Positions 1 through 64,000 of a stretch of 64,000 nucleotides of DNA are shown here, piece by piece. The DNA is from Mycobacterium sp. E787 (GTDB taxonomy: Bacteria > Actinomycetota > Actinomycetes > Mycobacteriales > Mycobacteriaceae). A program made the position numbers and the translations under genes. The notes beneath the pieces are model-generated. The model saw nothing but the letters and a program-made list of their open reading frames with translations. It searched no databases and was not told where the DNA came from. Within the stretch, counting starts at the first letter, position 1. Every line of letters starts with the position of its first letter. The stretch is from positions 1-64,000 of the forward strand of contig NZ_LZKL01000050.1 of assembly GCF_001668725.1 (NCBI RefSeq). The letters run 5' to 3'.

Positions 1-122
1 TTCTACAACCTGTACCCGGCGAGCGTCGCCAGCCGCCGCACCCCGCCGGTGCTGATGGGGGACACGGCCGGCGGCGTCGCGCTCGTGCTGGCGGGGGTCG
101 GGTCCATGGCAGCGGCCGCGGT
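1..122 (+). pseudogene. Inverted fragment of the DUF1304 gene (probable assembly chimera)
   Basis: Read on the plus strand this stretch translates without stops into a peptide that aligns with the middle of the DUF1304 protein encoded on the minus strand at 7087-7473 (FYNL...[26 protein letters not shown]). The DNA matches the reverse complement of 7190-7311 at about nine in ten bases; I count 11 mismatches, nine of them in the first 42 bases. Ten codons differ and nine of those change the amino acid, so this is not a selected paralogue. The similarity stops abruptly at about 122, inside the proline-rich linker of secD. A noisy chimeric contig end is the simplest reading; a real inverted duplication is the alternative. 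It continues beyond the left edge. Confidence 0.7.
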
Positions 123-123
123 T

Positions 124-646
124 GCGCGCCCGGCTGGCCGGGCGGCGGCGGTGGCGGTGGCGCCGGCGACGCGGGAGCGGGTTGGCCGCCCGGAGGTGCC
201 GGTTGGCCGGGCGCCGGGCCGCCCTGTGGGGGCGCCTGGGCGGGTGGCTTGGGCGCGGCGCCCTGCGCCGGCATCGAGTTCAGCACCGGCCGGATGTACA
301 GCCGCGCGGTCTGCCCGAGGTTGCGGGCCTCGCTGCCGTCGCTGCCGGGCACCGTGATCACCAGGTTGTCGCCGTCGACCACGACCTCCGACCCGGACAC
401 GCCGAGCCCGTTGACGCGGGCGCTGATGATCTGCTGCGCCTGCGCCAAGGCCTCCCGGCTCGGCCGCGAGCCGTCCGGCGTGCGGGCCGTCAGCGTGACG
501 CGGGTGCCGCCCTGCAGGTCGATGCCCAGCTTCGGCGCGGCCCGCTTGTCGCCCGTGAGGAACACCAGCAGGTAGGCGCCGATCAGCAACAACAAGAAAA
601 CCGACAGGTAGCGGGCAGGGTGCACCGGCGCCGAAGACGATGCCAC
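124..646 (-). CDS. secD: Protein translocase subunit SecD, N-terminal part only
   Basis: SecD sits in the plasma membrane with SecF and YajC and helps SecYEG release exported proteins using the proton gradient. The visible part (about 174 residues) starts with GTG at 646 behind GAGGAAC and reads [16 protein letters not shown], a first membrane segment (about residues 12-30), then the family hallmark [17 protein letters not shown] and the first periplasmic repeat ([23 protein letters not shown]). It ends in the Pro/Gln/Gly-rich linker typical of mycobacterial SecD. The remaining two thirds, with the other five membrane helices, are missing because the sequence switches to an unrelated inverted fragment at about 122. 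It lies 45 bases downstream of yajC and is probably co-transcribed. Confidence 0.9.
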
Positions 647-691
647 GTTCCTCGTATCTCCTTGAGATTCGGTTTCTTACCCCGACAGAGC

Positions 692-1027
692 CTAGTGTCG
701 GCCGCCGTCCCGGTCGTCGACGCCCTCGTCGTCCAGGGTGTCGAGGGCGTCGTGCTCGGCGGGGTCGTCGGGCAGGATCTTGTCGCGCACGGCCAGTTTC
801 ATCCAGGTGGTCACGATGCCGGGCGAGATCTCCAGGTCGACGGTGTCGTCGGTGATCGCGACGACGGTGGCCTCCAGACCGGACGTGGTGTGCACCCGGT
901 CGCCGGGCCGCAACGACTCCTGCAGGTCGATGGTGGCCTGCATCGCCCGGCGCTGGCGACGCTGCCCGAAATACATGATGCCGATCATGATGATCACGAA
1001 CGGCAAGAACAGGATCAAGCTATTCAT
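692..1027 (-). CDS. yajC: Preprotein translocase subunit YajC
   Basis: Small single-pass partner of SecDF in the Sec translocase. The 111-residue product has one N-terminal membrane helix (about residues 3-21, LILFLPFVIIMIGIMYF), then the conserved cytoplasmic YajC core (QRRQRRAMQATIDLQESLRPGDRVHTTSGLEATVV in pieces, with the LRPGDRV and TTSGL signatures) and an acidic tail. Length and order yajC-secD are as in other mycobacteria. It is divergent from gabT with 112 bases between the start codons, so its promoter must lie in that gap. Confidence 0.95.
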   Translation of the reverse strand: MNSLILFLPFVIIMIGIMYFGQRRQRRAMQATIDLQESLRPGDRVHTTSGLEATVVAITDDTVDLEISPGIVTTWMKLAVRDKILPDDPAEHDALDTLDDEGVDDRDGGRH

Positions 1028-1139
1028 GCGGCCAGTCTGCCAGCATCGCAGGTCGCCACTTACTGACCCCGCTCACTCGCGCCCGAACGGATAGGCTTGA
1101 ACGGCGACGTGACATGCGCGCCGCGGTGAGGAGGACGTC

Positions 1140-2480
1140 GTGGCCAGCCTCGAGCAGAGCCGCCAGCTGGTCACCGAAATCCCCGGGCCCACATCGCTGG
1201 AGCTGACCAAGCGCCGGGCCGCCGCGGTGTCGGGCGGCGTCAACATCTCCCTGCCGGTGTACGTCGCACGCGCCGGCGGCGGCATCGTCGAGGACGTCGA
1301 CGGCAACCGGCTCATCGACCTGGGATCCGGGATCGCGGTCACCACCATCGGCAACTCCTCGCCCCGCGTGGTGGACGCGGTGCGCGCGCAGGTGGACGAC
1401 TTCACCCACACCTGCTTCATGGTGACCCCGTACGAGGAGTACGTCGCCGTCGCCGAGCAGCTCAACCGCATCACCCCGGGCTCGGGCGAGAAGCGCTCGG
1501 TGCTGTTCAATTCCGGCGCCGAGGCGGTCGAGAACGCCGTCAAGGTCGCGCGCTGCCACACCCGCAAGCCCGCCGTCGTCGCGTTCAACCACGCCTATCA
1601 CGGGCGCACCAACCTGGCGATGGCGCTCACCGCCAAATCCATGCCCTACAAGAGCGGCTTCGGCCCGTTCGCGCCGGAGGTCTACCGGGCGCCGCTCTCC
1701 TATCCCTATCGGGACGGGCTGCACGACAAGGAACTGGCCGCCGACGGGGAGAAGGCCGCCGCGCGCACCATCGGGATCATCGAGAACCAGGTCGGCGCCG
1801 ACAGCCTGGCCGCCGTCATCATCGAGCCGATCGCCGGCGAGGGCGGATTCATCGTGCCCGCCGAGGGATTCCTGCCCGCGCTGCTCGACTGGTGCCGTCG
1901 CAACGACGTGGTGTTCATCGCCGACGAGGTGCAGACGGGGTTTGCGCGCACCGGCGCGATGTTCGCCTGCGAACACGAAGGGATCGTGCCTGACCTGATC
2001 TGCACCGCCAAGGGCATCGCCGACGGATTACCGCTGTCGGCGGTCACCGGCCGCGCCGAAATCATGGACGCATCGCATGTCGGCGGTTTGGGCGGCACCT
2101 TCGGCGGAAACCCCATCGCGTGTGCGGCGGCACTTGCCACCATCGCCACGATCGAGAGTGACGGACTCATCGAGCGGGCGCGGCAGCTGGAACGGCTGAT
2201 CACAGAGCCGTTGTTGCGCCTGCAGGCCGCCGACGACCGGATCGGCGACGTGCGGGGCCGCGGCGCCATGATCGCGATCGAGTTGGTGAAGTCGGGCACC
2301 GCCGAGCCCGACGCGGAGCTGACCCGCAGGTTGTCCACCGCGGCCCACGCAGCCGGGGTGATCGTGTTGACGTGCGGCATGTTCGGCAACGTCATCCGGC
2401 TGCTGCCGCCGCTGACGATCAGCGACGAGCTGTTGATCGAGGGCATCGACATCCTGCGCCGCATCCTGGCCGACCTCTGA
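1140..2480 (+). CDS. gabT: 4-aminobutyrate aminotransferase GabT
   Basis: PLP-dependent class III aminotransferase converting 4-aminobutyrate plus 2-oxoglutarate to succinate semialdehyde plus glutamate. The 446-residue protein has the family elements in order: the N-terminal EDVDGNRLIDLGSGIAV, the cofactor-phosphate site LFNSGAEAVENAVK, HAYHGRTN, the Asp that holds the PLP ring nitrogen in FIADEVQTGFARTG, and the Schiff-base lysine in CTAKGIADGLPLSAVTG. GTG at 1140 is chosen because GAGGA lies just upstream and the N-terminus (MASLEQSRQLVTEIPGP) matches the M. tuberculosis orthologue Rv2589. It is a single gene, 141 bases before car on the same strand. Confidence 0.95.
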   Translation: MASLEQSRQLVTEIPGPTSLELTKRRAAAVSGGVNISLPVYVARAGGGIVEDVDGNRLIDLGSGIAVTTIGNSSPRVVDAVRAQVDDFTHTCFMVTPYEEYVAVAEQLNRITPGSGEKRSVLFNSGAEAVENAVKVARCHTRKPAVVAFNHAYHGRTNLAMALTAKSMPYKSGFGPFAPEVYRAPLSYPYRDGLHDKELAADGEKAAARTIGIIENQVGADSLAAVIIEPIAGEGGFIVPAEGFLPALLDWCRRNDVVFIADEVQTGFARTGAMFACEHEGIVPDLICTAKGIADGLPLSAVTGRAEIMDASHVGGLGGTFGGNPIACAAALATIATIESDGLIERARQLERLITEPLLRLQAADDRIGDVRGRGAMIAIELVKSGTAEPDAELTRRLSTAAHAAGVIVLTCGMFGNVIRLLPPLTISDELLIEGIDILRRILADL

Positions 2481-2544
2481 TCCCGGGCCGCCGGAGGGTG
2501 CGCAACGTCACAACTTAGGTGTTCCGTTGAGGAATACCATTAGT

Positions 2545-2552
2545 TTAGCTAA
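2545..2552. promoter_or_regulatory. TTAGCTAA palindrome in the car upstream region
   Basis: An 8-base perfect palindrome sits in an unusually A/T-rich patch (about 2525-2562) of the 141-base gabT-car gap, about 70 bases before the car start. It could be part of a promoter or a regulator site. This is only a structural observation; short palindromes arise by chance. Confidence 0.3.
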
Positions 2553-2621
2553 CGTTCTAGCCATCAGCACAGCGTCGCGCGATCGAGCTACTTACTCCTT
2601 AAACCAGTCAAGGGAAGCTGT

Positions 2622-5600
2622 ATGTCGACTAACACCACCTCCGAAGAGCGGCTCGCACGCCGAGTCGACGACCTCACCGCCAAGGACCCCCAGTTCGCCG
2701 CCGCGCGGCCCGATCCCGCGGTGGCCGCGGCACTCGAACAGCCCGGTCTGCGACTGCCCCAGGTGATCCGGACCGTGCTGGAGGGTTACGCGGAGCGACC
2801 GGCGCTGGGCCAGCGCGTCGTGGAGTTCGTGAGGGACGCCAAGACGGGCCGCACCACGCTCGAGCTGCTCCCCCGCTACGAGACGTTCACCTTCCGCGAG
2901 GTCGGCGAGCGGGCCGGCGCGCTGACGCGCGCCCTGAGCCACGGCCTGCTGAGCGCCGGCGACCGCGTCTGCGTGCTGGGCTTCAACAGCGTCGACTACG
3001 CCACCATCGACATTGCGCTGGGCCTCGCCGGCGCGGTGTGCGTTCCGCTGCAGACCGGCGCCGCCGTTACACAGCTGCAGCCGATCGTCGCCGAGACGCA
3101 GCCGAGCCTGGTCGCGTCCAGCGTCAACCAGCTGCCCGAGGCCGTCGAGCTGCTCCTGAGCGGTCACGCGCCGGCCGAACTCCTCGTCTTCGACTACCAC
3201 CCCGAGGTCGACGACCAGCGCGAGGCCGTCGAAGCCGCCCGCGCACGGCTGGCCGACGCCGACGTCGTCGTCGAGACCCTGGCCGACGTCCTCGACCGCG
3301 GGAGGTCGCTGCCCGACGCGCCGCTCCCGGCGCCCCAGGACGACGACCCGCTGGCGCTGCTGATCTACACCTCCGGCAGCACCGGCGCACCCAAGGGCGC
3401 GATGTACCCGGCGCGCAACGTCGGGAAGATGTGGCGCCGGTCGAGCCACAACTGGTTCGGCGAGACCCCCGCGTCGATCACCCTCAACTTCATGCCGATG
3501 AGCCACGTCATGGGCCGCGGCATCCTCTACGGCACCCTCGGCAACGGCGGCACCGCCTACTTCGCCGCCCGGAGCGACCTTTCGACCCTGCTCGAGGACC
3601 TCGAGCTGGTGCGACCGACCGAGCTGAACTTCGTGCCGCGGATCTGGGAGACCCTGTTCGGCGAATTCCAGCGCCAGGTCGACCGGCGGCTGCCCGATGG
3701 CGCCGGCCCCGACGAGCGCCGGGCCGTCGAGGCCGAGGTCCTCGACGAGCAGCGTCAGTACACCCTGGGCGGCCGGTTCATCTTCGCGATGACGGGCTCG
3801 GCGCCGACCTCACCCGAGCTGCGGAACTGGGTGGAGGCGCTGCTGGAGATGCCGTTGGTGGACGGCTACGGCTCCACCGAGGCCGGCATGGTCCTGTTCA
3901 ACGGCGAGGTGCTGCGCCCACCGGTCGTCGACTACAAGCTGGTCGACGTGCCGGACCTGGGCTACTTCGCCACCGACCGGCCGTACCCGCGCGGTGAGTT
4001 GCTGCTCAAGACCGAGAACATGTTCCCCGGCTACTACAAGCGGGCCGAGACCACCGCGAACGTGTTCGACGAGGACGGCTTCTACCGGACCGGCGACGTC
4101 TTCGCCGAGGTCGCTCCCGACAAGCTGACCTACGTCGACCGCCGCAACAACGTGCTCAAGCTGGCGCAGGGCGAGTTCGTCACGCTGGCCAAGCTGGAGG
4201 CCGAGTTCGGCAACAGCCCGCTGGTCCGCCAGATCTACATCTACGGCAACAGCGCGCAGCCCTACCTGCTGGCCGTCGTGGTCCCCACCGAGGATGCGTT
4301 GCAGCGGTACGCGGTCGACGAGCTGAAGCCGCTGATCGCCGACTCGCTGCAGGGCGTGGCGCGAGACGCAGGACTGCAGTCCTACGAGGTGCCACGCGAC
4401 TTCCTCATCGAGACCACGCCGTTCAGCCTGGAGAACGGCCTGCTGACCGGCATCCGCAAGCTGGCGTGGCCGAAGCTCAAGCAGCACTACGGCGAGCGGC
4501 TCGAGCAGCTCTACGCCGACCTGGCCGCCGGCCAGGCCAACGAGCTGAGCGAACTGCGCCGCAACGGCGCGGACCGCCCGGCGCTCGACACCGTCAGCCG
4601 CGCCGCGGCCGCCATGCTGGGCACCGCGGCCAGCGACCTGTCCGCCGACGCCCACTTCACCGATTTGGGCGGGGATTCGTTGTCCGCCTTGACATTCGGC
4701 AACCTGCTGCGCGAGATCTTCGACGTCGACGTGCCGGTGGGCGTCATCGTCAGCCCTGCCAACGACCTGCGGGCCATCGCCGACTACATCGAGGCCGAGC
4801 GCAAGGGCACCAAGCGGCCCACGTTCGCCCTGGTACATGGCGGGGGGCACGGCCGGGACGCCACCGAGGTGCGGGCGAGCGACCTGACGCTCGACAAGTT
4901 CCTCGAGACGTCGACGCTGGCCGCCGCGCCCGAGCTGCCCAAGCCCACCTCCGAGGTGCGCACGGTGCTGCTGACCGGCGCGACCGGGTTCCTCGGCCGC
5001 TACCTGGCGCTCGAGTGGCTCGAGCGGATGGACCTGGTCGACGGCAAGGTGATCGCCCTGGTGCGGGCCCGCTCCGATGAGGAGGCCCGAGCCCGGCTGG
5101 ACAACACCTTCGATAGCGGCGACCCCGAGCTGCTCGCGCACTACCGCGAGCTGGCCGCCGGCCACCTGGAGGTGCTCGCCGGCGACAAGGGCGAGGCCAA
5201 CCTCGGCCTGGACCAGGCGACGTGGCAGCGGCTGGCCGACACCGTCGACCTGATCGTCGACCCGGCGGCCCTGGTCAACCACGTGCTGCCGTACAGCGAG
5301 CTGTTCGGCCCCAACGCGCTGGGCACCGCCGAGCTGATCCGGATCGCGCTGACCAGCAAGCAGAAGCCGTACGTCTACGTGTCGACGATCGGTGTCGGCG
5401 ATCAGATCGAGCCGGGCAAGTTCGTCGAGGACGCCGACATCCGGCAGATCAGCGCGACGCGGGCGGTCAACGACAACTACGCCAACGGCTACGGCAACAG
5501 CAAGTGGGCCGGCGAGGTGCTGCTGCGCGAGGCGCACGACCTGTGCGGGCTGCCCGTGGCGGTGTTCCGGTGCGACATGATCCTGGCCGACACCACCTAC

Positions 5601-6146
5601 GCGGGCCAGCTCAACCTGCCGGACATGTTCACCCGGCTGATGCTGAGCCTGGTCGCGACCGGTGTGGCCCCCGGTTCGTTCTACGAGCTGGACGCCGAAG
5701 GCAACCGGCAGCGCGCGCACTACGACGGCCTGCCGGTGGAGTTCATCGCCGCGGCGATCTCCACCCTGGGGACGCAGGCGGACGGGTACCAGACGTACCA
5801 CGTGATGAACCCGTACGACGACGGCATCGGCCTCGACGAATACGTCGACTGGCTCGTTGACGCCGGCTACCCGATCCAGCGCATCGCCGGCTACGGCGAG
5901 TGGTTGCGCCGGTTCGAGGGTGCGATGCGGGCCCTGCCGGAACGGCAGCGCCAGTACTCGCTGCTGCCGCTGCTGCACAACTATCAGCAGCCGGAGAAGC
6001 CGCTCCGCGGATCGTTCGCGCCGACCGACCGGTTCCGCGCCGCGGTGCAGGAGGCGAAAATCGGCCCGGACAAGGACATCCCGCACGTTTCGGCGCCGAT
6101 CATCGTCAAGTACGTCACCGACCTGCAGTTGCTCGGACTGCTGTAA
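2622..6146 (+). CDS. car: Carboxylic acid reductase (FadD9-type)
   Basis: Three-domain enzyme reducing carboxylic or fatty acids to aldehydes with ATP and NADPH; it needs a phosphopantetheine arm. In the 1174-residue product the adenylation domain carries [15 protein letters not shown] (about residues 246-260) and [17 protein letters not shown]. The carrier domain has LGGDSLSAL with the attachment serine near residue 685. The reductase domain has the nucleotide-binding [17 protein letters not shown] (near 786) and the YGNSKWAGE YxxxK pair near 957. The length is normal for the family and it is the positional orthologue of Rv2590. ATG at 2622 follows AAGGGAAGC. A strong hairpin just after the stop probably ends the transcript. 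Confidence 0.95.
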
Positions 6147-6158
6147 GGCACCGGCGCA

Positions 6159-6188
6159 ATCGCCCAGCCCCCGCGGGGGCTGGGCGAT
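6159..6188. terminator. Perfect hairpin between car and the next minus-strand gene
   Basis: A perfect inverted repeat with 15-base arms (ATCGCCCAGCCCCCG and its complement) begins 13 bases after the car stop and lies before the end of the convergent gene at 6208. No T-run follows, which is common in mycobacteria. It could act on both strands. Confidence 0.75.
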
Positions 6189-6207
6189 CCGCTCTGGAGG
6201 CGGTTAT

Positions 6208-6975
6208 TCAGCCCTGGGGGTGGGGCCAGCGCAGGTAGGCCGCGTTGGGCGACCCACCCTCCGGGCGCTGGCGGCGCCATCCCCGCTTCGGCTCGCCTTC
6301 CGACCCGTACCGATCCACCCGCGGTTGGGTCAGCGCACCCGAGGACACCTCGGCCGACGGCTCCGCGGGCGACACCTCGGCCGACGGCTCCGCCGGCCCC
6401 GGCGTGTACTTCGGCTCGGAATAGACCGGCTGGGCGTAAGCGGGGTCGGCGGTCCGCGCGGCACGTGCCTCGGCCACCCGCGTCAGGACCTCGACATCAC
6501 GCGCGGATCGCACCGCCAGGCGCGCCACGGCGACGGCGCCCACGAAGATGATCAGCGCACCCAGACCGGAGAAATAGGAAACCTCGAGGACGGCCCGCTT
6601 GCGGTCGGATGCGGCGATCGGATCGCCGGCGGAACCGATGCGTAACATCGGGGCGACCTCGCCGCCGATCACGAACCACACGCCGGCGAGCACGGCCAGC
6701 CACCCGCCCACCATCGCGGTGATCCGGTTTCCGGAGAAGATCAGCAGCAGGCCGGCCAGCACCGCCGCGGCTCCGGGAAGCACCTCGAGCCAGCCCCGGC
6801 CGGTGGTCCATGCCCAGTCCTGGTCCGGCGTGTAGGCGAAATCGAAGTGGGGACCGACGAACGGTATCAACGCGCCCCAGGCACCCAGAACGACCAAGAT
6901 CAATCCGCTGAGCGCGCCACGCGAGCGCGGCATCCACAACGCGCTGGGTCGGCCATTTCCTACGTCTGCCATCAA
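6208..6975 (-). CDS. Four-helix membrane protein, paralogue of the gene at 7612
   Basis: Unrecognised 255-residue membrane protein. After a short N-terminus comes MPRSRGALSGLILVVLGAWGAL, the first of about four membrane segments (residues ~18-38, ~72-90, ~92-112, ~140-160), then a Pro/Glu/Ser-rich cytoplasmic tail containing a doubled AEPSAEVS unit and a basic GWRRQR stretch. The four-helix core is clearly the same as in the protein at 7612-8262 (shared MPRSRGALSGL, WGAL-PF, GWLEVLPGA, GGWLAVL, KRA-LEV-YF-GLGALI). Two start codons, ATG ATG, lie together at 6975. The locus occupies the place where M. tuberculosis has PE_PGRS44. Confidence 0.8.
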   Translation of the reverse strand: MMADVGNGRPSALWMPRSRGALSGLILVVLGAWGALIPFVGPHFDFAYTPDQDWAWTTGRGWLEVLPGAAAVLAGLLLIFSGNRITAMVGGWLAVLAGVWFVIGGEVAPMLRIGSAGDPIAASDRKRAVLEVSYFSGLGALIIFVGAVAVARLAVRSARDVEVLTRVAEARAARTADPAYAQPVYSEPKYTPGPAEPSAEVSPAEPSAEVSSGALTQPRVDRYGSEGEPKRGWRRQRPEGGSPNAAYLRWPHPQG

Positions 6976-7086
6976 TTTCCCCTCGATCGAAGCCGGACTA
7001 CTTCAGCCCCGCAGGGGTACCCACGGCGCTGGCGGGTGTAACGCGGCCGATCGAGGTTGTGGCCAATGGGCCCGGTGTGTCTCGTG

Positions 7087-7473
7087 TTACCGGTAAAGCC
7101 CCAACACGACGAGCAGGATGGCGATCACCGGGAACGTGCCCTGGATGACGGCGGCCCGCGCCTTCTCCGGCGCGGACAGCAGCAGCACCACCGCGGCGGC
7201 TGCCATGGACCCGACCCCCGCCAGCACGAGCGCGACGCCGACGGCCGTGTCCCCCATCAGCACCGGCGGAATGCCGAGGCCGGTGACGATCGCCAGGAAC
7301 AGGTTGTAGAAGCCCTGATTGAACGCGAGCAGCTTGGTGGCCTCGGCCTCTTCGGCCGACGTGCCGAACCTCGCGCGGGTGCGGGGCGACGTCCAGGTCA
7401 ACGACTCCATCGTGAAGATGTAGACGTGCAGGAGGGCTGCCAGCGCGGCGAAGACCAACCCTGCGGTGAGCAT
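7087..7473 (-). CDS. DUF1304 family membrane protein
   Basis: Small integral membrane protein of 128 residues with four predicted helices and the family pattern ALLHVYIFTMESLTW at the N-terminus, the FNQGFYNLFLAIVTGLGI loop-helix, and a final ILLVVLGLYR. The biochemical role of DUF1304 is not established. ATG at 7473 is preferred to the upstream in-frame start at 7521 because GAGGAGGAGC lies directly before it and it gives the usual family length. It sits between two paralogous membrane proteins on the same strand. An imperfect inverted copy of its middle section appears at the left edge of the window. Confidence 0.85.
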   Translation of the reverse strand: MLTAGLVFAALAALLHVYIFTMESLTWTSPRTRARFGTSAEEAEATKLLAFNQGFYNLFLAIVTGLGIPPVLMGDTAVGVALVLAGVGSMAAAAVVLLLSAPEKARAAVIQGTFPVIAILLVVLGLYR

Positions 7474-7557
7474 CGCTCCTCCTCGCTCGTCGAACAGGCC
7501 CGGTTGCAGCGTCAAGAACAATACCGACCGGCGGTGGCCGGGACCGCTTGACGCGCA

Positions 7558-7601
7558 AAGGCGCCGGTAGCCAACCGTCGCAGCTGGGCTACCGGCGCCT
7601 T
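7558..7601 (-). terminator. 15-base-arm hairpin after the 7612 gene
   Basis: AAGGCGCCGGTAGCC (7558-7572) is the exact reverse complement of 7587-7601, with a 14-base loop. It begins 11 bases beyond the stop of the minus-strand gene at 7612 and separates it from the DUF1304 gene. Confidence 0.7.
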
Positions 7602-7611
7602 CGCGCGCCGG

Positions 7612-8262
7612 TCAGACGCCGGCGTGGTGGTGGCGTCGGCCGAAGAGGCCGCCACCGGCGCGCCGGCGGAACAGGCCGCCCCGGGCGGGCACGTCGGAGC
7701 GCGCCTCGCGGGGTGACTCGCTGTACATGGCCGGTTCCCCGGCGGGTGCGGCCGCCACGGGCGCCGGTTCGGTCACCACGACGTCCCGCGCGTGCCGAAC
7801 CGCGGCGCGCGCCAGGGCCGCCCCGCCCAGGAACACGATCAGCGCGCCCAGGCCGGTGAAGTACGTGACCTCCAGCAGGGCCCGCTTCAGGTCGGTCGCG
7901 GCCGCCGGCTGACCGACGTCGCCGATACCCAGCGTCGGCGCGAACGCCCGGCCGACCACGAACCAGGCGCCCCCGAGGACCGCCAGCCAGCCGCCGAACA
8001 CGGCGCTGCCCCGGTTCCCGGAGACCAGTAACAACAGGCCACCCAGGGCGGTGACCGCGCCGGGGAGCACCTCGAGCCAGCCCTTGGCGGTGGTCCACGT
8101 CCACGCCGGATCGCTCATGTACGCCCAATCGACGTTGGGCCCGAAGAAGGGGACCAACGCCCCCCACGCGCCCAACAGGATCAGGAGCAGCCCGCTCAGG
8201 GCGCCGCGGCTGCGTGGCATGTACGCACGCGGGCGTTCGTATTCGGGGCCTGTGTGCCTCAT
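7612..8262 (-). CDS. Four-helix membrane protein, paralogue of the gene at 6208
   Basis: A 216-residue protein of unknown function with the same four-helix core as the 6208-6975 gene and a shorter tail rich in Gly, Arg and His (GGLFRRR, GGLFGRRHHH near the C-terminus). The repeated GLF-RR units in the tail suggest a basic cytoplasmic segment. The start is set at ATG 8262, preceded by an excellent TAGGAGGT; a longer open frame upstream (to 8514) has no comparable site and its N-terminus is low-complexity. The two paralogues flanking the DUF1304 gene point to a local duplication. Confidence 0.8.
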   Translation of the reverse strand: MRHTGPEYERPRAYMPRSRGALSGLLLILLGAWGALVPFFGPNVDWAYMSDPAWTWTTAKGWLEVLPGAVTALGGLLLLVSGNRGSAVFGGWLAVLGGAWFVVGRAFAPTLGIGDVGQPAAATDLKRALLEVTYFTGLGALIVFLGGAALARAAVRHARDVVVTEPAPVAAAPAGEPAMYSESPREARSDVPARGGLFRRRAGGGLFGRRHHHAGV

Positions 8263-8372
8263 CAGAAACCTCCTACAGTAAGTACTGATGCAGCCTGGGG
8301 TACCCCGCCGACCGTGACGTAACACACAAGTGCCGCGGCGTAGCCGGGCGAAGCGGGTCGCCACCATGGGAA

Positions 8373-9419
8373 CTAGTCGAAGAGGCCCTGTTGGCCCAGC
8401 CCGGCGGCGCCGGCCGGCGGGGTCAGGCCGAGGTGCGTCCACGCCTGCGCGGTGGCCACCCGTCCGCGCGGCGTGCGCGCGACCATGCCGGCCCGCACCA
8501 GGAACGGCTCGCACACCTCCTCGACGGTGGCGGCCTCCTCGCCCACCGCGACCGCCAGCGTCGAGACGCCGACCGGGCCGCCGCCGAAGCCGCGGGTGAG
8601 CGCCGACAGCACCGCCCGATCCAGCCGGTCCAGGCCCAGCTCGTCGACGTCGTAGACCGCCAGCGCGGACTTGGCGACGTCGCGGGTGATCACCCCGTCG
8701 GCGCGCACCTCGGCGAAGTCGCGGACCCGGCGCAGCAGCCGGTTGGCGATCCGCGGGGTGCCCCGCGAGCGCCGCGCGATCTCGGCGCCGGCCTCGGCGC
8801 CCAGCTCGATGCCGAGGATCCCGGCCGAGCGCGCCAGCACCCGCTCCAGCTCGGCGGGCTCGTAGAAGTCCATGTGCGCGGTGAAGCCGAACCGGTCGCG
8901 CAGCGGGCCGGTCAGCGCGCCCGACCGGGTGGTGGCGCCCACCAGGGTGAAGGGCGCCACCTCCAGCGGAATCGACGTCGCGCCGGGTCCCTTGCCCACC
9001 ACCACGTCGACCCGGAAGTCCTCCATCGCCAGGTAGAGCATCTCCTCGGCGGGCCGCGCGATGCGATGGATCTCGTCGATGAACAGCACGTCGTGCTCGA
9101 CCAGGTTGGACAGCATCGCGGCCAGGTCGCCCGCGCGTTCCAGCGCCGGGCCCGACGTCACCCGCAACGACGAGCCGAGCTCGGCCGCGATGATCATCGC
9201 CAGCGAGGTCTTGCCCAGCCCCGGCGGGCCGGACAGCAGGATGTGGTCCGGTGTGCCGCCGCGGTTCTTGGCGCCCTCGATCACCAACTGCAGCTGCTCG
9301 CGCACCCGCGGCTGGCCGATGAACTCCTCCAAAGTCCGGGGCCGCAGGCTGACGTCGATGTCGCCCTCACCCACGGTCAGCGCCGGGGAGACGTCACGGT
9401 CGGGGTAGTCGTCCGTCAT
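8373..9419 (-). CDS. ruvB: Holliday junction branch migration helicase RuvB
   Basis: AAA+ motor that drives branch migration of Holliday junctions together with RuvA. The 348-residue protein has the conserved N-terminus ([13 protein letters not shown]), Walker [11 protein letters not shown], Walker [11 protein letters not shown], sensor [18 protein letters not shown], and the C-terminal winged helix with RTPRGRVAT. Its ATG overlaps the ruvA stop (ATGA), so translation is coupled. It is the last gene of ruvC-ruvA-ruvB. Confidence 0.97.
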
Positions 9420-10012
9420 CGCGACTTGCCCAGCAACGACAGGGCGGCCCGCAGCGCACCGGACGTCGTGGCCTCGTGTTCGGCGGCCAGCACCCTGTCG
9501 GTGGCCTCCTCGGCCTGCTTGGCGGCGAAACCCAGTCCGACCAGGGCCTCCACCACCGGGCCGCGGACCGCGTTGCCGTTGACGGCCGCGACGCCCGGGG
9601 TGGCACCGCCGGCGGGCGCCACCTTGTCCCGCAGTTCCAGCACCATCCGCTCGGCGCCGCGCTTGCCGATGCCGGGCACCCGGGTCAGCGCGGCGACGTC
9701 GCCGTCGTGCAGCGCGTGGCGCAGCGCCGCGGCGTCGTGCACGGCCAGCGTCGCCATCGCCAGCCGGGGCCCCACCCCCGACACCGACAGCAGCGTCAGG
9801 AACAGGTCGCGGGTGTCGGAGTCGGCGAACCCGTACAGCGTCTGCGAATCCTCACGGACGACCATCGCGGTGATCAGCCGGGCCTCGGTCCCGGTGCGCA
9901 GCGTCGCCAGCGTCGACGGCGTCGCGTTGACCCGGTAGCCGACGCCGGCGGCCTCGATCACCGCATGATCGAGCGCCACCTCGAGCACCTCCCCGCGCAC
10001 CGAGGCGATCAT
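9416..10012 (-). CDS. ruvA: Holliday junction DNA-binding protein RuvA
   Basis: Tetrameric protein that holds the four-way DNA junction and recruits RuvB. The 198-residue sequence starts [12 protein letters not shown] and has the OB-fold domain, the helix-hairpin-helix motifs ([14 protein letters not shown] and [15 protein letters not shown]), a flexible linker and the C-terminal domain III ([14 protein letters not shown]) that contacts RuvB. ATG at 10012 overlaps the ruvC stop by four bases. Confidence 0.97.
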
Positions 10013-10575
10013 CGGGTGGCCTTCAGCTCGGCCTGCAACCGCGCCCGGTAGGCGTGCCGCTGCTGGGCGGCCAGGGCCTCGGCGGCGGCCATCCGGGCGA
10101 TCATCGGCGCCCGCCAGCAATGGCAGATCGCCAGCGCCAGCGCGTCGGCGGCGTCGGCCGGTGTCGGTTTGGCTTGCAGCGCAAGGATTCTGGTGACCAT
10201 CGCGGTGACCTGCGCCTTGTCCGCGGCGCCGTTGCCGGTGACCGCGGCCTTCACCTCGGTGGGGGTGTGGAAGTGCACGTCGATGCCGCGGCGGGCCGCC
10301 GCCAGCGCGACGACGCCGCCGGCCTGGGCCGTGCCCATCACGGTCGTCACGTTCACCTGGGAGAACACCCGCTCGACGGCCACCACGTCCGGCTGATGGG
10401 TGGCCAGCCAGTGCTCGACGGCGTCGCTGATGGCCAGCAACCGCTTGGCCAGCGGCGCGTCCGACGGGGTGCGCACCACGTCGACGTCGAGCGCGACGAC
10501 GTTGCGGCCACGACCGCTCTCCACGACCGACAGGCCACATCGGGTCAGTCCGGGGTCGACGCCCAGCACGCGCAT
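10009..10575 (-). CDS. ruvC: Crossover junction endodeoxyribonuclease RuvC
   Basis: Resolves Holliday junctions by paired nicks. The 188-residue protein begins [14 protein letters not shown], with the first catalytic Asp in VDPG, the catalytic Glu in VAVERVFSQ, and the C-terminal acidic pair in [18 protein letters not shown] at 10575 is preferred (GAAGGAG upstream, same N-terminus as M. tuberculosis RuvC); an in-frame ATG at 10590 would add five residues. A near-perfect mycobacterial LexA site lies just upstream, so the ruvCAB operon should be DNA-damage inducible. Confidence 0.95.
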
Positions 10576-10590
10576 TACCGGCTCCTTCAT

Positions 10591-10606
10591 ACGAACAGCT
10601 GTTCGA
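10591..10606. promoter_or_regulatory. LexA (SOS) box upstream of ruvC
   Basis: ACGAACAGCTGTTCGA matches the mycobacterial SOS box TCGAAC-N4-GTTCGA at 11 of 12 defined positions (only the first T differs). It lies 16 bases before the ruvC start codon, a position where LexA would block the promoter. Confidence 0.85.
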
Positions 10607-10726
10607 GAGCCTAGCGGGCGTGGCCGACGGGATCCGGTAGACACGCTGCGCCGGCCGAAAGCTGTTAACTTATAGCCCACGTTCGCTCCGGCACTGCGGC
10701 CGGCACTGTGGCATGGAAGGTTTGGT

Positions 10727-11338
10727 GTGGCAACACTCCTGCTCGTCCTCGCGGCCGTGCTGTTCATCGCCTCCATCGTGGTGCTGGTCATCGCTTTGCG
10801 GCGCCCGAAGAAGGCCGCCCGCCCCAGCGGACGCCAGGACCCCCTGTCCTTCAACGCGATGCCGCAGTTCGGGCCCCGCCAGCTAGGTCCGGGCGCCATC
10901 GTCAGTTACGGCGGCGTCGACTACGTGGTCCGCGGGTCGGTGACGTTTCGCGAGGGCCCGTTCGTGTGGTGGGAGCACCTGCTGGAAGGCGGCGACCAGC
11001 CGGTCTGGTTCAGCGTCGAGGAGGACGACGGGCGCCTGGAGCTGGCCATGTGGGTCACCCGCAAGGACCTCACGTTGCAGCCCGGCGACTCGTATGTCGT
11101 CGACGGCGTGGCGTTTCACGAGTCGGAGCGCGGCCACGCCTCCTACACCACCGAGGGCACCACCGGACTGCCGGCCGGCGGCGAGATGGAATTCCTCGAC
11201 TGCACCAACGCCGACGAGACCGCCCTGCTGTCCTTCGAGCGCTGGGCCCCGGGCATGCCCTGGGAGATCTCGACGGGCAAGCCGGTGCTGACCGGCGAGC
11301 TCACCGTCTACCCCGCGCCCCCGCCCTCGGCCCCCTAG
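10727..11338 (+). CDS. DUF4178-type membrane-anchored protein (Rv2597-like)
   Basis: A 203-residue protein with one N-terminal membrane helix (about residues 3-23, [20 protein letters not shown]) followed by a basic stop-transfer segment ([12 protein letters not shown]) and a cytoplasmic beta-rich domain with the DUF4178 look ([44 protein letters not shown]). GTG at 10727 follows GGAAGG. It is first in a run of five plus-strand genes ending in speE, in the same order as Rv2597-Rv2601. M. tuberculosis has vapBC40 between ruvC and this gene; here there is nothing. The function is unknown. Confidence 0.85.
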
Positions 11339-11348
11339 GTCGCGCACG

Positions 11349-11855
11349 GTGCCCCTCCATCGGCTCGCCGTGACCCCGGCGGACGTCTCCGGCGAGCGGC
11401 TGGGACTCGCGCTCAACGCGCCCGCGCCGGCGCCGCTGGCCACCTGCTGGCTGCGGCACCCCGACGGCGGCGCGCAGCGGCTCGGCGTCCTCGGCGCGTC
11501 GCACGTGGTCGCGGTCGAGCACGCGAAAGGCGGCTTCTCCGAGCAGGTCTCGTGCACGGCGCGGGCCGTGGGCGGCGACCTGCCGCGGCGGTCGGAGGCC
11601 CCCGGCTACCGCCTGCAATCCCGCACCGAAACGCACGACGAGGCGAGCTTCCGCCGGCTGGCGAGCGAACTGCGCGACCGGTGCGCGGGCCGCCCGGGTT
11701 GGCTCGGGGGCACCTTCCCCGGCGACGACGCGGCCCTGACCGCCCTGGCGGCCGAACCCGACGGCGCGGGCTGGCGATGGCAGACCTGGCACCTGTACCC
11801 GCGGCCGGGCTCCGGCGGCCTGGTGGTCCACACGGCGAGCAGGTGGCGGCCGTGA
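11349..11855 (+). CDS. DUF2617-like protein (Rv2598-like)
   Basis: Soluble 168-residue protein of unknown function starting with GTG at 11349, ten bases after the upstream stop. Recognisable stretches are ATCWLRHPDGGAQRLGVLGASHVV near the N-terminus and WQTWHLYPRPGSGGLVVHTASRW at the end. Position and size agree with Rv2598. Its TGA stop overlaps the GTG start of the next gene, so the pair is probably translationally coupled. No catalytic motif was recognised. Confidence 0.8.
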   Translation: MPLHRLAVTPADVSGERLGLALNAPAPAPLATCWLRHPDGGAQRLGVLGASHVVAVEHAKGGFSEQVSCTARAVGGDLPRRSEAPGYRLQSRTETHDEASFRRLASELRDRCAGRPGWLGGTFPGDDAALTALAAEPDGAGWRWQTWHLYPRPGSGGLVVHTASRWRP

Positions 11856-12283
11856 GCCGCAATCGCCTGTTCCTGATCTCCGGCGCGCTGGCCGTCGCGG
11901 CCGTCGCGTGCCTGGTGTTCGGAATCATCTTGCAGCAGAAGGACATCGGCTCGTACATCGCGGGCCACTACCACGAGTACTCGCGGGACGTGAACGGAAC
12001 GCGCTACGTGTGCACCGGATCGCCCGAGCAGGTCGCCGACTCCCTCGCCGACTATCAGGAGCCCGAGGCGCGCGCCGCCAACGGCAGCAACCAGTACCTG
12101 CGCTACAGCAACAACATCGTGATCGTCGGTCCCGACGGCAACCAACCGTGCAGCATCCGCGTCGAACCCCTGAGCGCCGGATACAGCCACGGCTCGTTCA
12201 TCTTTCTCGGCCCCGGCTTCTTCCCCGGATCCCCGTCGGGCGGCGCCGGCGGCACCCCGGGCGGCCCCGGCGGGACCAAGTGA
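11852..12283 (+). CDS. DUF4247-type exported/membrane protein (Rv2599-like)
   Basis: A 143-residue protein with an N-terminal membrane segment or uncleaved signal (LFLISGALAVAAVACLVFGI, about residues 6-25) and an extracytoplasmic domain with two cysteines (RYVCTGSP and NQPCSIRV) that could form a disulfide. The C-terminus is Gly/Pro-rich. The conserved pattern YCTGSPEQVADSLADYQEPEAR-like and the LRYSNNIVIV strand fit DUF4247. The start GTG at 11852 overlaps the previous stop. The function is unknown; context suggests a cell-envelope role with the neighbouring DUF350 protein. Confidence 0.8.
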   Translation: MSRNRLFLISGALAVAAVACLVFGIILQQKDIGSYIAGHYHEYSRDVNGTRYVCTGSPEQVADSLADYQEPEARAANGSNQYLRYSNNIVIVGPDGNQPCSIRVEPLSAGYSHGSFIFLGPGFFPGSPSGGAGGTPGGPGGTK

Positions 12284-12317
12284 TGGCTTAGGCGATTAGA
12301 AAGCAAAGGAGACAACC

Positions 12318-12773
12318 ATGTACCTCGCCGTCGAGATCGGAACCGTCGACGTCACTCCCGTCCTGAAGGGAGCGCTCGCGACGATCCTGTACTTCGCGGT
12401 CGGCATGGCCGTGCTGCTCATCGGCTTCTACATGGTCGACTGGCTGACCCCCGGAAGGCTGCGCCAACTGGTGTTCATCGATCGCCGCCCCAACGCCGTC
12501 GTCGTCGCGGGCGCCATGTACATATCGCTGACCGCCGTCATCATCAGCGCCATCACCAACAGCTACAGCCAACTGGGGCAGGGCCTGCTCGGCGTGGCGG
12601 TGTACGGGCTGATGGGCGTGATCCTGCTGGCGATCGCGCTGCTGGCGATGCACCTGCTGATCCCGGGCAGTTTCCACGAGCACGTCGACGAGCCGGAGCT
12701 GCATCCCGGATCGTTCGCGGTGGCGTTGATACTGCTCGCCGTGGGAGGGGTGACCGCCGCGGCGGTGTCATGA
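12318..12773 (+). CDS. DUF350 membrane protein (Rv2600-like)
   Basis: A 151-residue integral membrane protein with four predicted helices (about 17-40, 59-78, 86-110, 128-148) and the DUF350 pattern in LKGALATILYFAVGMAVLLIGFYMVDWLTPG. DUF350 proteins are often found beside spermidine-synthase-like proteins, as here: the ATG of speE overlaps this stop (ATGA). AAAGGAGA upstream supports the start. Its role is unknown. Confidence 0.85.
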   Translation: MYLAVEIGTVDVTPVLKGALATILYFAVGMAVLLIGFYMVDWLTPGRLRQLVFIDRRPNAVVVAGAMYISLTAVIISAITNSYSQLGQGLLGVAVYGLMGVILLAIALLAMHLLIPGSFHEHVDEPELHPGSFAVALILLAVGGVTAAAVS

Positions 12774-14344
12774 CGGTCGTGGATGCTTCCCCGCGGTGGC
12801 GCGCCGTGCTGCTGGCCGCCGTCGCGGCGTGCGCGGCCTGCGGCATCATCTACGAGCTCGCGCTGCTGACGCTGTCGGCCAGCCTCAACGGCGGGGGCAT
12901 CGTCGCCACGTCGCTGATCGTCGCGGGATACATCGCCGCGCTGGGCGCCGGGGCGCTGCTGGTCAAGCCGCTGCTGACGCACGCGGCGATCGCGTTCGTC
13001 GCCGTCGAGGCGGCCCTCGGCATCATCGGTGGGCTGTCCGCGGCGGCGCTGTACGTCGTGTTCGCGTTCCTGGACGGCTCGGTCGGCTCGACGTGGGTGC
13101 TGGCGGTCGGAACGGCGCTGATCGGCGGCCTGGTCGGCGCCGAGGTGCCGCTGCTGATGACGCTGCTGCAACGCGGGCGCACGGTGGACGCCTCCGATTC
13201 CGGCCGGGCGCTGGCCAACCTCAACGCCGCCGACTACCTGGGCGCGCTGCTGGGCGGGCTGGTGTGGCCGTTCCTGCTGCTGCCGCAGCTGGGCATGATC
13301 CGCGGCGCGGCGGCCACCGGCATCGTCAACCTCGCGGCGGCGGCCGTGGTGGCGCTCTTCCTGCTGCGGCGCGTCGTCTCGCCGCGGCAACTCGCGACGG
13401 CGCTGTGCGCCCTCACCGCCGCGCTCGGCCTGCTCGCCACCCTGCTGGCGCGCTCGGGCGACATCGAAACCACCAGCAGGCAACGGCTTTACGCCGACCC
13501 GATCGTCGCCTACCGGCACACGCCCTATCAGGAGATCGTGGTGACCCGGCGCGGCAACGACATGCGCCTGTACCTGGACGGCGGCCTGCAGTTCTCCACC
13601 CGCGACGAGTACCGCTACACCGAAAGCCTGGTCTACCCGGCGCTGGGCGGTGATTTCAACGGCGATTTCAAAGGCGCGCGCTCGGTGCTGGTGCTCGGCG
13701 GCGGCGACGGCCTGGCGGCCCGCGAACTGCTGCGCCAGCCCGGCGTCGGCAGGATCGTGCAGGTCGAGCTCGACCCCGCGGTGATCGAGCTGGCGCGCAC
13801 CACCATGCGCGAAGCCAACGGCGGCGCGCTGGACAACCCGCGGGTGCAGGTGGTGATCGGCGACGCGATGACGTGGCTGCGCGGCGCCCCGGACCGGTTC
13901 GACGCGGTCATCGTCGACCTACCCGACCCCGACACGCCCACCCTGGGCCGGCTGTACTCGACCGAGTTCTACGCGCTCGCCGCCCGCGCGCTGGCCCCCG
14001 GCGGGCTGATGGTGGTGCAGGCGGGCAGCCCGTTCTCCACGCCGACGGCATTCTGGCGCACGGTCGCCACGGTCCGGGCCGCCGGCTACGCGGTCACGCC
14101 GTATCACGTGCACGTGCCGACGTTCGGCGACTGGGGCTTCGTCTTGGCGGCGCGAGGCGCCGACACCCCCGCCGCCGCGCCCGTGCCCACGATGCCGGCC
14201 GGCGCGCCCCCGCTGCGTTTCCTCAACCAGCAGGTGCTCGCGGCGGCCACCGTGTTCCCCGGTGACATCGGGCCCCGCGCCCTCGAGCCGTCGACGCTGG
14301 ACAATCCGCGCGTGGTCGACGACATGCGGCGCGGCTACTACTAG
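12770..14344 (+). CDS. speE: Membrane-fused spermidine synthase (SpeE-like)
   Basis: A 524-residue fusion: seven or so N-terminal membrane helices (about residues 10-230) and a C-terminal polyamine-aminopropyltransferase domain. The catalytic part shows YQEIVVTRRGNDMRLYLDGGLQFSTRDEYRYTESLVYP in pieces, the SAM-binding LVLGGGDGLAARELL, the acidic VQVELDPAVIELAR, and VIVDLPDPDTPTLGRLYS with the catalytic-loop Asp. In M. tuberculosis this is Rv2601; long actinobacterial members may not all use putrescine as acceptor. Its TAG stop overlaps the stop of the convergent methyltransferase remnant. Confidence 0.9.
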   Translation: MTVVDASPRWRAVLLAAVAACAACGIIYELALLTLSASLNGGGIVATSLIVAGYIAALGAGALLVKPLLTHAAIAFVAVEAALGIIGGLSAAALYVVFAFLDGSVGSTWVLAVGTALIGGLVGAEVPLLMTLLQRGRTVDASDSGRALANLNAADYLGALLGGLVWPFLLLPQLGMIRGAAATGIVNLAAAAVVALFLLRRVVSPRQLATALCALTAALGLLATLLARSGDIETTSRQRLYADPIVAYRHTPYQEIVVTRRGNDMRLYLDGGLQFSTRDEYRYTESLVYPALGGDFNGDFKGARSVLVLGGGDGLAARELLRQPGVGRIVQVELDPAVIELARTTMREANGGALDNPRVQVVIGDAMTWLRGAPDRFDAVIVDLPDPDTPTLGRLYSTEFYALAARALAPGGLMVVQAGSPFSTPTAFWRTVATVRAAGYAVTPYHVHVPTFGDWGFVLAARGADTPAAAPVPTMPAGAPPLRFLNQQVLAAATVFPGDIGPRALEPSTLDNPRVVDDMRRGYY

Positions 14345-14697
14345 GTGGCCGGGTCCGGCCGGACCGCCTGCACCACCCACGCCGATCCTCGGCCGCGGCG
14401 GTGCTCGTCCACCTGCACGCCGGCGAACCCGGCGGCGCGACACTGCGCCGCGAAGGACTCGACCTGCTGTTCGGTCCAGCCGTGGCTCGCCAAGCCCTTG
14501 GCGCCGGGCCGGACGGCGGCCCGCCCCGCATTGCCTGGGCCACAACCGATGTCGACGACGCGGTCGGTGCCCGACACGGAGGCCAGCTCGGCGGCAAAGC
14601 GCGCGTTACCGCGCCCCGTGGCGAGCATGCCGAGGGCGGCCATCAACCCGATCGCGCCGCTGAAGCCCTCGTGGTCGGCGTGATGGTTGACGATCAT
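14341..14697 (-). pseudogene. Class I SAM methyltransferase with an internal deletion
   Basis: The frame codes 118 residues. The N-terminus is normal for a small SAM-dependent methyltransferase ([23 protein letters not shown], then motif I VVDIGCGPGNAGRAAV), but right after motif I it jumps to the C-terminal part (KGLASHGWTEQQVESFAAQCRAAGFAGVQV...AWVVQAVRP). The intervening motifs II-IV and post-I Asp, roughly 80 residues in relatives of about 200, are missing. The frame is kept across the gap. It cannot bind SAM normally and is probably dead. The start overlaps the yebC stop (ATGA). This is the position of vapBC41 in M. tuberculosis. Confidence 0.7.
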
Positions 14698-15449
14698 TCT
14701 TCGTCGAGGGCGGCCAACACCTCGTCCGAAAGGTCGACGTTGGTGTAGACGTTCTGCACGTCGTCGCTGTCCTCCAGCGCGTCGACGAGCTTGAACACCT
14801 TGCGGGCGCCGTCGACGTCGACGGGCACGCTGACCGACGGCTGAAAGCTGGCCTCGGCCGACTCGTAGTCGATGCCGGCGTCCTGCAGCGCGGTGCGCAC
14901 CGCGACGAGATCGGTCGGCTCGGAGATGATCTCGAAGCTGTCGCCCAGGTCGTTGACGTCTTCCGCGCCGGCATCGAGCACCGCCGTCAGCACGTCGTCC
15001 TCGGTCAGGCCGTTCTTCTCCAGCGTGACCACGCCCTTGCGGGAGAACAGGTATGCCACCGAGCCGGGGTCGGCCATGGTGCCGCCGTTGCGCGTCATCG
15101 CGACCCGGACCTCGCTGGCGGCGCGGTTGCGGTTGTCGGTGAGGCACTCGATCAGCACCGCCACGCCGTTGGGCGCGTAGCCCTCGTAGGTGATGGTTTG
15201 CCAGTCCGCGCCGCCGGCCTCCTCGCCCGCCCCGCGCTTGCGGGCGCGCTCGATGTTGTCGTTGGGCACCGAGGTCTTCTTGGCCTTCTGAATCGCGTCG
15301 TAGAGCGTCGGGTTGCCGGCCGGGTCACCGCCGCCGGTGCGGGCCGCGACCTCGATGTTCTTGATCAGCCGGGCGAACTCCTTGCCGCGGCGGGCGTCTT
15401 TGACGGCCTTCTGGTGCTTGGTGGTGGCCCACTTGGAATGGCCGCTCAT
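14694..15449 (-). CDS. yebC: YebC/PmpR-type protein
   Basis: A 251-residue member of the YebC family, three-domain proteins that act as regulators or, as shown for several bacterial members, as factors easing ribosome stalling. Hallmarks are the N-terminus [15 protein letters not shown], the [19 protein letters not shown] segment and [18 protein letters not shown]. It corresponds to Rv2603c. The stop overlaps the start of the deleted methyltransferase; the upstream 138 bases to pdxT contain no gene and should hold its promoter. Confidence 0.95.
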
Positions 15450-15587
15450 CGGTGTTTCTACCTCTTCTGTTGCTCCATAACTCGCCCAACGAGTCTACGT
15501 GTGCGCCGAGTGTGGGCCCTAAGCACGTGATCTGCATCGAATTCGTCCACAAGCCCCACGCTCGACGGGCCAGGGGTCAGGCCCCGA

Positions 15588-16184
15588 CTAGCTGCGGCCC
15601 CTGACGATGTCGACGAACAGGTGGTGGATGCGGCGGTCGCCGGTCATCTCGGGGTGAAACGCCGTCGCCAGCATCGGTCCCTGCCGCACCGCGACGACGT
15701 GCCCGGCCGCGGTGGCCAGCACCCGCACCCCGTCCCCGGTCCGCTCCACCCACGGCGCGCGGATGAAAACGGCGCGCACCGGCTCGTCCAGGCCCGCGAA
15801 CGGTATGTCGCCCTCGAACGAGTCGACCTGCCGCCCGAAAGCGTTGCGCCGCACCGTCATATCGATCGCACGCAGCGGCAGCGCCTGCCGCCCCCGGGCG
15901 CCGGCATCGAGGATCTCGCTGGCCAGCAGGATCATGCCGGCGCACGCGCCGTAGGCCGGCAGCCCCTCGGCCAGCCGCCCGCGCAGCGGCTCGAGCAGGT
16001 CCAGGTCGAGCAGCAGGTGGCTCATGGTGGTGGATTCGCCGCCGGGGATGACCAGCCCGTCCACCGCGTCCAGCTCGTCGCGGCGGCGCACCGGCATCGA
16101 CTCGGCTCCCGCCTCGCGCAGCGCCGCCAGGTGCTCGCGGGTGTCGCCCTGCAGCGCCAGCACCCCGATGCGTGGCGCGCTCAC
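15588..16184 (-). CDS. pdxT: Pyridoxal 5'-phosphate synthase glutaminase subunit PdxT
   Basis: Glutamine amidotransferase that supplies ammonia to PdxS for PLP synthesis. The 198-residue protein begins [18 protein letters not shown] and has the family [10 protein letters not shown], the nucleophile Cys in [13 protein letters not shown], and the catalytic His-Glu pair in [18 protein letters not shown] at 16184 overlaps the tesB stop, and the gene is last in a pdxS-tesB-pdxT run, the Rv2606c-Rv2604c order. Confidence 0.96.
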
Positions 16185-17017
16185 GGCCGGTACCCGCGCT
16201 TGTAGCGGGTCAGCCCCTCCTGCATGACGGCCGCGACCATCTCGCCGGTCCGGGTGAAGATCTTGCCCTGGCACAGCGAGCGGCCGCCGCTGGCCGACGG
16301 CGACGACTGGTCGTAGAGCAGCCACTCGTCGGCACGGAACGCCCGCATGAACCACATCGCGTGGTCCAGCGACGCCACCTGCAGGTGCTCCCGCACGTCG
16401 AGATGGTTGACCTGCGCGGAGCCCAGCAGCGTCAGGTCGCTCATGTAGGCCAGCGCGCAGATGTGCAGCACCGGGTCGTCCGGCAACGGGTCGCGGTGGC
16501 GAAACCACACCTGCTGCTGGGAGGCCTTGCCCGGCGAGAGTTGCAGTTGCTCGCGCGGCACGATGCAGACGTCCCACTCCTCGAACTGCTTGAACCCGGC
16601 GTCGTCGAAGACCTTGATCGAGGTCAGCCCGGGCAGGCCGTCGGGGGGCGGCGCGGCCGGCATCGGGTCCTGGTGGTGGATGCCGTCCTGATCGGTCTGG
16701 AAGGACGCCCCCATGCTGAAGATGATCTCGCCGTGCTGGATGGCGTTGACGCGCCTGGTGGCGAACGAGCCGCCGTCGCGGGTGCGCTCGACGATGAAGA
16801 CCGTGGGCTCGTTGGCGTCCCCGGGGCGCAGGAAGTAACCGTGCAGCGAGTGGACCTGGTAGTGCGGGTCGACGGTGCGCACGGCCGACACCAGCGACTG
16901 CCCCGCCACGTGGCCGCCGAACGTGCGCTGGAAATATCCCGACTCCGGGCTGAACACCCGACCGCGGTAGATGTTGACCTCGAGTTGCTCGAGATCGAGG
17001 ATCTCTTCGATCGCCAC
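16181..17017 (-). CDS. tesB: Acyl-CoA thioesterase II (TesB2)
   Basis: Double-hotdog thioesterase of 278 residues that hydrolyses acyl-CoA to free acid and CoA. Recognisable elements are the first hotdog with [19 protein letters not shown] and [12 protein letters not shown], the [12 protein letters not shown] strand, and the second hotdog with [21 protein letters not shown] and [19 protein letters not shown] at 17017 is the start. It is inserted between the two PLP synthase genes, as in M. tuberculosis (Rv2605c), with a four-base overlap to pdxT and 14 bases to pdxS. Confidence 0.95.
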
Positions 17018-17031
17018 CGACAGCCTTCGGC

Positions 17032-17949
17032 TTACCAGCCGCGTTCGGCCAGGCGATGCGGCTGCGGGAGCTGCTCCACGTTGATGCCCACCATCGCCTC
17101 GCCCAGCCCGCGCGACACCTTGGCCAGCACGTCCGGGTCGTCGTAGAAGGTGGTGGCCTTGACGATCGCGGCGGCCCGGTGCTCGGGCGCACCGGACTTG
17201 AAGATGCCCGAGCCGACGAACACGCCCTCGGCGCCGAGTTGCATCATCATCGCGGCATCGGCCGGCGTGGCGATCCCGCCGGCGGTGAACAGCGTCACCG
17301 GCAGCTTGCCCGCCCGGGCCACCTCGACGACCAGCTCGTACGGTGCCTGCAATTCCTTTGCCGCGACGTACAATTCGTCCTCGGACAGCGACGTCAGCCG
17401 ACGGATCTCGCCGCTGATGGCGCGCATGTGGGTGGTGGCGTTGGAGACGTCGCCGGTGCCGGCCTCGCCCTTGGAGCGGATCATGGCCGCGCCCTCGCTG
17501 ATGCGCCGCAGCGCCTCACCGAGGTTCGTCGCACCGCACACGAACGGCACGGTGAACTTCCACTTGTCGATGTGGTGGGTGTAGTCGGCCGGGGTCAGCA
17601 CCTCGGATTCGTCGACGTAGTCCACACCGAGGCTCTGCAGGATCTGCGCCTCGACGAAATGCCCGATGCGCGCCTTGGCCATCACCGGAATGGTCACCGC
17701 CGAGATGATGCCCTCGATCATGTCGGGGTCGCTCATCCGCGACACCCCGCCCTGTGCGCGGATGTCGGCGGGCACCCGCTCCAGCGCCATCACCGCGACG
17801 GCGCCGGCGCCCTCGGCGATCCGGGCCTGCTCGGGGGTGACGACGTCCATGATGACGCCGCCCTTGAGCATCTCGGCCATGCCGCGCTTGACCCGCGCCG
17901 TGCCCGTCACGGCCTGGCCCGACTCCACTGGCTTGTTGTCTTCGTCCAT
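17032..17949 (-). CDS. pdxS: Pyridoxal 5'-phosphate synthase lyase subunit PdxS
   Basis: The (beta/alpha)8 enzyme that makes PLP from ribose 5-phosphate, glyceraldehyde 3-phosphate and ammonia from PdxT. The 305-residue protein shows [21 protein letters not shown], the catalytic lysine region [50 protein letters not shown] and the phosphate-binding [13 protein letters not shown]. It is first in the pdxS-tesB-pdxT unit. Confidence 0.97.
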
Positions 17950-17994
17950 TGCGCCTCCACTCTAGTGGTCGGCGACGAGCGAGTTTCCCCCTGA

Positions 17995-19032
17995 TCAGCG
18001 GATCGACTCGAGCAGGCCGGGGTTGCGGTCGCCGTCGGCCAGCAGGTTGGCCGCGGGCAACAGTTCGCCCAGCTGCACGGGGTAGACCTGCTCGCCGGCG
18101 GCGGTCAAAACGGCGATGTCATTCGCGTCACACCAGCGGGCCGCGTGGATGTAGCTGCGTTCCAGCTCGGTCCGCCCCGCCAGGGACGGCTCGAACCGGC
18201 TGGTGCGGTGGACCAGGTAGAACTCCTCGCTGTCGATCAGCGAGCCGTTGAACTCGAAGACCTCGTCGCGCCGCCAGATCGGCCCGACCATGTCGGCCGG
18301 CGAGACGCGCAGGCCGGTTTCTTCGGCCAGTTCCCGCGCGGCCGCCTCGGCCAGCCGCTCGCCCTTGCCCACCTCGCCGCCGACGGTGAACCACCACCGG
18401 GGCGCCGCGCCGTCGGGAAACGCCGGGTTCGCCGGGTCGGACCCGCACAGCAACAGCACCGCGCCGCTCTCGTCGAGCAGCACCACCCGCGCCGAGGTGC
18501 GGTGGTCGGGCGTGCTCAAGCCCCCGTGCGCCAGCGCGTGCTGGCGCTCGACGATCTCGAAATAGCTTGGCAGCGCGGCGGTGCCGCCGAGTTTGAAGGC
18601 GCGCACCAGGGGGCGTTCGGCAAGCGCGAGGGTGTCCCGCACCGCGTCGTTGTGAAACCGGCGGGCCAGCACCACGCGGGCCTCGGCGTCGGCCAACTCG
18701 GCGATCAGGCCCGCCGGCAGCGACGCCGGATCCACCATCGCCAGCGCGGCCGAGAGCTCGTTCTCGGCGTTCTCGCGCGCCGGGCGGGGCGCGCGTTCCG
18801 CGGCGTCGGCCAGCGCCGCCAGCCGGCCGGCCTCCGGCGAACTCCCGTACGCGTCGATCGCGACGGCCCGCGCCACCACCGCGCGCCGCGCCAGCGCGCC
18901 GTCGAGCGCCTGCCACGACAGGTCGTAGCGGACATTGAGCCGGTCCAGCCGGTTGGCGGTCCGGTAGGCCCACGCGCCCAGCACGACGAGCAGGACTCCG
19001 AGCGCCGTCATGACGAGGATCGCCCACGACAT
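17995..19032 (-). CDS. Membrane-anchored NUDIX hydrolase (Rv2609c-like)
   Basis: A 345-residue protein with an N-terminal membrane helix (about residues 3-23, AILVMTALGVLLVVLGAWAY), an alpha-helical middle region rich in Ala/Leu/Arg, and a C-terminal NUDIX domain. The NUDIX box reads GGEVGKGERLAEAAARELAEETGL, split here as GGEVGKGE and RELAEETGL, fitting Gx5Ex7REUxEExGU. The substrate is unknown. Its ATG overlaps the pimA stop by one base (TGATG), so it is the tail of the PIM-synthesis run; a role in hydrolysing a sugar-nucleotide or phospholipid precursor is possible but unproven. pdxH and PPE42 of M. tuberculosis are missing here. Confidence 0.85.
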   Translation of the reverse strand: MSWAILVMTALGVLLVVLGAWAYRTANRLDRLNVRYDLSWQALDGALARRAVVARAVAIDAYGSSPEAGRLAALADAAERAPRPARENAENELSAALAMVDPASLPAGLIAELADAEARVVLARRFHNDAVRDTLALAERPLVRAFKLGGTAALPSYFEIVERQHALAHGGLSTPDHRTSARVVLLDESGAVLLLCGSDPANPAFPDGAAPRWWFTVGGEVGKGERLAEAAARELAEETGLRVSPADMVGPIWRRDEVFEFNGSLIDSEEFYLVHRTSRFEPSLAGRTELERSYIHAARWCDANDIAVLTAAGEQVYPVQLGELLPAANLLADGDRNPGLLESIR

Positions 19033-20156
19033 CAGCTGGCCACCTGCACCTTGGCGCCCGAACCGGCGACCGTCTCGTACACCCGCATGATCTGGCTGGC
19101 CACCACCGACCAGTCGTAGCGACGCACCGCCGCCGCGGCGGCCGTCACGTAGCGCTCGCGCAGCGCGTCGTCGTCCAGCACCTCGATCAGCGCGTCGGCC
19201 AGGGCGGCGGCGTCATCGACGGGCACCAGCCGCCCGCATTCGCCGTCGCGCAGCACGCGCCGGAAGGCGTCCAGGTCGCTGGCCACCACCGGGGTGCCCG
19301 CGGCCATCGCCTCGACCAGGACGATGCCGAAGCTCTCCCCTCCGGTGTTGGGCGCGCAGTAGACGTCGGCGCTGCGCAGCGCCGACGCCTTCCCGGGGTC
19401 GTCGACCTGGCCGAGGAAGCGGATGTGGTCCGCCAATTCGCTTGCCTGAGCGCGCAATTCGTCCTCGTCACCGCGACCGACGATCAGCAGCTGCGCATCG
19501 GGGTAGCGCTCGACCACGCGGGGCAGCGCGTCGAGCAGCACCGCCATGCCCTTGCGGGGCTCGCCGTAGCGCCCGAGGAACAGCACCGTCTTGCCCGGCC
19601 GCGGGTAGCCGTCCAGCCGCGGCGCCTTTGCGAACGAGGTGACGTCGACCCCGTTGGGGATCTCCACCGCGTCGACGCCCAGCGCCTCCATCTGCCAGCG
19701 CCGCGCGAGGTCGGACACCGCGATGCGCCCGACGATCTTCTCGTGCATCGGCCGCAGGATGCCCTGAAAGACGGTCAGGGTCAGCGATTTGGTGGTCGAG
19801 GTGTGAAACGTCGCCACGATCGGGCCCTCGGCGATGTTCAGGGCCAGCATCGACAGGCTCGGCGCGTTGGGCTCGTGCAGGTGCAGCACATCAAAATCAC
19901 CCAGCATGAGCCACCTCTTCACCTTGCGGTGGGTGGCCGGGCCGAACCGCAGCCGGGCCACCGACCCGTTGTAGGGAATCGGGACGGCCTTGCCCGCGGA
20001 GACGACGTAGTCGGGCAGGCGCGCGTGCGGCGAGGCCGGCGCGAGCACGCTGACGTCGTGCCCGCGGGCGCGCATCACCTCGGCCAGTTGCAGGACGTGG
20101 GACTGCACCCCGCCCGGCACGTCGAACGAGTACGGACAGACCATCCCGATCCGCAT
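19032..20156 (-). CDS. pimA: Phosphatidylinositol mannosyltransferase PimA
   Basis: GT-B (GT4) enzyme that transfers the first mannose from GDP-mannose to phosphatidylinositol at the inner face of the membrane, starting PIM, LM and LAM synthesis. The 374-residue protein begins MRIGMVCPYSFDVPGGVQSH, has the GDP-binding LGRYGEPRKGMAVLLDALP and the E-x7-E region ESFGIVLVEAMAAGTPVVASD. ATG at 20156 overlaps the patA stop (TGATG). Essential in studied mycobacteria. Confidence 0.97.
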   Translation of the reverse strand: MRIGMVCPYSFDVPGGVQSHVLQLAEVMRARGHDVSVLAPASPHARLPDYVVSAGKAVPIPYNGSVARLRFGPATHRKVKRWLMLGDFDVLHLHEPNAPSLSMLALNIAEGPIVATFHTSTTKSLTLTVFQGILRPMHEKIVGRIAVSDLARRWQMEALGVDAVEIPNGVDVTSFAKAPRLDGYPRPGKTVLFLGRYGEPRKGMAVLLDALPRVVERYPDAQLLIVGRGDEDELRAQASELADHIRFLGQVDDPGKASALRSADVYCAPNTGGESFGIVLVEAMAAGTPVVASDLDAFRRVLRDGECGRLVPVDDAAALADALIEVLDDDALRERYVTAAAAAVRRYDWSVVASQIMRVYETVAGSGAKVQVAS

Positions 20157-21067
20157 CAGGTCGCCCTCAGCCTCGCCTGCTTCGCCTCCGACAGGTCGGC
20201 CAGCCACTGCGGCTGCATCATGTGCCAGTCCTCGGGATACTCGGCGATGTTCTCGGCGAACCGATCGGCCAGCGCCTGGGTGATCGCTTGGACGTCGCCG
20301 CCGGCGCAGTCGAGTTGCGGGAACACGCGAAATCCCCATCCGTCGCCGTCGAACCAGCAGTGCACCGGAAGCAGGGCCGCCCCGGTCGCGATCGCCAGCT
20401 TCGCCGGTCCGGCGGGCATCCGGGTGGCTTCGCCGAAGAAGTCCACCTCGACACCGGTGCGGGTGAGGTCGCGATCGGCCATCAGGCAGACGAGCCGGTT
20501 GTCCCGCAGCCGGTCGCACAGCACCTCGAAGGGCGGGCGCTCGCCACCGGAGAGCGGCACCACCTCGAAGCCGAGGCTCTCGCGGTAGCGGACGAAACGC
20601 CGGTACAGCGACTCCGGTTCGAGCCGTTCCGCGACGGTGGTGAACGTGCCACGCGTCTGCGTGAACCACACCCCGGCCATATCCCAGTTGCCGCTGTGCG
20701 GCAACGCGCATATCGCGCCGTGGCCAGCGGTCAGCGCCGCATCCAGGTGTTCGGCGCCCCGGAAGGCGGCGTCGAGTTCGCCGGCCAGCGCGCGCAGGTC
20801 CATCGTCGGCAACCGGAACGCCTCCCGCCAATAGCGGCCATAGGAGGCCAGCGAGGCGCGCATCAGCGCGGCAGGCACGTCGCATGGCGCCACACCGATG
20901 ACGCGGGCCAGGTTCTTGCGCAGCTGATCCGGGCCGCCGCGCCGGGCCGCATAGCGCGCGCCGGTGTCAAAGGCGTTGCGGGCCGCGAACTCCGGCAGCG
21001 CGCGCACGGCCAACCAGCCGGCCGCGTACGCCCAGTCGGTGGCCCTCCCGCCCACATCCAGGATCAC
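20156..21067 (-). CDS. patA: PIM acyltransferase PatA (Rv2611c-like)
   Basis: Membrane-associated acyltransferase of the LpxL/HtrB superfamily that acylates the mannose of PIM1/PIM2 using palmitoyl-CoA. The 303-residue product carries the HX4D catalytic motif in CALPHSGNWDMAGVWF, the substrate loop LVCLMADRDLTRTGVEVDFFG, and LPVHCWFDGDGWGFRV. GTG at 21067 overlaps the pgsA1 stop (GTGA); no other start with a ribosome site was seen. Its stop touches pimA, which makes its substrate. Confidence 0.93.
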   Translation of the reverse strand: MILDVGGRATDWAYAAGWLAVRALPEFAARNAFDTGARYAARRGGPDQLRKNLARVIGVAPCDVPAALMRASLASYGRYWREAFRLPTMDLRALAGELDAAFRGAEHLDAALTAGHGAICALPHSGNWDMAGVWFTQTRGTFTTVAERLEPESLYRRFVRYRESLGFEVVPLSGGERPPFEVLCDRLRDNRLVCLMADRDLTRTGVEVDFFGEATRMPAGPAKLAIATGAALLPVHCWFDGDGWGFRVFPQLDCAGGDVQAITQALADRFAENIAEYPEDWHMMQPQWLADLSEAKQARLRAT

Positions 21068-21696
21068 GGCAGGGGCTCCGTCGCGCCGGGTGAGGTCCGC
21101 ACCGTATGCAGTCGCTGCACGCAGGTGACCACGCTGGCCACCGCCAGCACCCACATCGCCACCGGCAGCGCAGGGTGCCACGCGACGTACGGAAAGTCCG
21201 ACACCCCGGCGCCGACCAGCACGATGATCAGCCGTTCGGGCCGTTCGATGATGCCGCCGTCGCCGCGCAGCCCGCTGGCCTCGGCCCGGGCCTTGATGTA
21301 GGAGATCACCTGCGAGGTGACCAGGCAGATCAGCGTCGCCACCGCCAGCAGTTTGTCGTGCATGCCGAAGGCGATCCACCACAGCAGCCCGCAGAACACC
21401 GCGCCGTCGCTGACCCGGTCGCAGGTGGCGTCCAGCACCGCACCGAAGCGGGTGCCGCCGCCGCGCTCCCGGGCCATCGCGCCGTCGAGCATGTCGAAGA
21501 GCACGAAGAACCACACCACCAGCGTTCCGACGAACAGCTTGCCCATCGGGAACAGCGTCAGCGCGCCGGCCACCGCGACGACGGTGCCCAGGATCGTGAC
21601 GGCGTCCGGCGTCAGCCCCATCCGCAGGCAGGCCCGGGCGGTCGGGGTGGTGAGCCGGGCGAACGCCGCCCGCGACAGGAACGGCACCTTACTCAT
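21064..21696 (-). CDS. pgsA1: Phosphatidylinositol (phosphate) synthase PgsA1
   Basis: CDP-alcohol phosphatidyltransferase making the phosphatidylinositol backbone of the mannosides from CDP-diacylglycerol and inositol phosphate. The 210-residue, six-helix protein has the full DxxDGxxARx8Gx3Dx3D signature (DMLDGAMAR...GAVLDATCD) starting near residue 68. It begins [18 protein letters not shown] like its M. tuberculosis orthologue Rv2612c. ATG at 21696 overlaps the preceding stop by four bases. Confidence 0.96.
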   Translation of the reverse strand: MSKVPFLSRAAFARLTTPTARACLRMGLTPDAVTILGTVVAVAGALTLFPMGKLFVGTLVVWFFVLFDMLDGAMARERGGGTRFGAVLDATCDRVSDGAVFCGLLWWIAFGMHDKLLAVATLICLVTSQVISYIKARAEASGLRGDGGIIERPERLIIVLVGAGVSDFPYVAWHPALPVAMWVLAVASVVTCVQRLHTVRTSPGATEPLP

Positions 21697-22262
21697 GAGT
21701 TTCGAGCCCACTCCGTGGCCAGCAACCGCCGCGTGTCGCGCAGCAACTGCGGGATCACCTTCGACCCGCCGACGATGGTGATGAAATTCGCGTCGCCGCC
21801 CCAGCGCGGGACGACGTGCACGTGCAGATGCTCGGCCAGCGATCCGCCCGCCGACGTGCCCAGGTTGAGGCCGACGTTGAAGCCGTGCGGCCGCGACACG
21901 TTCTTGATGACGCGAATCGCCTTCTGGATGAAGGCCATCAGTTCCGCGCTTTCCGCGTCGGTCAGGTCCTCCAGCTCGGACACCCGCCGATAGGGCACCA
22001 CCATCAGGTGCCCGGGGTTGTACGGGTACAGGTTGAGCACGGCGTAGACGAGTTCGCCGCGGGCGACCACCAGGCCGTCCTCGTCCGACAGCTGCGGGAT
22101 GTCGGTGAACGGCTGGTCGGACTTGCCCGAAGAGTTGGAGTCGCGCTTCAGCGGCGCCTCGGCCAGGTAGTTCATCCGGTACGGCGTCCACAACCGCTGC
22201 AGGTGGTCCTGCTCGCCGACGCCCCGGTCGAGGATCGTGTCGTCGCGCTGCTCGTCAGTCAC
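21693..22262 (-). CDS. HIT-family Ap4A phosphorylase (Rv2613c-like)
   Basis: A 189-residue histidine-triad protein. Features are [41 protein letters not shown] and the triad [18 protein letters not shown]. tuberculosis Rv2613c has been shown to be a diadenosine tetraphosphate phosphorylase, and the sequence similarity supports that reaction here. GTG at 22262 lies inside the end of thrS, an 8-base overlap that couples the two; Ap4A is a by-product of aminoacyl-tRNA synthetases, so the pairing makes metabolic sense. Confidence 0.9.
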
Positions 22263-24309
22263 CGCCGACCACTTTCAGCGATTCCGCTGTGGGGGCGGTG
22301 TTTTCGCGGTCGGCGATCCACTTGACGATGGCGTCCACCGCGCTGTCGCGGGCCACGCCGTTGATCTGCGTGCGATCGCCGAAGCGGAAGCTCACCGCCC
22401 CGGCGGCCACGTCGCGGTCGCCGGCGAGCACCATGAACGGCACCTTCTGGTTGGTGTGGTGAACGATCTTTTTGGCCATCCGGTCGTCGCTGGCGTCCAC
22501 CTCGACCCGCACACCGTGTGACTTCAACTGCGCCGCAACGCTTTCCAGGTAGGCCACGTGCTCGTCGGCGACCGGGATGCCGACCACCTGAACCGGCGCC
22601 AGCCACGCCGGGAACGCCCCCGCGTAGTGCTCGGTGAGGATGCCGAAGAACCGCTCGATCGACCCGAACAGCGCGCGGTGGATCATCACCGGGCGCTGAC
22701 GGGATCCGTCCGGCGCGGTGTACTCCAGCTCGAAACGCTCGGGGAAGTTGAAGTCCACCTGGATCGTCGACATCTGCCAGCTGCGGCCCAGCGCGTCGCG
22801 GGCCTGCACAGAGATCTTCGGGCCGTAGAACGCCGCGCCGCCGGGATCGGGAACCAGCTCCAGGCCGGACTCGGCCGCCACTTCGGCCAGCGAGTTGGTG
22901 GCCTGCTCCCACATCTCATCGGAGCCGACGAACTTCTCCGGGTCCTTGGTGGACAGCTCCAGGTAGAAGTCCTCCAGCCCGTAGTCGCCGAGCAACTCGA
23001 GCACGAACCGCAGCAGCGAGGCGAGCTCGTCGTGCAGCTGTTCGCGGGTGCAGAAGATGTGCGAGTCGTCCATGGTGAACCCGCGCGCGCGGGTCAGCCC
23101 GTGCACCACACCGGACTTCTCGTAGCGGTACACGGTGCCGAACTCGAAGAGCCGCAACGGAAGCTCGCGATACGAACGCCCGCGCGCGGCGAAGATCAGC
23201 GTGTGCATCGGGCAGTTCATCGGCTTGAGGTAGTAGTCCTGGCCCGGCTTGCGCACCGTCCCGTCTTCGTTGTACTCGGCGTCGAGGTGCATCGGCGGGA
23301 ACATGCCGTCGGCGTACCAGTCCAGGTGGCCCGACGTGTGGAACAGCTGCGCCTTGGTGATGTGCGGGGTGTTGACGAATTCGTACCCCGCCTCGATGTG
23401 CTTGCGCCGCGAGTACTCCTCCAGCTCCCTGCGCACGATGCCGCCCTTGGGGTGGAAAACCGCCAGGCCCGAACCGATTTCGTCGGGGAAGCTGAACAGG
23501 TCGAGTTCGGCGCCCAGCTTGCGGTGGTCGCGGCGCTGCGCCTCCTCGAGCAGCTCGAGGTGGCGGTCGAGGGCCTCCTGCGACTCCCACGCGGTGCCGT
23601 AGATGCGCTGCAGGCTGGCGTTCTTCTGGTCGCCACGCCAGTAGGCGGCGGAGCTCCGGGTCAGCTTGAACGCCGGGATGTGCTTGGTGGTCGGGATGTG
23701 CGGGCCCCGGCACAAATCGCCCCAAACCCGTTCCCGCGTGCGGGGATTGAGGTTGTCGTAGGCGGTGAGTTCGTCGCCGCCGACCTCCATGATTTCGGCG
23801 TCGCCGGACTTGTCGTCGACGAGTTCCAGCTTGTAAGGCTCGCCGGCCAGCTCGGCGCGCGCGGCGTCCTTGGACTCGTAGACGCGCCGGTCGAACAGCT
23901 GCCCGTCCTTGACGATCTGGCGCATCCGCTTTTCCAGCTTGTCCAGGTCTTCGGGCGTGAACGGCTCGGCGACGTCGAAGTCGTAGTAGAAGCCGTCGGT
24001 GATCGGCGGCCCGATGCCCAATTTGGCCTGCGGGAACAGGTCTTGGACGGCCTGGGCCAGCACGTGGGCGGTCGAGTGCCGGATGACGCTGCGGCCCTCA
24101 TCGGTGTTGGCCGCCACCGGGATCACCTCGGCGTCGGCCTCGGGCGTCCAGCTCAGATCGCGCAGCTTGCCCTCGGCGTCGCGCACCACCACGATCGCGT
24201 CGGGCGCGCCGCGCCGCGGCAGCCCGGCCTCGCCGACCGCGGCGGCGGCCGTGGTCCCGGCGGGCACCCGGATCGGGGCTGCTGGGATTGGCTGTGCGGC
24301 GGCGCTCAT
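22255..24309 (-). CDS. thrS: Threonine-tRNA ligase
   Basis: Class II aminoacyl-tRNA synthetase charging tRNA-Thr. About 684 residues: N-terminal TGS-like domain ([21 protein letters not shown]), editing domain with the zinc/hydrolysis [11 protein letters not shown] motif, catalytic core with motif 2 [18 protein letters not shown] and motif 3 region [22 protein letters not shown], and the anticodon-binding C-terminus. The start is put at ATG 24309 because GGAGACC lies before it and it gives MSAAAQP-, like the M. tuberculosis protein; an in-frame ATG at 24348 would add 13 residues. It heads the six-gene chain that runs to the NUDIX gene. Confidence 0.96.
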
Positions 24310-24369
24310 CGGGTTGGTCTCCAACGTCTGGGTGTTTGGTCGTTGCAATGCTATCGGGGAAGGCGCACC

Positions 24370-24999
24370 TCAGGGCTGGCCAGGCTTGAGCCGCACGAAC
24401 AGCGCGTCGGCCTCCGTCAGCACGGTGTCGCCGTCGGTCAGCCGGCCCGACACGAAGATCTTGCGCCCGTCCACCCGGTCGATTCCCGCGTCGAACTGCA
24501 ATTCCTTCTCGATCGGCACGATCTGTCGGTAGTCGATCTTGAGGTAGGCGGTGCGCTGGCGGGGGTCGCCGGTGATCACCGAGGAGGTCAGCCCGAGGAC
24601 GCTGTCGAACAGCATGCCCAGGGCCCCGCCGTGCACGGCGCCGTTGCGGCCCAGGTGATAGCGGGCGAAGCGCGCCCAGCCGTGGATGCGGCCGTCAGTG
24701 CCTTTGCTCGCCTTCATCGGGATGCTCAGGATGTTGCCGCGCATCGGCAGATCCATCCGGCGTCCGGACGGCGACTCCCATTCGTCGGTGTCGAAGGGAG
24801 CCAGCAACGCCGAAAGCTTCTCCAACTGGTCCGCGGCTTCGGTGATCACCTCGTCGGGCGCGTCGACGGCGCGGGCGTGGTCCTGCAGCTTGCGCACGGC
24901 GTCGATGAACCGGCCGTAGTCCGGGCCGCCCTTGCTCGTCGGATCCGGTGGGTTGAATCCCCCACCTGGGTGTCTGTGATGGTCGCCGGCCACCAGCAC
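24370..24999 (-). CDS. PaaI-type hotdog thioesterase
   Basis: A 209-residue protein whose C-terminal half is a single hotdog domain with the PaaI-like motif LGRNGAVHGGALGMLFDSVLG followed by TAYLKIDYRQIVPIEKEL. The N-terminal half is helical and may be a partner-binding region. These enzymes hydrolyse small or aromatic acyl-CoAs; the substrate is unknown here. GTG at 24999 is the only reasonable start. It occupies the place of PE_PGRS45 relative to M. tuberculosis. Confidence 0.8.
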   Translation of the reverse strand: MLVAGDHHRHPGGGFNPPDPTSKGGPDYGRFIDAVRKLQDHARAVDAPDEVITEAADQLEKLSALLAPFDTDEWESPSGRRMDLPMRGNILSIPMKASKGTDGRIHGWARFARYHLGRNGAVHGGALGMLFDSVLGLTSSVITGDPRQRTAYLKIDYRQIVPIEKELQFDAGIDRVDGRKIFVSGRLTDGDTVLTEADALFVRLKPGQP

Positions 25000-25018
25000 A
25001 CCGTATTGCCCCCCGCGG

Positions 25019-25906
25019 CTACACCGTGCGCTGGGCTCCCGCGGCAGCCAGCGTCTCGAACTCCTCGTCGCTCAGCGCGATCTCGGCCGCGGCGACGTTC
25101 TCCTCCAGGTGCGCGACGCTGGACGTGCCGGGAATGGGCAGCATCACCGGCGAACGCTTCAGCAGCCAGGCCAGCGCCAGCTGCGACGGCGTCGCGTCGT
25201 GTTCGGCCGCGATGCGCTGCAGCGGGCCGTCGGGCGCCGCCAAGGGGCCGGCGGCCAGCGGGAACCACGGGATGAAGCCGATGCCCTGGCTGGTCACGGC
25301 GTCCAGCAGCGGCTCGGCCGCGCGCGACGCCAGGTTGTACATGTTCTGCACCGACACGATCTCGGTGACCTGCTGGGCCGCTTTAAGCTGCTCGACGTCG
25401 ATCTCGGACAGGCCGATGTGGCGGATCTTCCCCTCGTTCTTCAGCTTGAGCAGCTCGCCCACCTGGTCGGCCAGCGGGAAGTTGGGGTCGATGCGGTGCA
25501 GCTGGAACAGGTCGATGGTGTCGACGCCGAGGCGGCGCAGGCTCATCTCGCATTCCTGGCGCAGGTAGCTCGGGTTGCCGAGCGGGGTCCAGACGTCCGG
25601 GCCGGTGCGCAGCAGCCCCGCCTTGGTCGCGATCACCAGGCCTTGATGAGACGAGTAGGGGTGCAGCGCCTCGTGGATGATCTCCTCGGAGATGTAGGGG
25701 CCGTAGGAGTCGGCGGTGTCGATGAAGTTGACGCCGAGCTCGACGGCGCGGCGCAGCACCCGCACGCATTCGGCGCGGTCGGCGGGCGGGCCCCAGACGC
25801 CCTTGCCGGTTATGCGCATGGCGCCGAAACCGAGCCGGTTGACGGTCAGGTCGCCGCCGAGGGTGAACGTTCCGGATGCTTCTGCAACTGTTTTTTGAGC
25901 GGTCAC
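25019..25906 (-). CDS. Aldo/keto reductase
   Basis: NADPH-dependent oxidoreductase of 295 residues with the AKR TIM-barrel. Signature pieces are [31 protein letters not shown] (catalytic Asp and Tyr), VIATKAGLL (catalytic Lys), [10 protein letters not shown] (catalytic His) and the C-terminal cofactor site [22 protein letters not shown] at 25906 is chosen: upstream codons to 26005 are low-complexity and would overlap the divergent neighbour. The substrate is unknown. The gene is divergent from a DUF1990 gene with a 58-base gap. Confidence 0.9.
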
Positions 25907-25964
25907 GCATACGACCGTACGCGCCGAAGGTGACCGCGCATCTCGGCGTGGCAAGCTGGGGCTG

Positions 25965-26465
25965 GTGGACTTGGAAACTCTCGAAGAACTTCCACTCACG
26001 TACAACGAGGTGGGCGCAACCGTCGACGGCGAGTTGCCCGCGGGGTACGACCATCAGCATGTCGAGCGCCGAATCGGCACGGGCCGAGAGCGTTTCGAAC
26101 GGGCGGCGGACGCGGTCATGCACTGGGGCATGCAGCGGGGATCCGGGTTGCGCGTTCAGGCCAGCTCCGAGATCGCGGTCGTCGACGCGGTGCTGGTGGT
26201 GCGGATGGGCTTTCTGCCCGCGCCCTGCCGGGTGGTGTACGTCATCGACGAACCCGACATGCGCGGCTTCGCCTACGGCACCCTGCCGGGGCATCCGGAG
26301 TCCGGCGAGGAACGCTTCCTCGTGCGCCACGACCCGAACACCTCCGCGGTGTACGCGGAGGTGTCGGCGTTCTCGCGGCCGGCGGCCTGGTGGAGCAAGG
26401 CCGGTGGGCCGCTGGTGCGGGTAGCCCAGCGCGTCATCGCCCGCCGCTACCTGCGGGCGGTCTGA
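25965..26465 (+). CDS. DUF1990 family protein
   Basis: A 166-residue soluble protein with the DUF1990 pattern: [10 protein letters not shown] near the start, then [28 protein letters not shown], and the C-terminal [28 protein letters not shown]. The family has no firm function; a lipid- or small-molecule-binding fold has been proposed for it. GTG at 25965 has only a weak ribosome site (GGGGCTG), so it may be translated from a short leader. It converges on the nitronate monooxygenase-like gene with seven bases between stops. Confidence 0.85.
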
Positions 26466-26472
26466 GGCTCGT

Positions 26473-27408
26473 TCACCAGCGGGCCAGCAAACGCTCCGCG
26501 CCCGCACACATCTCGTCGATCACCTCCGCCACCGACGCGTCGTCGCGGATCATCCCGACGCCCTCGCCGGCGTCGACGGGCGCGACGCGGCGATCGTCGG
26601 CGGCGATCGCGGTGGAGAGTTCGTCGCAGGCCGGCGCATCGAGGGCGTCCTCGCGGCCGGTCCAGCGCGCGACGAAGTCGTTGGCCAACACGCGCGACGG
26701 GAAACGCGCCGGCCACGGTAGCCGCTTGGCGACGTCGAAGACCCGGGTGACGACCGTGTCGGTGGCCCGGGCGGCGATCAGCGCGCGGCGGCTGCCGGCA
26801 CCGGTGAGGGCCTCCGGGCACGCCGCCAGGCGGGTGCCGACCCACGCCCCGCTCGCGCCGGCGGCCAGCACGGCGGCCAGACTGCGCGGCGAGGCGATGC
26901 CGCCGCCGGCGAGGACCGGCACCGGCACGGCGTCCAGCACGGCGTCGAGCAACGGCAGCGTGCCGAGCTGCACCGCGCCGTGCCCGCCGCCCTCGGCCCC
27001 CCGCGCAACCAGGACGTCGACGCCCGCGTCGGCGGCCCGGCGGGCGCCCTCCCCGTCGTAAACCTGTGTGGCGGTGGGGATTCCGGCGTCGTGCGCCCGG
27101 GCGACCCACGACCAGTCGGTGCCGAAGCTGACCGACAACAGGGCGGGCCCGGCGGCCAGCGCGTCTTCGAGCAGACCCTCCTCGTTGCGCATCACCCAGT
27201 CCACCAGCCCGATCCCGACCCTCCCGCGCACGTGCCGCAGTTCGGCCCGCAGTAACTCTCGGCTCCCGTCGCTGCCCATGCCGACCATGCCCAGCCCCCC
27301 GGCGGCGGTGACGGCGGTGGCCAGCCGGCCGCCGGCCACCCCGCCCATCGGGGCGTTGACGATCGGCGCCCGCAGCCCGAACTCCCTCGACCAGGGCGTG
27401 GACAACAT
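26473..27408 (-). CDS. Nitronate monooxygenase family flavoprotein
   Basis: FMN-dependent (beta/alpha)8 enzyme of 311 residues related to 2-nitropropane dioxygenase. It shows LRAPIVNAPMGGVAGGRLATAV, the glycine-rich VLVARGAEGGGHGA with the His that acts in catalysis in this family, and the FMN-phosphate site PVLAGGGIASPRSLAAVLAAGASGAWVGTRL. True substrates may be propionate 3-nitronate, nitroalkanes or something else. The start ATG at 27408 is five bases after the cupin gene's stop, so the two are likely co-transcribed. Confidence 0.88.
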   Translation of the reverse strand: MLSTPWSREFGLRAPIVNAPMGGVAGGRLATAVTAAGGLGMVGMGSDGSRELLRAELRHVRGRVGIGLVDWVMRNEEGLLEDALAAGPALLSVSFGTDWSWVARAHDAGIPTATQVYDGEGARRAADAGVDVLVARGAEGGGHGAVQLGTLPLLDAVLDAVPVPVLAGGGIASPRSLAAVLAAGASGAWVGTRLAACPEALTGAGSRRALIAARATDTVVTRVFDVAKRLPWPARFPSRVLANDFVARWTGREDALDAPACDELSTAIAADDRRVAPVDAGEGVGMIRDDASVAEVIDEMCAGAERLLARW

Positions 27409-27413
27409 CCGGG

Positions 27414-27761
27414 CTAGTGGGCCGCTCCGGGCTGGCTCTTCAGCACGGTCAGCATCACCACCGAATCCTCGACCGCGTGCAGGGCATGCCGTTGCGCCGG
27501 GATCGCGACGTAGTCCCCGGCCTTGCCGTCCCAGGCGTCGCCGCCGGTCGTCAGGCGCACGTGGCCCTGCAGCACCTGCAGCGTCGCCTCGCCGGAGCTG
27601 TCGTGCTCGGACAGGTCATGGTCGGCGAGCAACGCCAGCACGGTCTGGCGCAGCTCGTGGGTGTGGCCGCCGTGAATGGTGTGCGCGGCGCGTCCGCTGT
27701 GCGACTTCCCCGCCTCGGCGAGCTTTTCGGCGGCGAGCGCGGTCAACGAGATGGATTCCAT
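27414..27761 (-). CDS. Cupin-domain protein (Rv2619c-like)
   Basis: A 115-residue single-domain cupin with the two motifs recognisable as DHDLSEHDSSGEATLQVLQGHVRLT and AGDYVAIPAQRHALHAVEDS; both keep His/Glu residues that could bind a metal. ATG at 27761 follows AAGGGG and is preferred to the frame start at 27791. The position matches Rv2619c. It is probably a sensor or small enzyme; nothing more specific can be said. Confidence 0.82.
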   Translation of the reverse strand: MESISLTALAAEKLAEAGKSHSGRAAHTIHGGHTHELRQTVLALLADHDLSEHDSSGEATLQVLQGHVRLTTGGDAWDGKAGDYVAIPAQRHALHAVEDSVVMLTVLKSQPGAAH

Positions 27762-27791
27762 AATCGGCCCCTTCGGTTGTGACAGCCGCAA

Positions 27792-28226
27792 TCAGACGGT
27801 CAGTAGCAGTATCCCCGCCACGAGCAGGGCCACCGTCTTGACCGCCTCCAAGCCGACGTAGGCGTAGTGGGCGTGGGACCGCGGTCCCTCGGACCCGGCG
27901 AGCACCTGATCGGACCGGCGGGTCAACCGCGGGCGCACCGCGATCAACTGGGCGGCCAGCGCGGCGATGGCGACGGCGAACGGCACGGCGGCGCGCGCGG
28001 GCATCGGCCCGCCGGGGGCCGACGCCAGGATCGCCACGATGACGAGGGCGAAGGCCACCTCGACGGTGTTGAGGGCGCGAAAGACCAAGCGCCCGATGCC
28101 GAGCCCTATCTGCAGCGTCACGTCGGGCGCGCGGAACTTCAGCGGGGCTTCCAGGAACGAGATCGCCAGCACCATGCCGAGCCAGACGAAGGTCACCGCG
28201 ACGGCGATCGCCGACCCCGTGCTCAC
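27792..28226 (-). CDS. Four-helix membrane protein (Rv2620c-like)
   Basis: A 144-residue membrane protein with about four helices (residues ~5-25, ~45-70, ~78-96, ~124-143) and an AISFLEAPLKFRAP loop after the first. The conserved LEAP-KF-AP pattern is found in small uncharacterised membrane proteins beside regulators. GTG at 28226 overlaps the regulator stop (GTGA), so it is translated with it. The function is unknown. Confidence 0.82.
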   Translation of the reverse strand: MSTGSAIAVAVTFVWLGMVLAISFLEAPLKFRAPDVTLQIGLGIGRLVFRALNTVEVAFALVIVAILASAPGGPMPARAAVPFAVAIAALAAQLIAVRPRLTRRSDQVLAGSEGPRSHAHYAYVGLEAVKTVALLVAGILLLTV

Positions 28227-28900
28227 CGGCCGGCCCCGACCGGCTTGAGGTGCGCCAGGCAGAGATCCGGCTCGACGAACGCGTCGAGCCGATCGACGGT
28301 GACCGGCGCGGCCAGCGTCTCGAGGGCGCCCTGCATCAGCCCGAGGTGAATGGGACATACGACCGCGCCGCGGGTTTCGGCCAGTTCCAGAAACGGGCAA
28401 TGGCGCAGCCCGACCAGTTGCCGCCCGTCGGATTCCCGGCGCTCCGGCGCGAATCCCAGCTCGTCGAGCACCCCGACGAGATAGTCGACGGCTTGCTCGG
28501 CGCTGGTGGCCCGCGCCGACGGCTGCGGGGCCGATTCCAGGTTGCGTCCCCACGCCCGGCCCGCGGCCATCGCCTTGCCGCGGGGATCGCGGTCGGCGGC
28601 CAGCGCCTCGGTCAGGATTTCGGCCAGCAGCCGGTAGTGGCGCGTCCCGCCGCGGTCCATCTGCCGGACCGCCTGGAACATCAGCGGCGGGCGCCCGGGC
28701 CCCCTGCGGCCGGGCTCGACCTGCTCGACCCGGCCGTCGCCGACCAGGCTGTCGAGATGGAAGCGCACGGTGTTGGGATGCACGCCGAGTTCTTCGGCGA
28801 TCGCGATGATGCTCATCGGGGCGGCCGACGAACGCAACAACCGCAGCACCTCGCGGCGGCGATGACCGATGGGTTCTCCGACTGACGTAATCCGCCTCAC
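28223..28900 (-). CDS. SufR-like helix-turn-helix regulator with Cys cluster (Rv2621c-like)
   Basis: A 225-residue transcriptional regulator. The N-terminal winged helix (REVLRLLRSSAAPMSIIAIAEELGVHPNTVRFHLDSLVGDGRVEQ) is ArsR/SufR type. The C-terminal half has cysteines spaced as in iron-sulfur regulators of the SufR group: RHCPFLELAE, VVCPIHLGLMQGAL and PDLCLAHL. I infer that it binds a Fe-S cluster and senses iron, oxygen or NO. Its start overlaps the ferredoxin stop (GTGA) and a strong palindrome lies in the ferredoxin promoter, so autoregulation is likely. Confidence 0.85.
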   Translation of the reverse strand: MRRITSVGEPIGHRRREVLRLLRSSAAPMSIIAIAEELGVHPNTVRFHLDSLVGDGRVEQVEPGRRGPGRPPLMFQAVRQMDRGGTRHYRLLAEILTEALAADRDPRGKAMAAGRAWGRNLESAPQPSARATSAEQAVDYLVGVLDELGFAPERRESDGRQLVGLRHCPFLELAETRGAVVCPIHLGLMQGALETLAAPVTVDRLDAFVEPDLCLAHLKPVGAGR

Positions 28901-29253
28901 GCTCCTTTGATCTCGTCGACCCCGGGCTGGCCGGCGACCAACGGTGTGTCGACACCGAGGGCACCGATCTTTGCCGCCCCGCCCGGCGACCCCAGCGGCT
29001 CGTCCCGACCGGGCAGCACTTCGGTGAAGAACGCCTCATTATCGGCCAGGTAGGGTCTCAGCTCCTCGGGCAGGTCGTCCTCGTAGTAGATCGCCTCCAC
29101 CGGACACACCGGCTCGCACGCCCCGCAGTCCACGCACTCGTCGGGCTGGATGTACAGCGCCCTGCCGCCTTCGTAGATGCAGTCCACCGGGCACTCCTCG
29201 ACGCAGGCCCGGTCCATCACGTCGATGCACGGCTTTCCGATCACGTACGTCAT
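28897..29253 (-). CDS. fdxA: Seven-iron ferredoxin FdxA
   Basis: A 118-residue ferredoxin with a 3Fe-4S/4Fe-4S arrangement: C-(x)n-ACVEECPVDCIYEG and DECVDCGACEPVCPVEAI. The C-terminal extension (VLPGRDEPLGSPGGAA...GVDTPLV) matches M. tuberculosis FdxA (Rv2007c), a DosR-regulon member, rather than FdxC. It is an electron carrier, perhaps for a P450 or an anaerobic reductase. The start ATG at 29253 lies exactly 7 bases after a TAAACT -10 element, so the mRNA may be leaderless. It is co-transcribed with the downstream Cys-rich regulator and membrane protein. Confidence 0.92.
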   Translation of the reverse strand: MTYVIGKPCIDVMDRACVEECPVDCIYEGGRALYIQPDECVDCGACEPVCPVEAIYYEDDLPEELRPYLADNEAFFTEVLPGRDEPLGSPGGAAKIGALGVDTPLVAGQPGVDEIKGA

Positions 29254-29259
29254 GCGATA

Positions 29260-29292
29260 AAGTTTACACAAAATCTTTTGTAGAAACCAAGG
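29260..29292 (-). promoter_or_regulatory. Predicted fdxA promoter
   Basis: On the minus strand TTGGTT, an 18-base spacer and TAAACT form a plausible sigma-A promoter; TAAACT is followed by TTATCGC and then the fdxA ATG, the spacing expected of leaderless mycobacterial transcripts. The operator palindrome lies mostly in the spacer. Confidence 0.5.
29263..29286. promoter_or_regulatory. 24-base operator palindrome in the fdxA/DUF2249 divergent promoter
   Basis: The sequence has the symmetric form TTT-nn-ACAAAA-nn-TTTTGT-nn-AAA: 18 of 24 positions pair. It lies between the -35 and -10 elements predicted for fdxA and 20 bases before the divergent DUF2249 start, so a bound repressor would shut off fdxA and probably its neighbour. 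The obvious candidate to bind it is the SufR-like regulator encoded downstream of fdxA. Confidence 0.7.
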
Positions 29293-29306
29293 ACTACGGA
29301 GAACCA

Positions 29307-29654
29307 GTGGCAGACAACGAACTTGACGTGTGCGGGCTGCGCAAGCCGGACAAGCACCCGACGATCTTTGCGGCGTTCGGCGCGCTGGCGGTCGGCGACT
29401 CCTTGGTGCTGGTGAACAACCACGACCCCAAGCACCTGCGGGACGAGTTCGACGCCGACCACCCCGGCGGCTACGGCTGGGAGTACCTCGACAAGGGGCC
29501 ACGGGTCTGGCGGATCCGGATCACCAGGCTCACCTCCACCCCGTCGCCCCGAATCCTGGCCGACACCAACGACTTCGACACGAAAACCGGCCCCGACGGG
29601 CTGCGCCTCCCGCTGGAGCCGGTCGTGAAAACTTCTGCGCCACCGCCGCTCTGA
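29307..29654 (+). CDS. DUF2249 domain protein
   Basis: A 115-residue protein with the DUF2249 core: LDVCGLRKPDKHPTIFAAFGALAVGDSLVLVNNHDPKHLRDEF, with the typical VLVNNHDP-L and a following YGWEYLDKGPRVWRIRI strand. DUF2249 proteins are small TusA-like folds often found with hemerythrins and nitrogen-oxide or anaerobic respiration genes. GTG at 29307 follows CGGAG. It is divergent from fdxA across a shared operator. Confidence 0.88.
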   Translation: MADNELDVCGLRKPDKHPTIFAAFGALAVGDSLVLVNNHDPKHLRDEFDADHPGGYGWEYLDKGPRVWRIRITRLTSTPSPRILADTNDFDTKTGPDGLRLPLEPVVKTSAPPPL

Positions 29655-29780
29655 CGCCCGCCGCCAGGGGACCTCTGCTCGTCGAATCTGTGACAAACGG
29701 CTCTGCTGGCCGACGCGCCCGCGCCAATAGCGTCGTGCGTGAAAGACAGCCGATTGACACCGACGAACAGAGGACATGCC
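29655..29780. other. Upstream region of the Rv2623-type stress protein
   Basis: This 126-base gap should hold the promoter of the universal stress gene. Only a half DosR site is visible (CAGGGGACCTC near 29666); the other half does not match, and I could not find a convincing full box. No other gene is seen. Confidence 0.4.
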
Positions 29781-30683
29781 ATGTCATCGCGCCATGCAGC
29801 TACGGGACCCATGGGGATCGTCGTCGGCATCGACGACTCTCCGGCCGCACGGGTTGCGGTGCAGTGGGCGGCACGCGAGGCCGAGCTGCGAAGAATCCCC
29901 CTGACACTCGTCTACGCGGTTTCGCCGGAGGTTTCGACCTGGCTGCGCACGCCGCCGCCGCCAGGCGTGATGCGCTGGCAACAGGATCACGGTCGCCGGC
30001 TCATCGACGGCGCGCTCAAGGTCGTCGAAGAGTCCACCGCGTCCGGCGGTCCCGCCGGCGTCCACACCGAAATCCTTTCGTCGGGCGCGGTTCCCGCGCT
30101 GGTCGACCTGTCCAAGGAAGCCGAGCTGGTGGTGGTGGGGGCACAGGGCAGCGGGCGCTGGCCCGGTCGGCTGCTCGGCTCGGTCAGTTCGGCCCTGCTG
30201 CGGCACGCGCATTGCCCGGTCGCGATCGTCCACGAGGAGGACTTGCCGGCGGCCGCCGCCGGTCAGTCGCCGGTGCTGGTCGGCATCGATGGTTCGCCGG
30301 CATCCGAGTCGGCCACCGCGATCGCCTTCGACGAAGCCTCGCGCCGCCACACCGGCCTGGTCGCCCTGCACGCGTGGAGCGACCTCGACATCTCGGAGTG
30401 GCCCGGAGTCGATTGGCCCGCAACGCAATCCATGGCCGAAGAGGTGCTGGCCGAGCGGCTGGCGGGTTGGCAGGAACAGTACCCCGACGTGCAGGTGGCG
30501 CGGGTCGTCGTGCAGGCCCAGCCCGCGCGCCGGCTCGTCGAGGCATCGCTGGATGCCCAGCTGGTCGTGGTCGGCAGCACGGGGCGCGGCGGATTCGCCG
30601 GGATGCTGGTGGGTTCGGTCGGCGAGACCGTCGCCCAGATGGCGCGGGTGCCGGTCGTCGTGGCGCGCGAGGCGCCGGCCTAG
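29781..30683 (+). CDS. Universal stress protein, Rv2623/TB31.7 type
   Basis: Tandem universal-stress protein of 300 residues with two Usp domains. Each begins with an ATP-binding strand (GIVVGIDDSPAARVAV and PVLVGIDGSPASES) and ends with the G-x2-G-x9-G-S/T motif (GSGRWPGRLLGSVSSALLRHAHCPV and GSTGRGGFAGMLVGSVGETVAQ). The M. tuberculosis orthologue binds ATP, slows growth and is strongly DosR-induced. ATG at 29781 follows AGAGGACA; the frame extends to 29739 without a better site. It converges with the GAF-ANTAR pair. Confidence 0.95.
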   Translation: MSSRHAATGPMGIVVGIDDSPAARVAVQWAAREAELRRIPLTLVYAVSPEVSTWLRTPPPPGVMRWQQDHGRRLIDGALKVVEESTASGGPAGVHTEILSSGAVPALVDLSKEAELVVVGAQGSGRWPGRLLGSVSSALLRHAHCPVAIVHEEDLPAAAAGQSPVLVGIDGSPASESATAIAFDEASRRHTGLVALHAWSDLDISEWPGVDWPATQSMAEEVLAERLAGWQEQYPDVQVARVVVQAQPARRLVEASLDAQLVVVGSTGRGGFAGMLVGSVGETVAQMARVPVVVAREAPA

Positions 30684-30724
30684 CTTTCGCGTCGAGCCGG
30701 TAAGTGCCGCGGATCCGCTGAGAA

Positions 30725-31474
30725 TCAGTCAATCGGTGCTATGCCGCCCACGCGATCCACGAGGTCGGCGACCGCGGGATCGTTACGGACCACGTCGTGG
30801 GCGACGTCGGTCAACTTCCGGTCCTGACGACGGGCGTAGCGCCGCAACAATTCGGACGCCTCACCGACAGTGATGCGACCGCGTTCAGCCAGAATGCCTT
30901 TCGCCTGCTCGAAGCTCAGACGGTTGTTGAGCGCGGCCTGCAACTGTTCGGTCAGCAGATCCCGCTGACATATGACTCGTTGCTGCAGCAGCCCGATGGC
31001 AGCCACGTCGGTCAATGCCTGGGCAACGGTGCGTAATTGGGGATCAAGACCACCGCGCGTCTGCGTGAACAGGTTCATTCCGCCGATGACCTCCCCGCGC
31101 AACCGCATGGGCAGCGCGTGCACGGCCGCGAACCCGATGTCGAGGGCCTTCGGGACGAAATGCGGCCACCGGTCGGATTCGGTGGAAAGGTCCGGGCAAT
31201 CGACGGGCCGCCCGGTCCGGTAGCAGTCCAGGCAAGGACCCTCGGCGTGTTGCAATTGGAACAACTCCAGCACGCGGGCCTGCTCACTGGATGCGGCGAC
31301 GACGTTGAGGCCGCCGTGATTGTCGGCGACCAACAGCCCGACCGCCTCTACGCCCAGGGCCTGCTGCGTGCGCACCGACACCAGGTGGAAAAAGTCGACC
31401 AGGTCGAAGTCGGCGACGAGCGTGTCCGCCAGTTCGACAAACGAATCCGCGATGGCGGGCTGCGGGCCGGTCAT
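30725..31474 (-). CDS. GAF-ANTAR regulator, second of a tandem pair
   Basis: A 249-residue protein with a GAF sensor domain (about residues 15-165; FFHLVSVRTQQALGVEAVGLLVAD..., HAEGPCLDCYRTGRPVDCPDL) and a C-terminal ANTAR RNA-binding domain (about 180-238; LSFEQAKGILAERGRITVGEASELLRRYAR, split). ANTAR proteins bind paired hexanucleotide RNA hairpins and act as transcription antiterminators. Two cysteines in the GAF domain (PCLDC) could respond to redox. ATG at 31474 overlaps the upstream stop, so the two ANTAR proteins are made together and may dimerise with each other. Confidence 0.9.
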   Translation of the reverse strand: MTGPQPAIADSFVELADTLVADFDLVDFFHLVSVRTQQALGVEAVGLLVADNHGGLNVVAASSEQARVLELFQLQHAEGPCLDCYRTGRPVDCPDLSTESDRWPHFVPKALDIGFAAVHALPMRLRGEVIGGMNLFTQTRGGLDPQLRTVAQALTDVAAIGLLQQRVICQRDLLTEQLQAALNNRLSFEQAKGILAERGRITVGEASELLRRYARRQDRKLTDVAHDVVRNDPAVADLVDRVGGIAPID

Positions 31475-32232
31475 GGCTGCACCCGGCTGCCCTGGCCCGC
31501 CGAAGGTTTCGCGTCGTCCGGCCGGAAGCGCAACCGGCGTTCCACCACGGCGCGTGCGACATCGGTGAGTCGCGCGTTGTGGCTGTAGGCGTACGCGCGC
31601 AGCCGCACCAACGCGTCGAGCACCGACGAGCCGAGTTGCACGGAGATCATGCCGGCCGCCTGGTGCACCTCCGCGTGCCACAGCACCGGACCGAGTCCAT
31701 CGGGATCGTCACCGTCCACCGCGGTGGAGATGCCGCATTCGGCGTCGAGCACCAGCAGCAGCGCGGTGTCGGCGTAGACCAAGGCGTCCATCAGTTGTTC
31801 CCGGTCGAGGGGACCCGGCGTGTCGTGATAGAGGTCGAGCACTCCCACGCGGAGCGCGCCCAGCGCCAGCGGAAGGCTGTACATGGCGCGCACCCCGAGC
31901 CGACTCACGTCGGTTGCGAACATCGGCCATCGGTGGTTGCCCATCGGCGCGGCCATGTCCGCGACGAGAATCGGCCTGCCCGACTCGTGCGCGTCAATTC
32001 CCGGGCCCTCGCCCACGGTCGCTTGCAATTCTTCAACCGCACCGGCATGCGAATCGGTGACACAGAGCGGTTCGAGCGACCCCGTGCCGCTGGGCAAAAT
32101 CAGGCCGGCGCCGCTGACGCCGACCGCCTCCACGCACGCCAGGCACGCGTGCCTCGGCGAGATCGTGGACCCCTCGCGCTGCGCGAGCATCGCGATCGAG
32201 GTCCAGATCCGGGAGGTGCGAGCACCGATCAC
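31471..32232 (-). CDS. GAF-ANTAR regulator, first of a tandem pair
   Basis: A 253-residue protein: N-terminal GAF domain (ACLACVEAVGVSGAGLILPSG, GEGPGIDAHESGRPILVADM, VRAMYSLPLALGALRVGVLDLYHDTPGPL) and a C-terminal ANTAR-like segment (HQAAGMISVQLGSSVLDALVRLRAYAYSHNARL, split) close to residues 190-240. GTG at 32232 follows GGGGAGGG. The C-terminus is somewhat diverged from canonical ANTAR, which may affect RNA binding. It is translationally coupled to the next gene. Confidence 0.88.
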   Translation of the reverse strand: MIGARTSRIWTSIAMLAQREGSTISPRHACLACVEAVGVSGAGLILPSGTGSLEPLCVTDSHAGAVEELQATVGEGPGIDAHESGRPILVADMAAPMGNHRWPMFATDVSRLGVRAMYSLPLALGALRVGVLDLYHDTPGPLDREQLMDALVYADTALLLVLDAECGISTAVDGDDPDGLGPVLWHAEVHQAAGMISVQLGSSVLDALVRLRAYAYSHNARLTDVARAVVERRLRFRPDDAKPSAGQGSRVQP

Positions 32233-32300
32233 CGCTGATCACCCTCCCCGACGGGCCATTTTGTTACCCGGTGATCATCGACTCGTCGCGGGCCGGGCGT

Positions 32301-32318
32301 AAGTGCCAAAGGTCACTT
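32301..32318. promoter_or_regulatory. Degenerate DosR-like palindrome
   Basis: AAGTGCCAAAGGTCACTT is a near-palindrome with AAGTG/CACTT arms in the gap upstream of the GAF-ANTAR pair. It resembles the GGGCC-n4-GGTCC form of DosR boxes but matches the 14-base consensus poorly. Confidence 0.3.
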
Positions 32319-32339
32319 CTCAAGGGCGGCGCGCGGCCG

Positions 32340-33125
32340 TCAGCGCACGACGAGCACCGAGCATTCGGGGTGGCGGAAAAGTGGGTGCCCGTGCGGCCCG
32401 ACGAGCCGCGCCAGCTGGTCGGCCTCGTCGCCGCCGATCACCGCGAGCAGGACCTGCTCGTCATTGGCTGTCAGGAAGCCGGAGATGGCGTCCTTCGTGG
32501 TGATCGGGTAGACGCGCACCTCGGGATGGCGCCGCCGCCAATCCTGCACACGCCGTTCGAACTGCCCGTCGGCGTGTTCGGTGAGATCCTCCGGCCGGCC
32601 CCCGAGCACGAGCATGGGCGCCCGGCGCAACTTCGCTTCCGCCACAGCGTATTTGACGACGATGTCGTTGCCGGGTGCGTCGGTCATCCGGACGACGATC
32701 CAATTGATGTCGGGCGGTGGCCGCTCGGTGCGCAGGACCGCGACCGGGCAATGCGCCTTCTCGGCGAGCTCGGTCGCCGTCGAACCCAGGATCGAGCGCG
32801 CGAAGCGCCCGATCCCCACCGATCCCACGCAGATCATCTCGGCATCCGAGGACGCCTCGACCAGCAGCGGCCCGGCGGGCCCCCGCAATATGTCGGTTTC
32901 GACGGTGACCGTGGCGCGGCCGGCCTCGATCGCGGATCGCGCCTCGCGAAGCGACTTCTCGGCGTGCACGAGGTCGCGGGCGTAGTCGTCGGTGGACGGG
33001 TGCGTCAGCTTCATGACCGCGACGAGGCGCAGCGGCGCACCACGGCTGATCGCCTCGTCGGCGGCCCACAGCGCGGCCGCGACGGCCGCCGCGGAGCCGT
33101 CGATGCCCACGATGATCGGTTTCAT
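32340..33125 (-). CDS. Universal stress protein, Rv2624c type
   Basis: Tandem universal-stress protein of 261 residues. The first domain is complete (IIVGIDGSAAAVAAALWAADEA; CVGSVGIGRFARSILGSTATELAEKAHCPVAVL with the ATP motif), and the second is shortened and lacks a clear G-x2-G-x9-G motif (IGGDEADQLARLVGPHGHPLFRHPECSVLVV). It matches Rv2624c, a DosR-regulon gene, in place and size. It lies 24 bases downstream of rip3 and is probably expressed from the boxes at 34385-34420. Confidence 0.92.
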   Translation of the reverse strand: MKPIIVGIDGSAAAVAAALWAADEAISRGAPLRLVAVMKLTHPSTDDYARDLVHAEKSLREARSAIEAGRATVTVETDILRGPAGPLLVEASSDAEMICVGSVGIGRFARSILGSTATELAEKAHCPVAVLRTERPPPDINWIVVRMTDAPGNDIVVKYAVAEAKLRRAPMLVLGGRPEDLTEHADGQFERRVQDWRRRHPEVRVYPITTKDAISGFLTANDEQVLLAVIGGDEADQLARLVGPHGHPLFRHPECSVLVVR

Positions 33126-33149
33126 AAGCCCGCCAACATCTTTCGGCTC

Positions 33150-34301
33150 TCAGGAATGGCCTGTCAGGGCCGGTCCGGGCTGGGAGAGCCGATAGACGTC
33201 CATCAGCCGGGTGAGGTCGCTGGGCGTGACGATGCCGATCACGTCGCCGCCGTCGACCACCAGCGCGCGGCTGCGCGGGCCGACCGGTGTCATCCGCTCG
33301 AGCAGCGCCGTCAGGGGCTCCTGCGGTCCCGCGGTGGGCACCGCGTCCAGCGGCAGGGCGATGTCGACCACGTTGGTGGTGCCGCGCCGGCCCGGGGCGA
33401 GGTCGCGCAGCTGGCTCAGCGTGACCAGCCCGACGATCGACCCGTTTTGGTCGGCCACCGGGTACGCCGAGTGTCGGTCGCCCAGCACATAGCGCTGGAT
33501 GAAATCGTCGACGGTGATCCACCCGGGTGCGGTGTGCGGCCGGGCGGTCATCGCGTCGGCCACGCGCACACCGGCGAAGAGCTGCTGGGTGGTTATCCGC
33601 ATCTCCTCCTCGCGACTGGCGGCGAAGATGAACCAGCCGATGAACGCCAGCCAGACGCCGCCGACGACGCCGCCCGCCACGAACTCGGCCAGCCCCAAGG
33701 CGATCAGGACGAACGCGACGATCCGCCCGGCGTGCGCCGCGCCGATGCCGGCGCGCACGAGGTCGCCGTGGCGGCGCCACAGGTACGCCCGCAGGACCCG
33801 GCCGCCGTCCAGCGGGGCGCCCGGCAACAGGTTGAACAGGCCCAGCAGCAGGTTGATGCCGGCCAGCCAGGCGGCGACGCCGACGACGATCGGAGCGCCG
33901 CCGACGCTGCGCAGCGCCGCGACGAGGCCGCCGAACGTCGCGGCCAGCGCCAGGCTGGTGGCGGGGCCCGCGATGGCGATCCGGAAGGCGGCTTTGGGAG
34001 TCTTCGCCTCGCCGTCGAGCGTGGTCACCCCGCCGAACAGCCAGAGCGTCACACTGCCCACGCCTACCCCCGCGCGGCGGGCGACGATCGCATGCGCGAG
34101 TTCGTGCGCCAGCAGCGACGCCAGCAGCACCAGCGCGCCACAGGCGCCCGCGAGCCAATAGGCCGCGGTCGAATACCCTTTGGCGGTGCTCGGCAGCGTG
34201 GTCGCCAGGCTCCAGGTGAACAACCAGAGGATGACCAGCACGCTCCAGTGCACCTTCACCGGGAAACCGGCGACCCGTCCTAGCGGGATCGCGTCGTGCA
34301 C
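33150..34301 (-). CDS. rip3: Site-2 protease with CBS domains (Rip3-like)
   Basis: Integral membrane zinc metalloprotease of 383 residues that cuts substrates such as anti-sigma factors inside the membrane. The zinc site is [18 protein letters not shown] (HExxH) with the third ligand in [19 protein letters not shown]. About six helices span residues 12-230; two CBS domains follow ([23 protein letters not shown]... and [24 protein letters not shown]). The start is GTG at 34301 because GGAGG lies 8 bases before it and the N-terminus then reads [13 protein letters not shown] like Rv2625c. DosR-type boxes precede it. Confidence 0.9.
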
Positions 34302-34384
34302 TTCCAGAACCTCCAAAGTCGTTGGCCCGCGTGAGGCCACTCCACCCTGCAGCCGAAACTAAGGTGGCGCCGTGGCCGCGACTA

Positions 34385-34398
34385 GGGCCGTTGGACCT
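34385..34398. promoter_or_regulatory. DosR-like box 1 upstream of rip3
   Basis: GGGCCGTTGGACCT lies about 84 bases before the rip3 start. It has the GGnCC-n4-GnCC form seen in many DosR-controlled promoters. Confidence 0.55.
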
Positions 34399-34406
34399 TG
34401 CGCCAG

Positions 34407-34420
34407 CGGCCAATGGACCT
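34407..34420. promoter_or_regulatory. DosR-like box 2 upstream of rip3
   Basis: CGGCCAATGGACCT sits 22 bases, about two helical turns, from box 1, the spacing expected of paired DosR dimers. It lies just beyond the end of nrdZ. Confidence 0.5.
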
Positions 34421-34426
34421 GCCCGG

Positions 34427-36538
34427 TCAGAACTCGCAGATGTGGCCCACGCAGCCGCCGCTGAAGGTGGGGTCGGCGGACACCGGCGCGTGTTCGGTAG
34501 CCGGGCCGGCATAGGTCAGCACCTGTCCGGGCCGACTGCCGTAACGGTAAACCGTGATGCCTTTGACCTTCGCTCTCCATGCGGCCAAATAGAGCGAGCG
34601 AACATCGTCGACGGTCGCATCGGCGGGCAGGTTGACGGTTTTGGACACCGCCGCATCGACGTGGCGCTGCACGGCGGCCTGCATCCGCAGGTGCCACTCC
34701 GGAGCGATTTCCGCCGCGGTCGGAAATGCGGCGCGGACCTCCGCGGGCAGGTGCGGGTACTGGCGCACGCCGCCACGGCGTGCGATCTCGGCGATCAACT
34801 CAGGACGATAGAAGCCCCGATCGCGGGCGAGCCGATCGAAGCACGGGTTGACCTCCAGGAGGCGCCGGCCGATGACCGAGCGCGTGTAGGCGATCGCGAA
34901 CATCGGCTCGATCCCCGCGGTGGTGCCCGCAATCAGGGAGATCGTGCCGGTCGGGGCGATCGACGTGAGCTGGGCGTTGCGCCGCGGCGTCGAGCCCGCA
35001 AACCGGCTGTCGCCGAACGCCGGAAACGGTCCCCGCTCGTCGGCCAGGCGCGCCGACGCCGCCCGCGTCGCCTGCTCGATGCAGCGCGCGATCCGGCCGG
35101 CCAAACGGACCCCTCGCTCGCTGTCGTACGGAATCCCCAAGCCGGCCAACATCTCCGCCAATCCCATGACGCCCAGCCCGATCTTTCGGGTCGCCCGGGT
35201 GGCCGCCCCGATCTCCGCGACGGGATACCCGCTGACGTCGATCACATCGTCGAGAAAGCGCACGGCCAGCTCGGCGACCTGCGCCAGCCGATCCCAATCG
35301 ACGCCGCCGCCGCTGACCATCCGGGCGAGGTTGATCGAGCCCAGGTTGCACGACTCGTACGGCAGCAATGGGACCTCCCCGCACGGGTTGGTTGCCTCGA
35401 TCCGGCCCCGCGCCGGCGTGGGATTGGCGCGATTGATCGTGTCGAGGAACACCAATCCCGGGTCGCCGCACCGATGCGCGGCCGCGCAGATCGCCGTGAA
35501 CAGGTCGGCGGCGGGCACTCGCGCGACCGTCTTGCCGGTTCGCGGGTTGACCAGACGGTGCTCACCGCCGCGCGTGACGGATCGCAAGAACGCGTCCGTC
35601 ACGCCCACCGAGAGGTTGAACTGGGTCAGCGCGCTGTGGGAATCCGCTTTGGCGCTGACGAATTCGAAGATGTCGGGGTGTGAAACGTCCAGCACCGCCA
35701 TCGACGCTCCGCGCCGCCGTCCGCCCATCGAGACGACGTCCGCCGCGGTGTCGAAGAGCCGAAGGAAAGACATCGGCCCGCTCGCCGCGCCCCCGGTGCG
35801 GGTCACCCGATCGCCCGCGGGACGTAGGTGACCGAACGCGTAGCCGGTGCCGCCTCCGGCCTGGTGGATCTCAGCGCTGTGGGCGAGCGCGAGGAAGATC
35901 GAGCGGAGCGAATCCTCAATCGGCAGAACGAAACACGCGGACAGCAGGCCCAGTTCAGTGCCCGCGTTCATCAGCGTCGGCGAATTCGGCAAGAACTCCA
36001 GGCCGCGCAGCAGCGTCGAAAACCGCTCCGCCCACTTCGCCGAGGAACCGCGCCGGAAGGTTTCTTCGGCCGCCGCGACGCAGCTGGCGACGCGGTCCAT
36101 CATCTCACCGGTCGATTCGGTCGGCCTGCCGTCCTCACCGGACAGCAGGTAGCGCTCGCCGAGCACTGTCGCCGCTGCCACGCTCAACTTGAGCTCGTCG
36201 CGCACGCCCAGCAGCTCCTTGGCGGCGCGCAACTCCGCGTGGTGTTGCCGATAGACCATGTACGCGCGGGCCACGTCGTCCAACCCTGCTGCGACCAGCT
36301 GGGCCTCGACGAAGTCCTGGATCTCCTCGACCGCAGCGATCTTGGCGCGGGGCCGGCGGGCCAGCGCGTCGGCGACCGCCTTGGCGACCCGGCCCGGCGC
36401 GCCGGGGTCCCGGTGCCCGGCCTCGCGAGCGGCCCGTGCGATCGCCGCCTCGATGCGGCCCGGGTCGAAGGGCACCAGCCGCCCGTCGCGGCGCCGGACG
36501 CTCGCCGGCCACCGCGCACCGCTCGGCGGACTGCTCAT
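34427..36538 (-). CDS. nrdZ: Adenosylcobalamin-dependent ribonucleotide reductase NrdZ
   Basis: Class II ribonucleotide reductase of about 703 residues; makes deoxyribonucleotides without oxygen. Order: ATP-cone-like N-terminus (SVRRRDGRLVPFDPGRIEAAI), finger and core with SACFVLPIEDSL (one redox Cys), the active-site loop IEATNPCGEVPLLPYESCNLGSINLARM in pieces (NxCxE), LTSIAPTGTISLIAGTTAGIEP, and the C-terminal swinging cysteines GGCVGHICEF (Cx4C). M. tuberculosis NrdZ (Rv0570) is DosR-regulated but lies elsewhere in that genome. The start at ATG 36538 is tentative; GTG at 36562 is in frame. It is divergent from hspX across one strong DosR box. Confidence 0.9.
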   Translation of the reverse strand: MSSPPSGARWPASVRRRDGRLVPFDPGRIEAAIARAAREAGHRDPGAPGRVAKAVADALARRPRAKIAAVEEIQDFVEAQLVAAGLDDVARAYMVYRQHHAELRAAKELLGVRDELKLSVAAATVLGERYLLSGEDGRPTESTGEMMDRVASCVAAAEETFRRGSSAKWAERFSTLLRGLEFLPNSPTLMNAGTELGLLSACFVLPIEDSLRSIFLALAHSAEIHQAGGGTGYAFGHLRPAGDRVTRTGGAASGPMSFLRLFDTAADVVSMGGRRRGASMAVLDVSHPDIFEFVSAKADSHSALTQFNLSVGVTDAFLRSVTRGGEHRLVNPRTGKTVARVPAADLFTAICAAAHRCGDPGLVFLDTINRANPTPARGRIEATNPCGEVPLLPYESCNLGSINLARMVSGGGVDWDRLAQVAELAVRFLDDVIDVSGYPVAEIGAATRATRKIGLGVMGLAEMLAGLGIPYDSERGVRLAGRIARCIEQATRAASARLADERGPFPAFGDSRFAGSTPRRNAQLTSIAPTGTISLIAGTTAGIEPMFAIAYTRSVIGRRLLEVNPCFDRLARDRGFYRPELIAEIARRGGVRQYPHLPAEVRAAFPTAAEIAPEWHLRMQAAVQRHVDAAVSKTVNLPADATVDDVRSLYLAAWRAKVKGITVYRYGSRPGQVLTYAGPATEHAPVSADPTFSGGCVGHICEF

Positions 36539-36589
36539 CTCCCGAGTATCCCCGCCTTTCACCGAAATTCAGCAGCCGTAAACCCAATG

Positions 36590-36603
36590 AGGACTTGAGT
36601 CCC
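36590..36603. promoter_or_regulatory. DosR box shared by nrdZ and hspX
   Basis: AGGACTTGAGTCCC matches GGGACTWWAGTCCC at 12 of 14 positions and is a good palindrome. It lies 51 bases before nrdZ and 73 before hspX, in the only gap between these divergent genes. Confidence 0.8.
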
Positions 36604-36676
36604 TATCGCCTCGGCGGCCGCGGTGGTCGGATTGAGGCGTCGTTTCTGGCAACTCACAACATTTCAGGAGAACACA

Positions 36677-37111
36677 ATGACCAGCACCCTTCCTGCGACC
36701 CAGAAGCCACAGCATTCGCTGTTCCCCGAGTTTGCGGACTTCTTCGCGGGGTTCCCTTCGTTCGCCGGCATCCGCCCGATGTTCGACACCCGGCTGATGC
36801 GGCTCGAGGACGAGATAACCGACGGTCGCTACGAGGTTCGCGCCGAGATCCCCGGCATCGACCCGGCGAAGGACGTCGACATCACCGTCCGCGACGGTCA
36901 GCTCACCATCAAGGCCGAACGCAGCGAGAAGAAGGAATTCGACGGCCGCTCGGAATTCTCGTACGGCTCGTTCGTCCGCACGGTCTCGCTGCCGTCCGGC
37001 GCCGACGACGACGACATCAAGGCTACCTACGACAAGGGCATCCTGACTGTCTCCGTGGGTATTTCGAAGCCCGCTCCCGCCGAGAAGCACGTGCAGGTGG
37101 CCACCGGCTAG
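36677..37111 (+). CDS. hspX: Alpha-crystallin/Hsp20 chaperone HspX
   Basis: Small heat-shock protein of 144 residues that holds unfolded proteins and dominates dormant mycobacterial cells. The N-terminus SLFPEFADFFAGFPSFAGIRP and DTRLMRLEDEITDGRYEVRAEIPGID are near-identical to M. tuberculosis HspX (Rv2031c); the crystallin domain ends with the A-x-x-x-n-GILTV motif (YDKGILTVSV). ATG at 36677 has CAGGAGAAC before it. A DosR box lies upstream. Confidence 0.97.
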   Translation: MTSTLPATQKPQHSLFPEFADFFAGFPSFAGIRPMFDTRLMRLEDEITDGRYEVRAEIPGIDPAKDVDITVRDGQLTIKAERSEKKEFDGRSEFSYGSFVRTVSLPSGADDDDIKATYDKGILTVSVGISKPAPAEKHVQVATG

Positions 37112-37117
37112 CCGAGT

Positions 37118-37720
37118 TCAAACCGCCGATCGGGTCGGCGTCGTCGTCTGGGACCGCTCGACCCGTCGCTTGACGCCGAGCAACAAGGCGCGGGTGCCCA
37201 GCGTGATGACCGGCCTGGCCAGTTCCATGGCGAACACCTCGCCGGGGTGGCGCAGCGCGATTCGGGCGCGGGTGAGGAGCCGGACGCGGTCTTCCCAGTG
37301 CGGCTGAATGTGGAAGGACCACACCGCATTCCAGCGCCGATCCGCTCGTGTGGCGTTGAGCACGACATATTTTTCTCCGACGAGCTCGGCGACGCTCAAC
37401 GTCACCCCGTCGGGCAGGCCCATCCAGCCCTCGGGCGCCAGGCGCACGACATCGCCGACCGCGAGCTGTTCGCACTCCGAGCCGGCGTCGCGGCGCACCT
37501 GGCCGGCCCGCATCAGCTCCGCCCACACCGCGGACACCGGCGCGTCGATGTACACCGCCTCGGTCGTCTGGATCGCCGGATCCGGCACCGACCCGTCGCC
37601 GGGCAGCACCATCCGGCACTCCGCCTTGGTCGCGCCCCAATTGCGGTAATACTGTCGCGCGCCGTACAGCAGACCGAGCAGCGCCGCCGCCTCGGTGGTC
37701 CGTCTCATCGCGTAGGCCAT
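37118..37720 (-). CDS. Membrane-anchored SRPBCC-like protein
   Basis: A 200-residue protein with a weak N-terminal hydrophobic segment (AAALLGLLYGARQYYRNWG) and a middle domain resembling the START/SRPBCC ligand-binding fold (AVYIDAPVSAVWAELMRAGQ, GDVVRLAPEGWMGLPDGVTLSVAELVGEKYVVL, WSFHIQPHWEDRVRLLTRARIAL). The conserved pattern recalls mycobacterial proteins of DosR loci, but I cannot name an orthologue. It converges on hspX (6 bases between stops) and starts behind two DosR-like boxes. Confidence 0.75.
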   Translation of the reverse strand: MAYAMRRTTEAAALLGLLYGARQYYRNWGATKAECRMVLPGDGSVPDPAIQTTEAVYIDAPVSAVWAELMRAGQVRRDAGSECEQLAVGDVVRLAPEGWMGLPDGVTLSVAELVGEKYVVLNATRADRRWNAVWSFHIQPHWEDRVRLLTRARIALRHPGEVFAMELARPVITLGTRALLLGVKRRVERSQTTTPTRSAV

Positions 37721-37756
37721 GACGCCAGTTTCGGTGGACGGCGCCGCCGTCCGACA

Positions 37757-37770
37757 GGGCCAATGGTCCC
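37757..37770. promoter_or_regulatory. DosR-like box A between 37720 and 37908
   Basis: GGGCCAATGGTCCC; on the other strand GGGACCATTGGCCC, 11 of 14 matches to the consensus. It lies 36 bases before the minus-strand SRPBCC-like gene. A weaker copy (AGGCCAATGTGCCC) follows at 37778-37791. Confidence 0.65.
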
Positions 37771-37803
37771 TGTGCCGAGGCCAATGTGCCCCACGCGCCT
37801 TCG

Positions 37804-37817
37804 GGGACTTTGGACCC
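37804..37817. promoter_or_regulatory. DosR-like box B between 37720 and 37908
   Basis: GGGACTTTGGACCC with TCG in front matches 12 of 14 consensus positions. It is about 90 bases before the small plus-strand gene and could serve either divergent gene. Confidence 0.7.
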
Positions 37818-37907
37818 TATCCGCAATCTCCGCGTGACGGAATAATGACCTCGTCTGACGTAACTTAGCGTGCGGCGGTTGCGGCTGAACAAAGGAGCAT
37901 GACGGTT

Positions 37908-38138
37908 ATGGGTTTGAACCCACCGTTGTTACTGACCGATACTGACGTAGACGCCCTCGCGCGGGAATTCTTGCTCTCCCGCTACCTCGGCCCCATTTAT
38001 GCCGACTGGTCTCCCGATCGGCGGCTGGACACCTTCCTGCGGCGGCGCGGCCTGTCCCGTGTCGCCGACGACGGGGACCTGTCCACGATCGTGCTGGACC
38101 GCATCATGGCCCGGGTGAGCGGCGGGTCGCGCTCCTAG
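37908..38138 (+). CDS. Small orphan protein behind DosR boxes
   Basis: An unrecognised 76-residue soluble protein: a short hydrophobic start (LNPPLLLTDTDVDAL), the segment LAREFLLSRYLGPIYADWSPDRRLDTFLRRRGL (split), and an acidic-to-basic tail. It looks like a small all-helical protein. The AAAGGAG site lies one base before the first ATG (37899) but ten before ATG 37908, so the latter is preferred. Codon use is normal, and paired DosR-like boxes upstream support expression. It lies 80 bases before the acyltransferase gene. Confidence 0.7.
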   Translation: MGLNPPLLLTDTDVDALAREFLLSRYLGPIYADWSPDRRLDTFLRRRGLSRVADDGDLSTIVLDRIMARVSGGSRS

Positions 38139-38142
38139 CTTC

Positions 38143-38156
38143 GGGACCAACGGCAC
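38143..38156. promoter_or_regulatory. DosR-like box upstream of the 38219 acyltransferase
   Basis: TTCGGGACCAACGGCAC: the first half and its TTC flank match the consensus TTSGGGAC well, the second half less so (10 of 14 overall). It lies 62 bases before the acyltransferase start. Confidence 0.5.
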
Positions 38157-38218
38157 TACCGGCGCTCGCGGCGCGGACGCATAGTGATGCAGACCGCCGC
38201 GATCGGAGATGAGCGCCG

Positions 38219-39631
38219 ATGGAACACCTGTCAACCATGGAGGCCAGCTTCCTGGAGGCCGAGGACGCCGACCGGCACCTGAGTCTGGCGATCGGCACGC
38301 TGGCCGTCATCGATGGGCCGATGCCCGATGTGGAGGCGTTCACCGCGGCACTGCGCGAGCGGATACGCGGCGTCCCCCGGTTCACGCAGCGGGTGCACAA
38401 GCACGCCCTCGAGCTGGCGGCGCCCGAATGGATCGACGACCCCCACTTCGACATCGCCCATCACGTGCGGCGGGCGGCGTTGCCCCAACCCGGCGACGAC
38501 GCCGCGCTGTTCCGGCTGATCGCCGACCTGATGGAGCGCAGGCTGGATCGCGACCACCCGCTGTGGGAGTGCTGGGTCGTCGAGGGCCTTCCGGAGGGGC
38601 GGTGGGCGGCCCTGGTCAAGGTCCACCACTGCATCGCCGACGGGATCGCGACGGTACAGATGTTGACCAGCATGGCCGACCCGGGCGGCGCGGGTGAGAC
38701 GTTCGCCGGCGACATCCGCGCCGCCAACGAGCTGCCGTCGTCGATCGTCCTTTCGGCCGGACTCAGCCGCAATCCGCTGACCTGGGCGGGCGGGCTATGG
38801 CGCGCCTCGCTGGCGACCACCGCGGTCGCCGCGCAGACGGCAAGGGGCGCAGCGGAATTCGTCACCGGGCTGGCGGTGCCGGCGGCGGGGTCGTCGCTGC
38901 GCGGCCCAGTGGCCAACATGCGGCGTTACAGCGCGGCGCGGGTGTCACTCAAAGAGGTCGAGACGGTGTGCGAGGCCTTCGGCGTGACGCTCAACGACGT
39001 GGCGCTGGCGGCGATCACCGACAGTTACCGCACCATGCTGCTGCGTCGCGGCGAGAAGCCCCGGCGCAACTCGCTGCGCACCCTGGTTCCGGTGTCGGTG
39101 CGCGCGCCGGATGCCATGAACCGCACCGACGTTCGCGTGTCGGCGATGCTGTCATCGCTGCCCGTCGACCAGCAGGACCCGGTCAAGCGGCTCAGGCTCG
39201 TGCACGCCCGGCTGGACAGGCTCAAGAGCAGCGGCGAGCGACAGGCCGCCAGCACCTTCGTCACGCTGACCAACTACGTGCCGTTCGTGTTGAGCGCGTG
39301 GGCGATTCGGCTGCTGACGCGGCTGCCGCAGCGCAGTATCGTCACCCTGGCGACCAACGTGCCGGGCCCGCGCCGGCGGCTGCAGGTGCTCGGGCGCCCG
39401 GTGGAAGAGCTGCTGCCGATACCGCCGATCGCCATGCAGTTGCGCACGGTGATCAGCATGCTGACCTACGTCGACGAACTCGTCTTCGGCGTCACCGCGG
39501 ACTACGACGCCACACCCGACGTGGACGAGCTCGCCAGCGGCATCGAACTCGGCGTCGCACGGCTGGTCACCCGCGCCCTGGCGCGCAAGCCGGCGAAGCG
39601 GAGCCGTCACCCCGCCAGGCTGGCCACCTAG
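38219..39631 (+). CDS. WS/DGAT wax ester or triacylglycerol synthase
   Basis: Membrane-associated acyltransferase of 470 residues that esterifies diacylglycerol or alcohols with acyl-CoA, for storage lipid. The catalytic HHxxxDG motif is VHHCIADG at residues 136-142, preceded by PLWECWVVEGL; later conserved pieces are TLNDVALAAITDSYR-like, RTLVPVSVR, LVTNVPGPRRRL-like (ATNVPGPRRRL) and the C-terminal LVFGVTADYD. It begins MEHLSTMEASFL, typical of mycobacterial Tgs proteins. The start at 38219 has GGAG-poor context but fits the family. A DosR-like box lies upstream. Confidence 0.92.
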   Translation: MEHLSTMEASFLEAEDADRHLSLAIGTLAVIDGPMPDVEAFTAALRERIRGVPRFTQRVHKHALELAAPEWIDDPHFDIAHHVRRAALPQPGDDAALFRLIADLMERRLDRDHPLWECWVVEGLPEGRWAALVKVHHCIADGIATVQMLTSMADPGGAGETFAGDIRAANELPSSIVLSAGLSRNPLTWAGGLWRASLATTAVAAQTARGAAEFVTGLAVPAAGSSLRGPVANMRRYSAARVSLKEVETVCEAFGVTLNDVALAAITDSYRTMLLRRGEKPRRNSLRTLVPVSVRAPDAMNRTDVRVSAMLSSLPVDQQDPVKRLRLVHARLDRLKSSGERQAASTFVTLTNYVPFVLSAWAIRLLTRLPQRSIVTLATNVPGPRRRLQVLGRPVEELLPIPPIAMQLRTVISMLTYVDELVFGVTADYDATPDVDELASGIELGVARLVTRALARKPAKRSRHPARLAT

Positions 39632-41286
39632 CGTTCTTCGGAAGGCAGGTAACGCTTTTCCACCGCCCGCACGAGCTGGTCGCGGATGCGTTCCACGTCG
39701 GCGGCCCGGTGGGCCTCCAGCTCGTCCTCCCATGCCGCCACCAGCAACGCGAAGTCTTTGTCGGCGATCGTGCCCTCGAGCCAGTGCGAGAAATCCCCGC
39801 GTTCGAGATGGTATTCGAGTGCCTGCTGATCGAGATGTCTTACCGCAGTGCAGAAGTCGTGCATGCTCGCGGCCGCGGGGATCGATTCGCCGTTGGTCGT
39901 GCGAAAGTAGAACCGCCGTTCTGGCGGGAGCCGGACGTCGGCGTACTTGTGCCGGTGCCGCACGTGTTCGGTGCGGCGGTCCGCGATGGTGAACCCGCGT
40001 GGCGGCTGCGATCCGAAACGGATGGCGGCCCTCCGTCGCGAGGCGATGTCCGCCGCGATGTCGCGATCGCCGAGCGTTATCGCGACGTCGCTGGTATCGA
40101 TCTCGTGCGCGGGAAGCGCCGCCGGCGCGAACGAACACAACACGTAACCGCCGCGGCGTGCCCAGTGCGCTTCCTCGTCGCCGCCGAGCAGGTGGGCCTC
40201 GTCGTAGACGACCCAGTGCGGGAAGCCGCGCTGTTCGCGGTGCGCCTCGGCGGTCGACCGCAATCGGCGCACATAGTCGCTCTTGCTGGGCTCGGGCAGT
40301 CCCGACATGTCGACCACCACGCTGGAGTCCGGCCGCAGCGCGTTGACGACCTCGGCCGGTTCGGGCAGGTGGTGGCCCCCGTCGACAACCTGCACCTGGC
40401 TGAGCTGCTGCAGCTGCAGGTGATCACCCTCGGGGTCGATGACGAGCACGCAGTAGCCGGCCAGCACCCATTGTTCGGCCATCAGGCCGAGCAGGTAGCT
40501 CTTTCCCGAGGCGGCCGGTCCGGTCACCAGGATGCGGCCCTGGCTTCCCGGCAACCGGGTCGTGGCCCCGTCGTCGAACGTGCCGATGTCGACCCAGTGG
40601 CGTGGCGGGCACCAGCGTTGCGCCCCAGACAGATACGGCTGGGTGAGCAGCTCGGCGACACCGGCCCCGTCCGGTTGCTCCAGGACGACGTCGGCGAATC
40701 GCCGCACCGACGAGACGGCGTCGGCAACCGCGGCGCCGATCTCGGCGACGCCGAGCAACGACAAGTCGTTCTCGGCGTCCCCCACCGCCACGGCATTGTG
40801 CGGCGACAGGCTCATTCTTTCCAGGAGGGCGGCCAGCCCGGTGCCCTTGGTGGTGCCCGCCGGCAACACCATCAGCGCCGACCGGTTGCGGATGACCTGG
40901 TAGTCCATCCCCAGCTCACCGATCGCCTCGACGACGTCGGCGGTGTGCTCCTCACCGTCGATGGCGACCAGCACCTGGCCGCGCCGGCATGGGATGCCCC
41001 GCGCGGCGAGCGCCTCGTCCAGGCCGGGGTCCACCGGTTCCGCCAGCACGTGGGTGCGCCCGTCGATCACCGCCACCGCACCGTTTTCCAGTACCAGCGC
41101 ATCGACGTGATCGGCGAGCCAAGGGAATTCGGCATGCAATTCTGCTGCGATGCGGCCGGTGGCCAGCACGACGGTCAGGCCGTCCCGCCGGGCCCGGTCG
41201 ATCGCCGCAACGGCCGGCGGGGACAGCTTGCCGGCCGATGCAATGGTGCCGTCGACGTCGACTGCGACGACTTTAAAGAATGCCAC
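39628..41286 (-). CDS. HAD phosphatase-P-loop ATPase fusion protein
   Basis: A 552-residue fusion. Residues 1-215 are a Cof-type HAD hydrolase: motif I DVDGT (10-14), motif II TGR (43-45), motif III lysine near 147, motif IV GDAEND (169-174). Residues about 235-440 are a HerA/FtsK-like ATPase with Walker A GPAASGKS (256-263) and Walker B VVYDEAH (359-365). Residues about 455-550 resemble DUF5752 (FYFRTTNGESI, HLDQQALEYHLERGDFSHWL, ELEAHRA). The first half suggests a sugar-phosphate phosphatase; the second a nucleotide-driven partner. I know of no assigned function. Its stop overlaps the end of the convergent acyltransferase by four bases. Confidence 0.85.
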   Translation of the reverse strand: MAFFKVVAVDVDGTIASAGKLSPPAVAAIDRARRDGLTVVLATGRIAAELHAEFPWLADHVDALVLENGAVAVIDGRTHVLAEPVDPGLDEALAARGIPCRRGQVLVAIDGEEHTADVVEAIGELGMDYQVIRNRSALMVLPAGTTKGTGLAALLERMSLSPHNAVAVGDAENDLSLLGVAEIGAAVADAVSSVRRFADVVLEQPDGAGVAELLTQPYLSGAQRWCPPRHWVDIGTFDDGATTRLPGSQGRILVTGPAASGKSYLLGLMAEQWVLAGYCVLVIDPEGDHLQLQQLSQVQVVDGGHHLPEPAEVVNALRPDSSVVVDMSGLPEPSKSDYVRRLRSTAEAHREQRGFPHWVVYDEAHLLGGDEEAHWARRGGYVLCSFAPAALPAHEIDTSDVAITLGDRDIAADIASRRRAAIRFGSQPPRGFTIADRRTEHVRHRHKYADVRLPPERRFYFRTTNGESIPAAASMHDFCTAVRHLDQQALEYHLERGDFSHWLEGTIADKDFALLVAAWEDELEAHRAADVERIRDQLVRAVEKRYLPSEER

Positions 41287-41345
41287 AGCCTTTCCTATCT
41301 GCGTTTCCCCGCCCCGAAGCCAAGGCGGGCGGTATGGGTCTTTGC

Positions 41346-41361
41346 AGGGCCTTTTGGCATG
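41346..41361. promoter_or_regulatory. Weak DosR-like box upstream of the HAD-ATPase gene
   Basis: AGGGCCTTTTGGCATG lies about 60 bases before the HAD-ATPase start. It has the GGGCC-n4-GGC form but only 9 of 14 consensus matches. Confidence 0.3.
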
Positions 41362-41374
41362 CGCACGGCCGCGC

Positions 41375-42778
41375 TCAATCCACGCTCACGATGGATTCCA
41401 GCTCGGTCAGGCACTCCTCGGTGAGCGGGATCAGCGTGTCGATGTCGGGCACCAGGTCGGCGCCCGCGACGTAGCCGAAGCCGATCCGGTCCGCGTAGGA
41501 ACACGTCGTCACGTTGAAGGCCATTCCGTCGAACACCGTCGACACGGGATACATGTCGTCGACATGGGCCCCGTTCCAATACATTTCGGCGTCCGGACCG
41601 GGCACGTGCGAGATGGGCAGGTTGTAGCCGGTGCGCACCTTGGGCGCGAACGACAGCAGGGGGACGACCACCGTCGCGGCGATGCTCGGCGCGGTGGTCA
41701 GCAGCGATACCGCCGACCCCCGCTTGGCAACCGAGCGCTTTCCTTCCGACATCGACCGGTGGATCAGATCCAGCCGGGCGGCCGGGTCGTCGACATCGGT
41801 GCCCAGCGGACACAGCCAGAGGCCGAACATGTTGCCATGGTTGTCGTTCGCCGCGTCGTACTCGCGAGCGCGCACCGTGATCGGGCAGATGGCCACCAGC
41901 GACTGTTTGGGCAACTCCCCCCGCTCGAGCAGCCAGCGGCGCACCGCCCCGGCCACCATCGCGGTCACCACGTCATTGCCGGTGGCCCCGGTGGCCCGTT
42001 GCACCGCCTGGATGCGGTCCTTCGCCCAGCTGCCGGCCGCGACGACGCGTTTCGGCCCCAGGCGGCCGTTGAACCGCGTGTAGGGCGCCTCGAACGGCAA
42101 CACGGTGGTGTGCCCGACGAGCGTGTCGAAGACGTTCGAGATCTCGCCCGTGACGGCCCGCCCGATGAGCCCGACGCTCGATGTCGCGGCGCCCAGCAAC
42201 GAGCGCACCGGGGCCACCACGCGTGACGCCAGCCCGCCCGCCGCCGCGCGGGGCGAGGAGGCATGACGGCGGTCGGCGTAGAAGGGCGGCATCGACCGGC
42301 GTTGCGGGTCGGTGCTCAGCGCGTCGGCGATCATCTGGAAGCCGGCCACGCCGTCGATGACGGTGTGGTGCACCTTGATGTAGAACGCGAAGCGGCCACC
42401 GTCGAGGCCGTCGATCAGGTACGACATCCACATCGGCCGGCACCGGTCGAGCCGCTCGGCGTCCAGCTCGCCGATGAGCCGCCAGAACTCGTTGCGGTCC
42501 GCCGACACGGTCCTGCGCCGGCAATGTTGGCTGAGGTCAAGATCTTCCGCCTGGCGCCAGACCCACACGCCGCCGGTGTCCACGCCGCGGTGCGGGTACC
42601 GGCACAGCCTGGGGTCGATCGGGTCGTTGCCGGCGAGCGCCTCACGGTACAGGGCGTCGACGTAGTCCGGGCCCGCGTCCTGCGGCGGCGTCAGGATCAG
42701 CACGGCGCCGACGTGCATCGGGCTGGCCACCATCTCCGCGGCCATCATCGCCACGTCCAGCGGGTCCAGCGGATCCAT
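41375..42778 (-). CDS. WS/DGAT acyltransferase, second copy
   Basis: A 467-residue WS/DGAT enzyme, distantly related to the one at 38219. Catalytic HHxxxDG is VHHTVIDG at 137-143, preceded by RPMWMSYLIDGL. Other pieces: TGNDVVTAMVAGAVRRWLLERG, NMFGLWLCPLGT, GYNLPISHVPGPDAEMYWNGAHV, CSYADRIGFGYVAG and a C-terminal ELESIVSVD. The Asp of the N-terminal PLDPLDVAMM replaces the usual LSxxD(a/s). ATG at 42778; the gene follows the hydrolase at 42789 by ten bases and is likely co-transcribed with it. Confidence 0.92.
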   Translation of the reverse strand: MDPLDPLDVAMMAAEMVASPMHVGAVLILTPPQDAGPDYVDALYREALAGNDPIDPRLCRYPHRGVDTGGVWVWRQAEDLDLSQHCRRRTVSADRNEFWRLIGELDAERLDRCRPMWMSYLIDGLDGGRFAFYIKVHHTVIDGVAGFQMIADALSTDPQRRSMPPFYADRRHASSPRAAAGGLASRVVAPVRSLLGAATSSVGLIGRAVTGEISNVFDTLVGHTTVLPFEAPYTRFNGRLGPKRVVAAGSWAKDRIQAVQRATGATGNDVVTAMVAGAVRRWLLERGELPKQSLVAICPITVRAREYDAANDNHGNMFGLWLCPLGTDVDDPAARLDLIHRSMSEGKRSVAKRGSAVSLLTTAPSIAATVVVPLLSFAPKVRTGYNLPISHVPGPDAEMYWNGAHVDDMYPVSTVFDGMAFNVTTCSYADRIGFGYVAGADLVPDIDTLIPLTEECLTELESIVSVD

Positions 42779-42788
42779 TTCCGGGCGC

Positions 42789-44039
42789 CTAGGCCGGGCG
42801 GTCGCGCCGCGTCGACGGTTCGTCGAGGAGTCCGGACTGCCGCAGCGCGTCCCGGACGAAGTTCTGCACCGGGCGCGACCGGAAGAATCCGGTGTGACCG
42901 CCGGGATACCAGACGATTTCGGGTTTACCCCAGTGTTCCCAGAGGCGCACCACCTGCTCACGCGGATGCACGACCCGGTCGGCGACGCCGGCGTAGATGA
43001 ACCGGCCCCGCCTCGGCACGAGTGGCGTCAGCGACAGCGGCGACGTCATCCGGCCGATGGGTTCGGCCAGTTCCATCGTGCGCCGGCGCGGGTCGTGCTC
43101 GCTGAGGCCGGAATGGCGCCCCAGCAGCTGCACCAGGTCCGCCACCGGCACGCCGAGGATCGCGCACGTGAGGCCCTTTTCGAGGCTCGCGACCAGCGCC
43201 GCGATGTAGCCGCCGAGCGAAAGGCTGTTCAACCCGATCGGCGACTCGGGCTCCTGCAACCGGATCCAGGACAGCAGCCGCCGGATGTCCCACACCGCCT
43301 GACCGGTGGCGTGCACGTCGTCGAGGATGTCCTCGCCGGGAAAGATGGCGCTCTTGGGCAGGCCGCGGGCCCGGGGGCCGTGCATCGGCAGAACCGGCAT
43401 CACGACGTTCAGGCCGAGGTCGTCGTGCAGCTTCCAGGACCGAAACAGCGCGAGGTCCAGCGCGGCCCGACCCATTTCCGTGCCGTGCACGCACACCAGC
43501 CAGGGCCGCGGTTCGGGGTGGCGGAGCACCAGGGCGTATTCGCGGTCGTTCGAGGTGTAGCTCATCCACCGCTGCGCGCCAGGTTCGCCCGGCCGCGGCA
43601 GGTACCCGCTGTCGAAGGAGATTCGATAGAGAGATCGGGTGCGCCCCTTCACCTTTCGGACCGTGACGTCGGAGAGCGGCGGCGGCGCGCCGAAGAATCG
43701 CTTCGGGTGATCGAGCCATCCCCGCTTGCCGTAGAACTCCAGCCCCGCGAGCACCTCACCGGTGATGCGCTCGAACACCTCGGGCCGGCTGACCGGGCGG
43801 CGGGCCTTGAGACCCATCAGGACGATCTCGTCACGAAACGCCTGTGCGGCCAGGGCGAGGGTGGGGCGTGCGATGGGAAGTTCGCCGGGTGTCCCGTCGA
43901 GGTAGTCGCGCCACGACTGCGCGACGTACCGACCGGTGCCGGTGAGCGGTTCGACGGCCTTGCCCAGGCCATTGACGACCGGCGGATTCCAGCGCGGAGC
44001 GCCCGGTCCGCCGGGACCATGGCTGTCGGGTGTGGCCAT
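42789..44039 (-). CDS. Alpha/beta hydrolase in the lipid-storage cluster
   Basis: A 416-residue protein with an alpha/beta-hydrolase domain in its second half. The nucleophile elbow is NSLSLGGYIAAL, with Ser in place of the first Gly of GxSxG; the oxyanion strand is PWLVCVHGTEMGRAALDL and the likely catalytic His is in YPGGHTGFFRS. The N-terminal 150 residues form a helical lid-like region. It may be a lipase or esterase acting on acylglycerols made by the neighbouring synthase. It is divergent from a small gene, with two DosR-like boxes between them. Confidence 0.85.
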   Translation of the reverse strand: MATPDSHGPGGPGAPRWNPPVVNGLGKAVEPLTGTGRYVAQSWRDYLDGTPGELPIARPTLALAAQAFRDEIVLMGLKARRPVSRPEVFERITGEVLAGLEFYGKRGWLDHPKRFFGAPPPLSDVTVRKVKGRTRSLYRISFDSGYLPRPGEPGAQRWMSYTSNDREYALVLRHPEPRPWLVCVHGTEMGRAALDLALFRSWKLHDDLGLNVVMPVLPMHGPRARGLPKSAIFPGEDILDDVHATGQAVWDIRRLLSWIRLQEPESPIGLNSLSLGGYIAALVASLEKGLTCAILGVPVADLVQLLGRHSGLSEHDPRRRTMELAEPIGRMTSPLSLTPLVPRRGRFIYAGVADRVVHPREQVVRLWEHWGKPEIVWYPGGHTGFFRSRPVQNFVRDALRQSGLLDEPSTRRDRPA

Positions 44040-44075
44040 GGCGGCACGCTAACACCCGGCCGATCGGGCGCGTTA

Positions 44076-44089
44076 GGGACCTACGGCCC
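44076..44089. promoter_or_regulatory. DosR-like box upstream of the hydrolase
   Basis: GGGACCTACGGCCC, preceded by TTA, matches 11 of 14 consensus positions. It lies 37 bases before the minus-strand hydrolase start. Confidence 0.65.
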
Positions 44090-44163
44090 GGCCGAAGGCG
44101 CGAAAGTCCTTGACCGGCAGGCGCAGATCATCGGGCGGTTCGGGACGAATGAAGGGGCGCGCA

Positions 44164-44177
44164 GGGACTTTAGTCAC
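44164..44177. promoter_or_regulatory. DosR box, best in the window
   Basis: GGGACTTTAGTCAC matches GGGACTWWAGTCCC at 13 of 14 positions. It is 101 bases before the small gene at 44278 and 125 before the hydrolase, in their common promoter region. Confidence 0.85.
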
Positions 44178-44237
44178 TCGTGCCGGTGGCCTCAGCGTCG
44201 TACGGTCGGTGCGTCGGCGCAGCGCCGACGACCGCCC

Positions 44238-44270
44238 ACCAGGACCTCAAACCAGGACCTCAAACCAGGA
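44238..44270. repeat. 13-base tandem repeat before the 44278 gene
   Basis: The unit ACCAGGACCTCAA occurs twice in a row and is followed by a third partial copy (ACCAGGAG) that supplies the ribosome binding site. It may come from slippage; it places several AGGA units ahead of the start. Confidence 0.7.
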
Positions 44271-44277
44271 GTTGACC

Positions 44278-44544
44278 ATGACAGCACCCGAAAAATCCGA
44301 GCCGCGCTGGGCAGAACTCTCCGACGACGTGCTCGAATCCGTCGACAGCGGCCGCAAGCAGGCCATCGAGGCCGTCCGCAAGTTCGTCGACCAGATCAGT
44401 CCCGTGCTCCCGGAGCAGTCGCGCCGCAAGACCGTCGTCGACGCCGCCCTGGACCTGGCCGAGGAGTTGAGCGCGGCCCGCATCGAGTTCTTCCGCAGCG
44501 TGGTGCACAGCGCCGGTCAGGCGGTAAGCAAGCACGGCGAGTGA
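44278..44544 (+). CDS. Small helical protein behind a DosR box
   Basis: An 88-residue soluble, charge-rich protein predicted to be mostly helical (VLESVDSGRKQAIEAVRKFVDQISPVLP; KTVVDAALDLAEELSAARIEFFRSVVHSAG). I do not recognise a named family. ATG at 44278 follows AGGAGTTGACC. The excellent DosR box upstream and its own terminator hairpin downstream indicate a separately transcribed hypoxia gene. The helical pattern could pack on a membrane or on a partner helix bundle. Confidence 0.8.
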   Translation: MTAPEKSEPRWAELSDDVLESVDSGRKQAIEAVRKFVDQISPVLPEQSRRKTVVDAALDLAEELSAARIEFFRSVVHSAGQAVSKHGE

Positions 44545-44570
44545 ACCGGCGTCTCGACGACGGTTCAACC

Positions 44571-44607
44571 ATGGCCGGGCGGCTGCGACGAGGCACCGCC
44601 CGGCCAT
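44571..44607 (+). terminator. Hairpin after the small DosR-box gene
   Basis: ATGGCCGGGCGG and its exact complement flank a 13-base loop and are followed by TTGGTTTTCT, a T-rich run. It ends the plus-strand transcript and lies before the end of the convergent 44627 gene. Confidence 0.75.
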
Positions 44608-44626
44608 TTGGTTTTCTGGGTGTGGA

Positions 44627-47416
44627 TCATTCGACGTCCGCCTCCCCCGACAGATCCAGGACGACCTTGCGCGCGGCGCGCTGCAAGCCGACCGCAGCCG
44701 TCCAGTCAGCGCCCGAAGACCGGATCGGCCCGGCAACCGCGATGTCGACGGCTCCCCTCCGCGGAAAGTGGTGTTCCGGCCGCAGTATCGTCCGGGTTCC
44801 GCGGATGGCCATCGGGACGACGGGCACGCCGGTTTGGGCGGCCACCGCGAACGCCCCCATGTGGAAAGGCCGCAAACCTGGCGCACGGGCCAGCCGGCCC
44901 TCGGGGAAAATGACGAGCGACTGCCCGGCTCGCACCAGGGCGGCGAGCCGGCCGACGTCGGCCACCCCGTGTTCGCGCTCATGTCGCTCCACGAACTGGT
45001 GGCCGAGCCTCCTGAGCACGAATCCATTGAGCCCCTGGTGTTCAAGCACTTCAGCCGCGACGAACCGGTACCGCTCCGGCAGCACCGACGCCAGTGCCAG
45101 CGGGTCGATCCAGCTGGGATGGTTGGCCACCGCGATGGCGGTGCCCGCGGGCAGGTGGTCGAGGCCGTGCACGGTGATGGCCGTTCCGGTGAGCCGGGCC
45201 AGTAGCCGCACCGCCGCCCGGGCCACCTTCCAGCGCGACCGCGGCCGCGGCAGCACCAGCAACGACACGACCACCGCCAAGCCGAGGACCGTGTATACCG
45301 CCCACGCGTAGGCGGCGAAGCACATGGCACCCGCGGCGCGCCCGGCGCGGCGCATCGAAGGCGCCGCGCCGCGCAGCCGAAGGCGGGCCAATTCCCACCA
45401 CACCGCTCGCGGGCGCGCGCCCACCTTCCCAGCCTGATAGAGCTGCCGGCTCGCCGCCCGCCGGATCTTGCCGCTCGAGGTCTTCAGCACCGTGCGCGGC
45501 GGCGCCAGTACCACGTCGTCCGGTGCCACGCCCAGCAAATCGACCGCGGTGGAGGCGATTTCGGAGCGCAATGCGGCGCGGGCGTCGTCCCCGACGGCTC
45601 GGGTCTCGGCCATGACGACCAGGCGTTCGGCGCCCCCCGCCGAGTCCGGCGAAGCGAACACCGCGACGCACCCCTTGCGGACGCCCGCCAGGTTGCCCAC
45701 GGCCTCTTCGAGCTCCGCCGGGTGCAGGTTGCGCCCGGCCCGGATGATCACGTCCTTGACCCGGCCGGTGATGTAGAGGTCGGCGTCGGCCATGTACCCG
45801 AGGTCGCCCGTGTCCAGCCAGTCGTCGTGGAACAGCGCCCGCGTCGCGGGCGTGTTGTTGAGATAGCCGGCGGTGGCCGACGGACCGCGGAACTCGACGC
45901 GGCCTTCGCGGCGGTCGCCCAGCTCGTTGCCGGCGGCGTCGACGACGCGGATCTCGTGGCCCGGCAGGGGCCGGCCGCACGCGACAAAACGCAAGTCCCG
46001 CTCGCCCGGCGTCGCCGGCTCGGCCCGCCCGGAGCGCACGAACGCGTCCCGACGGATTCGGTCGATCAGCGGGCCGCGCCCCAACGGCGGGAAGGCCAGC
46101 CCCACGGAGGACTCGGCCAGCCCGTACACGGGTGTCATGGCCTCACGGCGAAAACCGTAGGGGGCGAACCGATCACCGAACCGCTCGATGGTCGTGGCGC
46201 TGACCGGCTCGGCGCCGTTGTAGGCCAATCGCCACGAGCTCAGATCGAGCCCGTGGATCTCGTCGTCGCGGATCTTGGTGAGGCACAGCTCGTAGGCGAA
46301 GTTCGGGCCGGCCGACATGGTCGCCCGGTTGGCGTGGATCTGCCAGAGCCACCCCGAGGGTCGGATCAAAAACGACTGCGGGCTCATCACCACCAGCGGG
46401 ACGCCGAAATACATGCAACCGAGCCACGCGCCGATCAGACCCATGTCGTGATACAGCGGCAGCCAGCTGACGAAAGTGTCCGACCCGGAAGCCGCCGCGG
46501 CCCGACCCATCACGCGGATGTTGGCCAGCAGGTTCCGATGCGTCAGCGCGACCCCCTTGGGCGCTCCGGTGCTGCCCGAGGTGTACTGCACCAGCGCAAG
46601 ATCGTCGGGCCGCGGCGCCGGGAAGGACGGGAGCGGGTCTTCGCCTGCGCCGGAGAGCGATTCGGGGACGACGACGTGGCGCAGGCTTTCGACGTTCGCG
46701 CGCAACAGGTGCCCGAGGGTGACTGCCTCCGGCACGGTGACCAGCAGGGTGGCGCGGGCGTTGGCGAGGATGCCGGTCGTGCGCCGCAGGTGGTCGGCCA
46801 GCTGCGAGGGCCGCGCCGGTGGGTAGACGGGAACCGGGACGGCCCCCGCGAGCACCACCCCGGCGAAGGTGACGAAATACGCGCGGCACGTGGGCAACAT
46901 GATGGCCACCGTCTCGCCCGGCATCACCTCGTGCGCGATCAGGCCGGCCGCCAGGGCAGCCGCCTCCCGGTACAGCGCGGCATAGGTGACGTCGGTGCCG
47001 TTCGGGGGGCCGTCGGCGTCGTCGAGGACGCGGATGTGCGTGCGGCCCGGAGTCGCGCCGACGTGCCAGGCCAGGGCCTCGTTCAGGGTCGCCGCCGTTT
47101 CGGGCAGCAGGCCGGCCGGCCCGGTGACCGGCGGTGACACCGGGCCCCGGTCCGTTTCCGCGGCGGGGCGGCTCCGCGCCACGGCCGCCACGAGGTCACG
47201 CGGCGTCTCCGCGGTCGCCAGGATGTGCGGCGGCAGCACCACCCCGAACTTGTCCTGCACGCGCAGCAGCAACTCGCCCAGCTCCAGGCTGCCGATGCCC
47301 AGGTTGTCGAAAGCGCTGTCGAGCGTTACCGGGGGCGGTGTGGCGTGCGGGTGCACCTCGGCAACGAGGCCGCGCACCAACGCGAGGATGTCAGCGGGGC
47401 ACTCTTGAGTTGCCAT
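44627..47416 (-). CDS. ACP-AMP ligase-PlsC acyltransferase fusion
   Basis: A 929-residue protein with three units: an acyl-carrier domain (about 1-85; phosphopantetheine Ser 43 in LGIGSLELG), a fatty acyl-AMP ligase domain (about 100-665; [11 protein letters not shown] 278-288, DTGD 535-538, catalytic Lys 650 in KTSSGKIRR), membrane segment(s) near 695-722, and a PlsC acyltransferase (about 740-925; NHPSWID 765-771, FPEGR 837-841). It resembles Aas-type acyl-ACP synthetase/acyltransferases with the carrier attached. Probable role: activate a fatty acid, load it on its own ACP, and acylate a lysophospholipid or glycerolipid. Confidence 0.9.
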   Translation of the reverse strand: MATQECPADILALVRGLVAEVHPHATPPPVTLDSAFDNLGIGSLELGELLLRVQDKFGVVLPPHILATAETPRDLVAAVARSRPAAETDRGPVSPPVTGPAGLLPETAATLNEALAWHVGATPGRTHIRVLDDADGPPNGTDVTYAALYREAAALAAGLIAHEVMPGETVAIMLPTCRAYFVTFAGVVLAGAVPVPVYPPARPSQLADHLRRTTGILANARATLLVTVPEAVTLGHLLRANVESLRHVVVPESLSGAGEDPLPSFPAPRPDDLALVQYTSGSTGAPKGVALTHRNLLANIRVMGRAAAASGSDTFVSWLPLYHDMGLIGAWLGCMYFGVPLVVMSPQSFLIRPSGWLWQIHANRATMSAGPNFAYELCLTKIRDDEIHGLDLSSWRLAYNGAEPVSATTIERFGDRFAPYGFRREAMTPVYGLAESSVGLAFPPLGRGPLIDRIRRDAFVRSGRAEPATPGERDLRFVACGRPLPGHEIRVVDAAGNELGDRREGRVEFRGPSATAGYLNNTPATRALFHDDWLDTGDLGYMADADLYITGRVKDVIIRAGRNLHPAELEEAVGNLAGVRKGCVAVFASPDSAGGAERLVVMAETRAVGDDARAALRSEIASTAVDLLGVAPDDVVLAPPRTVLKTSSGKIRRAASRQLYQAGKVGARPRAVWWELARLRLRGAAPSMRRAGRAAGAMCFAAYAWAVYTVLGLAVVVSLLVLPRPRSRWKVARAAVRLLARLTGTAITVHGLDHLPAGTAIAVANHPSWIDPLALASVLPERYRFVAAEVLEHQGLNGFVLRRLGHQFVERHEREHGVADVGRLAALVRAGQSLVIFPEGRLARAPGLRPFHMGAFAVAAQTGVPVVPMAIRGTRTILRPEHHFPRRGAVDIAVAGPIRSSGADWTAAVGLQRAARKVVLDLSGEADVE

Positions 47417-47419
47417 CGG

Positions 47420-47902
47420 TCACGACGCGGCGGCCGACCCCCCGGCCCGTTCGCGCATGCGGGCCGCGAAGGCCGCGGCCCGATCCAGGTCGTGGTCGTT
47501 CGGCCGTCCCCTGTTGATCCCGCCGATGAAGCCGAACGGCCCGACGGTGTCGAAGCCCCGGCAGGAAAACGAACCGATCACCTCAAAGCCCTTGGCTTCC
47601 AGGTGGTTCCGCACCGGCTTGTGGTAGTCCAGCAGCGGGATTTCCCGGGCGCCGCTGGTGAAGAAGGTGAACGCGCGCACGCCTGCGACGGTCGGCAGGC
47701 GTCGCATCAACTTGCGCAGCCTGTCGTCGACCGCCATGTAGTAGATCCCGGAGCCGAAGCCGACGAGGTCGTATTGGTGCAGGGCTTCGGGGTCCACCGA
47801 CTCCGGTTCGACGACCTCGGCGTCCAGCACCTCAGCCATCCGCTCGGCCACGCGGCGGGTGTTGCCGTGCGATTTGGACACGCAGACGATGAGCGACTTC
47901 AT
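47420..47902 (-). CDS. Flavodoxin-like protein
   Basis: A 160-residue protein with the flavodoxin fold: FMN-phosphate loop VSKSHGNTRRVAERMAE, then LVGFGSGIYYMAVDDRLRKLMRRLP and FTFFTSGAREIPLLDYHKPVRNHL. It should carry FMN electrons or act as an FMN-dependent reductase; the partner is unknown. ATG at 47902. It lies three bases upstream of the fusion gene's start, on the same strand, and is likely co-transcribed with it. Confidence 0.88.
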   Translation of the reverse strand: MKSLIVCVSKSHGNTRRVAERMAEVLDAEVVEPESVDPEALHQYDLVGFGSGIYYMAVDDRLRKLMRRLPTVAGVRAFTFFTSGAREIPLLDYHKPVRNHLEAKGFEVIGSFSCRGFDTVGPFGFIGGINRGRPNDHDLDRAAAFAARMRERAGGSAAAS

Positions 47903-47994
47903 AGGCCCATGCTGGCCGCGCACCGCACCGCCCGGAAGGGCGCAAAGGCACGAAACGCGCGGGGCATAAGTCACCTCGGGGTCACCCGGTCGCC

Positions 47995-48972
47995 TCAGTC
48001 GAACGCGTGGATCACCTGGCGCGCCACGCGCTGAATCTTCAGGCGCGTCTGCCGATCGAGGGGCAACCGTGCGGCGTCCGGAATTTTGCCGGTCGTGGTG
48101 ATCACCCCGGGTTCCTCATGCTCCCACCGGGCGTTGACCTTGTCGCCCAACACCCGCGCGGGCGGGTTGTCGGCGAGCACCCGGGCGTGAAAGCGCTCGA
48201 TGCCGTCGACCCGCGCGGCGACCGCCAGCGCGACGAGCAGCAGAGTCCCGATCCCGCGGTTCTGATAGGCGTCCGCCACCGTGAGCGCGACCTCCGCCGA
48301 GGTCGGGTCGTCCTCGTCGCGGATGAAGCGGGCGTCGGCGACGACCGGCCCGTCCGCGCAGGTGGTGACGACCCAGACGAAATGGTCGAGGTAATCGACC
48401 TCGAACAGGTAGGCCAGCCCCGACGCGCTGGGGGCGCCACCCTGGTAGCGCCGGTACAGCGTCTCCCGCGAGAATGCGCCTTCGCTGGTGAACCGCTCGG
48501 CGTCGCCCGGCAGCACGGGGCGCAGCAGGAACCCGGTGCCGTCTTTGGCCGACACCGGGATGGGGTCGATGTAGGCGATCAACCGCTGGCGCGCCGTGCG
48601 CACCATCCGGTCGGCGACGACGGGCGTGGCCAGCATGCGCTCGAAGGCGCCGTGATAGCCGATGTAACCCCGCACATCGTCCTTCGCGATCACCGTGGCC
48701 GTCCTGGGTTTGCCTCGCAGCAAAGCGATTTCGCCGATGATCGTCCCGGGTGACAGCTCGGCGACCGTCACCTGGCCGCGCGGTCCGGCGTGCCGGATCT
48801 CCACCCGGCCCGACGTGATGATCGCGAACGACAACGCGTTTTCGCCCTGGCGCATCAACACCTCGCCGGCGGACGCGCGCAGCGGTTGCAGCTGAGCGGC
48901 CAATGGCGCGAGGTCCCGCGCCGGAATGCCGGCGAACACGTCCAGCTCCGACAACTCCCCGCGGCCCGTCAT
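47995..48972 (-). CDS. cAMP-binding protein lysine acetyltransferase (Rv0998/Pat-like)
   Basis: A 325-residue protein joining a cyclic-nucleotide-binding domain (about 1-140; GEVLMRQGENALSFAIITSGRVEI, the cAMP pocket LSPGTIIGEIALLRGKPRTATV) to a GNAT acetyltransferase domain (about 150-320; FLLRPVLPGDAERF, acetyl-CoA site YQNRGIGTLLLVALAVAARV). M. tuberculosis Rv0998 acetylates acyl-CoA synthetases and other enzymes in response to cAMP; several AMP ligases lie nearby and could be targets. ATG at 48972 is tentative; GTG two codons earlier (overlapping GTGATG) is possible. Confidence 0.9.
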   Translation of the reverse strand: MTGRGELSELDVFAGIPARDLAPLAAQLQPLRASAGEVLMRQGENALSFAIITSGRVEIRHAGPRGQVTVAELSPGTIIGEIALLRGKPRTATVIAKDDVRGYIGYHGAFERMLATPVVADRMVRTARQRLIAYIDPIPVSAKDGTGFLLRPVLPGDAERFTSEGAFSRETLYRRYQGGAPSASGLAYLFEVDYLDHFVWVVTTCADGPVVADARFIRDEDDPTSAEVALTVADAYQNRGIGTLLLVALAVAARVDGIERFHARVLADNPPARVLGDKVNARWEHEEPGVITTTGKIPDAARLPLDRQTRLKIQRVARQVIHAFD

Positions 48973-49057
48973 CACCCCGATGTACGGTACGCGACCGGCG
49001 CCGCGCCCGCCCGGGCAATTCGCGGGTAAGCGCGGTGACAAAAGGCCCTGTCGCGCC

Positions 49058-49075
49058 GGGACTTCGGCAAGTCCC
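49058..49075. promoter_or_regulatory. Inverted GGGACTT repeat with wide spacing
   Basis: GGGACTT and AAGTCCC are separated by CGGC, giving an 18-base perfect inverted repeat. Both halves equal a DosR half site, but the centre is four bases longer than in a normal box. It lies 85 bases before the acetyltransferase gene and 122 before the small gene. Confidence 0.5.
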
Positions 49076-49167
49076 ACGCGAGACCAAAGCACCGCGGCAG
49101 TCGTGCTGTTGGCCTCTAGGGCGCGGCCATGCGCGGTGGTCGGATGGACCGATACGGCTAAGCCGGG

Positions 49168-49196
49168 GAGACGACGGAGACGACGGGGAGACGACG
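49168..49196. repeat. GGAGACGAC tandem repeat
   Basis: Three copies of GGAGACGAC (the last preceded by extra G) run into the start codon of the gene at 49197, supplying its ribosome binding site. Confidence 0.6.
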
Positions 49197-49460
49197 ATGT
49201 ACGCAGCGACATGGCGGCCCCATTGGCCACAGCGCAGGCCGGCGAGCACGGTCTATCAGCTGACCGATTGCCTGCACGACGGGCATACCGCACGGGTGGC
49301 CGCCGACGAGATCACGAGCACGGTCTCCGGGTGGTTGGCCGAACTGGGCGCCCACAGCCCGTTGGTCGACGACCTCGAGCGCGCGGTGCGCGGCGGCGAT
49401 TGGGCCGGCGCGAGTGCCATCGGTGAGCGCTTGTCCATTCGGGTCGCTGTCGCCGGCTGA
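49197..49460 (+). CDS. Small orphan protein beside the DosR-like sites
   Basis: An 87-residue protein, MYAATWRPHWPQRRPASTVYQLTDCLHDG..., with a Trp/Arg-rich N-terminus, one Cys, and a helical second half (VAADEITSTVSGWLAELGAHSPLVDDLERAVRGGDWAGASAIGERL, split). It has no family I can name. ATG at 49197 is preceded by GGGGAGACGACG. Its place in the cluster and the inverted repeat at 49058 suggest hypoxia-linked expression. Confidence 0.65.
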   Translation: MYAATWRPHWPQRRPASTVYQLTDCLHDGHTARVAADEITSTVSGWLAELGAHSPLVDDLERAVRGGDWAGASAIGERLSIRVAVAG

Positions 49461-49486
49461 GCGCCCCGCCGGCGAGCCACCATTCC

Positions 49487-49500
49487 GGGACTTTCGACAC
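49487..49500. promoter_or_regulatory. DosR-like box upstream of the fadD gene
   Basis: GGGACTTTCGACAC with TTCC in front matches 11 of 14 consensus positions, 45 bases before the fadD start. Confidence 0.6.
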
Positions 49501-49544
49501 TATCCGCGACACACGGGCCCACAGCAGGATCGGGGGTTGACACC

Positions 49545-51395
49545 ATGAACACGCCCCTCGCCTCGCTGGAGAGGCCCGACCTCAGCAAGATCGAGAACCG
49601 CGCGCCTTCGGTGGCGCACCTGTTCCTCGACCGCGTCTCCGCGACCCCGGACGCGGAGGCGTTTCGCTATCCGCAGGACCACAGCTGGGAGAGCGTGACC
49701 TGGCGGCAGGTCGGTGACCGCGTCCACAACATCGCCGGCGGGCTGATCTCGCTCGGGATCGCCTCGGAGGATCGGGTGGCGCTGGCGTCGTCGACGCGCT
49801 ACGAGTGGGTGCTCGTCGATTTCGCGGTGATGTGCGCCGGCGCGGCGACCACCACGGTGTACCCGACCACCAACGCCGGCGACGTCGCGTACATCGTCGC
49901 CAATTCGGGAAGCCGGGTGGTGGTCGCCGAAAACCAAAGCCAGGTCGACAAATTGCTGCAGCACCGCGCCGAACTGCCCGACGTGGGCAAGGTGGTGATC
50001 ATCGACGGCAACGGCGACGGCGACTGGGTGATGACGCTGGCCGAACTGGAGCAGATGGGCAAGCAGCTGCTGGCCGACTCCCCCGATGTCATCGACGAGC
50101 GCGTCGCGACCATCGGTCCCGACCAGCTCGCCAGCCTCATCTACACCTCCGGGACCACCGGGCGGCCGAAGGGCGTGCGGCTCACCCACGGCGCCTGGAC
50201 GTACACCGCGGCGGCCATCGACGCGCTGGGCATCCTCGGCCCCGACGACCTGAACTTCCTGTGGCTGCCGTTGGCGCACGCGTTCGGCAAGGTGATGCTG
50301 GCGCTGGCGCTGCAGATCGGCTACGCGACCGCGATCGACGGCCGCGTCGACCGGATCGTCGACAACCTGGCGACGCTGCGGCCCACCTTCATGGGCGCGG
50401 CCCCACGCATCTTCGAGAAGGCACACGCCCACATCGAGGACATGGTCGCCCGGCGGGGCAGGCTCAGCAAGCAGGTGTTCGACTGGGCGATCGGGCTGGG
50501 TGTGAAGGTGTCGGAAACCCGGCAAGCCGGCAAGAAGCCGTCGGCGCTGGCCGCGCTGGCCTACCAGGTGGCCGACCGGGTGTTCTTCTCCACGATCCGC
50601 GAGCGGTTCGGCGGCCGGCTGAGGTTCTTCGTCTCCGCGGCCGCCGCCCTGGACCGTGACGTCGCGCGATGGTTCGACGCCGTCGGCATCATCGTGCTGG
50701 AGGGCTACGGGCTGACGGAGACCGCGGCGGCGTCATTCATCAACCGCCCCCACGCGTACCGGTTCGGAACCGTCGGATGGCCGTTCCCGGCCACCGAGGC
50801 CAGGATTGCCGACGACGGCGAAATCCTGCTCAGGGGGCCGGGTTTGATGACCTCGTACCACGATCTCCCCGACGCCACCGCCGAGGCGCTCGACGCCGAC
50901 GGCTGGTTTCACACCGGCGACATCGGCGAGATCGACGACGACGGCTACCTGCGGATCACCGACCGCAAGAAGGACATGTTCAAGACCTCACAGGGCAAGT
51001 ACGTGGCACCGTCGGCGATCGATGCGAAATTCAAGGGCCTGTGCCCGTACGCCAGCGAACTGCTCGTCTACGGCGAGGGGAAGCCATATTGCGTCGCGCT
51101 GGTCAGCCTCGACGGCGAAGCGATCGCCGAGTGGGCAGCAAGGAACGGCCTGGCCGGCAAGTCGCTCGCCGAGATCGCTTGCGACGACAAGACGCAGGAA
51201 CTGATCGCCGGCTACGTCGATGCCCTCAACCTGGAGCTGAACCGCTGGGAGCAGATCAAGAGGTTCACCATCCTCGACCGCGAGCTCACCGTCGAATCCG
51301 GCGATCTCACGCCGAGCCTGAAGCTTCGCCGCAAGGTCGTCATCGAAAAGTTCGAGGACCGCCTCAGCGACCTCTACGACCGCCCGTCGGGATGA
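49545..51395 (+). CDS. Long-chain fatty acid-CoA ligase (FadD15-like)
   Basis: Acyl-CoA synthetase of 616 residues with ANL motifs in order: IYTSGTTGRPKGVRLTH (A3), LPLAHAFGKVM, VLEGYGLTETAAASFIN (A5), WFHTGDIGEIDDDGYLRITDRKKDMFKTSQGKYV (A7-A8, split), and the C-terminal lysine region LTPSLKLRRKVV. It activates long-chain fatty acids with ATP and CoA, feeding lipid storage. Its TGA overlaps the pncB start (ATGA), an unusual pairing of lipid activation with NAD salvage. A DosR-like box lies upstream. Confidence 0.9.
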   Translation: MNTPLASLERPDLSKIENRAPSVAHLFLDRVSATPDAEAFRYPQDHSWESVTWRQVGDRVHNIAGGLISLGIASEDRVALASSTRYEWVLVDFAVMCAGAATTTVYPTTNAGDVAYIVANSGSRVVVAENQSQVDKLLQHRAELPDVGKVVIIDGNGDGDWVMTLAELEQMGKQLLADSPDVIDERVATIGPDQLASLIYTSGTTGRPKGVRLTHGAWTYTAAAIDALGILGPDDLNFLWLPLAHAFGKVMLALALQIGYATAIDGRVDRIVDNLATLRPTFMGAAPRIFEKAHAHIEDMVARRGRLSKQVFDWAIGLGVKVSETRQAGKKPSALAALAYQVADRVFFSTIRERFGGRLRFFVSAAAALDRDVARWFDAVGIIVLEGYGLTETAAASFINRPHAYRFGTVGWPFPATEARIADDGEILLRGPGLMTSYHDLPDATAEALDADGWFHTGDIGEIDDDGYLRITDRKKDMFKTSQGKYVAPSAIDAKFKGLCPYASELLVYGEGKPYCVALVSLDGEAIAEWAARNGLAGKSLAEIACDDKTQELIAGYVDALNLELNRWEQIKRFTILDRELTVESGDLTPSLKLRRKVVIEKFEDRLSDLYDRPSG

Positions 51396-52741
51396 GCAAC
51401 CGCGCGCCCGACGAACCGGAGCGCTTTTCCGCCCTGTTCACCGACCTTTACGAGGTCACCATGGCACAGGCCTACATGGCCGAACGCATGACGGGAACGG
51501 CCGTCTTCGAGGCCGTGTTTCGCAAGCTGCCGCCCGGGCGATCGTTCGTGATGGCCGCCGGCCTGTCCGATGTGCTCGACTTCCTCGAAGCGTTCCGGTT
51601 CCAGCCGGAGGACATCGACTACCTGCGCGGGTTGGGCTTGTTCGCCGACGAATTCCTCCGCTGCCTCGCGGCGCTGCGTTTCACCGGCAACGTGTGGGCG
51701 GTGCCGGAAGGGACGATCGTCTTTCCCAACGAGCCGATCGTGCAGGTGATCGCCCCGATCGTGGAGGCTCAGCTCGTAGAAACGTTCGTGGTCAACCAAA
51801 TTCACCTGCAAAGCGTCATCGCGAGCAAGGCCGCCCGCGTGTTCGAAGCGGCCCGCGGCCGGCAGGTGGTGGATTTCGGTGCGCGGCGCGCGCACGGCAC
51901 CGACGCGGCGCTCAAGGCGGCGCGGGCCGGCTACCTCGCCGGCATGGCGGGCACGTCGAACCTGCTCGCGGCCCGTAGGTACGGAATCCCGGCGTTCGGC
52001 ACCATGGCCCACAGCTTCATCCAGGCGTTCGACAGCGAGCCCGACGCGTTCGAGGCGTTCGCCCGGCTCTACCCGGACACCACGCTGCTCGTCGACACCT
52101 ACGACACGTTGCGCGGCGTGGACCGGGTCATCGAGCTGACGAGGAAGCGGGAGCGCCTCCCCATCGCCGGGATCCGGCTCGACTCCGGGGATCTCGGCGC
52201 GCTGTCGCGGGCGGCCCGGGAAAAGCTCGACGCGGCGGGATTGACCAGGGTCGAGATCCTCGCCTCCTCGGGTCTCGACGAGTACCGCATTGCCAAGCTG
52301 CTCGACGACGGCTGCCCCATCGACGCCTTCGCGGTCGGCACCAAATTCGTTGTGGCCCAAGATGCCCCCGCCCTCGACATGGCGTACAAGCTGGTGGAGT
52401 ACGACGGCGTGGGGCGGACCAAGTTCGCCAAGGGCAAGGTGATCTATCCGGGGCGCAAGCAGGTGCGGCGGCTCAATCACGGGACCTTCGGCGGCGACAC
52501 GATCGGGCGGGCCGACGAAGACCTCCCCGGCGAGCCGCTGCTGGTGCAGGTCATGAAAGACGGCCGGCGCGTTCACGATGCCGGGCTGCAGGCGGCGCGA
52601 ATCTGGGCACGCTGGCAGCTCGACCGGCTGCCGCCCTACCTTCGTTGGCTGGACGCCACCGGCTGGTCCTACCCCGTGGACGTCAGCCCCGGGATCGCGT
52701 CCGAGCTGACACGGCTCCGCCGCGCCGCCTCGGTGACCTAA
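51392..52741 (+). CDS. pncB: Nicotinate phosphoribosyltransferase (PncB2-like)
   Basis: Converts nicotinate and PRPP (with ATP) to nicotinate mononucleotide for NAD salvage. The 449-residue protein has the N-terminal LFTDLYEVTMAQAYMAERM, the EAVFRKLPPGRSFVMAAGL motif, the phosphoribosyl site GARRAHGTDAALKAARAGYLAGMAGTSNLLA (split), PAFGTMAHSFIQAF, and RLDSGDLGALSRAAREKL. In M. tuberculosis pncB2 (Rv0573c) is a DosR-regulon gene near nrdZ; here both lie in the same island. ATG at 51392 is coupled to fadD. Confidence 0.95.
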   Translation: MSNRAPDEPERFSALFTDLYEVTMAQAYMAERMTGTAVFEAVFRKLPPGRSFVMAAGLSDVLDFLEAFRFQPEDIDYLRGLGLFADEFLRCLAALRFTGNVWAVPEGTIVFPNEPIVQVIAPIVEAQLVETFVVNQIHLQSVIASKAARVFEAARGRQVVDFGARRAHGTDAALKAARAGYLAGMAGTSNLLAARRYGIPAFGTMAHSFIQAFDSEPDAFEAFARLYPDTTLLVDTYDTLRGVDRVIELTRKRERLPIAGIRLDSGDLGALSRAAREKLDAAGLTRVEILASSGLDEYRIAKLLDDGCPIDAFAVGTKFVVAQDAPALDMAYKLVEYDGVGRTKFAKGKVIYPGRKQVRRLNHGTFGGDTIGRADEDLPGEPLLVQVMKDGRRVHDAGLQAARIWARWQLDRLPPYLRWLDATGWSYPVDVSPGIASELTRLRRAASVT

Positions 52742-52754
52742 GACCCGCAGCTGG

Positions 52755-52768
52755 GGGCTAATGACCCT
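52755..52768. promoter_or_regulatory. DosR-like box upstream of the Balon-type gene
   Basis: GGGGCTAATGACCC matches 11 of 14 consensus positions, 63 bases before the start at 52832. Confidence 0.6.
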
Positions 52769-52831
52769 GCCGCGGGCCGCGGTGGGTTCATACGGTTGCC
52801 AGCATCGTGGCGCGACGGCGAAAGGGATGGC

Positions 52832-53956
52832 ATGCGATCGGATCGCCTCAAGTGGCTGGTAAAAGCGCAGGGGCCGTTTGCCTCGGTCTATTTCGACGAC
52901 TCGCACGACACCCAGGATGCCGTCGAGCAGCTCGAGACCACCTGGGACGACATCCGCAAGCAGCTCGAGGACCTGGGCGCGGCCGCGGCGCTCATCGACA
53001 ACATCGAGGGGGCCGTGCTGCACAACCGACCGGCCGTCGGCCGGCGCGGCCGCGCGGTGATCGCGACCGGCGATGAGGTGCTGATCAACGAGCCGCTCGA
53101 CGGGCCGCCGCCGGCGATGGTGGTTCGCCTGTCCGATTACCCGTACGTCGTGCCGCTGATCGAGTTCGAGATGCAGCGCCCCACCTACGTTTTCGCCGCC
53201 GTCGATCACACCGGCGCCGACATCACCCTCTATCAGGGCGACACCGTCAGCTCGACGAGCGTCGAGGGCGACGGGTATCCGGTGCACAAGCCGGCCAGCG
53301 CCGGCTGGAACGGCTACGGCGACTTCCAGCACACGACCGAGGAAGCCATCCGCATGAACTGCCGCGCGGTCGCCGACGAACTCACGCGACTGGTGGACGG
53401 CGCCGACCCCGAGGTGGTGTTCCTGTGCGGCGAGGTCCGTTCGCGGGCGGACGTCATCGCGCAGTTGCCACGGCGGGTGGCCGACCGGATTTCGGAGTTG
53501 CACGCCGGGTCCCGCAAGAGCGGAATCGACGAGGATGAGGTCCACCGGTCGACAGCCGCCGAGTTCGCTCGGCGCCGCGAAGCCGGGCTGGCCGGGCTCG
53601 CCGATCGGTTCCAGGCCGAACTCGGCCGCGGCTCGGGCCTGGCCGCCCAGGGCGTTGCCGCCGTGTGCGCGGCGCTGCGCGAGGGCGACGTCGACACGCT
53701 GCTGATCGGCGAACTGGGCGACGCGACCGTCGTCTCCGGCCGGGCGCTCACCACCGTGGCGCCCGATGCCGACGCGCTGTCCGACTTCGGCGAACCGGTG
53801 CAGCGGGTGGCGCGGGCCGACGAGGCGTTGCCGTTCGCCGCGATCGCGGTGGGTGCCGCGCTGGTGCTGGCCGGCGACCGGATCGGGCCCGCGGAAGGCG
53901 TCGCCGCGTTGCTGCGATATGTCGCGAGCGACGCGGTCGGCCGCCGGGGCGCATGA
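52832..53956 (+). CDS. Ribosome hibernation factor of the Balon family (Rv2629-like)
   Basis: A 374-residue protein related to archaeal/eukaryotic release factor aRF1/Dom34 folds. Balon-family proteins bind the vacant A site and stay with EF-Tu on idle ribosomes; M. tuberculosis Rv2629 is a DosR member of the family. The sequence keeps GPFASVYFDDSHDTQDAVEQ, the domain with GWNGYGDFQHTTEEAIRMNCRAVADEL, and the C-terminal AVCAALREGDVDTLLIGELGD. The start is ATG 52832 with AAAGGGATGG before it. A DosR-like box precedes it. Confidence 0.9.
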   Translation: MRSDRLKWLVKAQGPFASVYFDDSHDTQDAVEQLETTWDDIRKQLEDLGAAAALIDNIEGAVLHNRPAVGRRGRAVIATGDEVLINEPLDGPPPAMVVRLSDYPYVVPLIEFEMQRPTYVFAAVDHTGADITLYQGDTVSSTSVEGDGYPVHKPASAGWNGYGDFQHTTEEAIRMNCRAVADELTRLVDGADPEVVFLCGEVRSRADVIAQLPRRVADRISELHAGSRKSGIDEDEVHRSTAAEFARRREAGLAGLADRFQAELGRGSGLAAQGVAAVCAALREGDVDTLLIGELGDATVVSGRALTTVAPDADALSDFGEPVQRVARADEALPFAAIAVGAALVLAGDRIGPAEGVAALLRYVASDAVGRRGA

Positions 53957-53989
53957 CTTCCTTTGGAACAGACTTCCTTTGGGAACAGA
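53956..53989. repeat. Imperfect 16-base tandem repeat after the Balon-type gene
   Basis: ACTTCCTTTGGAACAG is followed at once by ACTTCCTTTGGGAACAG, differing only by one inserted G. It lies between the stop of the Balon gene and the hydrolase start. Confidence 0.75.
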
Positions 53990-54008
53990 GCAGTGTCAGG
54001 AGCGTGCA

Positions 54009-54662
54009 ATGACTCAACGTGACGAAGAAATCCAGGTGAGCACGGGGCCGGTCTCCGTGGCCGGCCACCTCGTCATCCCTGAGCATCCCAAGGGTGTCAT
54101 CGCCTTCGCGCACGGCAGCGGAAGCAGCCGGCACAGCCCGCGGAATCGATTCGTCGCCGAGGTCCTCAACAAGGCCGGATTCGCCACCGTGCTCTTCGAC
54201 CTGCTGACGCCCGGTGAGGAACGCGACCGCGCCAACGTCTTCGACGTAGGGTTGCTTGCGCGCCGACTGGTCGACGTCACGGCCTGGCTGGCGGCCCAAC
54301 CCGACACCGCGTCACTGCCGGTCGGCTACTTCGGGGCCAGCACCGGCGCGGGCGCGGCGCTGGTGGCGGCCGCACACCCGGGGGTCAAGGTGGCGGCCGT
54401 GGTATCCCGCGGCGGGCGGCCCGATTTGGCCGGTGAGGCGCTGCGCAGCGTGCATGCCCCGACCCTGCTGATAGTGGGCGGACACGACCAGACGGTGCTG
54501 CGGCTCAACCGGCAGGCGCAGGCCGTGATCCCGGGCGAGTGTGAGGTCGCCGTCATTCCGGGTGCCACCCACCTCTTCCAGGAGCCGGGCGCGCTCGGGC
54601 GAGTGGCCGCGCTGGCCAGCGACTGGTTCACCGACCGCCTGGCGGTACAGGTTCAGGTTTAG
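54009..54662 (+). CDS. Dienelactone-hydrolase-like alpha/beta hydrolase
   Basis: A 217-residue alpha/beta hydrolase with oxyanion strand VIAFAHGSGSSRHSPRNRFVAE, nucleophile elbow YFGASTGAGAALVAAA (GxSxG), acid in LLIVGGHDQTVL and His in VIPGATHLFQEPG. It matches the hydrolase domain that in M. tuberculosis is fused to a phosphoribosyltransferase in Rv0571c, another DosR gene; here it stands alone. ATG at 54009 follows CAGGAGC. The substrate is unknown. It is in the same direction as, and 52 bases after, the Balon gene. Confidence 0.85.
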   Translation: MTQRDEEIQVSTGPVSVAGHLVIPEHPKGVIAFAHGSGSSRHSPRNRFVAEVLNKAGFATVLFDLLTPGEERDRANVFDVGLLARRLVDVTAWLAAQPDTASLPVGYFGASTGAGAALVAAAHPGVKVAAVVSRGGRPDLAGEALRSVHAPTLLIVGGHDQTVLRLNRQAQAVIPGECEVAVIPGATHLFQEPGALGRVAALASDWFTDRLAVQVQV

Positions 54663-54663
54663 G

Positions 54664-54702
54664 GCGGCGGTCCCGGATGGGGGGGTTTTCCGGGACCGCC
54701 GC
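54664..54702. terminator. Hairpin between the hydrolase and RafH genes
   Basis: Perfect 14-base arms (GCGGCGGTCCCGGA and its complement) flank an 11-base loop with seven Gs. It begins just after the hydrolase stop and could serve both convergent genes. Confidence 0.8.
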
Positions 54703-54719
54703 GGCTCGGGAGTGGCTCC

Positions 54720-55523
54720 TCAGTCGGCCGGTGTGATCAGGCCGTAGTGCCCGTCGTAGCGGTGATACAACACGGTGCCGCGGTCCCGGGCGGCGTCGAC
54801 GAAGAACAGGAACGGCAGGCCGAGCAGGCCTATCCGCTCGATCGCCTCGTCCACGGTGAGCCGCGGAGCCGGCTGCGGGCTGATGGTCAGCGGCAGGTCG
54901 AACGGCGCCAGTTCGTCCGACAGTTCCGGAATCACCTGCGCCAGGCGATATTCCGTGGGACCGTGCCGGTACAGCACACTGTCCTGCTGGCTGCCGCGCT
55001 CCGTGAAGAGGTGGAAGTCGTAGTCGAGCAGCTCCATCTCGAGCGCGGCCTCGTCGATGGTGCAATCGGGGAGGCTGTACGACTTGTGCCGGATGATGCG
55101 GCGTTCGCTTTCGGGCCTCGGAAAGTAGTTCGGCCGGTGGGTGGGTTCGGATTCATGGCGCCATTCGTGCGGGGCGGCCTTGGGCATGCCGCCTCGCCTG
55201 GCTTCCCAGTTCTCGGCGGCGCGTTCGAGTCGACGACGCAGCCGCGCCTCGAGCCGATCGATCGCCTCCCGCTCGGTGACGCCCTCCACCTGGGCGCGGA
55301 TCGGCCGGCCGTTGACGTCGAGGTTCGCCTGCGCGATGACGCGGCGGGCCACCGCCGGATCGCCGTGCTCGCTCAGCCGCACGTGCGCGTGCAGCACCGG
55401 TTCATGGGCGAAGCGTCCGAGCTCGCCGATCTTCGTCCGCGCGTAGTCTTCGGCCTCGGGCAGCTGACCATGCGTCGTCACCTCGACATCCAGGACGGCC
55501 GGTAAATCGGGTCGGTGTCTCAT
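54720..55523 (-). CDS. rafH: Hypoxia ribosome-stabilising factor RafH (Rv0079-like)
   Basis: A 267-residue two-domain protein: an N-terminal HPF/RaiA-like domain (VLDVEVTTHGQLPEAEDYARTKIGELGRF, VRLSEHGDPAVARRVIAQANLDVNGRPIRAQ) with a helical linker, and C-terminal repeats of about 60 residues (IIRHKSYSLPDCTIDEAALEMELLDYDFHLFTE; LTVDEAIERIGLLGLPFLFFVDAARDRGTVLYHRYDGHYGLI). Family members (M. smegmatis RafH, M. tuberculosis Rv0079) bind and protect ribosomes in hypoxia and are DosR-controlled. ATG at 55523. A DosR-like box lies upstream. Confidence 0.92.
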   Translation of the reverse strand: MRHRPDLPAVLDVEVTTHGQLPEAEDYARTKIGELGRFAHEPVLHAHVRLSEHGDPAVARRVIAQANLDVNGRPIRAQVEGVTEREAIDRLEARLRRRLERAAENWEARRGGMPKAAPHEWRHESEPTHRPNYFPRPESERRIIRHKSYSLPDCTIDEAALEMELLDYDFHLFTERGSQQDSVLYRHGPTEYRLAQVIPELSDELAPFDLPLTISPQPAPRLTVDEAIERIGLLGLPFLFFVDAARDRGTVLYHRYDGHYGLITPAD

Positions 55524-55559
55524 GATTCGTTGCTACGCTCCTTCCAAATCGTTGCTGTA

Positions 55560-55573
55560 GGGCCGAAGGTCAC
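55560..55573. promoter_or_regulatory. DosR-like box upstream of rafH
   Basis: GGGCCGAAGGTCAC, or GTGACCTTCGGCCC on the gene strand, 10 of 14 matches, 36 bases before the rafH start. Confidence 0.5.
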
Positions 55574-55599
55574 CGCGGGCGCGGTACTCGGTCGCACGT

Positions 55600-55881
55600 T
55601 CAGCGGTGCAGACCGGTGACCGGCTGGTGGGTGTTGGCCTGGATATCGGTGGAAGTCAACGCCATTAGCTGATTGGACAAATCCGACAGGGCTCGGGCAA
55701 TCGCCAGTTCGTCGCCGATCCGGGCCACCGGCTCGTCGGCGGGGTCAAGTCGCGCCAAACCGATCCCGACGAAATCCTTGCCAGCCCACGACAGCCGGGC
55801 CTTCGCCCGGGTGCGCTCTTCGTGCTCTTCGATCAGCACATCGATCCGGCAGGTCTTGCCGCCGTCGTCCTTGCCCGTCAT
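55600..55881 (-). CDS. DUF1876 protein (Rv1738-like)
   Basis: A 93-residue protein with the pattern KTCRIDVLIEEHEERTRAKARLSWAGKDFVGIGLARLDPADEPVARIGDELAIARALSDLSNQL (in pieces), very close to M. tuberculosis Rv1738, one of the most strongly DosR-induced genes. Structural work showed that Rv1738 resembles ribosome hibernation-promoting factors, so it may bind the ribosome. The start is ATG 55881 with AAGGAGACC. It lies directly upstream of rafH on the same strand. Confidence 0.92.
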   Translation of the reverse strand: MTGKDDGGKTCRIDVLIEEHEERTRAKARLSWAGKDFVGIGLARLDPADEPVARIGDELAIARALSDLSNQLMALTSTDIQANTHQPVTGLHR

Positions 55882-55951
55882 CGCCGGTCTCCTTGTCTTG
55901 GCGATTGATTTGCCCGATTAGATGCGACCATCACGTGCCGGTCGGTAAGTA

Positions 55952-55965
55952 GGGGCGAAAGTCAT
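55952..55965. promoter_or_regulatory. DosR-like box upstream of the Rv1738-like gene
   Basis: GGGGCGAAAGTCAT, or ATGACTTTCGCCCC on the gene strand, 10 of 14 matches, 70 bases before the start. Confidence 0.5.
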
Positions 55966-55989
55966 CAGGTTCCGGGCAAAGGAAACCGC

Positions 55990-56130
55990 CAGAGGCCGAA
56001 GCGCGCCGTAAAGAAATCCCGAATTAGTCGACGATTAAAGAACCACCGATATTAATCGATAATATTGCTGGTTTTAATCAATAATTTCGTTGACATATAT
56101 CGACGCGTCCATAAAGTAACTGACGTGTCC
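55990..56130. promoter_or_regulatory. A/T-rich regulatory region of the TetR gene
   Basis: This patch is far richer in A/T than its surroundings and contains an inverted repeat ATATTA-ATCGA-TAATAT (56049-56065) and further TTAATC/AATAAT stretches (to about 56086). EthR-type regulators bind several dimers to extended repeats in their own promoter; this region is a plausible operator for the regulator at 56152. Confidence 0.55.
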
Positions 56131-56151
56131 TACCCCAGGCAGGGCGAGTAG

Positions 56152-56799
56152 ATGCACGCCTCTCGAGGCCGCCGTGCGTCGCACCATTCGGGTGACGATC
56201 GCGAACAAGCCATCCTGGCCACCGCCGAGCGCCTCCTGCAGGAACGACCGCTGGCCGACTTCTCCGTCGACGACCTGGCGAAAGGTGCGGGCATCTCCCG
56301 TCCCACCTTCTACTTCTACTTCCAATCCAAAAATGCGGTGTTGCTGTCGCTGCTGGACCAGATGAACGGCAAGGCGCACGCGGCGCTGACCGCGCTGGGC
56401 GGCAAGCTGTTCGGCGACCCCGCGACGCATTGGCGGGCGCGCATCGAGGCCTTCTTCGAGGTGTCGGGATCGCATCGGGCGGTCGCGGTGGCCGGGGCCG
56501 CGGCGAAGGCCACCAACCCCGAAGTCCGGCAGCTGTGGTCGACGCTCATGCAGAAGTGGATCTCCCACACCACGGCGGCGATCAAGGCCGAACGCCGGCG
56601 CGGCGCCGCCCCGGAGACCTACCCGGCCGAGGATCTGTCCGTCGCGCTGAACATGCTGAGCGAGCGGGTGATGGCCGCGACGTTCACCACCGAGGAGCCG
56701 GCGATCCCCGAAGACCGCGTGATCGACACGCTGGTGCACATCTGGCTGGCCAGCATCTACGAAGCCGACGGCACGGCGCTGGCCACTAGCGGCCCCTGA
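56152..56799 (+). CDS. TetR-family regulator, EthR-like
   Basis: A 215-residue regulator whose helix-turn-helix (FSVDDLAKGAGISRPTFYFYFQSKNAVLLSLLDQM) and C-terminal ligand domain (LWSTLMQKWISHTTAAIKAERRRGAAPETYPAEDLSVALN, split) are clearly similar to M. tuberculosis EthR. EthR represses the Baeyer-Villiger monooxygenase gene ethA; no such gene is next to this one, so the target is open. Candidates are itself, the pca genes or the DUF1876 gene. ATG at 56152. Its 3' end overlaps the convergent pcaB by 14 bases. Confidence 0.92.
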   Translation: MHASRGRRASHHSGDDREQAILATAERLLQERPLADFSVDDLAKGAGISRPTFYFYFQSKNAVLLSLLDQMNGKAHAALTALGGKLFGDPATHWRARIEAFFEVSGSHRAVAVAGAAAKATNPEVRQLWSTLMQKWISHTTAAIKAERRRGAAPETYPAEDLSVALNMLSERVMAATFTTEEPAIPEDRVIDTLVHIWLASIYEADGTALATSGP

Positions 56800-58012
56800 G
56801 TATCCGCCGCGCGCGGTCGATGCTCTCGTCGACCAAGCGGTCCGTTTCGCCGAGATAGCCGGCCGACGGGGCCCTGCCCGCCAGCTCGGCGATCGCCCGT
56901 TGCTCGCCGAGAACGTCGGCGCTGCTGAGGTTTTCGGCCATCCGCGCGGCGTCGACCCGCAGTCCGGCCAGCAGCTCTGCGCACTGGGAACCCGCAACGA
57001 GCGTGCGCCGGCCCAGGGTGCGCAGCGTGTCCCACTCGGCATGCCAGGGACCGTCGGGCCGTTCGTCGTTGGCCAGCGCCGCGGCGGTGTGCAGGGTGGC
57101 CGCCAGTTGCGGCGCCGCGAGCGCGGCCCGCCGGATCAGGATCGACAGGACCGGGTTGCGCTTGTGCGGCATCGACGACGATCCCCCGCGGTTCTCGCCT
57201 GCCGGCTCGGCGAGTTCGCCGATCTCGGGACGGGCCAGGGTCACCACGTCCGAGGCGACGCGGCCCCAGGCGTCGGTGCAGCCGACGAAGGCGTCCGCGG
57301 CCGCGGTGACCGGCGTGCGCGTCGTGTGCCACGGCGGGCGGACGGGCAGCGCCAAAGCGATTGCCGCGCTTGCCACCAGCCGATCGGAGAGTTCACCCGG
57401 ATCGTTGGCCGCGCCCATCAGCGTCGCCAGCTCGGTGGCGGCGGCCCGGGTCCCGGCCGCACCGCCGACCTGAATCGGGGTGACCAGCCCCTGCAGCCGC
57501 TCGAACGCGTCGGCGACCCCGTTCAGCCAGACGGCCGCCTTGGCGCCGAAGGTGGTGGGCGCCGCGTGCTGGGTGAGGGTGCGGGCCACCATCGGGGTGC
57601 CCCGGTGGGCCGCGGCGAGGGCGGACAGCGCCGAAAGTTGTTGTGTCAGTTGCGCGGTGAGCTCGTCCGCGACGGCGCGCACGCCCAGCATGAGGGCGGT
57701 GTCGAGGACGTCCTGGCTGGTGAGTCCGCGGTGGATCCACGGCGCGACGGCCGGGGCGGCGCGACCGCGCAGCAGTTCGACCAGCCCGATGACCGGGTTG
57801 CCGCCGCCCTCCGCGGCGACGGCGAGCGACTCGCGGTCGTCGTCACCCACCAGGGTGGACAGGTCTGCGCCGGAGCCTGCGCCGGGCGCCAGGCCGGCGG
57901 CGGCCAGCGCGCCCAGCCACGCGGATTCCACCGCGACCATCGCGGTCAGCAGCGACCGGTCCGTCATGTGCTCGCCGGCCCGCTGGTCGCCGGGCCACAG
58001 GAGATTGGTCAT
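56786..58012 (-). CDS. pcaB: 3-carboxy-cis,cis-muconate cycloisomerase PcaB
   Basis: Fumarase/aspartase superfamily enzyme of 408 residues that cyclises 3-carboxymuconate to 4-carboxymuconolactone in protocatechuate breakdown. Hallmarks are WIHRGLTSQDVLDTALML, the QHAAPTTFGAKAAVWL segment and the signature GGSSSMPHKRNPVLS with the catalytic Ser loop. ATG at 58012 overlaps the pcaG stop (ATGA). It is third in pcaH-pcaG-pcaB; the following lactonase step (PcaC/PcaD/PcaL) is not in the window. Confidence 0.94.
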   Translation of the reverse strand: MTNLLWPGDQRAGEHMTDRSLLTAMVAVESAWLGALAAAGLAPGAGSGADLSTLVGDDDRESLAVAAEGGGNPVIGLVELLRGRAAPAVAPWIHRGLTSQDVLDTALMLGVRAVADELTAQLTQQLSALSALAAAHRGTPMVARTLTQHAAPTTFGAKAAVWLNGVADAFERLQGLVTPIQVGGAAGTRAAATELATLMGAANDPGELSDRLVASAAIALALPVRPPWHTTRTPVTAAADAFVGCTDAWGRVASDVVTLARPEIGELAEPAGENRGGSSSMPHKRNPVLSILIRRAALAAPQLAATLHTAAALANDERPDGPWHAEWDTLRTLGRRTLVAGSQCAELLAGLRVDAARMAENLSSADVLGEQRAIAELAGRAPSAGYLGETDRLVDESIDRARRILRGR

Positions 58013-58536
58013 CGGCGGTACTCCAGGAACACGGTCTCGTCTGGCCCCTGCAGGTGGATATCGAAACGGTATGCCGCGCCGCCGCTTTCGGGGATGCACA
58101 CCAGAGGTGCGAGCGCCGGGTCGGCGTTCACGGCGTCGTGGGGCAGGTAGGCGCGGGTGAACAACCGGTCCAGCAACCCGCGCGCGAAGACGGCGATGGC
58201 GAAAAACGGGGCTCGCCCGCGGTCCGAGCCGGGCGCGACGGTGGTGAAGCCGTAGTACCCGGCCGCGTCTGTCGCGCACCGGCCCCAGCCGGTGAACGCC
58301 GTATCGTCGCGGCGCAGCGACCCGGGCTGCGCCGGGATGCGCCCGTCGCCGTCGCGCTGCCAGAGTTCGACCAGCGCGTCCGGGACCGGCTCCCCTGCGC
58401 CGTCGTACACCGTGCCGTGCAACCGGACGGCCCGCGGATGCTCGGCGCCGACCAGCTCGCCGTCACCGGGATATGGCAATCCGAGGCTCAAGAAGGGGCC
58501 CACCGTTTGCCCCGGGGTGCAAGGCAATTCAGCCAT
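58009..58536 (-). CDS. pcaG: Protocatechuate 3,4-dioxygenase alpha subunit
   Basis: Intradiol ring-cleavage subunit of 175 residues. It has the alpha-subunit N-terminus TPGQTVGPFLSLGLPYPGDGELV and the conserved beta sandwich (VRLHGTVYDGAGEPVPDALVELWQRDGDG), RAPFFAIAVFARGLLDRLFTRAYLP and the C-terminal RFDIHLQGPDETVF. As expected for alpha subunits it lacks the iron ligands. It overlaps pcaH by eight bases and is coupled to pcaB. Confidence 0.95.
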   Translation of the reverse strand: MAELPCTPGQTVGPFLSLGLPYPGDGELVGAEHPRAVRLHGTVYDGAGEPVPDALVELWQRDGDGRIPAQPGSLRRDDTAFTGWGRCATDAAGYYGFTTVAPGSDRGRAPFFAIAVFARGLLDRLFTRAYLPHDAVNADPALAPLVCIPESGGAAYRFDIHLQGPDETVFLEYRR

Positions 58537-59284
58537 CTTCGTCAGTCCAGGTTCGACGGGCGCCGCACAGCACGATGTCCCAGCGGTAGCCTGTCGCGTA
58601 CTCGGGCTGGGTGACGCCGTGGTCGTAGCGGGCGATCAGCCGTTGCCGGGCGGCCGGATCGGGGATCGATTGGAAAATGGGATCCAGGTCGAACAGCGGA
58701 TCGCCCGGGAAGTACATCTGGGTGACCAGCCGCTGCGTGAAAGCCGTTCCGAAGACCGAGAAGTGGATATGGGCCGGGCGCCAGGCGTTGTGGTGATTGC
58801 GCCACGGATAGGGGCCGGGCTTGATCGTCAGGAAGCGGTAGGACCCGTCGGCTCCGGTGAGGCAGCGGCCGGCGCCGACGAAGTTCGGGTCCAGCGGGGC
58901 CGGGTGCTGGTCGCGCTGGTGACGATAACGGCCGCCCGCGTTGGCCTGCCAGATCTCGACCAGCTGCCCCGCCACCGCAGCGCCGGCGTCGTCGAGCACC
59001 CGCCCGGTCACGATGATCCGCTCCCCGAGCGGCTCACCCGGATGGCCGGCCGTCAGGTCGGCGTCGAGCGGGCCGACGTCTCCAGGGCCGAAGCACGGTG
59101 CCCCGCGTTCGAGCTCGTCGGGGTCGACGACGAGTGGGGGCCGGTTGGGGTGGCGCAGGACGGTGCTGCGATAGGGCGGGTAGTCGAGCCGCGGCAGCGT
59201 CGGATCCCCGGCGGCCTCACCGCGGCTCAGGGCGGCAATCTCCGCCGTGATGTCCTCCTGGGACGCGACAGCCTCGGCGCTCAT
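58529..59284 (-). CDS. pcaH: Protocatechuate 3,4-dioxygenase beta subunit
   Basis: Iron-binding catalytic subunit of 251 residues. Conserved parts: IIVTGRVLDDAGAAVAGQLVEIWQANAGGRYRHQRDQHPAPLDPNFVGAGR in pieces, with a Tyr iron ligand in GRYRH, the second Tyr in PGPYPWRNHHNAWRPAHIHFSVFG and its His pair (the HIHFS). It opens protocatechuate to 3-carboxy-cis,cis-muconate using oxygen. It is the first gene of pcaHGB. Confidence 0.95.
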   Translation of the reverse strand: MSAEAVASQEDITAEIAALSRGEAAGDPTLPRLDYPPYRSTVLRHPNRPPLVVDPDELERGAPCFGPGDVGPLDADLTAGHPGEPLGERIIVTGRVLDDAGAAVAGQLVEIWQANAGGRYRHQRDQHPAPLDPNFVGAGRCLTGADGSYRFLTIKPGPYPWRNHHNAWRPAHIHFSVFGTAFTQRLVTQMYFPGDPLFDLDPIFQSIPDPAARQRLIARYDHGVTQPEYATGYRWDIVLCGARRTWTDEDG

Positions 59285-59304
59285 CAGCCGTGAGGCTACT
59301 CCCG

Positions 59305-59337
59305 ATCGCGCGGCTGACCCCCCGTCAGCCGCGTGAT
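59305..59337 (-). terminator. Hairpin after the hemerythrin gene
   Basis: Arms CGCGGCTGAC and GTCAGCCGCG, extended by ATCG/TGAT with one G-T pair, flank a loop of five Cs. It begins nine bases beyond the stop of the minus-strand hemerythrin gene and just before pcaH. Confidence 0.7.
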
Positions 59338-59345
59338 GTCGTCCG

Positions 59346-59831
59346 TTAGAGACCCCGGACCAACGCGGCCCGGCCCTTGGTGCGCATCCGGTGCAGCGCG
59401 GAGCTGCGGTACTGCTCCATCTTGGCGGCCATCTGGTTGCCCAGCTCCTCGAGCTCGGCGTCGGTGATCTTCACCTCGGGCGGAGCCGGAATCAGGTCGC
59501 GCTCCTCCTCGTCGGCGTGCGCCTCCAGCACGGTCTTGAAGGAGTTCCACTCGACCTCGTAGTCCGGCGCGCTCTGCGGCGTCTTGAGCAGCACGGAAAG
59601 CTGGTCCACCACCTGACGATGCTCGGCGTGCGCGACGGCGATCAACTTGCTGGCATCCTTGAGCGCCGGGTAGTACAGGTCGTCCTCGATGCGGAAGTGG
59701 ATGTCGAGTTCGACGAGGAAGTCATCGAAAAGGGCATGCCTCTCTTCGCTGTTCACCGGCGCCTCGCTGATCTTGCGGCCGAGGCCCTTGATCACGATGT
59801 GGTGTTCCTTCAACACGTCATAGGCGTTCAC
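59346..59831 (-). CDS. Hemerythrin-like (HHE) protein
   Basis: A 161-residue four-helix-bundle protein that should bind a di-iron centre. Its histidines and acids follow the HHE pattern: LKEHHIVIKGLG, DIHFRIEDDLYYPAL, AHAEHRQVVDQL and EAHADEEERDLIP. Mycobacterial relatives (such as Rv2633c) deal with oxygen, NO or hydrogen peroxide. ATG at 59831 overlaps the stop of the Rieske-DUF2231 gene, so the two are translated together, which suggests a shared redox role. Confidence 0.9.
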   Translation of the reverse strand: MNAYDVLKEHHIVIKGLGRKISEAPVNSEERHALFDDFLVELDIHFRIEDDLYYPALKDASKLIAVAHAEHRQVVDQLSVLLKTPQSAPDYEVEWNSFKTVLEAHADEEERDLIPAPPEVKITDAELEELGNQMAAKMEQYRSSALHRMRTKGRAALVRGL

Positions 59832-60766
59832 TTCGCTACCTCCTCGGCACGCACCTCAACCATTCCGTCGACCAACCTGGCCTCGTAGCACGGCAGCGGG
59901 GCCGCCGCCGGGCCCCGCAGGACCTCTCCCGACTCGGCCGCGAACCACGAGCCGTGCCAGGGGCACACGACCCGGCCGCGGTCGACCCAGCCGTCGGCCA
60001 TCGGGGCCGCCAGGTGTGGGCAGAACTCACCGAACGCCGACACCTCGCCCGGCTTCGTCTGGCAGACAACCACTCCCACGCCGTCGACCTCGACGCGCAC
60101 CGGCTTGCCGTTCAGCGAGTTCGCCGGCAGCACCGGGGTCCACTCCGTGGTGCGCAGCCGCTCGCCCGACTGGTCGATCCCGATGCCGGACTCGAACACC
60201 AGGGCCCCGCCGAGGTAGCTGCCAGAGAGGGTGATGGCGTAGCCGAGCGTGGTCAGGGCGATGCCGCGGCCGTGTCGGCCGTGCCGGCGGTCCCACCAGG
60301 ACTGCGCGTAGAGCCCGGTGGCGACCAGGTTCACCAGGCCGTGCACCAGGCCCACCCGGCGGTCCTCGGAGTGGGTGTGTTGCCAGTCGGTGGTGCCGGT
60401 GATCGCGGACCCGATGCTCGCCAGGATCCCCACCCCCAGCGCGCGGGTGGCAAACCGGGACGCGTCGCGCACCTCGCTGGGCCGCTGACCGGGCAGCAGG
60501 CTGAGCGCGTCCAGCGCCACCGTCGTGCCCAGCGCCCCGCTCGTCAGCGACGCCAGCGGCGGATGAACCGGGTGCCCGAGCCAGACGCCGTGCAGCGCGT
60601 TGGTGACGGTGTTGCGCGCGCCGCCCAGCGCGTTGTAGCCGAAGCTGAGCAGGTGCTCGAACCGATAGCTCGGCCGATCCAGCCACTCCTGCCGCCCGAT
60701 TGCTGACAACACTCGCGGTCCGAGTCCCCGCAACCCACGGCCGGCCCCCCGGGACCGATCCACCAT
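59828..60766 (-). CDS. DUF2231 membrane protein fused to a Rieske domain
   Basis: A 312-residue protein. Residues about 55-200 are a DUF2231 membrane domain (LHGVWLGHPVHPPLASLTSGALGTTVALDAL, with conserved His residues, and about four helices); residues about 215-305 are a Rieske iron-sulfur domain with CxH...CxxH in FCPHLAAPMADGWVDRGRVVCPWHGSWF (split). It looks like a small membrane electron carrier. ATG at 60766 follows GGAAGGAAGG. It is divergent from the dioxygenase operon with 254 bases between them. Confidence 0.88.
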   Translation of the reverse strand: MVDRSRGAGRGLRGLGPRVLSAIGRQEWLDRPSYRFEHLLSFGYNALGGARNTVTNALHGVWLGHPVHPPLASLTSGALGTTVALDALSLLPGQRPSEVRDASRFATRALGVGILASIGSAITGTTDWQHTHSEDRRVGLVHGLVNLVATGLYAQSWWDRRHGRHGRGIALTTLGYAITLSGSYLGGALVFESGIGIDQSGERLRTTEWTPVLPANSLNGKPVRVEVDGVGVVVCQTKPGEVSAFGEFCPHLAAPMADGWVDRGRVVCPWHGSWFAAESGEVLRGPAAAPLPCYEARLVDGMVEVRAEEVAK

Positions 60767-61020
60767 GACACCTTCCTTCCTCAGATGCAGCGCTATACGG
60801 CAGCAATCCACGCAAAATCGGCGATAACCCGTGTGTTAATTCGCGCTCACAGGCGCACCGGGTCCGACGTGACCACCGTAGCCGCGGACCGTGAATCCTC
60901 GGTTGTCAGGCACCTGTGAGTTAGCCAAAAGGATGCTCCGAAGTCGCTGGCCGTGGGCATTGACCAGGCGCGCCGGGTGCGCGATTCTACTTAGCGGAAG
61001 TAATTTCTGTACAGCAGAGG
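60767..61020. other. Divergent promoter region, Rieske-DUF2231/ring-dioxygenase
   Basis: No gene is seen in these 254 bases. Close to the plus-strand start there is an inverted repeat TACTT-AGCGG-AAGTA (60988-61002), a likely operator, and an A/T-rich stretch (TAATTTCTGTACA, 61001-61013) that may hold the -10 element. No DosR box of quality was found. Confidence 0.5.
60988..61002. promoter_or_regulatory. Operator-like inverted repeat before the dioxygenase operon
   Basis: TACTT and AAGTA separated by AGCGG form a 15-base symmetric site centred 26 bases before the dioxygenase alpha start. Confidence 0.45.
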
Positions 61021-62349
61021 ATGCGGGTGACGGATTTTCGCAACGTTTTCGACCAGGTCCGGCGGGGGATGATCCCCGCCCACATCTACAACGACCGCGA
61101 GTTGTTCGCGCGGGAGCGGGAGCGATTGTTCAGCCGCGCATGGACGTTCGTGGGCCACGAATCGGAGGTCCCGCACGACGGCGACTACGTGGTGCGCCGG
61201 GTGCTCGACGATTCCTTCATCATCAGCCGCGATGCCGACGGACGGGTGCGTGCCCTGTTCAACATGTGCCTGCATCGCGGCATGCAGCTGTGCCGAGCCG
61301 AGATGGGCAACGCCTCCAACTTCCGCTGCCCGTACCACGGCTGGACCTACCGCAACGACGGCCGGCTCACCGGGCTGCCGTTTCATCGCGAGGCCTACGG
61401 CGGCGACGAGGGGCTGCCCCGCGACGCCCAAAGCCTGCTTCCCGCACCGAGTTTCGCGAGTTACAACGGCCTGTTGTTCGTCAGCCTGGACCCGGCGGCC
61501 GAACCGCTGGAGGATTTCCTCGGCGACTTCAGGTTCTACCTGGATTTCTACACCAAGCAGAGCGCCGGCGGCCTGGAGGTGCGGGGGCCGCAGCGCTGGC
61601 GGATCAAGGCCAACTGGAAGATCGGCGCCGAGAACTTCGCCGGCGACATGTACCACACCCCGCACACGCACGCGTCGATCGTCGACATCGGCCTGTTCCG
61701 CGAGCCGAAAGCCCAGAAGCGCAAGGACGGAGCGACCTATTGGGCGGGTCGCGGCGGTGGCACCACCTACAAGCTTCCGCCGGGCGACTTCGACGAGCGG
61801 ATGCGCTACGTCGGCTATCCCGACGAGATGATCGCCCGGATCAAACACACCTGGACACCCGAGCAACGGCGGGTGGTCGGCGAGGACGGGTTCATGATCT
61901 CGGCGGCCACCTGTTTTCCGAACCTGAGCTTCGTGCACAACTGGCCCAAGTTGCCCGGCGGCCAGCAGGTGCTGCCGTTCATCTCGATCCGGCTGTGGCA
62001 GCCCATCAGCGAGAACGAAACCGAGGTGTGCTCGTGGTTCGCGGTGGATTCCGCCGCTCCCCTGCAATACAAACGTGATTCGTACCAGGCATATTTGATG
62101 TGCTTCGGATCGACCGGAATGTTCGAACAAGACGACGTGGAGAACTGGGTGTCGCTGACCACCACCGCGGGCGGGTCGATGGCGCGCCGCCTGCTGCTCA
62201 ACAGCCGGATGGGCCTGCTCTGCGACGATCGCCCCGTCATCGAGGCGCTGCCCGCCGAGTCCTTCCACGGTCCGGGGCGCGCCCAGGTCGGCTACAACGA
62301 GTACAACCAGCGCGCGCTGCTCGGCTTGTGGGCGGACTACCTGTCATGA
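61021..62349 (+). CDS. Ring-hydroxylating dioxygenase alpha subunit
   Basis: Rieske non-heme iron oxygenase of 442 residues. The Rieske centre is NMCLHRGMQLCRAEMGNASNFRCPYHGW (CxH-n-CxxH, split) at about residues 81-104; the mononuclear iron site is AENFAGDMYHTPHTH (Asp, His, His about 202-212) with a later Asp in EQDDVENW. It would dihydroxylate an aromatic ring, with the ferredoxin/reductase not yet seen. ATG at 61021 abuts AGAGG; GTG at 61027 is six bases further and may be the true start (VTDFRN...). It is first of a plus-strand operon. Confidence 0.93.
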   Translation: MRVTDFRNVFDQVRRGMIPAHIYNDRELFARERERLFSRAWTFVGHESEVPHDGDYVVRRVLDDSFIISRDADGRVRALFNMCLHRGMQLCRAEMGNASNFRCPYHGWTYRNDGRLTGLPFHREAYGGDEGLPRDAQSLLPAPSFASYNGLLFVSLDPAAEPLEDFLGDFRFYLDFYTKQSAGGLEVRGPQRWRIKANWKIGAENFAGDMYHTPHTHASIVDIGLFREPKAQKRKDGATYWAGRGGGTTYKLPPGDFDERMRYVGYPDEMIARIKHTWTPEQRRVVGEDGFMISAATCFPNLSFVHNWPKLPGGQQVLPFISIRLWQPISENETEVCSWFAVDSAAPLQYKRDSYQAYLMCFGSTGMFEQDDVENWVSLTTTAGGSMARRLLLNSRMGLLCDDRPVIEALPAESFHGPGRAQVGYNEYNQRALLGLWADYLS

Positions 62350-62873
62350 GAAAAGCCCTCCCATTCAACGACTTTCGCCACCTTCAGGCCCATCAGTTCC
62401 TGGTCGACGAGGCCTACCTGCTCGATGCCCAGGACTACGAGGCGTGGCTGAACACCCTGACCGACGATATCCGCTACCTGATGCCGGTCCGGGTCACCAC
62501 GGCGCGCGGTGCCGGGTTCGACGCCGAGCCGGAAAGGGGGCCGGGGATGGCGCATTTCGACGAGGACAAGTACTCGCTGCGCCAGCGGGTCGCCCGCTTT
62601 GCCACCGAGCACGCCTGGACCGAGGATCCGCCGTCGCGGCTGCGGCACTTCATCACCAACGTGCGCACGTTCGTCGAAGATGACGCGCACCTGGCCGTCG
62701 AATCGGCCGAGTTGCTCTTCCGCAGCCGCGGCGACGTCAACGACGCCGCGCTGGTGTCCTGCGGGCGCGAGGACCTGCTGCGGCGCTGCACGGATGGCTG
62801 GAAGCTGGCACGCCGCACCATCTTTGTCGACGAGTCGGTGCTGCGGATGCAGAACCTGGCGGTGTTCCTGTGA
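62346..62873 (+). CDS. Ring-hydroxylating dioxygenase beta subunit
   Basis: Structural small subunit of 175 residues with the SnoaL-like cone fold of dioxygenase beta subunits: EAYLLDAQDYEAWLNTLTDDIRYLMPVRVTTARG, RLRHFITNVRTFVEDDAHLAVESAELLFRSRG and RTIFVDESVLRMQNLAVFL. ATG at 62346 overlaps the alpha stop (ATGA). Confidence 0.93.
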   Translation: MRKALPFNDFRHLQAHQFLVDEAYLLDAQDYEAWLNTLTDDIRYLMPVRVTTARGAGFDAEPERGPGMAHFDEDKYSLRQRVARFATEHAWTEDPPSRLRHFITNVRTFVEDDAHLAVESAELLFRSRGDVNDAALVSCGREDLLRRCTDGWKLARRTIFVDESVLRMQNLAVFL

Positions 62874-63112
62874 ACGAACCCCTCACGGTGGCAAACGAAT
62901 TCGCCGAGGTCGAGGTGCGGCGGGTGGACACCCGCAACGGGTCGCGGTTGCTGATCAGCGCCCCCAAGACCGGGCGGTCGATCAGCCTGGACGCGCTCGA
63001 GCTGGAGGCGCTGACCTGGCAGAACGCCCGCACGCTGGCCACCATGGTCGGCAAGGCCGGCGCGCCGCTGGTGCCCGACGAGCCGGAGGTCGGCGATGAC
63101 CGGCTGGCTTGA
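62870..63112 (+). CDS. Small conserved protein of the dioxygenase operon
   Basis: An 80-residue protein, MNEPLTVANEFAEVEVRRVDTRNGSRLLISAPKTGRSISLD in pieces, mainly beta-stranded in its first half and helical in its second. GTG at 62870 overlaps the beta stop (GTGA), and its own end overlaps the next gene by 17 bases. It is not a ferredoxin (no cysteines). I do not recognise its function; its tight coupling suggests an accessory role for the dioxygenase or the dehydrogenase. Confidence 0.8.
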   Translation: MNEPLTVANEFAEVEVRRVDTRNGSRLLISAPKTGRSISLDALELEALTWQNARTLATMVGKAGAPLVPDEPEVGDDRLA

Positions 63113-63893
63113 GGGCAAGCGCGCCCTGATCGTCGGCGCCGGATCCGGCATCGGCCGCGCCGTGCTGGACGCGTTTTGTACCGAGGGAGCCAAAGTTGCT
63201 GCGCTGGAACGAGATTCGGCAAAGTGCGAACGGTTGCGTGTCGAGTTGGCCGGCGTCCCGGTGGTCGACGGCGACGCGGTCACCCGTGCGGCCAACGAGC
63301 GCGCCGTCGCCGCCGCAGTGGACGCCTTGGGCGGGCTGGACACCCTGGTCAACTGCGTCGGGGTCTTCGATTTCTACCGGGGCGTCGGCGACATCGACGC
63401 CGGTGACCTGTCGTCCGCCTTCGACGAGATGTTCCGCACCAATGTGCTGAGCCACCTGCAGTCGGTCAAGGCGGCCCTGCCCGCGCTGCAGGCCGGCACC
63501 GGGTCGTCGATCGTCTTGTGCGAGTCCACGTCGTCGTATCACCCCGGGCGCGGCGGCGCGCTGTACGTGTCGTCGAAGTTCGCCGTGCGCGGACTGGTGG
63601 CGACGCTGGCCCGCGAACTGGCGCCGCGGATCCGGGTCAACGGCGTGGCGCCGGGCGGCACGCTGGGCACCGATCTGCGCGGCCTCGCCAGCCTGGGCCT
63701 CGAGGGCGTCCGCCTGGACGACACCCCCGATCGGGCAAGCGATCTGGCGGCGCGCACCCCGCTGGGCGTCGCGCTCACCGGAGAGGACCACGCCTGGAGT
63801 TTCGTGTTCCTGGCGTCCGACCGGTCCCGCGGCATCACCGGCGAAACCGTCCACCCCGACGGCGGATTCGGGCTGGGTGGAACGCGTGTTTGA
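63096..63893 (+). CDS. Short-chain dehydrogenase (dihydrodiol dehydrogenase-like)
   Basis: A 265-residue SDR with cofactor motif ALIVGAGSGIGRAVLDAF, NCVGVFDFY in place of NNAG, catalytic Ser in VLCESTSSYHPGRGGALYVSSKFAV (Tyr and Lys of YxxxK), and a C-terminal GETVHPDGGFGLGG. After a ring dioxygenase it most likely rearomatises the cis-dihydrodiol to a catechol with NAD. Its start lies inside the preceding gene. Confidence 0.9.
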   Translation: MTGWLEGKRALIVGAGSGIGRAVLDAFCTEGAKVAALERDSAKCERLRVELAGVPVVDGDAVTRAANERAVAAAVDALGGLDTLVNCVGVFDFYRGVGDIDAGDLSSAFDEMFRTNVLSHLQSVKAALPALQAGTGSSIVLCESTSSYHPGRGGALYVSSKFAVRGLVATLARELAPRIRVNGVAPGGTLGTDLRGLASLGLEGVRLDDTPDRASDLAARTPLGVALTGEDHAWSFVFLASDRSRGITGETVHPDGGFGLGGTRV

Positions 63894-64000
63894 TCAACAG
63901 CGCGCCTTGGTGGCGCAGGCCTGCCGGGTCGCGGCGGCGCGCGGTCTGGTCGACGGCATCCTCGGCCACCTGAGCCTGCGCGTCGATGACGACCGGCTGC
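63886..64000 (+). CDS. Class II aldolase/adducin family protein, 5' end only
   Basis: GTG at 63886 overlaps the SDR stop by eight bases and opens a frame VFDQQRALVAQACRVAAARGLVDGILGHLSLRVDDDRL that runs off the window. The motif A-R-GLVDGILGHLSLR matches the N-terminus of class II aldolase/decarboxylase proteins (zinc-dependent). In this operon it may decarboxylate or cleave a ring acid intermediate. Only 38 residues are visible. Confidence 0.75.
   Translation, partial: MFDQQRALVAQACRVAAARGLVDGILGHLSLRVDDDRL

Follow-up and report, generated by a model that had tools for sequence, protein, structure and literature searches.

A putative DosR-linked ribosome-hibernation locus with Balon, RafH and an Rv2632c orthologue in Mycobacterium sp. 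E787

Genes at the locus

The window analysed in this work is a stretch of 64,000 nucleotides from Mycobacterium sp. E787. The genome comprises 5.7 Mb in 133 contigs; among named relatives, M. terramassiliense is the nearest that was found (Balon 80%, TetR 97%). A preliminary description of the window had singled out genes for a Balon-family protein, RafH and a short protein. The three genes are intact ORFs that lie within about 3 kb as described, but a fourth gene, which encodes an alpha/beta-hydrolase between Balon and RafH, and the convergent layout had been missed. The locus consists of two convergent units, where Balon and the hydrolase are read rightward while Rv2632c and then RafH are read leftward. 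The 14-bp hairpin between both units is probably a bidirectional terminator. The features are listed in Table 1.

Table 1. Features of the Balon/RafH/Rv2632c locus and of the adjoining island, with positions in the window.
Feature	Position	Strand	Remarks
Rest of DosR-like island	34427-51395	.	nrdZ (34427-), hsp20 (36623+), wax-ester synthases (38219+, 41375-), fadD (49545+)
Best upstream island boxes	36587-36606, 37754-37820, 38140-38159, 44073-44092, 49484-49503		
Tandem DosR-like boxes, Balon promoter	52730-52749, 52751-52770	+	TCGGTGACCTAAGACCCGCA, CTGGGGGCTAATGACCCTGC, 21 bp apart
Balon / Rv2629-family ribosome hibernation factor	52832-53956	+	374 aa, intact ORF
Alpha/beta-hydrolase, 3' of Balon	54009-54662	+	often retained in neighbourhood
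14-bp hairpin between convergent units	54664-54702	.	-33.7 kcal/mol, z -3.4
RafH (long HPF, DosR type)	54720-55523	-	267 aa, intact ORF
DosR-like box of RafH	55557-55576	-	GCGGTGACCTTCGGCCCTAC; begins 53 bp before ATG; TAGCAA -10-like element
Rv2632c orthologue	55600-55881	-	93 aa, intact ORF, modelled beta-beta-beta-alpha
DosR-like box of Rv2632c	55949-55968	-	CTGATGACTTTCGCCCCTAC

Against PDB 8v9k (ribosome-bound Rv2629) the Balon ORF scores 588 bits, and against NCBIfam NF052289 (equivalog Rv2629_fam_RHF, cut-off 320) 544 bits, which confirms the identity given to it earlier. It also contains the baeRF domain PF18844 (166 bits). Neither a GGQ nor an NIKS motif is present in the protein, as is the case for Rv2629 and Msmeg1130 (PMC10901736). 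Rv2629 has been reported to bind the ribosomal A site and Msmeg1130 to bind it together with EF-Tu-GDP, and translation is inhibited by Rv2629 as strongly as by RaiA/Rv0079 (PMC10901736).

The RafH ORF was likewise correctly named. It matches PDB 8whx with 399 bits over residues 11-267 and consists of an S30AE N-domain (PF02482) and an enlarged C-domain with two PF16321 stretches. Residues W121 and R130 correspond to W111 and R120 of M. smegmatis, which contact the anti-Shine-Dalgarno sequence; W121 is found in all 38 alignment rows that have a residue there and R130 in 40 of 41. The protein resembles MSMEG_3935 / Rv0079, in which the N-domain occupies the decoding centre, the linker contacts the anti-Shine-Dalgarno and the C-domain rests on the 30S platform, so that the 70S ribosome is held together without 100S dimers (PMC10799931). 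The difference is that the RafH gene in the window is located at the Balon/Rv2632c locus.

The short protein had been described as an Rv1738 homologue with a short HPF-like fold, and neither part of that description was borne out. The protein matches Pfam PF08962 (Rv2632c-like) with 97 bits and its model (pLDDT 78) exhibits the beta3-alpha fold, and both Pfam family and fold are those of Rv1738 and Rv2632c. The match to Rv2632c (2fgg, 160 bits) exceeds that to Rv1738 (4wpy, 91 bits), hence the protein is an Rv2632c orthologue and identity with Rv1738 was rejected. No match to PF02482 was detected in it. Outside its own family, the model weakly resembles dsRNA-binding domains and, ranked after them, HPF (TM 0.44-0.47, E 0.2-0.3; best match TM 0.47, E 0.21). 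The modelled fold is thus only loosely like HPF. The net charge of the protein (-3) was considered as evidence against rRNA binding and was set aside, given that the N-domain of RafH is close to neutral as well. Reviews list Rv2632c as a putative ribosome-stabilising factor on the grounds of its kinship to Rv1738 and its induction by starvation. A demonstration of ribosome binding by Rv2632c was not found in the literature searched, and a ribosomal role is, from the model, unproven.

DosR-like boxes and the surrounding island

The cluster closes a stretch at 34-56 kb that is rich in DosR-like boxes. This island includes a fadD gene for an acyl-CoA ligase, wax-ester synthases of the tgs type and a pncB-like gene that was called from its ORF, while usp and M50-CBS protease genes lie just outside. 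The boxes precede island genes and are rare in the rest of the window; the best upstream site has p < 0.05 in 10 of the 51 putative genes, nine of which lie within 34-53 kb. Boxes were scored against a consensus, reportedly that of Park et al. from 2003, with weights that were set by hand. A plain search of the whole window for GGGAC(N4)GGNCC gave no excess over shuffles (48 against 60 expected), so the case for the boxes is built on where they lie upstream of genes and on orthologues.

A DosR-like box had been claimed for each of the three genes, and the claim holds with unequal strength. The tandem boxes of Balon are strong (p ~0.01, best site in 150 bp). The first overlaps the stop codon of pncB and a -10-like element, CATACGGT, follows the second by about 20 bp. 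The first box is retained at -102 to -127 with a score of at least 22.5 in 19 of 26 orthologues. DevR promoters have been reported to carry closely packed boxes, the proximal one of which overlaps the -35 element (PMC3029386), and a DosR motif has been noted at Rv2629 (PMC2867773).

The single boxes of RafH and Rv2632c are marginal by themselves (p ~0.065 each), and their main support is the position kept in orthologues; we rate both as moderate. The RafH box matches the consensus weakly, but in both RafH paralogue groups TGACYTTYGGCCCT is found some 50 bp upstream of RafH at many loci. When the best upstream site was scored alone, the RafH boxes were no better than shuffles; the argument for them is therefore their constant position at -53/-54. 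In the window, a TAGCA(A) -10-like element lies about 12 bp upstream of the RafH start and no Shine-Dalgarno is found at the right distance before it, so the RafH mRNA is probably leaderless. A Shine-Dalgarno-like sequence precedes some of the RafH genes at nrdZ loci, and leaderless RafH is therefore not general. A related site (e.g. GTGACTTTYGCCCCTAC) is found in nearly all readable Rv2632c orthologues and is kept even where RafH is absent; the nebraskense group has an upgraded version, TTCGGGACTTCCGCCCCTAC. The shared 15-mer TGACYTTYGSCCCTA, with at most one mismatch, occurs in the 64 kb only in the RafH and Rv2632c boxes (0 expected, 100 shuffles), a count that is descriptive since these very sites and their orthologues had served to define the pattern.

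The genome encodes a DosR orthologue that is 86% identical, has the VKN DNA-reading motif and is preceded by a Usp-like gene as in Rv3134c-dosR. DosR control of the locus in this species is suggested by these sequence features. A DosR paralogue of 66% identity is also encoded and could be an alternative user of the sites. The genome has a single RafH, another S30AE protein, two Balons that both belong to the Rv2629 family, and two PF08962 proteins. No comparable box was found upstream of the second Balon (L060) or the other HPF (L061).

Conservation of the cluster in the genus

A co-occurrence survey, which had been proposed for actinobacteria, was conducted on 149 sampled genomes of the genus, where close hits were picked by identity, by hand. 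A close Rv2629-type Balon was identified in 24 genomes, a close Rv2632c in 20 and RafH in 49. All three genes are found in 16 of the 149 genomes, and in nine of the 149 they lie within 7 kb. Balon and Rv2632c occur together in 17 of 20 genomes (Fisher p 4e-14, uncorrected for shared ancestry). Further cluster loci belong to M. terramassiliense (L001), M. sp. E3251 (L003), M. nebraskense (L005) and M. sp. 852014-52450 (L006). Balon, the hydrolase and Rv2632c are also present in M. simiae (L008) and in five others (L023-L027), whose RafH is located elsewhere, at a distance of about 10 kb, or was not found.

The RafH tree places 15 cluster RafHs in one clade (100/98). Clustering was inherited within this main clade, so the cluster genomes are not independent. 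The Balon-neighbouring RafH of L002 and L022 falls in the other paralogue clade, and a second, divergent RafH is located at a usp locus in several relatives. The joining of RafH to the Balon locus forces at least two changes, with three on the tree; RafH may have joined twice, or once before an old duplication.

These distributions bear on the view that the DosR island gathers hypoxia genes of all sorts and that ribosome factors are not specially grouped in it. The island also carries nrdZ, hsp20, wax-ester synthases and fadD, with usp genes nearby, and other species have RafH close to nrdZ or usp genes. However, RafH lies near Balon in two separate RafH clades, and the RNA-repair pair archease-RtcB is located between RafH and Balon (L014) or beside RafH in relatives (L038-L041, where RafH is flanked by nrdZ and, on the opposite side, by RtcB, archease and in most cases a PhoU-like gene). 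A published survey across phyla also reported raiA as the commonest neighbour of Balon genes and noted hypoxia-factor and RtcB neighbours (PMC10901736). We consider a mere neighbourhood of this kind somewhat unlikely.

Rv2632c and RafH are adjacent on the same strand in every three-gene locus. RafH begins 12-32 bp after Rv2632c and has no box of its own in most cluster genomes, where both genes presumably form one operon judging by their spacing. The window and L014 have a gap of 76-78 bp and retain the RafH box. We read this difference as a hand-over of RafH to the Rv2632c promoter.

The genes for Rv2629 and Rv2632c are close together in M. tuberculosis as well. That region contains orthologous Balon and Rv2632c, and the order Balon-hydrolase-Rv2632c is seen in related genomes here. 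In contrast to the window, RafH (Rv0079) of M. tuberculosis is located elsewhere and Rv2632c is activated by PhoP in an operon with Rv2633c (PMC4038636). It is induced there by CO2 and acidic pH, and it is missing from a published hypoxia list in which Rv0079, Rv2629 and Rv1738 are induced. Since its M. tuberculosis orthologue is under PhoP instead, Rv2632c appears to have been switched here to control by hypoxia, with a DosR-like box in place of the PhoP operon.

Whether Rv2632c belongs with the other two proteins in function is evenly balanced. Balon and RafH might be the functional hibernation factors and Rv2632c a passenger, unrelated to them in its stress role and co-regulated because it lies nearby. 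Its PhoP-controlled operon and its inducers in M. tuberculosis agree with such a passenger, as do the weak fold resemblance and the lack of a sequence match to HPF families. Against it stand the unbroken adjacency to RafH on one strand, mostly with short gaps, the RafH promoter apparently given up for that of Rv2632c, and the box that is kept where RafH is absent.

A putative hibernation module

The findings are best explained if the DosR (hypoxia/NO) regulon includes a module for ribosome hibernation, in which Balon and RafH likely act on the same 70S ribosome and Rv2632c is accessory. We give this reading a probability of about 0.7. The combined ribosome-parking programme of three proteins that had been proposed earlier is thereby retained for Balon and RafH, on the basis of their families, boxes, clustering and the Balon-RaiA structures, and is not retained for Rv2632c.

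Phosphorylated DosR would turn on both convergent units. The first unit would supply an Rv2629-type Balon that, going by the published Balon, Rv2629 and Msmeg1130 structures, would enter the A site and reach the decoding and peptidyl-transferase centres, and EF-Tu-GDP could sit on its C-terminal domain. The second unit would supply Rv2632c and RafH. Through its N-domain, linker and C-domain, RafH would occupy the decoding centre, the anti-Shine-Dalgarno and the 30S platform, respectively, and hold 70S ribosomes together without 100S dimers. Balon and RafH would most likely occupy one 70S ribosome because the distance that Balon keeps from the mRNA channel leaves room for RaiA beside it, and Balon and RaiA have been seen together on the ribosome in Psychrobacter. 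Joint parking is favoured on account of the published binding of Rv2629 and RafH, this co-binding of Balon and RaiA, and the W and R kept in RafH; joint action is thus suggested by analogy. Rv2632c would most likely be an accessory protein of the hypoxic programme that is expressed with RafH, and any ribosomal role for it is conjectural.

Balon and RafH might instead be alternatives that divide the pool, with Balon on ribosomes that hold mRNA or tRNA and RafH on empty 70S ribosomes. Balon has been reported to bind with or without mRNA, RafH blocks the mRNA path and the anti-Shine-Dalgarno (PMC10799931), and both genes are in separate transcription units with boxes of unequal strength. The Psychrobacter ribosome that carries both Balon and RaiA speaks against a division, which we regard as unlikely.

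The joint programme of Balon and RafH is likely but not new in kind, since adjacency of Balon to raiA and simultaneous binding of Balon and RaiA have been published. The published Balon-raiA neighbourhoods (PMC10901736, Nature 2024) also have an HPF-family gene next to Balon at a stress locus. The locus in the window differs from them in that the HPF is a DosR-type RafH, is preceded by the Rv2632c gene, and each unit has a conserved DosR-like box. RafH has also been reported to be under DosR control, and Rv2629 and Rv1738 to be induced by hypoxia. The preliminary description knew of no account of the three genes as one cluster. This stands for the three-gene version and not for the Balon-raiA adjacency; searches that reached few subscription journals found neither the three-gene arrangement nor Rv2632c under DosR described. 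The new elements are the apparent rewiring of Rv2632c and the presumed Rv2632c-RafH operon.

If the cluster acts as one programme, mycobacteria of this group offer a compact natural system to ask whether Balon and RafH share one ribosome. The pairing of RafH and Rv2632c would then also provide genetic grounds for testing whether the Rv2632c/Rv1738 family acts on ribosomes, the case for which has so far come from structure resemblance and expression.

A bolder extension, which we hold to be distinctly improbable, is that the Rv2632c type acts as a third hibernation factor with RafH. Rv2632c would then have passed from PhoP to DosR control in this clade and entered one operon with RafH, and RafH (in the nebraskense group Rv2632c too) would be translated from leaderless mRNA, so that its synthesis could continue once RafH covers the anti-Shine-Dalgarno.

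Rv2632c leader

Most members of the nebraskense group (relatives around M. nebraskense) lack the segment from the -10-like element of Rv2632c to its start (upstream regions, e.g. loci L003:12312 and L004:16831). The missing segment includes the Shine-Dalgarno that is present in the window, and this loss in the sequence suggests a change to leaderless Rv2632c mRNA.

Possible cluster copies in a sister genome

The cluster is partially duplicated in tandem in the sister genome G134 (L012), where part of the stretch is masked. The duplication may be genuine or an assembly effect.

Genes adjoining the cluster

In the window, the first of the two Balon boxes shares sequence with the stop codon of the pncB-like gene. 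A search of the related loci with this gene yielded no match, and Balon is mostly directly preceded by fadD there. The archease and RtcB RNA-repair genes are located either beside RafH or between RafH and Balon in related mycobacteria, and neither occurs in the 64-kb window. The window hemerythrin-like protein scored 70 bits, below the cut-off of 190, against the NCBIfam PA2171 ribosome-binding persister family. Many cluster loci exhibit a conserved adjoining hemerythrin-like gene.

Features in the window and related loci
Feature	Position	Location or gene order
Nicotinate phosphoribosyltransferase (pncB-like)	51392-52741	window, between fadD and Balon
Hemerythrin-like	59346-59831	window
Archease + RtcB	L014:6313-8169; L038:2520-4376	related mycobacteria
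First copy	within L012:5000-9993	Rv2632c-RafH-hydrolase-Balon 3' end-TetR
Second copy, after first	within L012:5000-9993	Rv2632c-half RafH-hydrolase fragment-full Balon
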